From a virus, in IMG/VR virus record IMGVR_UViG_3300037189_008026, positions 1 through 44,206 of that record: a stretch of DNA of 44,206 nt. One strand, 5' to 3'. The notes below the pieces were generated by a model. The model saw nothing but the letters and a program-made list of their open reading frames with translations. It was not told the DNA's origin and ran no database searches. The position numbers and the translations under genes were made by a program. This document shows, piece after piece, positions 1-44,206 of this stretch; positions within the stretch are counted from its first letter, which is position 1; each line of letters begins with the position of its first letter.

Positions 1-2
1 AC

Positions 3-770
3 TTGTGGAACGAATACATTGCTGAATGTCGTGGCTCTATTGTGGACAAGGATTTCAACTTGGTTGCTTATCCATTCACAAAGATCTACAACTATGGTAT
101 TGAAAAGGAAGCACCAGTGCTTGCTCCAGATACTAAGGTAACTGCTTTCCGCAAGGTTAACGGTTTTATGGTTGCTTGTACATTGCATAACGGCAAACTG
201 TTAGTGAGTACTACTGGTAGCACAGACAGCGACTATGTAAACATGGCACGTGAACTGATTGACGAAGCAAAGTACTTAGACTTGTGCTCACGTTGGGCAG
301 GTTATACATTTATGTTTGAGTGCGTTCATCGTAACGACCCACACATTGTTCCTGAAAAGGAAGGTATGTATGTCCTAGGCTATCGTGAAAATAAATGGCA
401 CACTCCTGTAGAACATGATCCGTTCATGTTAATGGAAATGAGTCGTGTGTTAGATTGTTTTGTGCCAGAAAGCATAATGACCAATATGGCACGTTTACAA
501 CAGTTGGCTAAGGAATGTAAGCATGAAGGTTATGTATTCTATACTGACGATGGTGTAAGTGCCAAAATCAAGAGCCCTTACTATTTGACTTCAAAGTGGG
601 TTGCCCGAAATCCGCGCACAGACAAATTGGTGAACTTGCAAAATGACATCAAGCACAATCTTGACGAAGAATACTATCCACTCGTGGATGCTATCCGTGC
701 TAACATTGTTGAATACACTGCTATGGACGAGCAAGCTCGACTAGCCTGGGTAAGGGAACAATTGGCATGA
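3..770 (+). CDS. rnlA: RNA ligase, T4 Rnl1 (gp63)-like, 5'-truncated by the window edge
   Basis: This enzyme seals 5'-phosphate and 3'-hydroxyl RNA ends through a lysyl-AMP intermediate; in T4 it repairs tRNA cut by host anticodon nucleases. The frame is open to the first base, so the N terminus lies outside the window. Visible nucleotidyltransferase motifs are an ECRGSIVD element at residues 8-15, motif I KVNG with the presumed adenylated Lys at 51, the motif III region around FMFECVHR, motif IV EGYVF, and motif V AKIKSPYY. Motif I is KxNG rather than the KxDG of T4 Rnl1, a variation seen in related ligases. The stop overlaps the next start by ATGA, suggesting coupled translation. Family assignment is firm; the tRNA-repair role is inferred from T4. 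Confidence 0.88.
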   Translation: MWNEYIAECRGSIVDKDFNLVAYPFTKIYNYGIEKEAPVLAPDTKVTAFRKVNGFMVACTLHNGKLLVSTTGSTDSDYVNMARELIDEAKYLDLCSRWAGYTFMFECVHRNDPHIVPEKEGMYVLGYRENKWHTPVEHDPFMLMEMSRVLDCFVPESIMTNMARLQQLAKECKHEGYVFYTDDGVSAKIKSPYYLTSKWVARNPRTDKLVNLQNDIKHNLDEEYYPLVDAIRANIVEYTAMDEQARLAWVREQLA

Positions 771-925
771 GTAACTTGTGGTTTAATATTAGATTTGGAA
801 CGAGGCATTTTCAATTTTCTAGAGATTGGGAAATAACATTTCGTGTTAATCCTTATTGGATTGAAAATCCTCCTTCCAAATGGTTTGAAATTTATTGCTT
901 ATTTGGAATGGAGTTTGGACTATGA
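767..925 (+). CDS. Small conserved phage protein, 52 aa
   Basis: A 52-residue ORF that starts inside the stop of the RNA ligase (ATGA overlap) and ends overlapping the start of the next gene, so it is packed like a genuine gene. It begins MSNLWFNIRFGTRHFQFS and is rich in aromatic residues (five Trp, many Phe), with no membrane segment, signal peptide or recognisable domain. Similar short aromatic proteins occur beside RNA ligase and rII genes in aquatic T4-like phages, as far as I recall. Function is unknown. Support is the double stop/start overlap and the lack of any other reading for the interval. Confidence 0.6.
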   Translation: MSNLWFNIRFGTRHFQFSRDWEITFRVNPYWIENPPSKWFEIYCLFGMEFGL

Positions 926-1101
926 AAGATGAAAGTAATTTGCCCGTTGCGGAACAGAGCCTGGTGTTCCGTTTACGCAAGCGAGCAGAAATACGTAGGC
1001 AAATCAAAGATCGCAAAAGTGTTCAAGAAGGCGCTCCAGATCGAATTGCAGATCTGTTAGAAGAAGCGGCCAACGAAATCGAACGTCTCCAAAACCAATA
1101 A
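922..1101 (+). CDS. Small coiled-coil-like phage protein, 59 aa
   Basis: The ATG at 922 is preferred over the upstream in-frame TTG at 895 because it overlaps the preceding stop and is preceded by a GGAG at about 9 bases. The 59-residue product is highly charged: an Arg/Lys-rich middle (RLRKRAEIRRQIKDRKS) and an acidic amphipathic C-terminal helix reading ADLLEEAANEIERLQNQ. This C-terminal pattern, DRIADLLEEAA.EIERL, recurs in many small phage and prophage proteins of unknown function and looks like a short dimerising helix. It is the last gene before the rIIA promoter. No function can be named. Confidence 0.65.
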   Translation: MKDESNLPVAEQSLVFRLRKRAEIRRQIKDRKSVQEGAPDRIADLLEEAANEIERLQNQ

Positions 1102-1114
1102 AATACTGCATTTT

Positions 1115-1157
1115 GGTAAAATCAGATATTGACTTTATCTGGTTTTACCTGTATAAT
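1115..1157 (+). promoter_or_regulatory. Sigma70-like promoter of the rIIA operon with upstream box and palindrome
   Basis: The -35 hexamer TTGACT (1129-1134) and -10 hexamer TATAAT (1152-1157) are separated by 17 bp. A GGTAAAATCAG box (1115-1125) ends three bases before the -35 and is repeated at the same spacing at 7543. The arms 1115-1128 and 1136-1149 are inverted repeats matching at 13 of 14 positions, the remaining one a possible G-T pair; the -35 is in the loop and the right arm fills the spacer. This could be an operator or an RNA hairpin. The rIIA ATG follows at 1188 behind AGAAAGG. Confidence 0.8.
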
Positions 1158-1187
1158 TTACACATACACTAACAGAAAGGGCTAGTC

Positions 1188-3356
1188 ATGTTACTTAATC
1201 TTGCGCCAAACAACGAAGCTATTTTGAGCAATGTTGGACAAATTGGTGAATTCCGTATTCGCAACAGTGCTAAGGCATTTAGTATTTTGAGCTCTGGCTT
1301 GTATGCTAATAAGATCCGTGCTATCGTTCGTGAACTTTCATGTAACGCAGTGGACAGCCATGTGGCGGCAGGACGTAGCGATACTCCGTTTGATGTGCAT
1401 CTTCCAAACGCTTTGGAACCTTGGTTTGCTATTCGCGACTACGGAACAGGACTGAGCCATGAACAAGTTACTAATATCTATACTACCTATTTTGAATCTA
1501 CTAAGACCAATAGCAACGACTTTATTGGTGCGTTGGGTCTTGGTTCTAAGTCTCCTTTTTCTTACACTGATAACTTTACAGTAACCGCAATCAAAGACGG
1601 TCGTAAAGGTATCTACACTGCATTTATCAACGAAACTGGTGTGCCTAGTATTGCTAAGATGGGCGAAGAAGAAACTGACGAGCCAGCAGGTGTTGAGGTT
1701 AAGTTCTCAGTCAATGACCGTTGGGACTTTGACAAATTCCGTAGCGAAGCACGTACTGTATATCAGTATTTTAAATTGCAACCTGTGATCAGTGGCAATG
1801 CTGATTTTACTATTCCAGTGATTGAATATGACCGTAAGGATATTATTCCTGGTGTACACAGCTATAAAGACACACGACAAAGTAAAGCAATCATGGGTAA
1901 CATTGCTTACCCAATTGACATTCCACAAGCAGAACGCAATGATAAAGATATCTTTGCCATGCTTAACTGTGGTTTGGAATTGCATTTTACTATTGGCGAA
2001 TTGGATTTCCAGGCGTCACGTGAAGGCTTGAGCTACATTCCACAAACTGTCAACGCTATCAAGGCCAAACTGGAAGCTGTTAATTTGGCATTGGCTGAAG
2101 TATTGTCTGGTGAAGCAAGTGCTATTACTAATGATTGGGAAAAGACTTTCTTCCTTTTGAAGAAGAAAGAAAACAATCTTTGGACTGAAGCTGTTAAAAA
2201 GTATGTTGCAGATACGAACTTTGATTTGATTGATGCAGGTACTAGCAGTTACTACATCCGTGCTAAAAATTGGACTATGCCAGTTAAAGAATTGGCGGAA
2301 CTCTATAACATTGACATTATGGCATTTGACAAACAGTCTGGTAAAAAGGCTGTGAGCAACTTGAAAGCTGAAAATGTTCATGTGGCTAATGCTCCAGTTT
2401 ATCAAGCATGGACTATTATTTTGCGTGAAGGTGTTACCTTTATTAAAAATGATACCAAAGTTGGTGCAAGTGCTCGTGCTAAGTTTCATTGGAACAATGC
2501 TACATTTGATAAGACTACCCCGCATTATCAAACTGTGTATGTTTTGAACAAGGCAAACAAGGACAAGCCTGCTAAGTTTGATGAGTTCCTTAAGGCAGTT
2601 CGCAATCCGCCTAGCGTGATGTTTGCCAGTGAATTGATGGAAAAGGAACGTGCTCAAAGTAGTGCAGGTGGCCGTAACGTCACTATCATGCGTTTGGAAG
2701 AACGTGGTCGTGGTGGATACTATAGCCAGAAAGAAATGGTATGGCGTGACGCTGGCAAGGCTGATAGTTTTGATTCCACTAAAACTTACTACTACTTGCC
2801 ACTTAGTGGATTCAATGTACAAAGTTCGTTTAGCACATATTCTTTTGACGTCAAAGAATTTCAAAAGGATCTTAGCCAATGTGGTATCAGTGGACTAACT
2901 GAAACTGATATTTACGGTGTTCGTAAAAGTGATATCGAATGGATTAAGACTCAAAAAAATTGGGTTAACATTGAACAACATCTTAGCAATGTTTTGGCAA
3001 AAGTTGATAAAAAACTTTTGATGAGTTTGGTGTTAAATGCTATTGACAGTTTCCATCTTATCAGTTACAATGAAAGCATAGTGACCGATGTGGTAACTAA
3101 AAATAGTCCATACTTGAAATTGGTAACACAATTTAAAGATTATGAAAAGATCCGTTACAGTGAAGTCAGTTTGAAGCGTTTGTGTGATCGTTACGCCAAA
3201 GGTGTAGCTTTTAACCCAACTGCTTTTGTGCAGAAGTTTGTTGATGAATGCTCTGTTATCAGCAAACGTTACCCGTTGTTGCAATACCTACGTAGTGCTC
3301 CTAACAAAGAAATCGCAGAGTATGTTAATTTAATCGACGCACAGAAAGGTGTTTAA
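1188..3356 (+). CDS. rIIA: rIIA-like protein with GHKL (HSP90-type) ATPase domain
   Basis: 722 residues, close to T4 rIIA (725). The N-terminal domain carries the Bergerat ATP-binding fold: N-box ELSCNAVD with Glu49, Asn53 and Asp56; the DYGTG motif at 84-88; and a glycine-rich lid GALGLGSKS at 114-122. In T4, rIIA and rIIB act at the membrane to protect against lambda Rex exclusion and affect lysis timing and membrane energetics. The long C-terminal part has no motif I can name. It has its own strong promoter (1129-1157), an AGAAAGG ribosome site, and rIIB follows after a single base. Leucine is mostly encoded by TTG here, unlike the fibre genes downstream. The biochemical role of rIIA is poorly understood even in T4, so only the family is assigned confidently. 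Confidence 0.9.
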   Translation: MLLNLAPNNEAILSNVGQIGEFRIRNSAKAFSILSSGLYANKIRAIVRELSCNAVDSHVAAGRSDTPFDVHLPNALEPWFAIRDYGTGLSHEQVTNIYTTYFESTKTNSNDFIGALGLGSKSPFSYTDNFTVTAIKDGRKGIYTAFINETGVPSIAKMGEEETDEPAGVEVKFSVNDRWDFDKFRSEARTVYQYFKLQPVISGNADFTIPVIEYDRKDIIPGVHSYKDTRQSKAIMGNIAYPIDIPQAERNDKDIFAMLNCGLELHFTIGELDFQASREGLSYIPQTVNAIKAKLEAVNLALAEVLSGEASAITNDWEKTFFLLKKKENNLWTEAVKKYVADTNFDLIDAGTSSYYIRAKNWTMPVKELAELYNIDIMAFDKQSGKKAVSNLKAENVHVANAPVYQAWTIILREGVTFIKNDTKVGASARAKFHWNNATFDKTTPHYQTVYVLNKANKDKPAKFDEFLKAVRNPPSVMFASELMEKERAQSSAGGRNVTIMRLEERGRGGYYSQKEMVWRDAGKADSFDSTKTYYYLPLSGFNVQSSFSTYSFDVKEFQKDLSQCGISGLTETDIYGVRKSDIEWIKTQKNWVNIEQHLSNVLAKVDKKLLMSLVLNAIDSFHLISYNESIVTDVVTKNSPYLKLVTQFKDYEKIRYSEVSLKRLCDRYAKGVAFNPTAFVQKFVDECSVISKRYPLLQYLRSAPNKEIAEYVNLIDAQKGV

Positions 3357-3357
3357 A

Positions 3358-4158
3358 ATGAGCTATCCGTATTTGATTCAAGGCAATAATGTTGTTGTGG
3401 TAATTGACAACAAGCCGCACACTATCAGCAAGACACATATCACTTACCAAAAGGTAGTTGATGCAATTAAAGCTAATGACTGGGAAACAGTTAAAGACAC
3501 AATTGAACCTAAAAAGGTTGTACTAGAGTACGGCAAAGGTAACGTTGAAGTCCAAGGAGAACAGTTGTTTTGGAAAGGCAAAGCGTTTCATAATGCTTTG
3601 GCAACTCGTATGATCCAAATGTTGCAAGATGGTTTCCCAGTGGAACCTCTAGTCAACTTTATGGAAAATTTGATGAAGAACCCTAGTTACCGTTCAGTAA
3701 ATGAACTGTATGGTTTCTTGGAAAAGAACAACTTGCCAATTACCAGCGATGGTCACTTCCTTGCTTATAAGAAAGTTCGTAAGGATTATAAAGACTGTCA
3801 TACTGGTACAATGGATAACAGTATTGGTCAAGTGGTTGAAATGGAACGTCATAGTGTTGACGACAATGCCAACAATACTTGCAGTTCTGGTTTGCACTTC
3901 TGTTCCAAAGAGTACTTGAATAGTTTTGGTGGCGACCGCACTGTGATTGTTAAAATCAATCCTGCAGATGTTGTTAGTATTCCCACTGACTATGACTTTA
4001 GCAAGGGTCGTGCTTGCCGATACGAAGTTATTGGTGAGTTGGGTGTACATCCAGACGATGCTTTCAAAGCACCTGTTCAAGATGAAGCCTACACACAAGA
4101 GCAACTGGATGCCGCAGTTAAGGCCGCAGTTGAAGCCGCTCTTAAGGTAACACAATGA
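3358..4158 (+). CDS. rIIB: rIIB-like protein
   Basis: 266 residues from the ATG at 3358, chosen over an in-frame upstream ATG at 3349 because 3349 lies inside rIIA and an AAAGG ribosome site precedes 3358 by about 10 bases. The central region is typical of the family: a segment reading NELYGFLEKNNLPITSDG, then HFLAYKKVR, then MERHSVDD and CSSGLHFCSKEYL. T4 rIIB is 312 residues. RIIB proteins work with rIIA at the membrane in T4, where both are needed to grow on lambda lysogens. The C terminus is an Ala/Lys/Glu-rich helix (AAVKAAVEAALKV). The order rIIA-rIIB in one operon is conserved. The molecular mechanism is unknown. Confidence 0.9.
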   Translation: MSYPYLIQGNNVVVVIDNKPHTISKTHITYQKVVDAIKANDWETVKDTIEPKKVVLEYGKGNVEVQGEQLFWKGKAFHNALATRMIQMLQDGFPVEPLVNFMENLMKNPSYRSVNELYGFLEKNNLPITSDGHFLAYKKVRKDYKDCHTGTMDNSIGQVVEMERHSVDDNANNTCSSGLHFCSKEYLNSFGGDRTVIVKINPADVVSIPTDYDFSKGRACRYEVIGELGVHPDDAFKAPVQDEAYTQEQLDAAVKAAVEAALKVTQ

Positions 4159-4331
4159 TTAGACTTTGGTTAGCCTTTGCTATCCTTGCCGTCCTGATCC
4201 ATTTGGGTATCACTACCTGGAGGAATTTGGAAGGCAAGGAACGTTGGACCTTGACAAAGTCTGTATCGTATAGTATAATTGTCGCATTGCTAGCCGTGCT
4301 AGCAATGACTGTAATCGTAATTCTTTTTTAA
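4155..4331 (+). CDS. Small two-helix membrane protein, 58 aa
   Basis: Starts by ATGA overlap with the rIIB stop. Translation gives 58 residues beginning MIRLWLAFAILAVLIHLG, with a hydrophobic helix at about residues 3-19, a charged linker (RNLEGKERW), and a second helix at about 40-58 (SIIVALLAVLAMTVIVILF). It ends with Leu-Phe immediately before the stop. Position in the rII operon suggests co-expression with rIIA/B and possibly a membrane-associated role alongside them, which is inference. Two short helices are also a holin-like arrangement, but nothing specific supports that. Confidence 0.65.
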   Translation: MIRLWLAFAILAVLIHLGITTWRNLEGKERWTLTKSVSYSIIVALLAVLAMTVIVILF

Positions 4332-4339
4332 GGATTTAT

Positions 4340-4426
4340 ATGATTGATGATCGTTGGTTGCGCCCACTGTATTTTGCTTTGGGGTTTGCTGTTTGCTTCT
4401 TTCTTTTTTCACAAGGTATTATTTAA
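4340..4426 (+). CDS. Tiny single-helix membrane peptide, 28 aa
   Basis: A 28-codon ORF between the two-helix protein and the SPFH lipoprotein, with AAGGA 5-9 bases upstream of its ATG. The product begins MIDDRWLRPLYFALGF and continues as one hydrophobic segment to the C terminus (AVCFFLFSQGII). Its stop lies one base before the next ATG at 4428. It may be a real membrane microprotein or a leader that couples translation of the lipoprotein gene. No family recognised. Confidence 0.45.
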   Translation: MIDDRWLRPLYFALGFAVCFFLFSQGII

Positions 4427-4427
4427 A

Positions 4428-5222
4428 ATGAAACGTATTTTTACTCTCTCTATTCTTGCCGCCGCAGTTTTGGCAACGGGTTGTACTCGTATTGAAACTG
4501 GTGAGGTTGGTGTTCGTGTTGGCTTTGACAAACAAGTCCAAAGTGGCGAACTATTGCCAGGTTCTTTCAATCAGGTCTTGATTGGTGACGTGCTCACATT
4601 CCCAATCAAAGATGTTAATGTCAAATTGGAAGACATGACTCCTGTGGCTAAAGATAACAGCACAATGAAAGACTTTGATGCTGTGGTTATCTATAACATT
4701 AACCAGGCGCAGGTTGCTGAACTTTACAGCACAAAGAGTCAGGCATTCCATGCCCGCCACAATGGCGACATCTACTTGATGTATAACTACATTGTTCAAA
4801 CTACTCGCAATGCTATCTACAAAGAAGCACGTAAGTACGAAGCATTGGACATGGCAGACAATCGTCAACAAATGGAACAGGCTATTAAAGAGCAGATCCA
4901 AAAGTCACTCGCTGATGAAAAGCTAGATGGCAGTTTGGTCGTTGGTCAAGTCTTGATCCGTAACATTGTGCCAGCTGACTCAGTTGTTGAAAGTGCTAAC
5001 GCATTGGTTCGTGCTAAAAACGAATTGAAACAGAAAGAAGTTGAAGTTCGTACTGCCAAGATGGAAGCAGAACGTATGCAGGCATTGAGCAATCAAGGTG
5101 CTCAGAGTATTGCCTACATGCAAGCACAGGCTATGATGAACATCTCTGAAGGTATTAAGAACGGTAAAGTTCAGACTATTGTTGTGCCAAGCAACATGAC
5201 TGGCTTGATGATTAACAAGTAA
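4428..5222 (+). CDS. SPFH/Band 7 (prohibitin-like) lipoprotein
   Basis: The ATG at 4428 gives a perfect lipoprotein signal peptide MKRIFTLSILAAAVLATGC with the lipobox Cys at residue 19; the upstream ORF start at 4344 would bury it. After the lipobox comes TGEVGVRVGFDKQVQSGEL, the typical opening of the SPFH domain, then the domain body, and a long charged helix (about residues 195-235, KNELKQKEVEVRTAKMEAER) as in prohibitins and flotillins. The product is 264 residues. SPFH proteins form membrane scaffolds and modulate membrane proteases such as FtsH. Encoding one beside rIIA/B suggests a membrane-remodelling or superinfection-related module; that link is inference. Family assignment is strong. 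Confidence 0.85.
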   Translation: MKRIFTLSILAAAVLATGCTRIETGEVGVRVGFDKQVQSGELLPGSFNQVLIGDVLTFPIKDVNVKLEDMTPVAKDNSTMKDFDAVVIYNINQAQVAELYSTKSQAFHARHNGDIYLMYNYIVQTTRNAIYKEARKYEALDMADNRQQMEQAIKEQIQKSLADEKLDGSLVVGQVLIRNIVPADSVVESANALVRAKNELKQKEVEVRTAKMEAERMQALSNQGAQSIAYMQAQAMMNISEGIKNGKVQTIVVPSNMTGLMINK

Positions 5223-5223
5223 T

Positions 5224-5670
5224 ATGAAACTGTTCGGACGTAGTAGCGGATACTATCTATTCTGGACAGGCTTTGTATATTTCTGGATTGGCATGTATCT
5301 TGCTTTTACGCAAGTTGCCCGTCCAGAAATTGCCACACTAGGATTTGTACTAGCTCTTAGTGTACCACTTTGGTGCCCGCCAGTTGCTCGTTATTTTAAC
5401 ATGGAGCCTTTAATGTTTGATTGGTTTAAAAAGAAAGAGTATTCTAACGTGGTTAAGTTTCCAGAACCTAAGGCAGTGCCTGATATCCCTTATGTTGCGC
5501 CTCCTGAGCCAGAAAAGCCTGCTAAAATTTTCTATCGTATTGGTGTGACAGACAATAACCGAGTTGCGTTTAGTATGGGCATGTCTGAAATTATCATGAC
5601 CAAAGTAGGTTGTCAACAAATGATTGATCAACTTGAAGTATTCATGAATCAACTGCCTGACGAAGAATGA
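5224..5670 (+). CDS. Membrane-anchored conserved phage protein, 148 aa
   Basis: Starts one base after the SPFH stop. Two hydrophobic segments lie at about residues 10-28 (YLFWTGFVYFWIGMYLAF) and 37-52 (ATLGFVLALSVPLW), followed by a Pro/Glu-rich linker (PEPKAVPDIPYVAPPEPEKP) and a small soluble C-terminal domain from about residue 100 (YRIGVTDNNRVAFSMG, then TKVGCQQMIDQLEVFMNQL). The soluble part resembles a small domain found in many phage hypothetical proteins that predict amounts of short antiparallel strands plus a helix. Function is unknown. Operon position with SPFH and rII genes suggests a membrane-associated early function. Confidence 0.7.
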   Translation: MKLFGRSSGYYLFWTGFVYFWIGMYLAFTQVARPEIATLGFVLALSVPLWCPPVARYFNMEPLMFDWFKKKEYSNVVKFPEPKAVPDIPYVAPPEPEKPAKIFYRIGVTDNNRVAFSMGMSEIIMTKVGCQQMIDQLEVFMNQLPDEE

Positions 5671-5939
5671 TTAATTTTAATTTTTCTATTTCAAATCCTT
5701 GGAGTCATCGTTGGAAAACTCTTTGGTGTAAGCACAGTCTGTTGTCAATCTACAAGGCAGTAGAATTTAATGGATATAAGACAAATACTATAATTACTGT
5801 TGACTTTAATTTAACTTCCCAAACTGACCATGCTGGACTACGATTGATGTTAGGGTTGTTTGGTTACGAAATAGAAGTTCATTTTTACGACACACGACAC
5901 TGGGATAATGAAAAGGATTCTTGGACCGTGTACAATTGA
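5667..5939 (+). CDS. Conserved phage hypothetical, 90 aa
   Basis: ATGA overlap with the previous gene. The product starts MINFNFSISNPWSHRWKTLW and is rich in aromatic residues, with a C-terminal part reading LFGYEIEVHFYDTRHWD. The alternating strand pattern suggests a small beta-sheet protein. Comparable proteins, with an N-terminal FNF.I.NPW motif and a C-terminal RHWD motif, are frequent in aquatic T4-like phages and unassigned. Not a membrane protein. No catalytic motif is visible. Confidence 0.65.
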   Translation: MINFNFSISNPWSHRWKTLWCKHSLLSIYKAVEFNGYKTNTIITVDFNLTSQTDHAGLRLMLGLFGYEIEVHFYDTRHWDNEKDSWTVYN

Positions 5940-5946
5940 TGAGGCA

Positions 5947-6120
5947 ATGATGGATAAAATTACACCATTTCGAAACTGGGTACGTGAAACATGGTTAGAA
6001 AACTGTGAAGAACACTTGACATATTCCGAAGATCCTTATACAATAAAACAGTATTGGGACAAGTACAAATGGTGGCTCAAAAGAGAATTTAAATATCAAA
6101 AGGCAAAAAATGACAAATAA
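5947..6120 (+). CDS. Small conserved phage protein, 57 aa
   Basis: The reading frame is open from an ATG at 5908, but 5947 (ATGATGGAT, preceded by GAGG) is preferred because it lies just after the preceding stop at 5939 and gives a product beginning MMDKITPFRNWVRETWLENC. The rest is Tyr/Trp/Lys-rich (DPYTIKQYWDKYKWWLKREF) and predicted helical. Similar proteins of the pattern ITPFR.W...TW..NC are common small phage ORFs of unknown function. The 3' end overlaps the next gene by 11 bases. Confidence 0.6.
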   Translation: MMDKITPFRNWVRETWLENCEEHLTYSEDPYTIKQYWDKYKWWLKREFKYQKAKNDK

Positions 6121-6376
6121 GAAATTTGAAGAGCTTAGTGAAGACGAATTTAAAAATTTGAAAATTGAGTTCGCTCCTGGATGCTTTGACAATTTTGAAG
6201 GCACACAGGAAGAATTGGATGAATTGGTCAATTCAATTAAAGATATGTTTGCATCAGGTGAAGCACAGAAAAAAGCTCGCCCAATTGATTTTGATGATAT
6301 AAATGATGAAGATTTAGAGTTGTTAGAAAAGTTCATTCAGATGGAAGACAATTCAGATAAGAGAAATTTACAATAA
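6110..6376 (+). CDS. Acidic conserved phage hypothetical, 88 aa
   Basis: Very acidic protein (many Asp/Glu) with a recognisable phage-protein pattern, CFDNFEGTQEELDELVNSI followed by PIDFDDINDEDLELLEK. No membrane segment or enzyme motif. It starts 11 bases before the previous stop and ends sharing one base with the next ATG, so it is translated as part of the operon. Such small acidic phage proteins often bind other proteins, but nothing here proves a target. Function unknown. Confidence 0.65.
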   Translation: MTNKKFEELSEDEFKNLKIEFAPGCFDNFEGTQEELDELVNSIKDMFASGEAQKKARPIDFDDINDEDLELLEKFIQMEDNSDKRNLQ

Positions 6377-6813
6377 TGAAAGCACAGACACCAGCAGAAG
6401 GAATTCTAAAAACTAATGACTATGGTGATTCAAAATGGTATCAAGTAGTATGCGGTTGCGGCCAACCAGATCATTCATTAACTGTTGAAGTAGAAGCAGA
6501 CGACTCGGGTGTTAGTGTTAATACCTATGCTACAGTTAAAACAGACTATTGGACTGACAGCGTTAAAAAACGATATGATATTGACAATCCTTGGCTACAA
6601 GAGTTTGATTGGTTTTGGAAAGATCTAGTAAACGGATTAGTTACTAGACTAAAACTTACATGGGAAGTTTGGTTCAAAGGATATGTTCAAGCAGAAACTA
6701 CCACACTCATGAGCAAACAACAAGCTCTTAATTTTTCTGAAACATTGAAGTCTGCTGTTAAAGATGTTGAAGATTTTGAGTTAGGGAAAAGAAAAATTTC
6801 AAAAGAAAGTTAA
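6376..6813 (+). CDS. Conserved phage hypothetical, 145 aa
   Basis: 145 residues. An N-terminal beta-rich part contains VVCGCGQPDHSLTVEVE, with two Cys and a His that could be part of a metal site but are too few to call a zinc ribbon. A central aromatic amphipathic part (LQEFDWFWKDLVNGLVTRL) and a helical C terminus follow. Similar proteins with a CGC...DH...V.VE start occur in phages and are unassigned. The gene sits in the run of small early hypotheticals downstream of rIIAB. Confidence 0.6.
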   Translation: MKAQTPAEGILKTNDYGDSKWYQVVCGCGQPDHSLTVEVEADDSGVSVNTYATVKTDYWTDSVKKRYDIDNPWLQEFDWFWKDLVNGLVTRLKLTWEVWFKGYVQAETTTLMSKQQALNFSETLKSAVKDVEDFELGKRKISKES

Positions 6814-6821
6814 ATGATTTA

Positions 6822-7016
6822 ATGAATTCTTTAGAACGGTCAATAACAGCCACTATACTAATTGGTTTTATATATGTGGTTCTTTTCTACGATTTTATTG
6901 ACCACTCAAATATAGTTGTTTATGATTGTGAACTAATAGAATATTATCACAATGTTCCCAAAGAAGTTAAAAAAGAATGTGATTCTCTAAAAAAAGTTCC
7001 ACCCTTAATAATATGA
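6822..7016 (+). CDS. Small single-pass membrane protein, 64 aa
   Basis: 64 residues with one hydrophobic helix at about 8-25 (TATILIGFIYVVLFYDFI) and a polar, Lys/Glu-rich tail (PKEVKKECDSLKKVPP). The ATG follows the preceding stop by 8 bases, and the stop overlaps the next start by ATGA. An N-in or N-out topology cannot be decided. No family recognised. Confidence 0.6.
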   Translation: MNSLERSITATILIGFIYVVLFYDFIDHSNIVVYDCELIEYYHNVPKEVKKECDSLKKVPPLII

Positions 7017-7540
7017 TTAGCAAAAGTCCAGAGCGGCACACCTTTCAGAAAAACGCATACATTAAAAGATGTCAGGAAGAAGGCAAAGTACCAAGCCCTG
7101 AAATTATTCAAATGTATGAAACTTGGGCCAATGAGCCCGAGTACGAAAATCGTCCAGTAAACGATTTAGAGTACGACCTGCGTACCACTGAATGGATTTT
7201 GGCTAAGGCACGAGCTAGCGATTCGTATGCCCAAAATATCTATGCCGCATTGTGTAATATGCGTTGGCAAAAATTAGATGTGTTGCCAATTTTGAAAGAT
7301 GAATTTTGGTCGTGTTCATGGCGTAGTGCAGGTGGCATTGTTGCAAATATGCTACAAAAAGGTGACTACATGGATTGGTATTGTAGTGGTATGGGTGGGG
7401 TTGCTACATACGATTTGCAAGAAGGTGAAGCGTACATGGCACGAATGAAGTATGTTCCAGAAGCTACTGTGACTGAAGAGATTCGAGAAGACTTCCAAAA
7501 ATTAGGTTGGGTCCCAAATGAGTGGCCCGAAGACGAATAA
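7013..7540 (+). CDS. Conserved phage hypothetical, 175 aa
   Basis: 175 residues, soluble. A distinctive, probably conserved core reads FWSCSWRSAGGIVANML followed by GDYMDWYCSGMGG; I recall the same SCSWR..GGIVA and DYMDWYCSG pattern in hypothetical proteins of aquatic phages. It ends VPNEWPEDE. The conserved Cys/Trp/Tyr residues could form a functional site, but no known enzyme family matches. It is the last gene before the promoter at 7557. Confidence 0.65.
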   Translation: MISKSPERHTFQKNAYIKRCQEEGKVPSPEIIQMYETWANEPEYENRPVNDLEYDLRTTEWILAKARASDSYAQNIYAALCNMRWQKLDVLPILKDEFWSCSWRSAGGIVANMLQKGDYMDWYCSGMGGVATYDLQEGEAYMARMKYVPEATVTEEIREDFQKLGWVPNEWPEDE

Positions 7541-7542
7541 TC

Positions 7543-7585
7543 GGTAAAATCAGTTGTTGACAACCAACAACTCTGACTGTATAAT
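7543..7585 (+). promoter_or_regulatory. Sigma70-like promoter with upstream box and dyad, before the 403-aa gene
   Basis: -35 TTGACA (7557-7562) and -10 TATAAT (7580-7585) are separated by 17 bp, a near-consensus promoter. The box GGTAAAATCAG (7543-7553) is identical to the one before rIIA and at the same distance from the -35. A perfect 8-bp inverted repeat (7552-7559 and 7565-7572, loop of 5) overlaps the -35. The gene's ATG is at 7616 with a TAAGGAG ribosome site. Confidence 0.8.
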
Positions 7586-7615
7586 ATATACATATTGTTA
7601 ATTAAGGAGCTCTAA

Positions 7616-8827
7616 ATGGCGACAAAAGCACCCGTTAAAAAATCTCGTGTGACCAAAAAGCAAGTTATTGCACATCGTGTGAATGCTAAGAAAGACCACA
7701 GCCCTGTTTGGGAAGGTGTGGAAACTATGACTGCTGAGGAATTTGGTCGCCACTGGCGCAATGCTATGTCATACTATCGTTTAGAGTTTAGTGGTAAAGA
7801 TCTCAAGCCCAAAGTCATTGACTGGATGGGCAAAGTAGGCTACGACAAAGATACAATCAAAGCCTTTAAAGACACAAAGGACCACCGTTGCAATAGCACA
7901 ATGGGTGGACTAGCCGCTTGTTTGCTTCGTGGCATGCCAGAAGTTCGTGCTGATTGGAACGAAGGACGTAATAGTGCTGATTGGTTGAAAGCTTCTATTA
8001 AGAAAGCAATTGAAGAAGGAACGTCAGACGAAACTGAAGAAGAACTTGCTGAAGCAAAATCAAAGAAAGTTGAAGTGTATGTGCCAAGTATTCAAGAACG
8101 CTTGCGTGAATCCGCTGGAAACATGACTGAAGAATTGGATGTTGCTATTGACGATTGGATCAGTAATCCAGAGCAATTTGATCCAAAAGCATTTAAGGTG
8201 ACCAATCTGTTGCGTGGCAAAGGTGCTAAGGCAGCTCATGCTCGAATCATTAAAGGCTTTTATACTAATAGCCAAGCAGAGTTGTTAGAGCTTGCTAGTG
8301 GCAATGCTGATGAACAATTGAAAGAAGCTTATAGTCATGTGGCACGTAAGAATGTGCGCAAACTGCTTGAGTTCTATCAAGCAATTATGGATGCTTGTGA
8401 ACAAATTGGTGCGGAAGCTAAACTTAACAAGAAGCCACGTGCTAAGAAGATCGTGCCTGCAGAAAAGTTGATTGCTAAACTTAAATTTTGCAAAACTGAT
8501 GACAGCCTTGGAATTGTGTCAGTGCCGCCGGCACAAATTATTGGCGCACAATCTATGTTTGTGTACAACATTAAGACTCGTAAATTTGGACAGTACATTG
8601 CTTTGAACAGTTCAGGTTTTGCTGTTAAGGGCACAACTGTTACTAACTTTACTGATAAGAGTACACAGAAAACTTTGCGTAAGCCTGCAGAACAACTCAA
8701 AGCGTTTAAAGATATGAACACGCAAAAACGTTGCCAAACTTGGTTTGAAAAAGAAGTTAAGACTACAGAAGTTAAACTTAATGGTCGATTCAATGAAGAT
8801 GTTGTAATTTTGAAAGTGTACAAATGA
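7616..8827 (+). CDS. Conserved phage hypothetical with basic N terminus, 403 aa
   Basis: 403 residues with a very basic N-terminal tail (MATKAPVKKSRVTKKQVIAH), a helical body and a beta-rich C-terminal third. It has a near-consensus promoter, a strong TAAGGAG ribosome site and is the first gene of its operon, so it is probably abundant early in infection. The basic tail and the lysine-rich linker at about 267-280 (AKLNKKPRAKKIVPAEK) suggest nucleic-acid or capsid contact, which is inference. Proteins of this size and start are found in related phages without assigned function. No enzyme motif was recognised. Confidence 0.7.
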   Translation: MATKAPVKKSRVTKKQVIAHRVNAKKDHSPVWEGVETMTAEEFGRHWRNAMSYYRLEFSGKDLKPKVIDWMGKVGYDKDTIKAFKDTKDHRCNSTMGGLAACLLRGMPEVRADWNEGRNSADWLKASIKKAIEEGTSDETEEELAEAKSKKVEVYVPSIQERLRESAGNMTEELDVAIDDWISNPEQFDPKAFKVTNLLRGKGAKAAHARIIKGFYTNSQAELLELASGNADEQLKEAYSHVARKNVRKLLEFYQAIMDACEQIGAEAKLNKKPRAKKIVPAEKLIAKLKFCKTDDSLGIVSVPPAQIIGAQSMFVYNIKTRKFGQYIALNSSGFAVKGTTVTNFTDKSTQKTLRKPAEQLKAFKDMNTQKRCQTWFEKEVKTTEVKLNGRFNEDVVILKVYK

Positions 8828-9078
8828 GTAAGGCAAAACATAAACCTTATCAGTGGATTGATGGGGAAACTGCGGATCGTATTACTAGCCTCAATCTAAA
8901 AGACTACCGTGCTTATTTGAAAAAAGAATTAGCACAGTGGAAAAAGAATCCTAAGACAGAAGATAACCCAGACGGCTACTGGTTACATCCAGAAGATGTT
9001 ACGGGTAATATGCGAAGGATTGAAGCACTGAATTTGATTATTAAAGACTTTATTGAAACATCGGATGAAATAAAATGA
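8824..9078 (+). CDS. Small conserved phage hypothetical, 84 aa
   Basis: ATGA overlap with the previous gene. 84 residues, mostly helical and charged: LNLKDYRAYLKKELAQWKKNP followed by a stretch GYWLHPEDV and a helix RRIEALNLIIKDFIE. The pattern suggests a helical hairpin with a short linker. No recognised family. The stop overlaps the next start in the same ATGA fashion. Confidence 0.6.
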   Translation: MSKAKHKPYQWIDGETADRITSLNLKDYRAYLKKELAQWKKNPKTEDNPDGYWLHPEDVTGNMRRIEALNLIIKDFIETSDEIK

Positions 9079-9692
9079 CACTGCCAGATGAAAGATATCG
9101 GGCTGTAGTACAGACTCAAAGATTTCTATTGCAAATATTGACTACCCCTCGGGTTCCAAAGGCAGTCAAGGATCAAGCTAGGTATTGTTTACGCCACTAT
9201 CCTAATGAATGGGATATGCAACGTGCGGCTGAAGGCAGTCCAGATGTTTTTCAAAAAAACATGGATGACCTGCATAAATTTTTGTTAAAAGGTAAAGTAA
9301 TGAAAGCAAACGAATTGTTTGAAAATATTGAACAACTGGCAACAGTTAGTGATGAGGCATTGGATAATGCATACCATTATGGACGTAGTACTCCTGGTGC
9401 AAACTTTGGCTGGCTTGCTAATATTGAAAGTGCCAAGGCTGCTTCTAAATTGATTAATGCTGGGGAGACAGACATTGAAGTAATTGCAGATGCAATTCAT
9501 GATGGTTGGAATATCACTGCAATAGCAGACTATAAGGGTATGCTAAAATTAGACACACCAACCCCAGACGAAAAGAAAGCAAAACGTTTTGCATTGGCAA
9601 GTAAGAGCTATGCACAACTCCCAGAAGACGAAAAAGAAAAGGATAGAGTAGTAGCAAGGGCACTGCTTAATTTTATTAAAGGTGTAAAATGA
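9075..9692 (+). CDS. BPSL0761-like N terminus fused to a RyR-like C-terminal domain
   Basis: Residues 1-65 (TLPDERYRAVVQTQRFLLQI, then RVPKAVKDQARYCLRHYP) match the small bacterial/phage family named BPSL0761, of unknown function. Residues about 135-205 resemble the RYR (ryanodine receptor) repeat domain found in phage proteins: an A.AIHDGWN start and a closing LPEDEKEKDRVVARALL. A helical linker with a Gly/Asn-rich loop joins them. The two parts are usually separate proteins, so this looks like a fusion. RYR repeats in phages have no known role. ATGA overlaps bind the gene to both neighbours. Domain calls are from pattern recognition alone. Confidence 0.6.
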   Translation: MTLPDERYRAVVQTQRFLLQILTTPRVPKAVKDQARYCLRHYPNEWDMQRAAEGSPDVFQKNMDDLHKFLLKGKVMKANELFENIEQLATVSDEALDNAYHYGRSTPGANFGWLANIESAKAASKLINAGETDIEVIADAIHDGWNITAIADYKGMLKLDTPTPDEKKAKRFALASKSYAQLPEDEKEKDRVVARALLNFIKGVK

Positions 9693-10129
9693 AAATTGGT
9701 CTGAGTTATAGTCGTTGCGTTCGAGATATCGTTGACGGCAAAGTTGACCTTGACGATGTTCTAGTTATTATTGCTCGCACAGATTTTGATCCACATGACG
9801 ATGATCAGTGGAAGAGCATTTGGGTTGGCTATGGTGGAGGCACAGAAAACGCTTACACACGTGGCTTTTTCAGTCATAGTAATCCAGAGTGGGCTGGATA
9901 TGATAATGAAGAAATGTTTCGGTTGATTAGTACTGAACTTTGGGATCAAGGTAAATTACATCAACCTAGAAAATTTGGAGCACATGCAAGTCGCCGACCA
10001 GAAATTTGGCTAGAAGCAGTTCTGCCTAGTAGTGAGTTAGAAACTAATCCTGCGGCTAAAATGGCATGGGACAAGTTTCAAACTATTGCTGGGTTGACAA
10101 ACGTTGAACTGGACGACAAGTATAAATGA
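9689..10129 (+). CDS. Conserved phage hypothetical, 146 aa
   Basis: 146 residues starting MKIGLSYSRCVRDIVDGKVD and containing the conserved-looking segments DVLVIIARTDFDPHDDDQW, KLHQPRKFGAH and RRPEIWLEAVLP. The same order of motifs recurs in hypothetical proteins of diverse tailed phages. The Asp/His cluster DFDPHDDD resembles a metal-binding loop but is not diagnostic. It overlaps its neighbours by ATGA on both sides and shares operon membership with the cytidylyltransferase that follows. Confidence 0.65.
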   Translation: MKIGLSYSRCVRDIVDGKVDLDDVLVIIARTDFDPHDDDQWKSIWVGYGGGTENAYTRGFFSHSNPEWAGYDNEEMFRLISTELWDQGKLHQPRKFGAHASRRPEIWLEAVLPSSELETNPAAKMAWDKFQTIAGLTNVELDDKYK

Positions 10130-10545
10130 AAATTGGATTTACATGTAGCACGTTTGATTTGTTTCATGCAGGGCATGTAATTATGCTTGAAGAAGCAAAG
10201 AAGCAATGTGACTTTTTAATAGTAGGTTTACAAACTGACCCAACCATTGATAGACCCAATACTAAAAACAAACCGGTACAAGGTGTGTTTGAACGTTGGA
10301 CCCAATTAAAGGCTTGCAAGTTTGTAGATCAAATTGTTCCATACAGTAGTGAAAAGGAATTGCTAGACCTATTGCAATCTTTTCCTATTGATGTTAGAAT
10401 AATAGGTGAGGAATACAAAGACAAATCTTTTACTGGTGATCATTTAGATATGGATTACCATTTTAATGAAAGACGACATAGTTTTAGTACAACAGAATTG
10501 CGCCAACGTGTGGTTGATGCAGAAAATAAAAAGGAAATAAAATGA
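10126..10545 (+). CDS. TagD-like glycerol-3-phosphate cytidylyltransferase family nucleotidyltransferase
   Basis: 139 residues, full length for the TagD family (about 130). The HxGH motif is present as HAGH (14-17) in the context [19 protein letters not shown], the IGEE element falls at 93-96, and the C-terminal STTELR signature at 121-126. These enzymes join a nucleotide (CTP in TagD) to a phosphorylated alcohol or sugar, e.g. making CDP-glycerol for cell-surface polymers. Related folds adenylylate other substrates (RfaE, FAD synthetase), so the exact substrate is open. Phage homologues may modify surface polymers or nucleotide pools during infection, which is inference. ATGA overlaps both neighbours, including clpP. 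Confidence 0.85.
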
Positions 10546-11162
10546 GTTTAGTCCCAATGGTAGTTGAAAAAAGTAATCAAGGTGAACGAGCCTATGACAT
10601 TTATAGTCGATTACTCAAAGACCGTGTTATATTTTTGAACGGCGAAGTAGAAGATTACATGGCAAATGTAATTATTGCACAACTACTATTCTTAGAAAGT
10701 GAGAATAGTGATTTGGATATTCACTTGTACATCAATAGTCCAGGCGGTAGCGTGAGTGCCGGTCTTGCAATTTATGACACTATGCAGTTCATCAAACCAG
10801 ATGTATGTACGTATGTCATGGGTCAAGCCTGTAGTATGGGCAGTTTCCTAGCACAAGCGGGTGCTCCTGGCAAACGAGTAGTACTTCCAGAATCACGCAC
10901 AATGATTCACCGTGTGAGCTCAGGTACACGCGGTACAAGTGGTAGTATTCACGTACAAGACTTGCAATTTGAAGATGCTAAACGTAGTTTTGAAGAAGCA
11001 CAACGTATCAACAAACGTCTAACAGAATTGTATGTACGTCATAATACAGTGGGCAAAACATACGAAGAGCTATTTGAAACTATGAAGTTTGATACTTTCT
11101 TGAGTGCCGCTGAAGCTGTTGCCAATGGTCTTGCTGATCAAGTGATTGCAAAACGTCCTTGA
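10542..11162 (+). CDS. clpP: ClpP-type serine protease, catalytic triad intact
   Basis: 206 residues, the size of bacterial ClpP (193-207). The nucleophile lies in GQACSMGSF (Ser98), the His in TMIHRVS (His123), and the Asp in [12 protein letters not shown] (Asp184), so the triad is complete. The [11 protein letters not shown] segment (65-74) is the usual oxyanion-loop region. ClpP forms tetradecameric chambers that degrade proteins fed by ClpX or ClpA. No Clp ATPase is visible in the window, so a phage particle would use a host ATPase or cap host chaperones. In related phages ClpP-like proteases have been proposed for host proteolysis or head maturation; neither is shown here. It ends the operon just before the late-type box at 11178. 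Confidence 0.9.
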
Positions 11163-11170
11163 CCTATCTG

Positions 11171-11192
11171 GTACGCAAATAAATATGCGTAC
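11171..11192 (+). promoter_or_regulatory. Candidate T4-type late promoter box inside a 7-bp palindrome
   Basis: The sequence GTACGCA-AATAAATA-TGCGTAC is a perfect 7-bp inverted repeat (11171-11177 and 11186-11192) whose 8-base loop is AATAAATA (11178-11185), close to the T4 late consensus TATAAATA. The ATG of the structural gene follows 18 bases after the box, behind TAGAGGA. The palindrome could equally stop readthrough from clpP or shape the mRNA leader. Confidence 0.5.
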
Positions 11193-11203
11193 TAGAGGAA
11201 AAT

Positions 11204-12283
11204 ATGGCAGGTCCAGCGTTTAACAGCAATCAGCTAATCAAAAACATACGTCCAGACCAACTGGACATACGTAAAGGGGAACTATCCGGAGATTTAATTT
11301 CGGGTGGTTCCATTTCTACGTTTGCTTCTACTGGTATTAAAGATGAAGCAACAAAAATTTCTCTTGTTGTCAAAGACAATGAAATAATTGTTGACAACAT
11401 CACTACCAAACAATTATCAGGAAATATCTTAGTTGAAGGTAACTTACAAGTATCTGGTCAAATAACTGCTGACCGTTTACACGTTTTGGAATTGACATCT
11501 GAAAGAACCTATGATAAGATGTATTTGGAATTTCAACCAGTAGACACTGCGAGAAACCCAAATGGTAGTGGTCTTATTTGGAAGGGCACAGACTACACCA
11601 AACTGTTTGTATTAAAGACTGATAAATTTTTTAGTAGCGAACACATTGATCTACACGCTGATAAAAGTTTTAAAATTGACAATGTTGACGTACTAACAAA
11701 AAATACTTTAGGATCAACTATACGAAAAAGTAGTCTTAGAGAGATTGGAACATTGCACCATTTAACAGTGAGCGGTGACGTAAGTTTGGCTGACTTTGTA
11801 ACTTTTAGCAGTGATCAACAAAGAATATCAATTAACGTTGAACAACCTGTAGGTACCATTACTATAGGTGATATTATGCAAGACGTTATTATGAACATAG
11901 ATGTTGATAATGGTCGTGCTAAGATTGGTACTTATAATAATAGACCATTTGATTTAACTGCTGGTGATCAAACATTAGTAACGTTAGATCCAAAAGGTAT
12001 AGTCAGTGTTGGACATGAGTATAAAACAGATACTGAAATTCGTCTTTATGGCAAAGTAGGCATCAATGTAAAACATCCTGAAGCAGATTTAGATGTTAAG
12101 GGTAGTATAAGATTTGGTAATAAACTTTTCATGGTATATAATTCTCCTCCAGAAAAAGGTAACTACAAAAGAGGGGACATCGTTTGGAACGAATCTCCTT
12201 CAGTTAATTCACCTTTAGGCTGGGTATGTATAGTGTCAGGTTCGCCTGGCAAATGGGCATCATTTGGGGACATTCATGAATAG
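11204..12283 (+). CDS. Fibre-like virion structural protein, 359 aa
   Basis: Beta-rich protein beginning MAGPAFNSNQLIKNIRPDQL, with repeated short strands such as ISGGSISTF, NILVEGNLQVSGQ and a C-terminal GKVGINVKHPEADLDVKGSI that resembles the GIGT..P...L.V.G pattern of phage fibre tips. The end reads GNYKRGDIVWNESP...LGWVCIVSGSPGKW, a small carbohydrate-binding-like or tip module common at fibre termini. It is preceded by a late-type box, as are the larger fibres downstream. Likely a short tail fibre or baseplate-attached fibre protein; exact position in the virion is unknown. Family membership rests on repeat pattern rather than a catalytic motif. Confidence 0.7.
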   Translation: MAGPAFNSNQLIKNIRPDQLDIRKGELSGDLISGGSISTFASTGIKDEATKISLVVKDNEIIVDNITTKQLSGNILVEGNLQVSGQITADRLHVLELTSERTYDKMYLEFQPVDTARNPNGSGLIWKGTDYTKLFVLKTDKFFSSEHIDLHADKSFKIDNVDVLTKNTLGSTIRKSSLREIGTLHHLTVSGDVSLADFVTFSSDQQRISINVEQPVGTITIGDIMQDVIMNIDVDNGRAKIGTYNNRPFDLTAGDQTLVTLDPKGIVSVGHEYKTDTEIRLYGKVGINVKHPEADLDVKGSIRFGNKLFMVYNSPPEKGNYKRGDIVWNESPSVNSPLGWVCIVSGSPGKWASFGDIHE

Positions 12284-12623
12284 GCATATTAAAACAGACA
12301 AAATTAAAAAACAAACTACTTATTGGCTTTGGTTTGGACGAGTAAGTCCAATACTATTTCTTATTGGATCTTTTTCATTATTTGAAATTTTCAACACCGA
12401 AGTACCATTCATTTTCTATTCCAGTTGGATAGTTTTCGTTACAGTATCATTAATTTGGTGGGCATGGGTACTTAGGACCATTTTAGAGTTTATTAAATTT
12501 TTTCAAGAAGTCAGTCTCTCTGTTGAAGATATAAAAGACAATATAAAAGAAGTTCAACAGAGCGTAACAACTTTGAGAGATTTTGAGATAGAAATAAACA
12601 AAAAGATTGACAATCCTAAATAA
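12276..12623 (+). CDS. Two-helix membrane protein with C-terminal coiled coil, 115 aa
   Basis: The ATG at 12276 (MNRHIKTDKIKKQT) is chosen over 12264 because it overlaps the preceding stop and has GGGGACA upstream. Hydrophobic segments lie at about residues 20-38 (FGRVSPILFLIGSFSLFEI) and 47-68 (FIFYSSWIVFVTVSLIWWAWVL region). The remainder, about 75-115, is a charged heptad-like helix (EVSLSVEDIKDNIKEVQQSV) ending DNPK. The promoter of the following gene starts inside its last codons. Function unknown; a membrane-anchored coiled coil beside structural genes could be a superinfection or lysis factor, but nothing proves it. Confidence 0.65.
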   Translation: MNRHIKTDKIKKQTTYWLWFGRVSPILFLIGSFSLFEIFNTEVPFIFYSSWIVFVTVSLIWWAWVLRTILEFIKFFQEVSLSVEDIKDNIKEVQQSVTTLRDFEIEINKKIDNPK

Positions 12624-12634
12624 TAATGTATAAT
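12607..12634 (+). promoter_or_regulatory. Sigma70-like promoter before the QueD-family gene
   Basis: TTGACA at 12607-12612 and TATAAT at 12629-12634 match consensus exactly, with a 16-bp spacer. The -35 lies in the end of the preceding coding region. Transcription would begin near 12641, giving a leader of about 65 bases before the ATG at 12708. Confidence 0.75.
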
Positions 12635-12639
12635 TAATA

Positions 12640-12707
12640 CATGCGGCCTTAGGCATTCATCCCGCAATATAAATTCTGCATGTCATTGTTCATAAAGGAA
12701 AACAACA
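12640..12707 (+). other. Leader of the QueD-family gene with possible RNA structure
   Basis: The 5' leader holds two competing complementary pairs: GCGG (12643-12646) with CCGC (about 12663-12666), and an outer CATGC (12640-12644) with GCATG (about 12676-12680). It is followed by AAAGGA and the ATG. QueD genes in bacteria are often under preQ1 riboswitches, so a check is worthwhile, but this leader does not show the A-rich tail of the known preQ1-I class. Regulatory role is unproven. Confidence 0.25.
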
Positions 12708-13247
12708 ATGGCAAAATATCTTTCAACAAAAACATACGGCAATGATCGTGGACTTTCATGCTGTTTCAGACAGTGGCGTAGCACACATAGTCACTGCTCA
12801 TTACTACACGGATATTCAATTGGTATTAAATTAATTTTTGAATCCGAGACACTAGATGATCGTAACTGGGTTATGGATTTTGGTGGACTAAAAGCATTCA
12901 AAGAGTGGAGCGAATACATGTTTGATCATACTTTGGTGCTTGGTGTTGATGATCCACATTTAGAAAAATTTAAAACACTTGCGGCACTTGGTCTTAATGA
13001 TGTGGGCGGAGTTTGCGACATTCGTATCGTAGAAGCTGTAGGCTGTGAAAAATTTGCTGAATTGGCTTACAAAACTATGCAAGACATTTTGGAAACTTTC
13101 CAAAAGGGCGAAGGTTGGGAACTAAAAGACCAGTCTGGCAAAACATTAAAGTTGTTCGGTGCTCGTTATCCAGTTGGCGCAGGTGTTAAATTGCGTTCAG
13201 TAGAAGTTTTTGAACACGCCGGTAACAGTGCTGTTTATGAAGGATAA
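12708..13247 (+). CDS. queD: 6-carboxy-tetrahydropterin synthase (QueD)/PTPS-family protein with an atypical metal site
   Basis: 179 residues. QueD converts dihydroneopterin triphosphate to 6-carboxy-tetrahydropterin in the 7-deazaguanine (queuosine, archaeosine, preQ0) pathway. The core segment THSHCSLLHGYSIGI carries the catalytic-type Cys30 and His34, but the usual HGH is HGY (Tyr36), so one canonical zinc ligand is replaced; His27 or His29 may substitute. Other family hallmarks follow: NWVMDFGGLKAFKEW, FDHTLVLG and VEVFEHAGNSA. A branch of bacterial proteins annotated QueD shares this SHC..LHGY pattern, so activity may differ from E. coli QueD. No other queuosine gene is in the window. 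Phages use 7-deazaguanines to modify DNA or tRNA, which is possible here but unproven. It has its own promoter and leader. Confidence 0.75.
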   Translation: MAKYLSTKTYGNDRGLSCCFRQWRSTHSHCSLLHGYSIGIKLIFESETLDDRNWVMDFGGLKAFKEWSEYMFDHTLVLGVDDPHLEKFKTLAALGLNDVGGVCDIRIVEAVGCEKFAELAYKTMQDILETFQKGEGWELKDQSGKTLKLFGARYPVGAGVKLRSVEVFEHAGNSAVYEG

Positions 13248-13253
13248 ACTTTC

Positions 13254-13583
13254 ATGAAACATAGTATCTGCGACATTGGCGGTGTCGTAGTTAAGGATAA
13301 CGAAACTTATGTCCTTAAAGACAACACCTTTCTTAAAAACTTAATTTTAAGTTCAACAGACTTAAAACCTAAACAAAGCACTCGCGGTCACAAACATCCT
13401 GGACAAGAAGAAGTTTATTATTTTGTCAACGGGAGCGGTATAATGGAATTAGACAACGAAAAGATACCAGTTTGTCCAGGGGACGTTATACTAATCAAAG
13501 ATGGAGTATTCCATAGAGTACATAACACAGAAGAAGAAAATCTTTATTTCGTTTGTGTATTTGACGGGAAGAGAAATCATTAA
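13254..13583 (+). CDS. Small cupin-domain protein, 109 aa
   Basis: A single cupin barrel with both conserved motifs: motif 1 GHKHPGQEEVYYFVNGSG gives the two His and Glu metal ligands, and motif 2 PGDVILIKDGVFHRVHN gives the PGD turn and the third His. Cupins of this size can be sugar isomerases, dioxygenases or metal-binding regulators; substrate cannot be told. It lies 7 bases after the QueD-family gene and shares one base with the next start, so it belongs to that operon and may act on the same pathway, which is inference. Confidence 0.8.
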   Translation: MKHSICDIGGVVVKDNETYVLKDNTFLKNLILSSTDLKPKQSTRGHKHPGQEEVYYFVNGSGIMELDNEKIPVCPGDVILIKDGVFHRVHNTEEENLYFVCVFDGKRNH

Positions 13584-13774
13584 TGAATTCTTTTGAAAAA
13601 ATATGGGCCCGGGCAACTGGGCACTTAATGGGACAGACCGACGAAGATCGTCCAGATGTTCCTATACTCACACTACGAGAAGCAAGAACAGCGTTGTTTC
13701 TCAAAACATTTTGGGTAATCATTCATGTTGTAACCTGTTGCTTCATTATTGCTAATACTATCAGGCATTGGTGA
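13583..13774 (+). CDS. Small membrane protein, 63 aa
   Basis: The N-terminal half is soluble and has a pattern seen in other aquatic phages (EKIWARATGHLMGQTDEDRP, then DVPILTLREARTAL). The C-terminal half is one hydrophobic helix at about residues 40-59 (LKTFWVIIHVVTCCFIIANT) ending RHW. This N-out/N-in single-pass protein overlaps the cupin stop by one base. Function unknown. Confidence 0.65.
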   Translation: MNSFEKIWARATGHLMGQTDEDRPDVPILTLREARTALFLKTFWVIIHVVTCCFIIANTIRHW

Positions 13775-13783
13775 TTAATCCAG

Positions 13784-13812
13784 TTGACATTCAAGGGCAT
13801 AGATGTTATTAT
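13784..13812 (+). promoter_or_regulatory. Sigma70-like promoter of the UV-endonuclease gene
   Basis: TTGACA (13784-13789), 17 bp, TATTAT (13807-13812). A longer open frame that begins at 13784 would use the -35 TTG as its start codon; the presence of this promoter supports the internal start at 13841 instead. Confidence 0.65.
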
Positions 13813-13840
13813 AACACTATGTCCTTTTTTATTGGTTATT

Positions 13841-14857
13841 ATGATTAAACGTATAGGTTTCGCATGTAAGTGGATTGATCGCCCTGATCAAGTAGATGGT
13901 ATCAAGCCAACCGACGATTGTAAGCAATATAACACTGGCGCTACCACCATTACTTGGTTAAATAAACAAACAAAAGAAGTTGCTGAACAAAAACTATGGG
14001 ACCTAATGGTCCAAAACTTAGAAGCAACACGATTACTTGTTGAAAGGGTAGGCAAACAACATGAAAGACTCCGCATGGTTCGCCTTAGTAGCGACATTCT
14101 TCCTGCTTATACCCAATCTGATTGGAGTTATTTTTGGAGTAAACCTGACGTTGTTGAGTATCTTGAACGCAATTTCATCCTTATTGGTGATAGTGCTCGT
14201 GCAAGCAATACCCGTGTTTCTATGCATCCTGGTCAGTTTACTGTTCTTGCTAGTGATAATCCGGACATTGTTCGGAGAAGTATAGAGGAGTTTGAATATC
14301 ATGCAGATATGGTCAGGTACATGGGCTACGGTAAACAATTTCAAGACTTTAAAATTAATGTCCACATCTCGGGTAGAGCCGGTCCCGAAGGTATTCGAGC
14401 TGCCTACAAAAAACTTTCCCCTGAAGCAAGAAATTGCATCACAATTGAAAACGAGGAAATGAGCCATGGGTTATCTACTTGCTTGTCTCTTGGTGATCTT
14501 CTTCCTATCGTACTTGATATACATCATCACTGGATTAAAGAAGGTGAATACATCATGCCAAATGACCCAAAAGTACAGCAAGTACTTGACAGTTGGCGTG
14601 GTCTTCGCCCTACTATGCACTATAGTATTAGCAGGGAAGATGTGCTTGTTGATCACTGCACTCTAACTAAACCCAATCACGAAGCTCTTTTAGAGTCCGG
14701 ATACAAAAAACAAAAACTTAGGGCACACAGTAACTTCTATTGGAATAAGGAAGTTAATGATTGGGCATTGAGTTTTAATGATCAATTTGATATCATGTGC
14801 GAGAGCAAGGCTAAAAATTTAGCCAGCAAAGCTCTTTTTGATTATTCCAATACATGA
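13841..14857 (+). CDS. uvdE: UV damage endonuclease, UVDE/UvsE family
   Basis: 338 residues from the ATG at 13841, near the size of bacterial UvsE (about 300-340). These TIM-barrel, metal-dependent enzymes nick DNA 5' of UV photoproducts, starting an excision pathway independent of UvrABC. The start RIGFACKWI is typical. Metal-binding residues are present in order: His in SMHPGQF, His in INVHISG, Glu in TIENEE, the Asp and His of VLDIHHHW, and a His in TMHYS. The start is chosen for this N terminus and because the promoter occupies the upstream extension. It would repair sunlight damage in an aquatic phage, as T4 does with the unrelated DenV. Two hydrophobic out-of-frame ORFs inside it are judged shadows. 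It ends just before a terminator. Confidence 0.88.
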   Translation: MIKRIGFACKWIDRPDQVDGIKPTDDCKQYNTGATTITWLNKQTKEVAEQKLWDLMVQNLEATRLLVERVGKQHERLRMVRLSSDILPAYTQSDWSYFWSKPDVVEYLERNFILIGDSARASNTRVSMHPGQFTVLASDNPDIVRRSIEEFEYHADMVRYMGYGKQFQDFKINVHISGRAGPEGIRAAYKKLSPEARNCITIENEEMSHGLSTCLSLGDLLPIVLDIHHHWIKEGEYIMPNDPKVQQVLDSWRGLRPTMHYSISREDVLVDHCTLTKPNHEALLESGYKKQKLRAHSNFYWNKEVNDWALSFNDQFDIMCESKAKNLASKALFDYSNT

Positions 14858-14880
14858 TCACGTGATTAAGCAATCACACA

Positions 14881-14906
14881 AAAACCCGCACTAGGCGGGT
14901 TTTTTG
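14881..14906. terminator. Bidirectional rho-independent terminator
   Basis: CCCGC (14885-14889), loop ACTAG, GCGGG (14895-14899), followed by seven T (14900-14906) and preceded by an A-run, so it works on both strands. It separates uvdE from the convergent histone-like gene. A smaller hairpin GTGATT-aagc-AATCAC lies just upstream at 14862-14877. Confidence 0.85.
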
Positions 14907-14931
14907 TTGCCAAGAAGATTATAACTGATAG

Positions 14932-15210
14932 TTACGAAGTCTTCTTAGGCGCCCTAGGTTTAGTACCAACTTTCTTTACAGCTGGTGCTTTTGCTGGGGC
15001 TTTTGGTTTTGGAGCTGCCTTAGGTTTTGCAGGTGCCTTAGCTTTAGCGGGAGCCTTTTTAGTTGCTGGCGCTTTTTTAGCTGGGACAATTGATTCAACC
15101 ACAGCCTGAGTTGCTTGTTCTGCAACAGGTGCGGGTGTTTCAACTTTATAAGGAACTTCTGCTGTTACTGGCTTCTCTGAACCAAATAATGATTTTAGAA
15201 ATTTAATCAT
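14932..15210 (-). CDS. Histone-H1-like Ala/Lys/Pro-rich protein, 92 aa
   Basis: Minus-strand gene with an AAGGAGATTAAATT ribosome site before its ATG. Residues 1-11 (MIKFLKSLFGS) form a short amphipathic helix, 12-42 are mixed and partly acidic, and 43-92 are low-complexity AKKAPA / PAKAKAPAKPKA repeats closing with KPRAPKKTS. This composition matches eukaryotic H1 tails and bacterial HU-tail/AlgP-type proteins that bind DNA through lysines. It could condense DNA or compete with host nucleoid proteins, which is inference. The N-terminal amphipathic helix would also fit membrane contact. It is isolated on this strand between two plus operons and ends at the bidirectional terminator. No clear promoter was found upstream. 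Confidence 0.7.
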   Translation of the reverse strand: MIKFLKSLFGSEKPVTAEVPYKVETPAPVAEQATQAVVESIVPAKKAPATKKAPAKAKAPAKPKAAPKPKAPAKAPAVKKVGTKPRAPKKTS

Positions 15211-15303
15211 AATTTAATCTCCTTGTATTTTAATTATGCCTACAGATTGTTCGATAAATAAAATTGTGAAAGCATTGAAACAAAATATGCAGTTATAATA
15301 CAG

Positions 15304-15332
15304 TTGACTTAATGAGATATTGGTGCTACAAT
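15304..15332 (+). promoter_or_regulatory. Sigma70-like promoter of the Fe-S assembly operon
   Basis: TTGACT (15304-15309), 17 bp, TACAAT (15327-15332). It is the only good promoter between the minus-strand histone-like gene and sufC, whose ATG is at 15380. No Fur- or IscR-like operator was recognised by eye. The host-like form implies early or middle expression, unlike the fibre genes that follow. Confidence 0.7.
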
Positions 15333-15379
15333 AATGAATGTGGGCCACGAACTACAATAACAATAAGGTTCAATTAGTT

Positions 15380-16105
15380 ATGTTAAAAATTACAAATCTC
15401 TCCGTCAATTACGACGTTATTCCAATTTTGGAAGATATCAATTTAGAAATCAACGAAGGCGAAATTCACGCTATTCTAGGACCAACAGGATCTGGAAAAA
15501 GTTCCTTGGCAAGTACAATAGCTGGTAAAACAGACCTCAGTGTTGTTAAAGGAAAAATAAACTTTAAAAGAAAATCTTTGAACAGTTTAAATCCAAATGA
15601 AAGAAGTAAGTTAGGAATTTTTACAACCTTTCAAGAACCTCCTGAAATTAATGGGATCACAAATTTAAATTTAACCAGACAAATTTTAAATGCTCGTAAT
15701 GACAAAAGATCATCAACTGACATTATTAATGATTACAAAAGTTTAATAAAACAATTTGATCTAGGAAGCGAATGGTCCAATCGAGATTATAACGTAGGAG
15801 CAAGTGCAGGCGAAAAAAAGAAAAATGAAATTGTACAGTTACACATGCTCAATCCATCTCTTACAATTTTAGACGATATTGACAGTGGTTTAGACTTAGA
15901 CACACTAACCGAAGTATTTAAAAGTTTAAAAACTTTCCTATCACAAAAAGGAAAGGCAGCTATCATTATCACACATCAACCAACGATCCTTGAAGCAATC
16001 GAGCCCACCCATGTGCATGTTATCATAGATGGAAGAATCGTAGAGTCAGGTGATAAGAAACTAATTAAAAGGATCATTTCAAATGGCTATCGAGAGTTTT
16101 CTTAA
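15380..16105 (+). CDS. sufC: SufC-like Fe-S assembly ABC ATPase with altered catalytic motifs
   Basis: 241 residues from the ATG at 15380 (MLKITNLSV, typical SufC start); the upstream start at 15338 adds an unrelated Asn-rich tail. SufC is the cytosolic ATPase of the SufBCD scaffold. Visible: Walker A GPTGSGKS (34-41), Q-loop FTTFQEPPE with Gln85, an ABC signature ASAGEKKKNE (141-150) where SufC usually has FSGGEKKRNE, Walker B LTILDD followed by IDSGLD, and the switch His199 in IITHQ. The catalytic Glu after the Walker B Asp is Asp166. The 17-residue agreement around GEKKKNE and IDSGLD makes SufC much likelier than a transporter ATPase. The first signature Gly and the Glu are altered, so activity may be slow. 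sufD overlaps its 3' end by 23 bases. Confidence 0.88.
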   Translation: MLKITNLSVNYDVIPILEDINLEINEGEIHAILGPTGSGKSSLASTIAGKTDLSVVKGKINFKRKSLNSLNPNERSKLGIFTTFQEPPEINGITNLNLTRQILNARNDKRSSTDIINDYKSLIKQFDLGSEWSNRDYNVGASAGEKKKNEIVQLHMLNPSLTILDDIDSGLDLDTLTEVFKSLKTFLSQKGKAAIIITHQPTILEAIEPTHVHVIIDGRIVESGDKKLIKRIISNGYREFS

Positions 16106-16907
16106 AGTTGATTCACAAGACCCAGATTGGTCAAACAGTCCCACTCAGTACTTTGGTAAAAAATTTAAGGTCATTGATGCAAATTGCTTAATGATAAAAG
16201 AAAATACTGATGACTTAATGGTTCTACGTATGAACCCAACTGAGTCAGATTTGCTGTGTAAAAATTTGCAAGTTCTTGGAAAAGATAGTAGTAGATTAGA
16301 TTTGTTTATTTTATGTGACGGATCTAAAAATACTCAACAGGTTTTTATTTACAATGTAACTGCTGAGCCAGATTCAATTATTAATATTGGAATTTTTGTT
16401 AAGGACGGAAAACTTAATAAGCATATTTTTGAATGTGAACTTTATGAGAATTCTGTTATTAACATTTTTGGTCTTGCAGAAAACGAAGTTGGTGGCAGTA
16501 GTGAAATCATAAGCAAAGTTTACCATGCAGGTCCTTGTGCAGAGAGCAACACATTTGTAAACAGTATTGCTGGAAAAAATAGTCGAACTGTTTTTCAAGG
16601 CATTGTCAAAATTGAAGAAGACATGATAGACAGTGTTGCCAGTGTAACTAACACTAGTATTACATGTGATGAAACTGCCCAAGCATTTAGTACTCCGCAA
16701 ATGATAATTGATTGTGGACAAGTGAGAGCATATCATAACTGTGAAGTCAACACTGTTGACGAAAATAACATATGGTATTTAGAAAGCAGGGGAATTGATA
16801 GAAGTAGTGCTGAAACTCTATTAAAAACGTTGCATCAAGATAGTGTGTTGGACCTTGTTGAATATCAAGACATTAGAGATGAACTCAAAGATTTTTTCCA
16901 AAGTTAA
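16083..16907 (+). CDS. sufD: SufD-like Fe-S scaffold component, short form
   Basis: 274 residues, much shorter than E. coli SufD (423). The C-terminal two-thirds match the SufBD beta-helix core: HAGPCAESNTFVNSIAG, a segment SRTVFQGIVKIEED, then AFSTPQMIIDCGQVRAYHNC and the closing IWYLESRGIDRSSAETLL. The last motif (SRGI) is more SufD-like than SufB-like. SufD's SHG motif, whose His matters for cluster formation in E. coli, is here YHNC (His218, Cys220). The N-terminal helical domain is largely missing. SufD normally pairs with SufB and SufC; no SufB is in the window, so it would form a homodimer or pair with host SufB. Overlaps with sufC and sufS show tight coupling. Confidence 0.8.
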   Translation: MAIESFLKVDSQDPDWSNSPTQYFGKKFKVIDANCLMIKENTDDLMVLRMNPTESDLLCKNLQVLGKDSSRLDLFILCDGSKNTQQVFIYNVTAEPDSIINIGIFVKDGKLNKHIFECELYENSVINIFGLAENEVGGSSEIISKVYHAGPCAESNTFVNSIAGKNSRTVFQGIVKIEEDMIDSVASVTNTSITCDETAQAFSTPQMIIDCGQVRAYHNCEVNTVDENNIWYLESRGIDRSSAETLLKTLHQDSVLDLVEYQDIRDELKDFFQS

Positions 16908-18027
16908 AAGCGATTTTACTTTACCAGACAAAACATACTTAAACAGTGCATCACAAACTTTAATTCCTAATCAAGTAAAAAATTCCTACCTTGATATTTG
17001 TAATAAAATTGATGCAAGGAAAGAGTATGAAAATGTTAGACAAAAAGTAAAACTACTAATTAATTCTAAAAAAGATAATGAAGTAGTTTTTACTCAAGGC
17101 AACAATCATAGCATTAATATGATTGCCAAAAGTATTTGTCATAAATGGCATTCAAATGATTGTGTAATTGTTCCTGAAAGTGAGCATCATGCCAATTTAC
17201 TCATTTGGCAATACATGTCAATTGAATACGGTTTTAGATTTGAAACTGTAAATGTTATCAAAGACGGCAGCATGGATCTTGGTCATCTTGAAGACTTGCT
17301 AGACAGTTGTGATGGTAAAATATTGTTCAGCATGAGTCACATATCCAACAGCATTGGATATGTACAGCCTGTTAAGAGTATTTTTGACAAGGTTAAAGAG
17401 TATGACGGAATAACTCTACTAGATGCAAGTTTGAGCATTGGTAGAGAATTGATAGATGTGCAAGAGTTTAATATTGATTTTCTAACATTTACTGGTCATA
17501 AATTTTATGGTCCAACTGGTGTTGGTATATTATATGGCAAGCAAAAATATTTAGACAAGTTAGAGCCTACTATATTAGGCGACAGTAATAGCACATTATT
17601 ACCATGGAAATTAGAAATTGGTAAACCTAATATTGCAAGTGTAGTTATGTTAGGTTCAGCAATTGATTGGTTTACATCATATGATTTAGAAAGTTTTCAT
17701 ACCTACGATAAACTTATGAATGCAAATTTTCAAATGATGTTAAATGAATTAGACTTTGTAGAAATATTTCATCCTGGTTATTATAAGGGAGGATTAATTG
17801 GATTTAATCTACATGGACACCATCCTGCGTATGTGGGTGAATTTTTGTCTAATGAAGGTATTGTATTAAAATATGGACATTTGAATGCAAGACCTATTGT
17901 AGAAGAAAAGTTCCCAAATGGTATACTTAGATTAAGTTGGGCCTGCTATAATACTAAAGAAGACGTTGAACAATTAAGGCAAGGACTTATAAAATTCTAC
18001 GATAAATATAGTTCTAAAAGGACATAA
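16879..18027 (+). CDS. sufS: SufS-like class V aminotransferase fold protein, catalytic Cys apparently lost
   Basis: 382 residues from the ATG at 16879. SufS removes sulphur from cysteine through PLP and passes it on from an active-site Cys. The fold is clear: TYLNSASQTLIP start, EHHANLLIWQ (His103/104), FTGHKFYGPTGVGILYG with the PLP Lys208, and RLSWACYNTKEDV at the end. Three departures stand out. The loop that is GHHC in SufS reads KYGHLNARPI, so Asn336 replaces the catalytic Cys. The VDGAQ motif is LDASL, losing the PLP-contacting Gln. The NVHRGxH segment after the first helix is missing. A Cys at 356 lies two residues from where a helix usually begins, not at the loop. It may not be a normal desulfurase; it could deliver sulphur differently, act as a regulator, or do other PLP chemistry. 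Confidence 0.82.
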   Translation: MNSKIFSKVKSDFTLPDKTYLNSASQTLIPNQVKNSYLDICNKIDARKEYENVRQKVKLLINSKKDNEVVFTQGNNHSINMIAKSICHKWHSNDCVIVPESEHHANLLIWQYMSIEYGFRFETVNVIKDGSMDLGHLEDLLDSCDGKILFSMSHISNSIGYVQPVKSIFDKVKEYDGITLLDASLSIGRELIDVQEFNIDFLTFTGHKFYGPTGVGILYGKQKYLDKLEPTILGDSNSTLLPWKLEIGKPNIASVVMLGSAIDWFTSYDLESFHTYDKLMNANFQMMLNELDFVEIFHPGYYKGGLIGFNLHGHHPAYVGEFLSNEGIVLKYGHLNARPIVEEKFPNGILRLSWACYNTKEDVEQLRQGLIKFYDKYSSKRT

Positions 18028-18030
18028 AAT

Positions 18031-18420
18031 ATGGCTTATTCTTCACAAGTAATTGATCATTATGAAAACCCTAGAAACGTAGGTTCATTTGATAAAAATG
18101 ATAATGATGTTGGAACTGGTATGGTTGGAGCTCCTGCTTGTGGTGACGTTATGAAATTGCAAATTAAAGTTAATGAACAAGGTATTATTGAAGATGCAAA
18201 GTTTAAAACTTATGGGTGTGGTAGTGCTATTGCTAGTTCTAGTCTTGTCACCGAGTGGCTCAAGGGCAAGAACTTGGATGAGGCACAAGCCATTAAGAAC
18301 TCAGATATCGCTACTGAACTTGCGTTACCGCCCGTTAAGATTCACTGTTCAATATTAGCAGAAGATGCTATCAAAGCCGCAGTAGCAGATTATAAAGCTA
18401 AACATGATAACACTATCTGA
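18031..18420 (+). CDS. iscU: IscU-type Fe-S cluster scaffold
   Basis: 129 residues, full length for IscU. This protein builds a [2Fe-2S] cluster from sulphur supplied by a desulfurase and passes it on with HscA/HscB. All conserved ligands are present: Cys37 with Asp39 in GAPACGDVM, Cys63 in [10 protein letters not shown], and His105/Cys106 in [12 protein letters not shown]. The LPPVK motif (99-103) that binds HscA is intact, so it could engage host chaperones. SufU-type proteins have a longer insert and lack LPPVK, so this is IscU proper, not SufU, even though it follows suf genes. The start ATG lies 3 bases after sufS, and iscA overlaps its end by 17 bases. Confidence 0.93.
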
Positions 18421-18724
18421 ACAAGCTGCCAATAGGGTAAAAGCAACTCTAGAAAAGCGTGGTAAAGGACTAGGGATTAGATTAGGGGTCAAAACTACAG
18501 GTTGTAGTGGCATGGCCTATATGATAGAATTTGTAGATACTCCTACCACTGATGATATGAGCTTTGTTAGTTACGGAGTTCATGTGTTTGTAGATCCAAA
18601 AAGTTTAGCATACCTTGATGGTGTACAAGTGGAATGGGTTAAGAAAGGTCTTAATGAAGGCTTTGATTTTACCAATCCTAACGAACGTGATCGTTGTGGT
18701 TGCGGGGAAAGTTTTAGAGTTTAA
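18404..18724 (+). CDS. iscA: A-type Fe-S carrier, IscA/SufA family
   Basis: 106 residues, standard for IscA. A-type carriers accept clusters from IscU or SufBCD and hand them to apo-proteins. The three conserved Cys are at 34 (TTGCSGMAY) and 98 and 100 (RCGCGESF), and the PxxxxRCGCG ending is canonical. IscA, SufA and ErpA cannot be separated with certainty by eye; the [14 protein letters not shown] ending is closest to IscA. The gene overlaps iscU by 17 bases and ends tail-to-tail with the zinc-ribbon gene, sharing 4 bases. It completes the five-gene Fe-S operon. Confidence 0.92.
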
Positions 18725-19008
18725 ATCTTTCCAATTGGCAAAGTACTGCTAACTGGCATATCCCATATTTTTCTTTTAGTAATGCCCATTCGTTGGGCAA
18801 ATTTTTTGACGTCACAATCACCACATACGTGGAAATATTTGTTGCTGAGTCTTTTGGGATCTATTTTAGCATGATCTCTTGTAAAATCCTTGTCGCAATT
18901 GTCACAGCGAAACACATTGATTGTTTTTGTTCTAGTATACTGGTGTTCTTTTCCCAGTTTACTGCTTCGAACATACTTGGAAATTTCTTTAAAAGATCTT
19001 ATGAACAT
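18721..19008 (-). CDS. Zinc-ribbon protein, 95 aa
   Basis: Minus-strand gene between the Fe-S operon and the giant fibre. Residues 34-67 hold two CxxC knuckles, [10 protein letters not shown] and HVCGDCD, about 26 residues apart, typical of a treble-clef/zinc-ribbon fold. A conserved ending ([18 protein letters not shown]) is shared with small proteins lying among structural genes of aquatic T4-like phages, as I recall. It might bind DNA or be an HNH-like remnant, but the HNH His/Asn are absent. The same Cys could hold Fe-S rather than Zn, noteworthy next to an Fe-S operon but unproven. Coding ends overlap iscA by 4 bases. Confidence 0.7.
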
Positions 19009-19041
19009 GCCATTATTTACATTAAGTTTATAAAACTATAA

Positions 19042-19049
19042 GGTAAATA
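19042..19049 (+). promoter_or_regulatory. Candidate late-type box before the giant fibre gene
   Basis: GGTAAATA lies 40 bases before the ATG at 19090. It partly fits the TATAAATA late consensus but the spacing is longer than for the three other candidate boxes (18-19 bases). A GTAAATAA also faces the opposite way at 19013-19020, just upstream of the zinc-ribbon gene. Weak on its own. Confidence 0.3.
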
Positions 19050-19089
19050 AAGTGGACAGTTGGTATATCACCCAAATTTGGAGTTAATA

Positions 19090-22000
19090 ATGGCAAGAAA
19101 AGACGTTAATATTGGTTTAACAGGTAACGATGGAACAGGTGACAGCATACGTGATGCGTTTTCCAAAGTTAATGCAAATTTCCAAGAACTTTACGCTAGT
19201 CAAGGTCTAGAGGCCGGACTAACATTTGATAACTTAGTTGACGTTATCAAACCACTTAGACCTAACACAGTTTTAGGCTTAGACAGCTTAGGAAAAACTA
19301 TTGTTAGTAGAGATTTAGAAGCGGCTGTTGGTATTAGTATTGACACCGTCAGTGATCCGTCTAAGATAATCTTTAGTATTGCCAACGTTCAAATTAGACA
19401 AGACCCAACACCAACACTGTCAAACGTACTAGATGGAAGTGGGTTCAAACTAAGTTTCATTGGTGATCCAGAAAATGACCAAGATGCTGTTACTAGAAAA
19501 TGGGTATACCAAAATTTCTTAAACAGAGATAACATTGACAAGTTAGGTACATTTGACCTAGCCGCTGGCAGTGTCATGCGTCAAAATTTCAAGATCAGTC
19601 CAACTCCAGATAACGGCAATATTAATGCTGGTACAAAAATTATTAATGTTTTTGGTTCAGATGGCGTTACACCAAAAACTGATGTTCAGTTAAAGTTTCA
19701 AGCAACACACCCTGCTCATGCAACTCGAAAAGATTATGTAGATACCAAGCTGTCATTACAAGGTACTGAGACATTAGATCCAGCAACTGGCTTTGTAAAC
19801 AAAGGCATGGGTGTGATGACAGGTCCATTGATTTTAAATGATCACCCTGGACAGTATGTTGAAATTGATAGGAAGCCAGATGGCACACTGTTCGTACAAG
19901 AAGATTATAGAGCAGCCACAAGAGGGTATGTTGATTCCAAAACGTATTCTGCCGCAGGTAACATATTTGTCAGTACAAAAGGTAATGACGACATGTGGGA
20001 TTTTGACAACAATCGTCCAAATCCCATTTATGGATATCCTGAGGAAGAAATTGGACGTAGTTGGAGTAAAGCATTTAAATCAGTAAATGCCGCGTGTCGT
20101 TATGCAACACGAATTATAGATGCTGTTGAATTACAAAATATTCCATATCAAGTTACTCCACAACAAATTTCACGTTGGGCTCCTCCATTTACAACGCCAA
20201 TTACAAGTCCAAGAACTCGTGTGCGTGTTAGCTTACAAAATCACGGATTCAAAGATGGAGACTACGTTTTAGTTAGCGGAGCTATCTTAGGATCTTTAGA
20301 CACAAGAAATTTAAACGGTATTCACAGAGTTAATGCGTTAGATGTTAACAATTTTGAATTAAATTTAAAATCACTGGTAACATGGCCAAATCCAGAAGTT
20401 GCACCTGGCGGCACTATTAGTATTTCGTTGGCTAATAAAAAGGACGGTCCTTACAGTGAAATTTCTAAGGTTGACTTTGGCTTTAGAGGATTCTTTGTAC
20501 CAAAACCTGAAATTACTATTATGGTTGAATCAGGAGTTTACTTTGAAGAAGCTCCTATGTTTGTTCCACCAAACTGTGCTATTAAGGGCGATGAATTTAG
20601 ACGTACTTTAATTAAACCAAAGCCAGGACCAGTTAATCCTGATAATCAGCTTACTAAATTTGTTCGTGGTGATAGAAGTCAAAGTGCTACCTTTTGGTAT
20701 AACTCACACTACTACAATCAATTGTCAAGATCAGTTGGAACCACTAACGTGGTTGGTAGTACAAAATTAGAAATTAAAAATAGTCCTTATAGACCAAAGA
20801 GTGGTATGCGATTTATTGTGGGTACTCTTGGTGGTATACCAAACGTATATCGAGTTGGACGTGAAGTTAACATTGTTTACAAAGAACCAAATCCAGATTT
20901 AAATATTGCTCCTGGAACATATATCATGGACATCGTTGATGACAACGGTGATCCAAAACCATTGGCAACTGGTATTCCAGATTCAACAACTATAGAATTC
21001 TTGTTAGACCACGAACACTGTGATGCCATGCTTGTTGCTGATGCATTCCAGTTGCGTAATATAACAGTTATAGGATTTAAGGGCTTTGCTATGGCCTTTG
21101 ATCCTAAGAGACAAATTAAAACACGTTCTCCTTATGCTCAAGTTGGCGCTGTATTTGCTGGAGAAGGTGGTGGTGGTCAGTTGGTTGACGGTATGTCTGG
21201 TAACCAAGTATGTTATGTATTAGACACTAGTTATACTGATCCGTTTACTGGAACACAAGGTTCTAGTGGACTTAAAATGACTGTTACTGGATTAGTACGT
21301 ACTCCTGAAACTCCAAATACATTTTTCTTGGCTAAGAAAAAATATGTCATTATCGATTCCACAACTCCAGATTCCAACGGTACTGCTACATTAACTTTAA
21401 GTACTACAACTCCAATTGAAGTTGATGATACTTATTTGCCTGCAGGTTTTATTCCAAACGGTTCTCAAATTTTAATTGAAACTGCTGGTAACCGATCAAT
21501 GTTGTCTAACGACTTTACCATGATTAACGATTTAGGTTATGGTCTTGTGTGTGAAAATAACGGTGTTGCAGAAGCAGTTAGTCAATTTACATACTATTGC
21601 CGTGCCAGCTATTTGTCTAGATCAGGTGGACAAATTCGTTCGGTAACAGGATCAAGTTGCTATGGTATTATTGGTTTACAATCTGAAGGTAGCGATCCTA
21701 ACGAAGCTATTCAGATTGGTAGAATTAAAACTGACATTGGTAACATCATGCAGGTTTACATTGATGATCCTAGTGCAGATGGCAACCAAGGTGCCGTAAG
21801 TTTGGTAATGGGAGGTTTGGCAAGTAAGCCTATAAGAAACTCTACATTCAAATTAACCAAACACGAAATCATTATTAAAAATATTGCTCGAGCAAGATTG
21901 AGTGGTGGTACACTAACAACTGGGCCGCTAGTTGTAACAACATATTATCCTCATCCTTTCTCAACTGGAGAGAGTGTACAAATGACCAGTGTGAGAGGAT

Positions 22001-25000
22001 TGCAATTGCCTGCAATTCCTCCAAGTACTACCCCAAGAGCAACTGATGTTGATGGAAGAGTTTATACTATTACTTCTGTTAACAGTCACACGTTTACATT
22101 AGATGGAAGTGAAAGCACTAATTATATAAATGATTTAGGAACTTATAATTTTGCTGACTTACCAGCTCGTGCTATATCTAATCTAGTAATTGGAGCACAA
22201 GATGTTGTGTTTTCAATTAAGGGAGATCCTAGTCCATCTAATATTACAGGTAGAGCTAGATTTGATGGCATTCCAGGCGAAAACCAAGCTGGACAAAATG
22301 TATTAAAACTTCAACGACTACAGCGTCCAGCTGTTGTTGGAATGAAAACAACTATTCCTGGCGGAGTGTTGACCTACACTGTAACTGATGTTACTGAAAA
22401 AGTAGTTACATTTAAACCATCTCCAAGACCAGCACCTACTGGTGACAATGATAATAAAATTGGTGCACAAACCATTTATATCTACACCACTACAGATATA
22501 ACTACAGGTGCTATTAATGGCACAACACTTACTGCTACTAATTTAGATCAAAATAATGTTGGACAATTAGTCACAGGAGCCACTGTAGCTGACAACACAT
22601 ACATTATAGCAGTGACCAGTCCTACAACAGCGACTGTGTCAATAAGTCAAACTGTTACTAACAGAACTTTAGAATTAAGTTGGGTTCCTAAAATAGGCTG
22701 GAGTTTCCAGCATTTAGACACCAACATGGGTCTACAGTTAAATTATACTAGATATACAATTACTGATACTCCAGTATATGATGCTGTATCAAATAGATGG
22801 GCTGTTACCTTAGATGTTCCGCTAACAGTCAATATGCAAAATCAAGAAGCAACTGGTCAAACGACTATTGTTGACGGAATTTGGGACGTTACTTTAAACT
22901 ATGATTTAGAAACAAGCATCGCTAACAGTGTAAACCCAGTATCATTTACGTTTGTTGATTCGTATTGGGTTACAAGCATTGATCCGTCATTGACCAACCC
23001 AATACCTACTGTTACTGATGAATACAATAGAGTACGTGCTCGTAAGATTAATTTATATCAGCAAAAGACAATTAGTGTAAGTCAAATTTTAAACAGACCT
23101 GCTATTATTAACAGCTCTGCTTTAAGATTCTCATCTTCAAACTATGATCCAAGTATATATCGTATTTTAGGTAAAACTTCTGATGGCGGTATTACACAAG
23201 ATAGATATGCTGTTACTACTACTATAAATCCACTTAGTGGTCTTAATACGAATGCTGTAGAGAAAGTATTAGCAAACAAAACTTGGATACAGTCTGAAGT
23301 TATTAATTACTTGGCTACAATTTATCCTAATTTCCAATACAATGTTAACACTTGTTATCGTGACGTTGGATATATTATCGATGCAGTACTTTATGACTTA
23401 ACTTACGGCGGTAACGTAAGAAGCCGTGCCGCTGGTATTAGTTATTACCAACAAGGTAATCCAAGTGCGGCTCTTGTATTAAGTCAGCAAAAAGTAGAAA
23501 CAATTGATGCAATTAATTTTGCGACCACTGCGGCAATAACTGCCTTAAATCAATATAGTGGCGCAACAGTACCTCAATTACAACTACCATATCGTGGAAG
23601 TAATTTAAACGGTGTTGCACAATTACAGGCAAATAAACTGTTTATACAAGATGAAGTTATTGCATTCTTAGCACAAACATATCCTACTTTACAGTTCAAT
23701 CAAACTACTTGTCGTAGAGACGTTGGATTGATTATTGATGCTGTTGCATACGATTTAGAGTATGGTGGTAACGTGGCAACTAGAACGGCTGCTCTAGCAT
23801 ACTATGATGGATCAACAAGCTCACAGTATGTGTTGTCTAATCAAAAAACCCAAACCATTGCTGCCATTAACAGAGCATCTACAGTTGCTCAACAAATTGT
23901 TTTAGAAACTGCTGTAACTGCGACTGCTGGCAACACTGCAACACAAAATACTGCTGGTACTCCTGGAGTTGCTGGTGTTGATGACGTAAGAGTTCAAACA
24001 TTAATGAACATTATTACTAATGTTCTACAAAATGGTACTTCTGTTGCTCCAACTAGAAATTTAGGAATTAGAAGAAGTTATCAAGATCCTCTAGGTGTAG
24101 AGTATGCCCCACAAAGTATTGACAGTGGCATTGTAGCAGAAGCCGGTGCTGCCACAGCATTGCAAGCTCTAATGGACCAAATTGTAGCCATAATTGAATT
24201 TGGCACTACAGGCCCGCATGTTGTTGTACAGCCACAAGTGTTAGATACTTTACAGGCAATTGATTTCCCACCAACTGCAACATCATTACAATATGGCGCA
24301 GTATTAACTGGTCCTGGAATTCCTAAAGCAGGAGTTAACGGCGTTACCGAAGATACATTTATTAGAACAGTGACTCAATTGTTTGATGAAAATCAAAATA
24401 CAATTGGCTACAGAGCTAGAATTAGTGCGCCAGTAACACAAGCAATTCCTGCTGGTACAGAAATTGTTATTACTGGTCCTGGTAGTGACTTCTTATTTGA
24501 TCTAAACACTCCACTAGACCTTAGACACTTAGCAGGCGATGTAATTGGTATCACTACCACATTCTCAACTGTACGTGCAACTGGTCATGATTTCTTAAAC
24601 GTTGGGGCAGGTGGATATGATGACTCTAACTATCCTAATAACGTTTATGGTCAACCAGTTAATACGCCATCTGACAGTGCAATTGCTAAAGAGGTTGGGA
24701 CTGGTCGTGTGTTCCACGTGTCAACTGATCAAAATGGTAATTTTAGAGTAGGTAGCTTCTTTAACGTTAACCAAGGTGACGGATCTGTTAGTATTAGTGC
24801 TAAAATTGGTTTAAGTGCTGTTACAAGTTTAAGTTTCTTAACTGGTGCAACCGTTAACCAATTCTCAACTGATTCTAAGTTAGACGACAATAGTGACAAC
24901 ATTGTTTCTACACAAAAGGCAATGAAGACCTACATCAATAACTTGATTGACGGTCGTTTTACAATTGACAATACTGATACTCCACAACGTGGTCTATTAA

Positions 25001-27624
25001 GACTTGACGGCGAAAGTATCATGGTTGGTGATTTAGATGTTGGTTTGAACAGTGTTGAACGTATAGTAAACAGTCCAAACAATGACGGCAGTGTTAATAG
25101 AAAGTATGTTGACAATGTGTTTGCTGGTGGATCTATTGATTACGATGGTTCTTATGCAATTGAAACAACTGGTCGTAGAACAGATGTATTAGCGTTCACT
25201 ATGATAACTGACAACACATCAGTTGGTGGTGTTCCAAATAATAGGGGTGGAATTGATCTTAATGACAATAAGATACAACGCCTAAAATCTCCAACTGAAT
25301 TGACCGATGCAGCCAACAGAGCGTATGTTGATCAAACAATTGCTACAGGCGGTGTAAGATTAGGTTGGACTGGATTCACTCTTTCTAATACTAATATAAG
25401 AAATACAGTATCTAGCATAAGCATGGTAAACAACGGTGGAGGATATCTTGTTCCACCAGCAGTTGTACTTTATTCTACTAGTGGTACTGGTGCTGCCGCA
25501 AGAGCAGTATTAACTGCTGGTACTGGTGCTAGAAGCGTTAATAATATTATTGTTGATATTGGTGGCTATGGATACACAGAAGCTCCAATTGTTATTATTG
25601 GCGGTAGTGTCTCTAACGTCAACGTAAACAACTCTGGAACTGGATATAGCAGTGCTCCAACACTAACATTTAGTGCTCCTCCAGTTGGCGGCATTAGAGC
25701 TACTGGTTATGCAGTCATGCAGGGAAGTGGCTCAAATCAAATTATTAGTAGCATTGTAATTACAAATGCTGGTGTAGGATATACTCTTGCACCAACTATT
25801 GCATTGAGCGGTGGAGGTTCACCTACTGTAAATGCAATTATTACTGCTGTCCTACAAGCAGGATCAGGCGCAACTGCTACAGCAAGTATCACTGCTACTC
25901 AAAGAAATATTGATTTAAATGGCAACAAGGTCACTGGTTCAGCAGACCCAACACAAAATACAGATTTAGTAACATTAAATTATTTTAATACTAAAAACTT
26001 TATTGGTGAGATTGCCGATGTAACCATAACCAATGTTCCTGGAAGCGGAGATTTATTGGTCTTTACAGGTACTGTACCAGCTGGAAGTAAAGGGGCTATG
26101 GTCAACGTAGCTGTTGATTCTTCTAGCGATATTTCTTTTGTAAGAAGTGCCAATACAATCACTGTTAATATTAAAGATAATGCTATTATTGATAGTAACA
26201 TTGCTCCAAATGCCGCAATACAACAGACTAAGCTATTGTTAAATCGAGCAAATGCTGTAGTTGAAGGTGCTGGCGCAGGTGTTGGTGACTTTGGTATAGT
26301 AGCTGTTAACTCTGCTGAATTTATTAGTGACAGTGGATTAATTAAACTTCGTCAGTCAGAAAATAAAAACACTGGTGTTCGTTTAGATAGAATGCAACAG
26401 ATTACAAACTATCGAATACTAGGAAGATATAATTCTACTGAAAGTGAAACTTCTGTTGGACCAGTAACTGAAGTTCCAGTTGGGGACTTAAAACAATTAC
26501 TAGGACTAAGTGCTGCCACAGTTCAAGTGCTTATTAGTGATGATATTTTGGGTGGTAGACAAGTTGACAGCGGCAATCCGTTAAGTCCATTACTTGCTAC
26601 TAACTGGAATGGTAGTGCATCTTTTGGTGCTCTACTAAGACGTGGTGGCACAATGATTGGTAAGATTGTTATGACTGATGCTGGCGGATTGCCAGCAGGT
26701 GATCCAAACATTACTCCAATTATTGGTGTAGGTGCAGGTCTCACAGACAAGTTAGACATTGGTACTAGCGCATTACGTTTCCAAAGTGTGTATGCTAAAA
26801 ACCATTTTGGTGATGTTTTCCGAGGAACAACATTTGGAAGCGCAACTGCTCCAACAAGTCAAGGTGGTGGTGCAATATTTAATGGTACTGCTACATTTGC
26901 TGGAAGTTCTGGTGCCTTACAATACGCACTAGTAACTCCTGTAGGTGGTGATCTTGCTCTTAGAGTAGGAGCAAACAATGTAACCTTTAATGGAAGTCAA
27001 GAAGTTACAATTAGCGTTTTAGCAGAAACTGGCACTGTAAACAATAGTCTTGTAAGAAGAACTAGTGATGGTCAAATTAATGCAAGTCAGTTTAATGGTC
27101 CGCTAACTGGGTTAGCCACAAGTGCTACTAATTTAAGATTAGGAACAACTGACTATCCTGCAAGTGATAGTGCAAGCAGTACTTCAGTTCCATTACGTAT
27201 TAATGGAGTGATAAAGGCTACAACATTTGAAGGTAAGGCAACTAGTGCTAACTATGCTGACTTGGCTGAGAATTATCAAGCAGACTTTGCATATGAGCCA
27301 GGAACAGTACTTGAGTTTGGTGGTGCATACGAAGTAACTATTGCGCAAGACGAAACTAGAAAAGTGGCTGGCGTTGTTTCAACAAACCCAGCGCATTTAA
27401 TGAATACTGAATTACAAGGAGAAAATGTCGTAGCACTTGCACTGCAAGGTCGTGTTCCATGTAAAGTACGTGGTAAAATTAGTAAAGGCGACTTGATGAC
27501 TAGTGCTGGCGGCGGGTATGCTCGTCCAACACACGATCCAAAAATTGGAACAATAATTGGAAAAGCGTTAGAGGACTTTGATGGTGTTGAAGGTGTCATT
27601 GAAGTAGTTGTTGGAAGATTGTAA
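19090..27624 (+). CDS. Giant tail-fibre/adhesin protein, 2844 aa
   Basis: The ATG at 19090 is chosen for its GGAG site and because MARKDVNIGLTGNDGTGDS is the family's usual start; an in-frame TTG at 19060 adds an unrelated tail. Order of parts: an N-terminal NDGTGD..RDAF.KVN.NFQELY attachment module; a right-handed beta-helix near residues 290-520 (FVSTKGNDD; VESGVYFEEAPMFV; PPNCAIKGDEF), similar to pectin-lyase-like fibres; beta-rich stalk; two tandem helical repeats at about 1390-1605; a row of Gly-Tyr repeats at about 2105-2255; a shaft; and a C-terminal LAENYQADFAYEPGTVLEFGG domain like the Peptidase_G2-type intramolecular chaperone tip. The last may assist trimer folding and be cleaved off. 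It is a virion fibre, most likely binding the host surface. The longest gene in the window. Confidence 0.88.
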   Translation: MARKDVNIGLTGNDGTGDSIRDAFSKVNANFQELYASQGLEAGLTFDNLVDVIKPLRPNTVLGLDSLGKTIVSRDLEAAVGISIDTVSDPSKIIFSIANVQIRQDPTPTLSNVLDGSGFKLSFIGDPENDQDAVTRKWVYQNFLNRDNIDKLGTFDLAAGSVMRQNFKISPTPDNGNINAGTKIINVFGSDGVTPKTDVQLKFQATHPAHATRKDYVDTKLSLQGTETLDPATGFVNKGMGVMTGPLILNDHPGQYVEIDRKPDGTLFVQEDYRAATRGYVDSKTYSAAGNIFVSTKGNDDMWDFDNNRPNPIYGYPEEEIGRSWSKAFKSVNAACRYATRIIDAVELQNIPYQVTPQQISRWAPPFTTPITSPRTRVRVSLQNHGFKDGDYVLVSGAILGSLDTRNLNGIHRVNALDVNNFELNLKSLVTWPNPEVAPGGTISISLANKKDGPYSEISKVDFGFRGFFVPKPEITIMVESGVYFEEAPMFVPPNCAIKGDEFRRTLIKPKPGPVNPDNQLTKFVRGDRSQSATFWYNSHYYNQLSRSVGTTNVVGSTKLEIKNSPYRPKSGMRFIVGTLGGIPNVYRVGREVNIVYKEPNPDLNIAPGTYIMDIVDDNGDPKPLATGIPDSTTIEFLLDHEHCDAMLVADAFQLRNITVIGFKGFAMAFDPKRQIKTRSPYAQVGAVFAGEGGGGQLVDGMSGNQVCYVLDTSYTDPFTGTQGSSGLKMTVTGLVRTPETPNTFFLAKKKYVIIDSTTPDSNGTATLTLSTTTPIEVDDTYLPAGFIPNGSQILIETAGNRSMLSNDFTMINDLGYGLVCENNGVAEAVSQFTYYCRASYLSRSGGQIRSVTGSSCYGIIGLQSEGSDPNEAIQIGRIKTDIGNIMQVYIDDPSADGNQGAVSLVMGGLASKPIRNSTFKLTKHEIIIKNIARARLSGGTLTTGPLVVTTYYPHPFSTGESVQMTSVRGLQLPAIPPSTTPRATDVDGRVYTITSVNSHTFTLDGSESTNYINDLGTYNFADLPARAISNLVIGAQDVVFSIKGDPSPSNITGRARFDGIPGENQAGQNVLKLQRLQRPAVVGMKTTIPGGVLTYTVTDVTEKVVTFKPSPRPAPTGDNDNKIGAQTIYIYTTTDITTGAINGTTLTATNLDQNNVGQLVTGATVADNTYIIAVTSPTTATVSISQTVTNRTLELSWVPKIGWSFQHLDTNMGLQLNYTRYTITDTPVYDAVSNRWAVTLDVPLTVNMQNQEATGQTTIVDGIWDVTLNYDLETSIANSVNPVSFTFVDSYWVTSIDPSLTNPIPTVTDEYNRVRARKINLYQQKTISVSQILNRPAIINSSALRFSSSNYDPSIYRILGKTSDGGITQDRYAVTTTINPLSGLNTNAVEKVLANKTWIQSEVINYLATIYPNFQYNVNTCYRDVGYIIDAVLYDLTYGGNVRSRAAGISYYQQGNPSAALVLSQQKVETIDAINFATTAAITALNQYSGATVPQLQLPYRGSNLNGVAQLQANKLFIQDEVIAFLAQTYPTLQFNQTTCRRDVGLIIDAVAYDLEYGGNVATRTAALAYYDGSTSSQYVLSNQKTQTIAAINRASTVAQQIVLETAVTATAGNTATQNTAGTPGVAGVDDVRVQTLMNIITNVLQNGTSVAPTRNLGIRRSYQDPLGVEYAPQSIDSGIVAEAGAATALQALMDQIVAIIEFGTTGPHVVVQPQVLDTLQAIDFPPTATSLQYGAVLTGPGIPKAGVNGVTEDTFIRTVTQLFDENQNTIGYRARISAPVTQAIPAGTEIVITGPGSDFLFDLNTPLDLRHLAGDVIGITTTFSTVRATGHDFLNVGAGGYDDSNYPNNVYGQPVNTPSDSAIAKEVGTGRVFHVSTDQNGNFRVGSFFNVNQGDGSVSISAKIGLSAVTSLSFLTGATVNQFSTDSKLDDNSDNIVSTQKAMKTYINNLIDGRFTIDNTDTPQRGLLRLDGESIMVGDLDVGLNSVERIVNSPNNDGSVNRKYVDNVFAGGSIDYDGSYAIETTGRRTDVLAFTMITDNTSVGGVPNNRGGIDLNDNKIQRLKSPTELTDAANRAYVDQTIATGGVRLGWTGFTLSNTNIRNTVSSISMVNNGGGYLVPPAVVLYSTSGTGAAARAVLTAGTGARSVNNIIVDIGGYGYTEAPIVIIGGSVSNVNVNNSGTGYSSAPTLTFSAPPVGGIRATGYAVMQGSGSNQIISSIVITNAGVGYTLAPTIALSGGGSPTVNAIITAVLQAGSGATATASITATQRNIDLNGNKVTGSADPTQNTDLVTLNYFNTKNFIGEIADVTITNVPGSGDLLVFTGTVPAGSKGAMVNVAVDSSSDISFVRSANTITVNIKDNAIIDSNIAPNAAIQQTKLLLNRANAVVEGAGAGVGDFGIVAVNSAEFISDSGLIKLRQSENKNTGVRLDRMQQITNYRILGRYNSTESETSVGPVTEVPVGDLKQLLGLSAATVQVLISDDILGGRQVDSGNPLSPLLATNWNGSASFGALLRRGGTMIGKIVMTDAGGLPAGDPNITPIIGVGAGLTDKLDIGTSALRFQSVYAKNHFGDVFRGTTFGSATAPTSQGGGAIFNGTATFAGSSGALQYALVTPVGGDLALRVGANNVTFNGSQEVTISVLAETGTVNNSLVRRTSDGQINASQFNGPLTGLATSATNLRLGTTDYPASDSASSTSVPLRINGVIKATTFEGKATSANYADLAENYQADFAYEPGTVLEFGGAYEVTIAQDETRKVAGVVSTNPAHLMNTELQGENVVALALQGRVPCKVRGKISKGDLMTSAGGGYARPTHDPKIGTIIGKALEDFDGVEGVIEVVVGRL
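23257..23909 (+). repeat. Tandem internal domain duplication in the giant fibre
   Basis: Two copies with a period of 357 bases (119 codons): copy 1 starts at 23257 (VEKVLANKTWIQSEVINYL) and copy 2 at 23614 (VAQLQANKLFIQDEVIAFLA). Both contain C.RDVG.IIDAV.YDL.YGGNV and end in LS.QK...I.AIN. The repeats are helical, unlike the beta-rich rest of the protein. Confidence 0.85.
25411..25854 (+). repeat. Gly-Tyr repeat array in the giant fibre
   Basis: At least four units of the pattern [ST]I.[IV].[NG]GG.GY..AP.[IV], for example SMVNNGGGYLVPPAV, VDIGGYGYTEAPIVI, VNNSGTGYSSAPTL and ITNAGVGYTLAPTI. The same motif recurs in the 1413-residue protein downstream. Confidence 0.8.
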
Positions 27625-27634
27625 GATATCCTAA

Positions 27635-27642
27635 AATAAATA
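27635..27642 (+). promoter_or_regulatory. Candidate late-type promoter box before the second fibre gene
   Basis: AATAAATA lies 19 bases before the ATG at 27662, the same spacing as the boxes at 11178 and 41176. It falls in the 37-base gap between the two fibre genes, behind an AGGAACG ribosome site. Confidence 0.5.
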
Positions 27643-27661
27643 AGATGAACAGGAACGAAAA

Positions 27662-30600
27662 ATGAGCATTCAATACATAAACATTGGTTCTAACGCAAAT
27701 GACGGCACTGGCGATGATTTGCGAACTGCATTTTTAAAAGTAAATGATAATTTTCAATTACTTGCAACCATAGGTGGAGAGACCAATATTGGTGCAAACC
27801 TTGGTGGTGGCGGGGGACAAGTTTACGCAGGTAAAACTAATGAAACACTTAATTTTAGAACAATTGCTGGTGATGTTAATTCAGGCATAACCGTAAATCA
27901 GTCTGGCAATGTTATTACGATTGCTAGTAATTTTAGTGTTCCTGCATCTATTACTACACTAATATCTGAAGATAACAGTGGTCAATTTACTACTACAAGC
28001 CCAGGAGCTACTTTTAGATTCAATGGCACTGGTGGCGTTACTACTAGTTTAAATGCTAATATATTGACCATTGACGGTCAATTTGCACTAGTGCAAGATA
28101 CGTTGCCTTTACTAGGCGGTAATTTAGATTTAAATGGAAGTAATATTACTGGTTTAGGTAATATTAGTATTGTTGGCAATATCACTTCTGATAATTTAAC
28201 TGTAGGAAGAATTGTAACTCCTGGAGTGTTTCCTGCAACTGCTACAATTAACGGTTCATTAACTGTTCGAGGATCAACAAGTTTACAAGCTGTTACTGCA
28301 ACTTCTATCGTTACTAACAATATTATAACTGCACCAGGATTTACAGCAACAAGTGGTGCATTTACTGGCAACCTTACTGGTAACAGCACTGGAACACACT
28401 ATGGCAACGTTGCCTTAAAAGTAGTTGATCCATTAGATCCTAACTATCCTGAAATAGTTATAGTTGATTCTGATACACAAACAATAACTGGTTCACATTT
28501 TGGTACATTTAGTGGCGGTTTGACTGGTTCACTAATTACTGGCGGTCTAGCATTAGATGGTAATAGTATTACTGGTGAAGGTAGAATTGAAGTTACTGGT
28601 TCAGAAGTGCAAACTGGCACAATGGCATTTACTGTAAATGGAAGATTCCACGGTGGTGATTCACCTGCTGGCGTTGCTCCAGAAGCTGATCAAGGACCAG
28701 AGTCTGCCATGTTCACCATGACTCAACAGGTATATGGTTTTTCAGAGCCAATTCGATTAAGAACTGTAAGTAAGAACGGAAGCAATTCAATTCCACTTGG
28801 TCCTGGTATACGATTTGAATCTGTTAATGAAATTGATCCTAGTGATCCAACAACTTATGACCCATTAAATCCGCCAACACAACCAGAATATGTTTTACAT
28901 GGTTATTTGGGAGTGTTAAACTATGATAACGGTGCTGACACAAATCCCGATATAAGTGCATTTGTAGCTAGAGTTAGATCTGACGACGGTGACTTTGTAC
29001 GTGATATTATTATTGCTAGAGGTGACAATCGTGTTAGTATTTCTGGGCTTGATATAGAAGATAGTAAAATTAGTCCAAAATATGATGAAATAGCTTCTGG
29101 AGTTTTTGGAATAACTCCATCTGATTTGATTATTACAAACGGAGCAAGTAATCATTATATTAACTTCTATGGAGAATATGATCCAAATTTCCAAGATGAA
29201 GGTTTTGCAACTGGACCTGGCTACACTGGATATAGTTTTCCAAAAGTAATTGGTGCTCCTGGAGAAGTATTAACTGTACAATTAGGAACCAACTTACTAA
29301 CTTGGGCCACACCAGGTGGTGGTGGCGGTGGTGGTGGAACAACTTTACTAAACTTGACTGATGTTCCAGACAGTTACGCTACTCATGCTGGCAAACTTTT
29401 AAGAGTTAAGTCGACCAGTGACGGAATAGAATTTACAAATAGTTTTAATGCCACAGTTACTGGTAGTTTAATTGGAAATGCTAGTACAGCGACTGCCTTA
29501 CAAACTGCTAGAACAATCAATGGGTTTACCTTTGATGGTACACAAGATGTAACTATTGACACTCGTCAGATTGAAGAACTAAGACAAGTAGCCTCAAATG
29601 CCAATATAGTTGGAAGTGGTGGCAGCATTGTATCAACTATAAATATTACCACCTTAGAATCTAACCTAGACGTTAATTTTGGAGAACCTTCAACTAATCA
29701 AGGTGCTAGAAAATTTAGAGTAGGCATGGACATTAAGGGAACACAGATCAGTAATCCAGTTATTACGAATATTTCATTAACTGGTGGAACATTCCCAACT
29801 CCAAATAATGATAGAACTGTCGTTATAACAGTCACATTTGATGCACAAGTGGTCAATGCTGAGAGTAATATTACTATCACTGGTGAAGTGCAAAATCAGT
29901 GGTTTAATGATGAAAAAGTTAGATCTGTATTCAGTGTGAGCCCTGGCAGTGCATTATCGTATACAAGTTCATTGGGGCTGTTTGCACTTAATGATTCAGT
30001 ATCAAATGTCAATAACACACTGGTAAGAAGAAATGGTAGTGGGCAAGTTTTCCTTGGCACTGCTTATGTTAGCACACTAACAAAAAATAGTGCTGATACT
30101 GAAATAACTGTAACAAGTCCAATTTCTACTAATTCTAGTATAACATCATCTGCAAATATTACCACAACAGGCAGTGTTATTGCTGGGTTTATAACACTGA
30201 CTGGAACAGGTAATCAAACTATTTCATCTAGTGCTGGCACTAATATTATTTTGCAACCTGGAACAAGTGTTGATTTAAGCGGTAAGAAAATAACAAATCT
30301 TTCAATTGCGGCTCCAACAGCAGACAGTGATGCGGCAAGTAAAAAATATGTTGACGATGAAATCCAAGGTTTATTTGAAGAAACTTTTCAAGAATTACCT
30401 GTATCTGGAGATACTGGTGGCACGTTAAATGTACAGCGAAGTGCAATTTTTACAGTTGCAGGTAGTTCAAATATTTCTACATCGACCACCGGTACTGGTG
30501 TTCAAATAAATTTAAAAAATACAATTTCTGGAGTCAGTGTTAGTGGAAACTTACCAGTTACTGGAAACGTAACAAGCTCAGGCGGGTTTATAAAAGGTGG

Positions 30601-31078
30601 TAATGTTAAAATAGATGGCAATGCTGTTACACAAACTGTTAATGGTAGTGATTTAAATCTAGTCCCTGGAGATTTAGGTGGTTCTGTTGTAGTAAGTGGT
30701 AGTGATTTAAAACTAGTAAACAGTAGACTATTCCTTAATGGTTCTGACACAATGGAGTTTCCACCTAATACATTAGAACAAAGTGTTACATTAGTTACTG
30801 CTACTACGTTTATTAGAACTGCCAACTGGGTTGATGATTCAGCAGGACTAGCCTATGCTTCCATAGCTAACGGTACACCTGGACAAATTAAGACAATTAT
30901 TATGGCTAGTCGTGGCACGTACGGTAATGCGCTAGACACAAGACCTAGATATTTGATATTAAGTGGTAACATTAATGGAGCCACTAGAACTGTAAACATT
31001 GCCGCTTCTGATCCTAACGGTTCAACAACGTTCTTGTTTTTGAACAACAGTTGGTGGCGAATTGCTCATGTGGCGTAA
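27662..31078 (+). CDS. Tail-fibre protein, 1138 aa
   Basis: Shares the N-terminal attachment module of the giant fibre (INIGSNANDGTGDDLRTAF, KVNDNFQLL). The body is beta-rich with many short NITSDNLTVG- and GSLTVRGS-type strands, a run of Ala/Ser/Thr/Gly, a poly-Gly hinge (29316-29336) followed by LLNLTDVPDSYATHAGK, and repeated TNLSIAAPTADSDAASKKY segments of the kind that precede shaft repeats in phage fibres. The C terminus (TFLFLNNSWWRIAHVA) is compact. No enzymatic motif. Most likely a long tail-fibre subunit forming a trimer with the same baseplate or fibre-hub partner as the giant protein. Confidence 0.8.
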   Translation: MSIQYINIGSNANDGTGDDLRTAFLKVNDNFQLLATIGGETNIGANLGGGGGQVYAGKTNETLNFRTIAGDVNSGITVNQSGNVITIASNFSVPASITTLISEDNSGQFTTTSPGATFRFNGTGGVTTSLNANILTIDGQFALVQDTLPLLGGNLDLNGSNITGLGNISIVGNITSDNLTVGRIVTPGVFPATATINGSLTVRGSTSLQAVTATSIVTNNIITAPGFTATSGAFTGNLTGNSTGTHYGNVALKVVDPLDPNYPEIVIVDSDTQTITGSHFGTFSGGLTGSLITGGLALDGNSITGEGRIEVTGSEVQTGTMAFTVNGRFHGGDSPAGVAPEADQGPESAMFTMTQQVYGFSEPIRLRTVSKNGSNSIPLGPGIRFESVNEIDPSDPTTYDPLNPPTQPEYVLHGYLGVLNYDNGADTNPDISAFVARVRSDDGDFVRDIIIARGDNRVSISGLDIEDSKISPKYDEIASGVFGITPSDLIITNGASNHYINFYGEYDPNFQDEGFATGPGYTGYSFPKVIGAPGEVLTVQLGTNLLTWATPGGGGGGGGTTLLNLTDVPDSYATHAGKLLRVKSTSDGIEFTNSFNATVTGSLIGNASTATALQTARTINGFTFDGTQDVTIDTRQIEELRQVASNANIVGSGGSIVSTINITTLESNLDVNFGEPSTNQGARKFRVGMDIKGTQISNPVITNISLTGGTFPTPNNDRTVVITVTFDAQVVNAESNITITGEVQNQWFNDEKVRSVFSVSPGSALSYTSSLGLFALNDSVSNVNNTLVRRNGSGQVFLGTAYVSTLTKNSADTEITVTSPISTNSSITSSANITTTGSVIAGFITLTGTGNQTISSSAGTNIILQPGTSVDLSGKKITNLSIAAPTADSDAASKKYVDDEIQGLFEETFQELPVSGDTGGTLNVQRSAIFTVAGSSNISTSTTGTGVQINLKNTISGVSVSGNLPVTGNVTSSGGFIKGGNVKIDGNAVTQTVNGSDLNLVPGDLGGSVVVSGSDLKLVNSRLFLNGSDTMEFPPNTLEQSVTLVTATTFIRTANWVDDSAGLAYASIANGTPGQIKTIIMASRGTYGNALDTRPRYLILSGNINGATRTVNIAASDPNGSTTFLFLNNSWWRIAHVA

Positions 31079-31081
31079 AAT

Positions 31082-34000
31082 ATGACCGTAAAACCTATTT
31101 GGATTACATCTTCAGGAAGTTTAGGAAGTTTTGAACAAAGCCAACCTATCACTCCAATTGTGTTGGAAGTGGCCAATGCCAACGAAGTAAAAATTATTTC
31201 CAAAACATTGCCTAATGGCTTAAAACTTGATTCAGTAACCAAAACAATTACTGGGGTTCCACTTGATAGTGGGATTACAAAAACCTACGACTTTGTTGTT
31301 AGAGCAAGTATTGTAGATGTTGATGGTAAGACTTATATACAGGATAGAACTTTCAACATTACAATTATTAGTAATGCTCAGCCAATACTACTAACTCCTC
31401 CTGGTGCAATATCTATTGGGTTGAATAAAGAAAACTTTGTTTTAAACAAATCAATAGTTAATTTTCAATTTGATGCTGTAGCTAATAGTGTTCCACCTGG
31501 ACAAAAATTAAAATTTTATTTAGAAGAAAATAAAGGAGAATTACCTCCTGGACTCAAATTATCAGAAGAAGGTCTTCTATACGGGACAATTGATGATGAT
31601 TTGGAATTAGATTTCAAAGTTGTTCAAGGAACATATGATAGAGATTTTTATGACATTAATCCCTATGACTATGGAACTCCAATTGAGCCAGCTAGAGGTA
31701 TAACAACTGTTGCTAATGGGAAAATACAATCTGCATCAGTTACCTATGGCGGCAATGGATATTTGCTAGATCCAAAAATTATTGTAGGTGGTAGTGTAGA
31801 TTTTAGCTCTATTGTTATCACTGATGGTGGAAATGGTTATACCGTTGCACCAACAGTTGTTTTTAGTAATAGTTTAACCATTGGCGGAATTACTGCAACA
31901 GGATATGCTGAAATATCAAACGGATCTGTTACTAACATCGTTATAACAAATCCTGGAACAGGATATGAAGTTGCCCCAACAATTATATTCAAAGATCAAA
32001 ATACAGGTAGTGGAGCAAGTGCTACATGTGAGTTACAATTAGGATTAGACGGTGCTCTTATTGCAAGAGTCACTAACGGAACTGTTGTTGATATTGATAT
32101 TGCAAATCCTGGTAGTGGATACCAAACAGCTCCTGCAATAAGTTTTGGTGCTCCAACAGCAGGATCTAGAATTATATCTAAAACTTATAAGTTTTCTTTG
32201 ACAGTTGCTAATGGTGAATTAACTGACACTAAAATTTATACCATTTTTGTAAAGAGTGAAAATTCTTTACGTGTCGATACTACATTTATCTTTTCAGATA
32301 CTGTTGACTTTGATACTAGTAGAACATATATTCAACCACCAATTTGGATTACCCCAAACACACTTCCAATTGTAAAAGGCAACAACAACTACATATATGA
32401 TTTAGAAGTATTTGATCCAACACCTACTGTAGGAAAATTATATTTTGGTCTATTAGATTTTAATTTTGACGGTACTCCTAGTGAGTTTGGTCCAAGAAAT
32501 AATGAGAGAAATCAAATCACGCATAATATAGTACATGTTGATTTAGAATCTCCAGTGCTATTAACACTATCACAACGACATACTTTTAAAGATAGCGATC
32601 GAGTTAGAATTTCAAATGTTGGCGGTACTACTGAGCTTAACGATGATGTGTATTATATCAAAGTAATTAGTGAAATTCAAATTGCTTTATATTCTGACGT
32701 GGTGTTAGTAAACCCAATTGTGGGCACATTCTTTAATGCCTACACAAGTGGTGGTAAAGTAAATCCTGAAGAAAACTATTTAAAATTGGACCCTGTTGGT
32801 GGGGAAATCAATGGATTCATTCCATACCAACCAAGTGTGACAAAAACTTATACCTTCACTGTTCAAATACAAAGAATTTTAGATGATGTTGAAGTAGCAA
32901 ATTCTTTTAAACAATTTCAGTTAACAGTAGAAGGAAATATACAAGGGGACATTAATTTCGTTACTCCAACACTTGTTGGAACATTAAAACCAAACGAACA
33001 AAGTTTGTTAAAAATTGAAGCTGAATCTACGTTACCTTCAGCATCTGTAATATATGACCTTATACCTGGATATGGTAAAACTTCAGGAGTAAACTATATT
33101 GAGTTGAATCTAACAGAATATCGCGGAAATATTCTAATTGAAAATTATGGTATAAATCCAGTAGTAATTTTAGAAAAAGGACAAAGCTACAAAATTAATG
33201 TAGACTTAGATAACTTTACGGTAGGATTTAAAAATATTGATGGATCATACTACAATAGTGGACTTAGACACAGCACAGGAGTTGTTGGGCAGGCTGCACA
33301 AGAAAAGTCTAATGGCTATTATATTTTTATTCCTCCATTTAATGAAACTGATAAAATTGAATTAGTATATACTAATATCAAAAAAGACGGACTATTCCTA
33401 GCATTAAAAAAATATAACATTGATACAAAAGAATGGGATCGTCAAATTATCAACTCATATTTTACAGAATATGATGCTTATACTAATTTAACAAAACAAA
33501 TCAACTCTAATCAAGATGCTCATGCTGTAATTTTAGATTATACAAAAATTCAATTTGGTATTAAGAAATATAATACTGGAACACTTACATGGGATCTTGT
33601 AAATATTCCCGTTACAAAGCCAACAAATCCTACGTCAAATTCATACTGGTTAGATCTTGCTGAAAGTAGCTTTGGAGTTTTAGAATTTAGATATTTTGGA
33701 TTGCAAGGTCGTTGGGTATCAGTTAGTATGTCTGTTGTTACAACTATGCCAAATAACAGCGAAGGGGTCAATGGGAACTATAAAATATTTAACGATGCTG
33801 GCACCTATAAAGTACTTAGAAAAATTAATGGTGTTTGGAAAATTATAGAAAGATTGCCTATCGAAACAAAGACTGCATTTGATCCAAACGTGTTCTTTAA
33901 ACCAGCAATTGCTACTGCACCTGTTACAAATTTACAATACGATGTTTGGTTCAAATACAATGCGTTGTATGACGGGCTAGACAAAAAAATTACAGTCAAT

Positions 34001-35323
34001 TTAAAGAGTTTAGATAATCTTCCTACAGATATTTCAATTGGTCTTGGTGGAGATATCATTGGTAAAATTACTCCAACTACTGGCAACACCTTTAAAGGCT
34101 ACTACAGTAGCAACGTTTTGTACGTGGCTAACGATGTTGTCACATTTAATAATTCTTTATATATTTGTGTAAACCAATATAGATCTACTGGTAATTGGTA
34201 TCAAGAATTGTCTAATTGGAATAGTTTTGCGTATACTAAACGTGTTGCTACCACAATTGACGTTAACAGCTATGGTGTTGCAAAGTTCAGTATCCACGGT
34301 ATAAATGACGACGGCACTTCGATAGATCAACTTTTAAGATTTAGAATTAGAGCTAGAGACACGCAAAATGTTAGCTCTTTAGAAAAAGATTTTACTATTG
34401 CTTATGAAAGCAGTACTGTAACATCATTAACTAACATATATCTACAACCGTTTTTAGGAAAAGAAAGTAGAGATAGATATTTTAATTTTATTACAGATAC
34501 TAATATTTTCTTATCTGATAGTTTGTATAGATCAGAAGATCCAAATTTTGGTATTCAACGTGTTCCTAAGATGTTACTTCTTGGAGGTATTGAAAATACA
34601 AAGTCTGACAATTATGTCAGTGCTGTTCAAAGAAATTATTATGACAGACCTTTGTATTTTGGTGATATAAAAGTTGCTATTGCTAAAAACGAAGACAAGT
34701 TAGAATACGAAGTTATATATGTAGAAATTAACGATCCGTATGAGATTAATAATGTAAGTGTTTCTGATAAAATTAAATTAGCATTTGATTATGATCCTCT
34801 TACCGTTGATTATAGTAAAATTAGAGTTGATGATTCTAGTGTAGTTGCTACTGATACAGGCTTAGACACAATATATCCAAGTAGTATTACACTCATGCAA
34901 GACGCATTAAAAAAGGTCATGCTTGAAACATCTGACAGTGTATTAGTAACTCCAAACTATGAAGATTGGGGAGGAATTATAGGAGCAAGTTCTGAACTTG
35001 ATGATTGGGGTCTGGTTGCAGAACGAGTTTCACTAGTTGACGATTTCTTACTTGCAAGAAATAGTATAGGATTTGACGTTAAATACCGTCCGCTATGGAT
35101 GAATACTAGCCAAGATGGCACAGGAAACCCAGTGGGTTATGTTAAAGCCATACCAATTTGCTATGTCAAACCTGGTGAAAGTGCAAAAATATTGCGATTA
35201 ATTGAAAGAAGCAAGTTTGATTTTAAACTGCTAAATTTCAAAATTGATAGAATAGTAATTCAAAATCCTCTAGGTGAAACCGGGGATAAATATATAAAGT
35301 TTATTAACAGGGAAATTATATGA
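31082..35323 (+). CDS. Large adhesin-like structural protein with Ig-type and sugar-binding-like modules, 1413 aa
   Basis: The N terminus starts PIWITSSGSLGSF and contains two cadherin/He_PIG-like segments (LPNGLKLDSVTKTITGVP at about 43-60, GELPPGLKLSEEGLLYGTI at about 152-170), a fold common in surface-binding proteins. Residues about 219-360 are the Gly-Tyr repeats shared with the giant fibre. A module near 1005-1055 (YYSSNVLYVANDVVTFN, NSLYICVNQYRSTGNW) resembles the short chitin/carbohydrate-binding modules of type 5/12. The C-terminal part is mixed. The start lies 3 bases after the previous stop and the end overlaps the next start, so the cluster is one operon. Likely a fibre or baseplate-tip adhesin; the order of domains is visible, exact partner is not. 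Confidence 0.78.
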   Translation: MTVKPIWITSSGSLGSFEQSQPITPIVLEVANANEVKIISKTLPNGLKLDSVTKTITGVPLDSGITKTYDFVVRASIVDVDGKTYIQDRTFNITIISNAQPILLTPPGAISIGLNKENFVLNKSIVNFQFDAVANSVPPGQKLKFYLEENKGELPPGLKLSEEGLLYGTIDDDLELDFKVVQGTYDRDFYDINPYDYGTPIEPARGITTVANGKIQSASVTYGGNGYLLDPKIIVGGSVDFSSIVITDGGNGYTVAPTVVFSNSLTIGGITATGYAEISNGSVTNIVITNPGTGYEVAPTIIFKDQNTGSGASATCELQLGLDGALIARVTNGTVVDIDIANPGSGYQTAPAISFGAPTAGSRIISKTYKFSLTVANGELTDTKIYTIFVKSENSLRVDTTFIFSDTVDFDTSRTYIQPPIWITPNTLPIVKGNNNYIYDLEVFDPTPTVGKLYFGLLDFNFDGTPSEFGPRNNERNQITHNIVHVDLESPVLLTLSQRHTFKDSDRVRISNVGGTTELNDDVYYIKVISEIQIALYSDVVLVNPIVGTFFNAYTSGGKVNPEENYLKLDPVGGEINGFIPYQPSVTKTYTFTVQIQRILDDVEVANSFKQFQLTVEGNIQGDINFVTPTLVGTLKPNEQSLLKIEAESTLPSASVIYDLIPGYGKTSGVNYIELNLTEYRGNILIENYGINPVVILEKGQSYKINVDLDNFTVGFKNIDGSYYNSGLRHSTGVVGQAAQEKSNGYYIFIPPFNETDKIELVYTNIKKDGLFLALKKYNIDTKEWDRQIINSYFTEYDAYTNLTKQINSNQDAHAVILDYTKIQFGIKKYNTGTLTWDLVNIPVTKPTNPTSNSYWLDLAESSFGVLEFRYFGLQGRWVSVSMSVVTTMPNNSEGVNGNYKIFNDAGTYKVLRKINGVWKIIERLPIETKTAFDPNVFFKPAIATAPVTNLQYDVWFKYNALYDGLDKKITVNLKSLDNLPTDISIGLGGDIIGKITPTTGNTFKGYYSSNVLYVANDVVTFNNSLYICVNQYRSTGNWYQELSNWNSFAYTKRVATTIDVNSYGVAKFSIHGINDDGTSIDQLLRFRIRARDTQNVSSLEKDFTIAYESSTVTSLTNIYLQPFLGKESRDRYFNFITDTNIFLSDSLYRSEDPNFGIQRVPKMLLLGGIENTKSDNYVSAVQRNYYDRPLYFGDIKVAIAKNEDKLEYEVIYVEINDPYEINNVSVSDKIKLAFDYDPLTVDYSKIRVDDSSVVATDTGLDTIYPSSITLMQDALKKVMLETSDSVLVTPNYEDWGGIIGASSELDDWGLVAERVSLVDDFLLARNSIGFDVKYRPLWMNTSQDGTGNPVGYVKAIPICYVKPGESAKILRLIERSKFDFKLLNFKIDRIVIQNPLGETGDKYIKFINREII
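31729..32160 (+). repeat. Gly-Tyr repeat array in the 1413-aa protein
   Basis: Units such as VTYGGNGYLLDPKI, ITDGGNGYTVAPTV, ITNPGTGYEVAPTI and IANPGSGYQTAPAI, the same motif as in the giant fibre at 25411-25854. Shared repeats suggest recombination or common descent of the modules. Confidence 0.8.
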
Positions 35324-35937
35324 GCTCAAGCGCCATTGTTTACACAACAATTAACGAAAACTTTCCAGCCGCAGGGCAGGATAATGATTCACAAGGTTTT
35401 AGAGATAACTTTGCTAGAGTCAAAACTGCATTAGGTACAGCACAAAGTGAAATCACTTATCTAAATAATAATGCTGTTGATAAAACACAGAATAACGATA
35501 TGGGTAACAATACCCTAAGTAATGTGATTTTAAAAAATTATGGAATCGTAAGTAACACAGCATTAACATCTGCTGCCGCAACCAGTGTTATTACCTTCAG
35601 TGAATCTCAATATAGAAGATACAGCTTAGGTAACAATACAAACATTTTTCAAATTGATAACTGGCCCGTTGGTTGTTATTCTGAAATGTTTCTTGAGGTA
35701 GTTTCTGCAAGTGGAACCAAACAAATTAGATTCCAAACAGGTGTTATTAATAATAGCTTAGGGACTCCAGTTAAAAATATGCATTTAGGCGAAGGCTTTG
35801 GAAATAATGCGTATGTGGACTGCACTAGATTAGATAACTCAAATAGATTACAAACTTATCTATTTAAAGTTGCTACACCTGATGGTGGAGTAAACACTTA
35901 TGTATCACTTGTTGATATGTTTAAACAGCAGGCTTAA
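35320..35937 (+). CDS. Small fibre-associated structural protein, 205 aa
   Basis: ATGA overlap with the adhesin gene. The N terminus (INENFPAAGQDNDSQGFRDNF, ARVKTALGTAQSEI) is a variant of the attachment module seen at the start of both long fibres. The rest is a beta-rich domain with GCYSEMFLEVVSASGTKQI and a compact C-terminal end. Last gene of the 17-kb structural block. Probably a small virion component that attaches at the same site as the fibres; position unknown. Confidence 0.7.
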   Translation: MSSSAIVYTTINENFPAAGQDNDSQGFRDNFARVKTALGTAQSEITYLNNNAVDKTQNNDMGNNTLSNVILKNYGIVSNTALTSAAATSVITFSESQYRRYSLGNNTNIFQIDNWPVGCYSEMFLEVVSASGTKQIRFQTGVINNSLGTPVKNMHLGEGFGNNAYVDCTRLDNSNRLQTYLFKVATPDGGVNTYVSLVDMFKQQA

Positions 35938-36170
35938 TGCATCCATTACAAGTAAATCTTGAAAATCTAACTGACAGTGAGTTAGAAGATAAAATAAAAG
36001 AGCTAACCAAAAAGTACTTTGTAGTACTACAGGTTAGCCCTTCAGCATCAACGCAAGTATTGATGTTATTAGAAGATTACAAAAGCGAACAATCAGCAAG
36101 AGAACACAAACGACAAAACCACAAATCAGATCTAGGCGATGAATTTGATGGTTTGATTAATATTGGTTGA
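35937..36170 (+). CDS. Small conserved phage protein, 77 aa
   Basis: Shares one base with the previous stop. Helical, charged, starting MHPLQVNLENLTDSELEDKI and KELTKKYFVVLQVSPSASTQ. Short helical proteins with this N-terminal pattern are found beside structural genes in aquatic T4-like phages and are of unknown role. The -35 of the next promoter begins inside its last codons. Confidence 0.65.
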   Translation: MHPLQVNLENLTDSELEDKIKELTKKYFVVLQVSPSASTQVLMLLEDYKSEQSAREHKRQNHKSDLGDEFDGLINIG

Positions 36171-36194
36171 CATTTTTGTAAATTCATATATAAT
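36167..36194 (+). promoter_or_regulatory. Sigma70-like promoter, possibly giving a leaderless transcript
   Basis: TTGACA (36167-36172), 16 bp, TATAAT (36189-36194). The ATG of the next gene is at 36201, only 6 bases after the -10, so transcription would start at or next to the start codon and leave no room for a ribosome site. Confidence 0.65.
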
Positions 36195-36200
36195 ACTGTA

Positions 36201-36716
36201 ATGCACAGTAATCAATATGGACAAGTTTTTAGGAATGAGCAAGAAGTTTTAGACTTGATGCTCCAAGATCCTAATTTAGATATTTCCAAAATAAATTTTG
36301 AAAGTCTCGATCTTGTTAATCTTTTTAACGAGTCAGCAAGTCGTTGTGGCATAAATGTAAGCATACAGACTGCAAATGAAATCACTCTTGATGTAATTGA
36401 ATTCGATAAACAAAATCAAGCTGATTGGTTTATGCCTAAAGATCATTGCCCAAATTTGATAGAAACATTAATTAATCAATGTAACACTGAAGAACAAAGA
36501 CAGCGGGTTGAGTTAGAACTAGAGCTATATATTAAGCATGGAATGATTGACTTACTGCATTTCATGAAGTATTTGGTTGACACCCTTAGAAAAAATAATG
36601 TCGTTTGGGGTGTTGGCAGGGGTTCTAGTGTAGCAAGTTACATATTATATTTGATAGGAGTTCATAAGGTTGACAGCATTAAATATAATTTAGACATTAA
36701 TGAATTTCTAAAATAA
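36201..36716 (+). CDS. DNA polymerase III alpha-like fragment without catalytic aspartates, 171 aa
   Basis: The C terminus carries the DnaE/PolC palm-entry segment KNNVVWGVGRGSSVASYILY (132-150), followed by LIGVHKVDSIKYNLDINEFL, which aligns with the GRGSxxGSLVAYxLGITDxDPLxYxLLFERFL region of bacterial replicases. In DnaE the two catalytic Asp follow shortly after this point; here the protein stops. The N-terminal 130 residues show an acidic helical domain without a PHP-domain signature. So it is a stand-alone fragment, conserved enough to be under selection. It may bind primer-template or a polymerase partner; a nuclease or polymerase activity is unlikely. Similar short proteins occur in other aquatic T4-like phages, as I recall. 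Confidence 0.75.
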   Translation: MHSNQYGQVFRNEQEVLDLMLQDPNLDISKINFESLDLVNLFNESASRCGINVSIQTANEITLDVIEFDKQNQADWFMPKDHCPNLIETLINQCNTEEQRQRVELELELYIKHGMIDLLHFMKYLVDTLRKNNVVWGVGRGSSVASYILYLIGVHKVDSIKYNLDINEFLK

Positions 36717-36739
36717 ACTTAAAATAAGGAGACACTATT

Positions 36740-37042
36740 ATGAGTGAACGCAAAATTTATAAAACTATGCAGGGAAAAACAATTGATTTTGATGCATTAC
36801 GTTTAGCGAACGAATTAGTACCAGCCATAGGAAACATGAAAGTCAATGCACGTGGCGATCAAATTGCACCAAATGGTACCATTGTTAGAACAAGAGATGA
36901 CATTGTTCAAGAAAGAACTGTTAAAGAAAATGCGCAAATTGAGGAATTTACTGAAGATTTTGGTCCTGAGCCAGAAATCACTCCTGAAGAAGCACAAAAA
37001 ATATTAGCCAAAAATAAGAAAATTAAACCACAGGAGAAGTAA
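36740..37042 (+). CDS. Conserved phage protein, 100 aa
   Basis: Starts with AAGGAG upstream and ends one base before the GroES-like gene. The N-terminal part (KIYKTMQGKTIDFDALRLAN, then GNMKVNARGDQIAPNGTIVR) is a distinctive pattern found in many T4-like phages, often placed among structural or scaffolding genes, but I cannot name it. The C-terminal third is acidic and disordered (EFTEDFGPEPEITPEEAQ). It may be a small virion or assembly factor, given its partner co-chaperonin; unproven. Confidence 0.65.
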   Translation: MSERKIYKTMQGKTIDFDALRLANELVPAIGNMKVNARGDQIAPNGTIVRTRDDIVQERTVKENAQIEEFTEDFGPEPEITPEEAQKILAKNKKIKPQEK

Positions 37043-37402
37043 ATGACTGTCAAAGGCAAATTGCTCCCGCTACATGACAAGGTAATGGTCACCAATATGA
37101 ATTTTGGTGAAGGTAAAACTAAAACTGGCATAGTATTAACATCTGATGATGGCAAAAGCAGTGGTCTACATCCAAGATGGTGCCAAGTCAAATTTGTAGG
37201 GAACGAACAAAAAGACATCAAAGTAGGGCAATGGCTGTTGATGCAACATGGTCGTTGGACACGTGGTATAAAATATGAAGAAGATGGCACTGAAATAACT
37301 CTACATATGATAGACGTAGATGGTGTCTTGCTAGTAAGTAATGAAGAGCCTGAAACAGATGATTACCGAGTCAAAGTCGGTGCAATGAATTTCCAAACAT
37401 AA
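37043..37402 (+). CDS. GroES-like co-chaperonin (T4 gp31 counterpart)
   Basis: 119 residues with the GroES-type opening KGKLLPLHDKVMVTNM and the segment KTKTGIVLTSDDGKSSG, followed by QWLLMQHGRWTRGIKYEE; the order matches the small co-chaperonin barrel. T4 gp31 replaces GroES so the host GroEL can fold the major capsid protein, and phage homologues like this are known in aquatic T4-like phages. It has a longer mobile-loop region and extra strands compared with E. coli GroES (97 aa), as gp31 does. The downstream neighbour is a MazG family enzyme with a one-base gap. Confidence 0.75.
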   Translation: MTVKGKLLPLHDKVMVTNMNFGEGKTKTGIVLTSDDGKSSGLHPRWCQVKFVGNEQKDIKVGQWLLMQHGRWTRGIKYEEDGTEITLHMIDVDGVLLVSNEEPETDDYRVKVGAMNFQT

Positions 37403-37403
37403 T

Positions 37404-37811
37404 ATGAATATTGATCTAAACAAATATAAGGACTTTGTCCAAGCAGTTACTAGCGAAGCAAGTAACGATACAGACGCATTGATTGCTCGTATGCGTGAAT
37501 TACAAACGCAAGAAAACATTAACGTGGCTTTGCTAAACACAGCAAGTACTGGTTTAGGTAGCGAAGGTGGGGAATTCCAAGAAATAGTCAAAAAGATGTT
37601 GTTTCAAGGTAAGCCATTCAACGAAGAAAATCGTTTCCACATGAAGCGTGAACTTGGTGATATTATTTGGTACTGGGTCAATGCATGTCGAGCATTGAAT
37701 CTTGACCCAAACGAAGTTATTGCCGAAAACGTTCGTAAACTGGAATCACGCTATCCAGGTGGGTCTTTTGATGCGTATTATTCTGAAAACCGAAAAGACG
37801 GCGACCTTTGA
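37404..37811 (+). CDS. mazG: MazG-type nucleoside triphosphate pyrophosphohydrolase
   Basis: 135 residues, all-alpha. The metal-binding pattern is complete: SEGGEFQEIVKK gives Glu54 and Glu57, and RELGDIIWYW gives Glu83 and Asp86. The closing ESRYPGGSFDAYYSENR is typical of phage MazG. These enzymes hydrolyse NTPs or ppGpp-like compounds to the monophosphate and pyrophosphate; phage copies are proposed to lower alarmone levels, though recent work on cyanophage MazG questions that. The substrate cannot be assigned from sequence. One base separates it from the GroES-like gene, so both share transcription. Confidence 0.85.
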   Translation: MNIDLNKYKDFVQAVTSEASNDTDALIARMRELQTQENINVALLNTASTGLGSEGGEFQEIVKKMLFQGKPFNEENRFHMKRELGDIIWYWVNACRALNLDPNEVIAENVRKLESRYPGGSFDAYYSENRKDGDL

Positions 37812-37823
37812 TAAAAATGTGTG

Positions 37824-37852
37824 TTGACATAGCGTATAAAATCATTTAAAAT
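37824..37852 (+). promoter_or_regulatory. Sigma70-like promoter upstream of the 37.9-kb small-gene block
   Basis: TTGACA (37824-37829) and TAAAAT (37847-37852), 17-bp spacer. A TATACT at 37853-37858 gives a spacer of 23 bp and is not preferred. The next ATG is at 37885 with GAAAGG upstream. Confidence 0.55.
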
Positions 37853-37884
37853 TATACTGTATATTTTTAATATGAAAGGTCGTT

Positions 37885-38295
37885 ATGTTAGCGCACATTT
37901 ATCGTGGAATTTTGGACATACTCCATGCTCATCATGCTCAACTTCGTAAGAATGTAACTGAGCACATTCGAAAATTTGATGAGAAAAATTTAGAAGACAA
38001 ATTAAGTGATATTAGCGTATACGGCTTTTGGCGTATGCTACTTGAACTAATCTTTAATACTTACATCCACATTTGTTTAGGTGTAGGAATCTTGTTAGCA
38101 TTTACACTAGTGCTAGTATCTTGGCCAATTAGAGCCATATTTGGACTGTATTTTCAAACAGTCTCAATTAAAAATCAGATGATGTATGATATGACTGAAC
38201 CAGTTGATCAAAGTACTCAACAAGTAAATCTACCTAAATACAATGTTAATGAAGGGAAAAAACTAAATGCAAGTACAGCCAAAAGATCCAAGTAA
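37885..38295 (+). CDS. Membrane protein with one long hydrophobic segment, 136 aa
   Basis: A soluble, His-rich N terminus (MLAHIYRGILDILHAHHAQL, KNVTEHIRKF) is followed by a hydrophobic stretch at about residues 52-85 (LLELIFNTYIHICLGVGILL, AFTLVLVSWPIRAIF), which could form one long or two short helices. The C-terminal tail is polar with NVNEGKKLNASTAKRSK. First gene after the promoter at 37824. No family recognised. The next ORF starts inside its 3' end. Confidence 0.65.
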   Translation: MLAHIYRGILDILHAHHAQLRKNVTEHIRKFDEKNLEDKLSDISVYGFWRMLLELIFNTYIHICLGVGILLAFTLVLVSWPIRAIFGLYFQTVSIKNQMMYDMTEPVDQSTQQVNLPKYNVNEGKKLNASTAKRSK

Positions 38296-38434
38296 GGGAC
38301 ATTTTTATGTCAGCCTTGCTAAAAGTGCTATTCGCATTGTAGCGGGTGGCTGTTTGATTACAGGCAACTTGCTAATGGCAGGAGTTTGTCTTATAATGGC
38401 AGAAGTGTTAGGCATTGTTGAGGAATTAGTATGA
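38267..38434 (+). CDS. Small membrane protein, 55 aa
   Basis: An ATG within the end of the previous gene gives a 55-residue product (MQVQPKDPSKGHFYVSLAKS, then AIRIVAGGCLITGNLLMAG, VCLIMAEVLGIVEELV). Residues about 20-50 are hydrophobic, likely two short helices or one long one. The stop overlaps the next start by ATGA. The K..FYVS.AKS.IRI.AG pattern is shared with small proteins of aquatic phages, as I recall. Function unknown. Confidence 0.65.
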   Translation: MQVQPKDPSKGHFYVSLAKSAIRIVAGGCLITGNLLMAGVCLIMAEVLGIVEELV

Positions 38435-38646
38435 GTGGAAAGTGGCATGGTGGTAAGGGTTCTAGACCACGACCTTTTAGTGTAAAAATTAATGAGTTTG
38501 AAGAAAGCATGAATCGTATCTTTGGCAACGAAGAACGTGACCAAGCAAAAGAAGATAAAAAGAAAGCTGACGCCGAGTATTGGGCCAAGATCAAAGAAGA
38601 AACTGATAAACGTATTGCAGAGTTTAATAACAAGGATAAAAAATGA
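38431..38646 (+). CDS. Small basic phage protein, 71 aa
   Basis: 71 residues with the N-terminal motif MSGKWHGGKGSRPRPFSV, a widely shared start among tiny phage proteins of unknown role. The rest is charged helix (NRIFGNEERDQAKEDKKKAD). ATGA overlap upstream and four-base overlap downstream. The Arg/Lys-rich start suggests nucleic-acid binding, without proof. Confidence 0.7.
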   Translation: MSGKWHGGKGSRPRPFSVKINEFEESMNRIFGNEERDQAKEDKKKADAEYWAKIKEETDKRIAEFNNKDKK

Positions 38647-38804
38647 CACCAGCAATAAAAGAAATGAAACAAGGAACATGCGGTTGCGGTCGTAGCCCAA
38701 CTGGAGACTGTTGTGGTTGGCATGGTCTAACTGAAGAACAATATAAAGTTAAATTAGAAGAATATATGACCAATCGAGAGGACATAAACGGCGATGATGC
38801 ATAA
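38643..38804 (+). CDS. Tiny CDGSH-like Cys/His protein, 53 aa
   Basis: 53 residues, starting at the stop of the previous gene (ATGA overlap) and overlapping the next gene by 11 bases. The core CGCGRSPTGDCCGWH (13-27) has the arrangement C-x-C-x2-S-...-C-x-G-x-H, close to the CDGSH motif (C-x-C-x2-[ST]-...-P-x-C-D-G-x-H), where three Cys and one His hold a [2Fe-2S] cluster. Differences: Cys13, Cys15 and Cys23 with His27, one residue fewer between the second and third Cys, and Cys instead of Asp after the third Cys. The remainder (LTEEQYKVKLEEYMTNRED) is an acidic helix. If it binds iron and sulphur it would be a client of the suf/isc operon; a zinc knuckle is the alternative. Similar short CGCGRSPTG proteins exist in bacteria and phages. 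Confidence 0.7.
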   Translation: MTPAIKEMKQGTCGCGRSPTGDCCGWHGLTEEQYKVKLEEYMTNREDINGDDA

Positions 38805-38964
38805 ACAGTTAGCCAATGAACTTGTAATTCAACTGCACGACATTGCTAGAACTATAGAACAACAAATAGGCATTGGCCAACTAAGCAACGATGTTCGAAA
38901 TGTTGCTGATAGATTACACACAGTAACAACTGAAACAGGCACACAACAAAAGGTAAAAGAATGA
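38794..38964 (+). CDS. Small helical protein, 56 aa
   Basis: ORF of 56 codons (MMHKQLANELVIQLHDIART, IEQQIGIGQLSNDVRNVADR), overlapping the CDGSH-like gene by 11 bases and the clamp-loader start by ATGA. It is helical and without membrane segment or motif. The second ATG at 38797 could also be the start. Support is continuous packing with neighbours. Function unknown. Confidence 0.55.
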   Translation: MMHKQLANELVIQLHDIARTIEQQIGIGQLSNDVRNVADRLHTVTTETGTQQKVKE

Positions 38965-39884
38965 ATCAATTATGGGTAGAAAAGTATCGGCCTAAGAACG
39001 TAGATGGTTACGTGTTTAGAGATGAAAATCAACGTAAGCAAGTTGAAGCATGGATTAAACAAGGAAGTATTCCGCATCTATTGTTAAGCGGTAGTCCTGG
39101 AATTGGAAAGACTACATTAGCCAAGTTACTGCTTAATGAACTAGAAATTCCTCAATATGATATCTTAGAAATTAACGCAAGTCGTGAACGAGGAATTGGT
39201 GAGGTTCGTGATAGAATTACTAACTTTATTCAAATGATGCCGTTTGGTCCATTTAAAGTAGTGTTACTTGACGAGGCTGATTATCTAACTCCAGAAGCAC
39301 AGGCAGCTATGCGTGGTGTTATGGAAGAATACTCCGGAACTAGTCGATTTATTTTGACCTGTAATCATCCTAATCAAATTATTCCAGCTATTCATAGTCG
39401 TTGTCAGCAGTTTCACTTTGAAAAGATTGATCAAACAGAATTTACTGCTCGTGCGGCAACTATTTTGGTTGAAGAAGGAATTGATTTTGATTTAGATAAC
39501 TTAGACACATTTGTCAAAGCAACATATCCTGATTTGCGTAAATGTATCAACATGGTACAACAAAACTGTCAAGATGGAAAGTTGTTGGCTCCATCTAAAT
39601 CTGATTCTGGAATGCAGGACTGGAAAGTTAAAATGGTTGAATTGTTTAAGGCTGGCAGAATTAGTGACGCAAGAAAAACTATTTGTGCTAGTGCAAGACC
39701 AGAAGATCTTGATAGTGTATACAGATGGATGTATGACAACTTAGATGTGTTTAGTAAAGAAGAAGAACTGCAAGATCAAGCAGTGATTATAATTAAACAA
39801 GGATTAGTTGATCACACATTGATTGCTGATCCAGAAATTAATTTATCTGCAACTTTGATTAAGTTGGCAAAACTAGGAAAGTAA
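38961..39884 (+). CDS. 44: Sliding-clamp loader ATPase, T4 gp44-like
   Basis: 307 residues, near T4 gp44 (319). This AAA+ protein, with gp62, loads the gp45 clamp on DNA during replication. Walker A is SGSPGIGKTT (43-52), Walker B is VVLLDEAD, sensor 1 lies in FILTCNHPNQI, and the Arg finger is in IHSRCQQF, the SRC motif of clamp loaders. The start LWVEKYRPKNVDGYV is the classic RFC-box opening. The C-terminal third forms the collar domain. The next gene is a DUF2452 protein, not a recognisable gp62; in T4 62 follows 44. gp62 may lie elsewhere or be diverged. Confidence 0.9.
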   Translation: MNQLWVEKYRPKNVDGYVFRDENQRKQVEAWIKQGSIPHLLLSGSPGIGKTTLAKLLLNELEIPQYDILEINASRERGIGEVRDRITNFIQMMPFGPFKVVLLDEADYLTPEAQAAMRGVMEEYSGTSRFILTCNHPNQIIPAIHSRCQQFHFEKIDQTEFTARAATILVEEGIDFDLDNLDTFVKATYPDLRKCINMVQQNCQDGKLLAPSKSDSGMQDWKVKMVELFKAGRISDARKTICASARPEDLDSVYRWMYDNLDVFSKEEELQDQAVIIIKQGLVDHTLIADPEINLSATLIKLAKLGK

Positions 39885-40348
39885 TGCCTAGAAAAAACTC
39901 GGCCAAAGGACGTAATAGTTATGATGCTGAAATAGGGGACAGTGTTGTTCCCTTTTTTAATCGCAACGTAACTCCCTATCCCACTGAATCTGGCGGACCT
40001 AAGTTTGATTTAATACCAGTTACTAAACAAAAAGATATTATGATCAATCATGCTAGGATGTATGCCCAGCAGGAATATGATCGTATTATGGAACTGGTTA
40101 AGGTATTGCAAAAACAAGCTGATGATATCAAACGTAGATTAGATGTTACTGATGCAGTACACGGAGCAGTATATCAGTTTCAACCAGTGATGGGTAATTG
40201 TTATTGGTTAGTGTGGGACAAGCGGAAGCAACATACATTATTAACCCAGAATGGACCTAACGATTGGTCTAGTAGTGCTCCAGAGGATTACGAATATCAG
40301 ACACAGGTAAAATATATGGGTGACCATACCTGGATGGAAATAGAATAA
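39884..40348 (+). CDS. DUF2452-family protein, 154 aa
   Basis: 154 residues sharing one base with the clamp-loader stop. The family pattern is visible: a region YPTESGGPKFDLIPVTKQKD, a helical segment rich in charged residues, then AVYQFQPVMGNCYWLV and the closing YQTQVKYMGDHTWMEIE. DUF2452 proteins occur in bacteria and phages without known function. The fixed place after the clamp loader suggests a replication-linked role, by context only. The terminator at 40347 begins within its stop codon. Confidence 0.75.
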   Translation: MPRKNSAKGRNSYDAEIGDSVVPFFNRNVTPYPTESGGPKFDLIPVTKQKDIMINHARMYAQQEYDRIMELVKVLQKQADDIKRRLDVTDAVHGAVYQFQPVMGNCYWLVWDKRKQHTLLTQNGPNDWSSSAPEDYEYQTQVKYMGDHTWMEIE

Positions 40349-40369
40349 AAGGGGCACAAGGCCCCTTTT

Positions 40370-40371
<2 letters not shown>
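40347..40371. terminator. Bidirectional rho-independent terminator
   Basis: GGGGC (40351-40355), loop ACAAG, GCCCC (40361-40365), then six T, with an A-run before it. It sits between the DUF2452 gene and the convergent phoH and can end transcripts from both sides. Confidence 0.85.
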
Positions 40372-42456
<2,085 letters not shown>

Positions 42457-42466
42457 AGGATAAAAA

Positions 42467-43102
42467 ATGAGTTTTACGTTTAATTTTACAAAACAGCAAT
42501 TAGGGGAAATGATCCCAGGTAATCCATACCTAACTCATTGGTACGAAGCACTATCTGCTATTTTGCCTGAATATGAAATTAACACTCCACAACGAGTAGC
42601 GGCATTTATTGCACAGTGCGCTCACGAGTCAGGTGGCTTTAAAGCATTAAAAGAAAATTTAAATTATAAGGCAGCAACACTGCGTAAAATTTTCCCTAAG
42701 TATTTTCCTACAGACGAAATAGCCGCAAAATATGCCGCAATGCCTAACAAGCAAGAAGCAATTGCTAATTTAGTTTATGCTAATCGTATGGGCAACGGTG
42801 GTCCAGAAACAGGTGACGGCTATCGTTACTGTGGTCGTGGGCTAATTCAATTGACTGGTAAAGAAAACTATTCATGGTTTGCAGCCAGTTTAGAAATGCC
42901 TGTTGAAGAAGTTCCAGAGTATCTAGGAACTTTTGAAGGTGCTGTACAAAGTGCTTGCTGGTTCTGGGAAACAAACAACTTAAATCAGTGGGCAGACAAG
43001 GGTGATATTCTAACATTGACCAAACGAATTAACGGTGGAACAATTGGTTTAGAAGATCGTATTAAGCATTTTAATCACGCTGTTCATGTGCTAGGACACT
43101 AA
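42467..43102 (+). CDS. Endolysin, glycoside hydrolase family 19 (chitinase-like lytic enzyme)
   Basis: 211 residues. GH19 enzymes cut beta-1,4 bonds of peptidoglycan or chitin and are common phage endolysins. The catalytic Glu lies in AQCAHESGGFK (Glu54), a second Glu in ALKENLNY (Glu63), followed by GNGGPETGDGYRYCGRGL and the IQLTGKENY motif that lines the substrate cleft. No signal peptide is visible, so export would need a holin, which was not recognised here. It heads a lysis cassette with the spanin-like pair downstream. Confidence 0.9.
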   Translation: MSFTFNFTKQQLGEMIPGNPYLTHWYEALSAILPEYEINTPQRVAAFIAQCAHESGGFKALKENLNYKAATLRKIFPKYFPTDEIAAKYAAMPNKQEAIANLVYANRMGNGGPETGDGYRYCGRGLIQLTGKENYSWFAASLEMPVEEVPEYLGTFEGAVQSACWFWETNNLNQWADKGDILTLTKRINGGTIGLEDRIKHFNHAVHVLGH

Positions 43103-43103
43103 T

Positions 43104-43568
43104 ATGTGGCTATTGACATTCTTGCCTGATAGCTTGTTGATGTATATTATCAACGGCATATTGGTTGCAGGTGCAGTGAGTTTCTTTTTAAGTTTTTTTG
43201 TGTTACACAAAATTCTAAATAAATTCCCTGCCCTAGCACCGTACCATCTAATAATACAAATTATCAGCGTAGTATTACTGGTAGCAGGCATTTATTTCAA
43301 AGGCGGATACAGTACAGAAATGATGTGGCGTGAACGAGTTAAAGAAGCTGAAGCTAAGGTTGCAGTTGTTGAACAACAAAGTCAGTTACTTAACACTCAA
43401 CTTGAAGAAGAGCGTAAGAAAAAACAAAAGGTTAAAGTAGAGTACTATAATACTGTAAAAACTGAAATCAAAGAAGTTGAAAAAGTTATCAATGCCAAAT
43501 GTGAAGTGGATACTAAGGTAAACGAACTGCACAATAAAGCGGCAACTAATCCGGAGAAAACAAAATGA
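43104..43568 (+). CDS. Probable inner-membrane spanin (Rz-like), 154 aa
   Basis: The N terminus has two hydrophobic helices (about 11-34, LLMYIINGILVAGAVSFFLS region; and 49-65, IIQIISVVLLVAGIYF), followed by a long charged coiled coil at about 80-135 (VEQQSQLLNTQLEEERKKK) ending with a Cys-bearing stretch. This topology plus a following small lipoprotein in an overlapping frame is the classic i-spanin/o-spanin layout. A typical i-spanin has one membrane helix, so the two-helix start is slightly unusual; a holin-type protein is the alternative. Starts one base after the endolysin stop. Confidence 0.65.
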   Translation: MWLLTFLPDSLLMYIINGILVAGAVSFFLSFFVLHKILNKFPALAPYHLIIQIISVVLLVAGIYFKGGYSTEMMWRERVKEAEAKVAVVEQQSQLLNTQLEEERKKKQKVKVEYYNTVKTEIKEVEKVINAKCEVDTKVNELHNKAATNPEKTK

Positions 43569-43834
43569 AAAGATTAGTATTGCTACTTCCAACGGTTTTA
43601 TTAACGGGTTGTTTGGCAACAGCGCCAGTTGTCCCAAAATGGCCAGATGTTCCTAAGGAATTATTAGTAGCTTGTCCTGATTTAAAAACTGTAGATCCTG
43701 CAAATAATAAAATTAGCACACTGATAGAAACAGTGGCTGATAATTATAAAGAATACTACCAGTGCAAGGACAAAGTTGACGATTGGATCACTTGGTACAA
43801 CGGGCAACAAAAATTATGGGAAACACTTAAATAG
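43565..43834 (+). CDS. Probable outer-membrane spanin lipoprotein (Rz1-like), 89 aa
   Basis: The signal peptide MKRLVLLLPTVLLTGC has a perfect lipobox (LTGC, Cys16). The mature part is short and Pro/Lys-rich at first (LATAPVVPKWPDVPKELLV), then ACPDLKTVDPANN and a conserved NYKEYYQCKDKVDDW ending. Its start overlaps the i-spanin stop by ATGA. Outer-membrane spanins link to the i-spanin periplasmic coil and fuse inner and outer membranes at the end of lysis. Assignment depends on the lipobox, small size and position. Confidence 0.75.
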   Translation: MKRLVLLLPTVLLTGCLATAPVVPKWPDVPKELLVACPDLKTVDPANNKISTLIETVADNYKEYYQCKDKVDDWITWYNGQQKLWETLK

Positions 43835-43855
43835 TAGTATATTAAGGAGCGAGTA

Positions 43856-44149
43856 ATGGAAGATAAAAAATTACTCAAGTGGGTGTTTTTAATATTATTA
43901 GCACCCCTTGTGTTAGCATATTTTAGCAATGGTGGAGAAAGTTTTCGATACCCTTGCCAAAACCCAGACAACTGGGACAAACCAATGTGTAAAATGCCAG
44001 CATGTGATGTAACTCGCACATGTCCAGAGCACATTTTTAAAGGGCAACGTGACCCAAGACTAGGACCCCCAAAAGATGAACCGACTAAAACAACTACTAC
44101 TCCAACTATCGGAGCGACTAACACGCAAGGAGCAAACTGTGGAAAATAA
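43856..44149 (+). CDS. Single-pass membrane protein with Cys-rich outer part, 97 aa
   Basis: A membrane anchor at about residues 9-22 (WVFLILLAPLVLAYF) is followed by an extracellular-type domain with four Cys in the pattern YPCQNPDNWDKPMCKMPAC, CDVTRTCPEHIF, then a Thr/Pro-rich tail (KDEPTKTTTTPTIGATNTQG). RBS is AAGGAGCGAGTA. The pattern RYPCQ.P.NWD.PMCK recurs in small proteins beside lysis genes of aquatic T4-like phages, as I recall. Disulphides suggest a periplasmic domain. Role unknown. Confidence 0.65.
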   Translation: MEDKKLLKWVFLILLAPLVLAYFSNGGESFRYPCQNPDNWDKPMCKMPACDVTRTCPEHIFKGQRDPRLGPPKDEPTKTTTTPTIGATNTQGANCGK

Positions 44150-44206
44150 TCAAACCACTCATATCTATACAGAAGAGCAATTAATGGCTCGACTAAAATT
44201 CTTTAT
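44139..44206 (+). CDS. 3'-truncated small gene at the window edge, GTG start
   Basis: A GTG at 44139 preceded by AAGGAG at 44127-44132 (6-base spacer) opens a frame that runs off the window: VENNQTTHIYTEEQLMARLK. It overlaps the previous gene by 11 bases. The start HIYTEEQLMARLKFF resembles small membrane proteins of other phages, but the rest is not visible. Confidence 0.5.
   Translation, partial: MENNQTTHIYTEEQLMARLKFF

Follow-up and report, generated by a model that had tools for sequence, protein, structure and literature searches.

A phage SufS derivative without the catalytic cysteine, maintained under selection beside SufC and SufD

We describe a 382-amino-acid protein of a freshwater phage, here named SufS*, which derives from the cysteine desulfurase SufS and no longer carries its catalytic cysteine. 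Our preferred reading, drawn from sequence comparison and given a probability of about 60%, is that a former desulfurase, inherited within a complete phage SUF operon, was repurposed for a role other than desulfuration beside SufC and SufD. We are close to certain that SufS* is not a SufS-type desulfurase, and it very probably has a selected function. We also lean toward a function seated in its PLP or ligand pocket rather than that of a pure scaffold.

The gene lies in a window of 44,206 nucleotides, a 44-kb virus contig analyzed at its whole length, which belongs to a tailed phage with genes for RIIA/RIIB, a clamp loader, PhoH, an endolysin, virion proteins and a giant tail protein. The SufS locus recurs with 100% identity on a 245-kb contig. 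In the window, five genes arranged head to tail (sufC, sufD, sufS*, iscU and iscA) separate UvdE from the giant tail gene. At the coordinates given by the preliminary description, sufS* (16879..18027, on the plus strand, as are all features with dotted coordinates below; Pfam Aminotran_5, 1.1e-78) is a single open frame, with its ATG at 16879 and its stop at 18025-18027. Upstream, sufC (15380..16105) scores 255 bits against the NCBIfam sufC model, above the cut-off, and a sufD-like gene of 274 amino acids (16083..16907) matches Pfam SUFBD_core at 2.5e-28, with NCBIfam sufD as the best model though under its cut-off. The sufD-like gene overlaps sufC by 23 bases and sufS* by 29, and because the related phage L007 has identical overlaps, the start codon of sufS* at 16879 is supported. 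Downstream follow iscU (18031..18420), an ISC-type scaffold gene that scores 228.3 bits against the NCBIfam iscU cut-off of 192.4 and encodes the expected Cys motifs and LPPVK, and iscA (18404..18724), an A-type carrier gene (NCBIfam IscA, 161 bits; cut-off, 150.6). Genes for ClpP, a QueD-like PTPS and a cupin are found at 10542-13583, just upstream of UvdE and the suf genes; in other phages, ClpP and Grx have been linked with Fe-S metabolism (PMC5332604).

Residues were mapped to E. coli SufS by HMMER and MAFFT alignments, with E. coli numbers taken from the HMMER alignment. Both place Asn336 (codon 17884..17886) on Cys364: the reactive loop RxGHHCA reads KYGHLNARP in SufS*, and the nucleophilic Cys is Asn across the whole Cys-less clade (3/3 representatives), as against Cys in 40/40 other proteins. 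The preliminary description had noted this GHLN loop, as well as the change of VDGAQ to LDASL, which sets Leu185 (17431..17433) on Gln203, a PLP contact that is Gln in 40/40 Cys-containing homologues. Two further PLP contacts are replaced. Asn75-Asn76 (17101..17106) stand for Thr94-Thr95 at what we take to be the PLP phosphate site (Thr95 in 40/40), and Lys249 (17623..17625) stands for Thr278 (Thr or Ser in 40/40). Arg359 has become Lys331 (17869..17871), S223 is T, and D28, whose E. coli number is inferred from the alignment, is N. The PLP-lysine segment FTGHKFYGPTGVG is intact, as had been claimed, with Lys208 (17500..17502) aligned on E. coli Lys226; D200, H123, H225, N175, N99 and R379 are likewise retained as D182, H103, H207, N157, N80 and R351. 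All 40 aligned Cys-containing homologues, from bacteria and many phage or virus lineages, keep C364, R359, Q203, T95, K226 and T/S278, and among the aligned proteins, loss of such residues is confined to the window and its relatives L002-L006 and L012.

These relatives are the six further contigs with the Cys-less state, at 100% (L002), 93% (L003-L006) and 67% (L012) identity; an assembly or sequencing error is ruled out, as all seven contigs agree. The alignment revealed no other Cys moved into the reactive loop. The sole Cys new to the whole Cys-less clade, C95, stands at the start of the strand before His103. Cys356, in WACYN, had been put forward as a substitute nucleophile, an idea we reject: this Cys is ancestral, since the Cys-containing proteins of L007, L014, L092 and L037 have it, and the Cys-less L012 has His there.

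Two segments of the protein have also gone. The missing NVHRGxH stretch near the N terminus, also seen earlier, proved to be a clean 13-residue deletion relative to Cys-containing phage relatives (junction at 17017..17022), through which the alpha3-alpha4 loop, including H55 and R56, is lost. At the site of the beta-latch (E. coli 251-266; here 17578..17601), a total of 10 residues are deleted. In addition, the HxxD motif on helix alpha16 that docks SufE/SufU is broken, with H315 retained and Asp346 changed to Tyr318 (17830..17832). R56, which lies in the alpha3-alpha4 loop, touches the substrate sulfur and guides SufE (PMC11408855), the beta-latch (G251-T266) shields the persulfide and positions SufE (PMC10011822), and SufE binding is lost in a D346A mutant (PMC11408855). 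Given these roles, nearly every known element that makes, protects or transfers the persulfide has been removed together. There is strong support for the view that SufS* cannot function like an ordinary SufS.

An AF2 model of SufS* built from 33 sequences (pLDDT 93.3, pTM 0.92) found its best PDB matches in E. coli and B. subtilis SufS, with a TM score of 0.92 by query length, at a sequence identity to bacterial SufS of only ~30%. Within the core, confidence is lowest where the beta-latch has been replaced (blocks of 75-83), and there the model shows neither the hairpin nor any strand. By NCBIfam, the best match is sufS (TIGR01979) at 273.6 bits, below the cut-off of 475.1. SufS* appears to have preserved the fold of SufS, with PLP probably still bound at Lys208. 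It shares with type II SufS of E. coli and B. subtilis the fold, the PLP lysine, the equivalents of Asp200, His123, His225 and Arg379 and the place in a suf operon, and differs from it in lacking Cys364, the R56 loop, the beta-hairpin, Gln203, Thr95, Thr278, Arg359 and Asp346 as well as SufE and SufB in the operon.

The ancestry of SufS* can be read from other phages. At the same place before the giant tail gene, L007, L014, L092 and L037 carry sufB-(grx)-sufC-sufD-sufS-sufE-sufT-sufA; their SufS proteins are 48-56% identical to SufS* and, unlike it, retain the Cys together with all family-invariant residues, in the company of SufB, SufE, SufT and SufA. These complete SUF operons span L007:2009-7445 (plus a CGFS glutaredoxin), L014:5874-10980, L037:1289-6477 and L092:3021-8169, all in freshwater phage contigs. 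More distant sufB-C-D-S-T sets occur in the marine contigs L090, L093, L099, L101, L104 and L110. The Cys-less proteins group as a single clade in the SufS tree (100/100), with L007 plus L014 as their sister (100/94) and L092 and L037 outside. SufS* is thereby nested among Cys-containing phage SufS, which places its descent from SufS and makes loss of the Cys a single derived event within phages.

The Cys-less clade has lost SufB, SufE, SufT and SufA, and the window-type phages have gained IscU-IscA. The 245-kb and 214-kb contigs encode a single SufBD-core protein, the sufD-like one; no sufB is present at its syntenic position or anywhere on the two contigs, which likewise lack SufE and a second class-V protein; the absence of SufB and SufE holds for these contigs, and either could lie outside them or come from the host. 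The second Cys-less sublineage, L012/L038 (IMGVR 3300012665_001571), is represented by L012, a contig of 4.7 kb whose sufC contains an assembly gap of Ns and where no sufE, iscU or iscA follows sufS* on the short sequence available; two well-separated Cys-less sublineages are known in all. A conserved CxxC-rich ORF of 95 amino acids sits on the minus strand (18721-19008) between iscA and the giant tail gene of the window, without a PHROG match; similar CxxC-rich ORFs are present in L012/L038 and in L014.

Wider searches added no members. A scan of viral contigs with a DNA pattern for PIVEEKF gave no further Cys-less proteins, and two scans of bacterial genome contigs gave no Cys-less form and one distant Actinomarina SufS, with peptide patterns so weak that absence from bacteria is not established. 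A protein search of INPHARED returned only Cys-containing SufS among the hits aligned, many of them apparently bacterial contamination. One such record, MW495066.1 (L069, deposited as a Microcystis phage), carries sufBCDS-iscU, panB and panC and looks like bacterial sequence deposited as phage. Likewise, several unverified Listeria, Staphylococcus and Enterococcus phage records hold a normal bacterial SufS within bacterial-looking sequence.

The fast evolution of sufS* on the stem branch, together with the loss of SufB, SufE, SufT and SufA, could be taken to mark SufS* as a decaying, functionless remnant of a lost SUF operon. In relative-rate tests against the Cys-containing sister with L092 as outgroup, sufS* of the window has 79 unique changes to 38 (p = 1.5e-4) and that of L012 has 75 to 37 (p = 3e-4); the acceleration is confined to sufS*, with none in sufC, sufD or the tail gene. 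Between the window and L003, however, dN/dS of sufS* is 0.046-0.049 at a dS of ~0.8, compared to 0.044-0.048 for sufD, 0.06-0.075 for sufC and 0.045 for UvdE. Together with open frames in all seven contigs and conserved new residues, these low ratios lead us to reject pseudogene decay, which we consider exceedingly improbable. An early burst on the stem that gives way to strong constraint is the pattern of a change in function.

Constraint is also visible at the level of single columns. The Cys-less clade keeps 24 of the 35 family-invariant columns, K208, D182, H103, H207 and R351 among them, and has changed 10 of the 35 in all three representatives, compared to none in the seven Cys-containing phage relatives checked. 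At eight of the nine changed columns that are not gaps, both sublineages carry the identical new residue. Although the two sublineages are only 67% identical overall in sufS*, their pockets agree at 21/22 positions versus 232/353 (66%) elsewhere (p = 0.0016, which is indicative only: the pocket positions were picked from homology to E. coli SufS with the changes already known, and this inflates the test).

The neighboring SufC has diverged as well. Its signature SGGE reads SAGE (15806..15808) and its Walker-B Glu is Asp (15875..15877), as in L003, while the L012 protein lacks the signature and the H-loop His; SGGE and a Walker-B DE are present in 12/12 SufC proteins of Cys-containing phages. 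A Walker-B change from Glu to Asp is a typical mark of degenerate nucleotide sites among ABC proteins. The window SufD keeps a His at the position that we take to be E. coli His360, and the L012 SufD has lost it. Compared to a SufBCDSE system, the locus lacks both the SufB scaffold and intact ATPase motifs in SufC. Such erosion within one clade, extending in L012 to the signature, the H-loop and the SufD His, and the conserved overlapping arrangement of sufC-sufD-sufS* would suit a pseudoenzyme without PLP that has only a structural or regulatory role toward SufC-SufD, within a module devoid of catalysis. We find this rather unlikely, given that it is the pocket, and not just the surface, which is fixed between the sublineages and that Lys208, Asp182, His103 and Arg351 are all kept.

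Next to sufS*, in place of sufE, the window and L003 have iscU-iscA. Comparing the pair at 18031-18724 of the window with 9153-9837 of L003, we observed ~72% DNA identity in iscU versus mostly 87-93% in the surrounding genes; by this comparison, iscU-iscA is a cassette swapped between the window phage and L003, with breakpoints at the gene borders. The motif set of the phage IscU is intact. A decoy that binds the host SufE/SufU or IscU had been proposed for SufS*, and in an extended form SufS*, with SufC, would bind SufE/SufU, SufB or the host SufS, poison the SUF pathway of the host and shift Fe-S supply to ISC with the phage IscU and IscA. The adjacent cassette fits this scheme, a SufC whose Walker-B Glu is Asp might block SufBC2D, and the beta-latch deleted here normally acts on the site of the partner subunit (PMC10011822). 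Nonetheless, the window has Tyr at the SufE-docking Asp346 and L012 has Tyr at another docking residue, H343, the low identity to bacterial SufS makes heterodimers unlikely, the phage has an IscU of its own, and SUF in the host is an assumption. We therefore hold the decoy to be very doubtful.

Our preferred reading of a repurposed desulfurase starts from what the sequences show: the parts for making and transferring a persulfide (Cys364, the R56 loop, the beta-latch and Arg359) have been given up along with SufE, SufB and competent SufC motifs. PLP would presumably sit on Lys208, with Asp182, His103 and Asn157 retained. Arg351, the arginine for the substrate carboxylate, could hold an amino acid or a similar ligand in the open pocket, and sulfur would not be carried. 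SufS* would then be a non-desulfurase subunit, engaged in new PLP chemistry or in ligand sensing, beside a SufC-SufD pair without SufB, and host IscS would supply sulfur to the phage IscU-IscA. That host IscS feeds the phage IscU seems likely, with IscS assumed for a host still to be identified. More tentatively, the phage SufC-SufD-SufS* may form an assembly with sulfur transfer and ATP turnover switched off, in which SufS* has a new pocket function (PLP chemistry or metabolite sensing) and either regulates host Fe-S assembly or is a new enzyme in it, beside a swappable IscU-IscA cassette. The earlier suggestion of a non-sulfur PLP enzyme is favored by the retained K208, D182, H103, H207, N157 and R351 and by the changed pocket fixed between sublineages, and stays open. 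As a counterpoint, because Gln203, Thr95 and Thr278 are all replaced, the PLP cofactor may have been lost and the pocket may have some other use or none. A precedent for new chemistry on the desulfurase fold is given by UstD (7mkv), a desulfurase-like PLP enzyme; it is a distant fungal protein with a different reaction and a weak profile match to SufS* (6.9e-18).

Sulfur chemistry without a Cys also has a precedent. The cyst(e)ine C-S-lyase C-DES of Synechocystis is a NifS-like PLP protein that, like SufS*, has no nucleophilic Cys, and it supports Fe-S formation (PMC8300815). SufS* could by analogy act as a lyase at an open site, releasing sulfide or free persulfide to feed IscU, whose gene adjoins sufS*. 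In keeping with this, disruption of the beta-latch opens SufS to solvent and makes SufE dispensable (PMC10011822), and the Cys-aldimine still arises in SufS C364A (PDB 6o11). On the other hand, R56, which contacts the substrate sulfur (PMC11408855), is deleted, and R359 is Lys. C-DES, moreover, is no close relative in sequence, is described as a monomer and is not SUF-derived. Among the best 60 structure matches by sequence, no chain is named C-DES or cystine lyase, and the nearest solved relatives are all SufS or CsdA. A lyase of this type thus appears improbable to us.

Individual Fe-S genes are no novelty in phages. IscU and A-type carriers are known from marine T4-like environmental phages, which have the same IscU/IscA-type auxiliary genes and for which no SUF core or altered SufS was described (PMC5332604), and sufE unaccompanied by sufS is on record from viromes (PMC8940887). 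A search of open-licence papers turned up neither a complete phage SUF operon nor a Cys-less SufS, nor any account of such an operon turning into a Cys-less module that lacks SufB and is under purifying selection. As for possible clients, clusters of four to five radical-SAM-like genes were seen in both long relatives of the window (G001 contig, 5845-15884; G002 contig, 7273-20994), and these proteins of the 245-kb and 214-kb contigs are possible recipients of Fe-S clusters.

Taken as a whole, these phages offer a polarized natural series that leads from a full phage SUF operon, through loss of the scaffold and sulfur partners, to a SufS without sulfur-handling elements under strong selection. 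The series opens the question of what a desulfurase does without sulfur to direct test in a single small protein. That whole SUF systems reside in phages, which can change over to an ISC-type scaffold, is relevant to the way viruses commandeer the iron-sulfur supply of their hosts.
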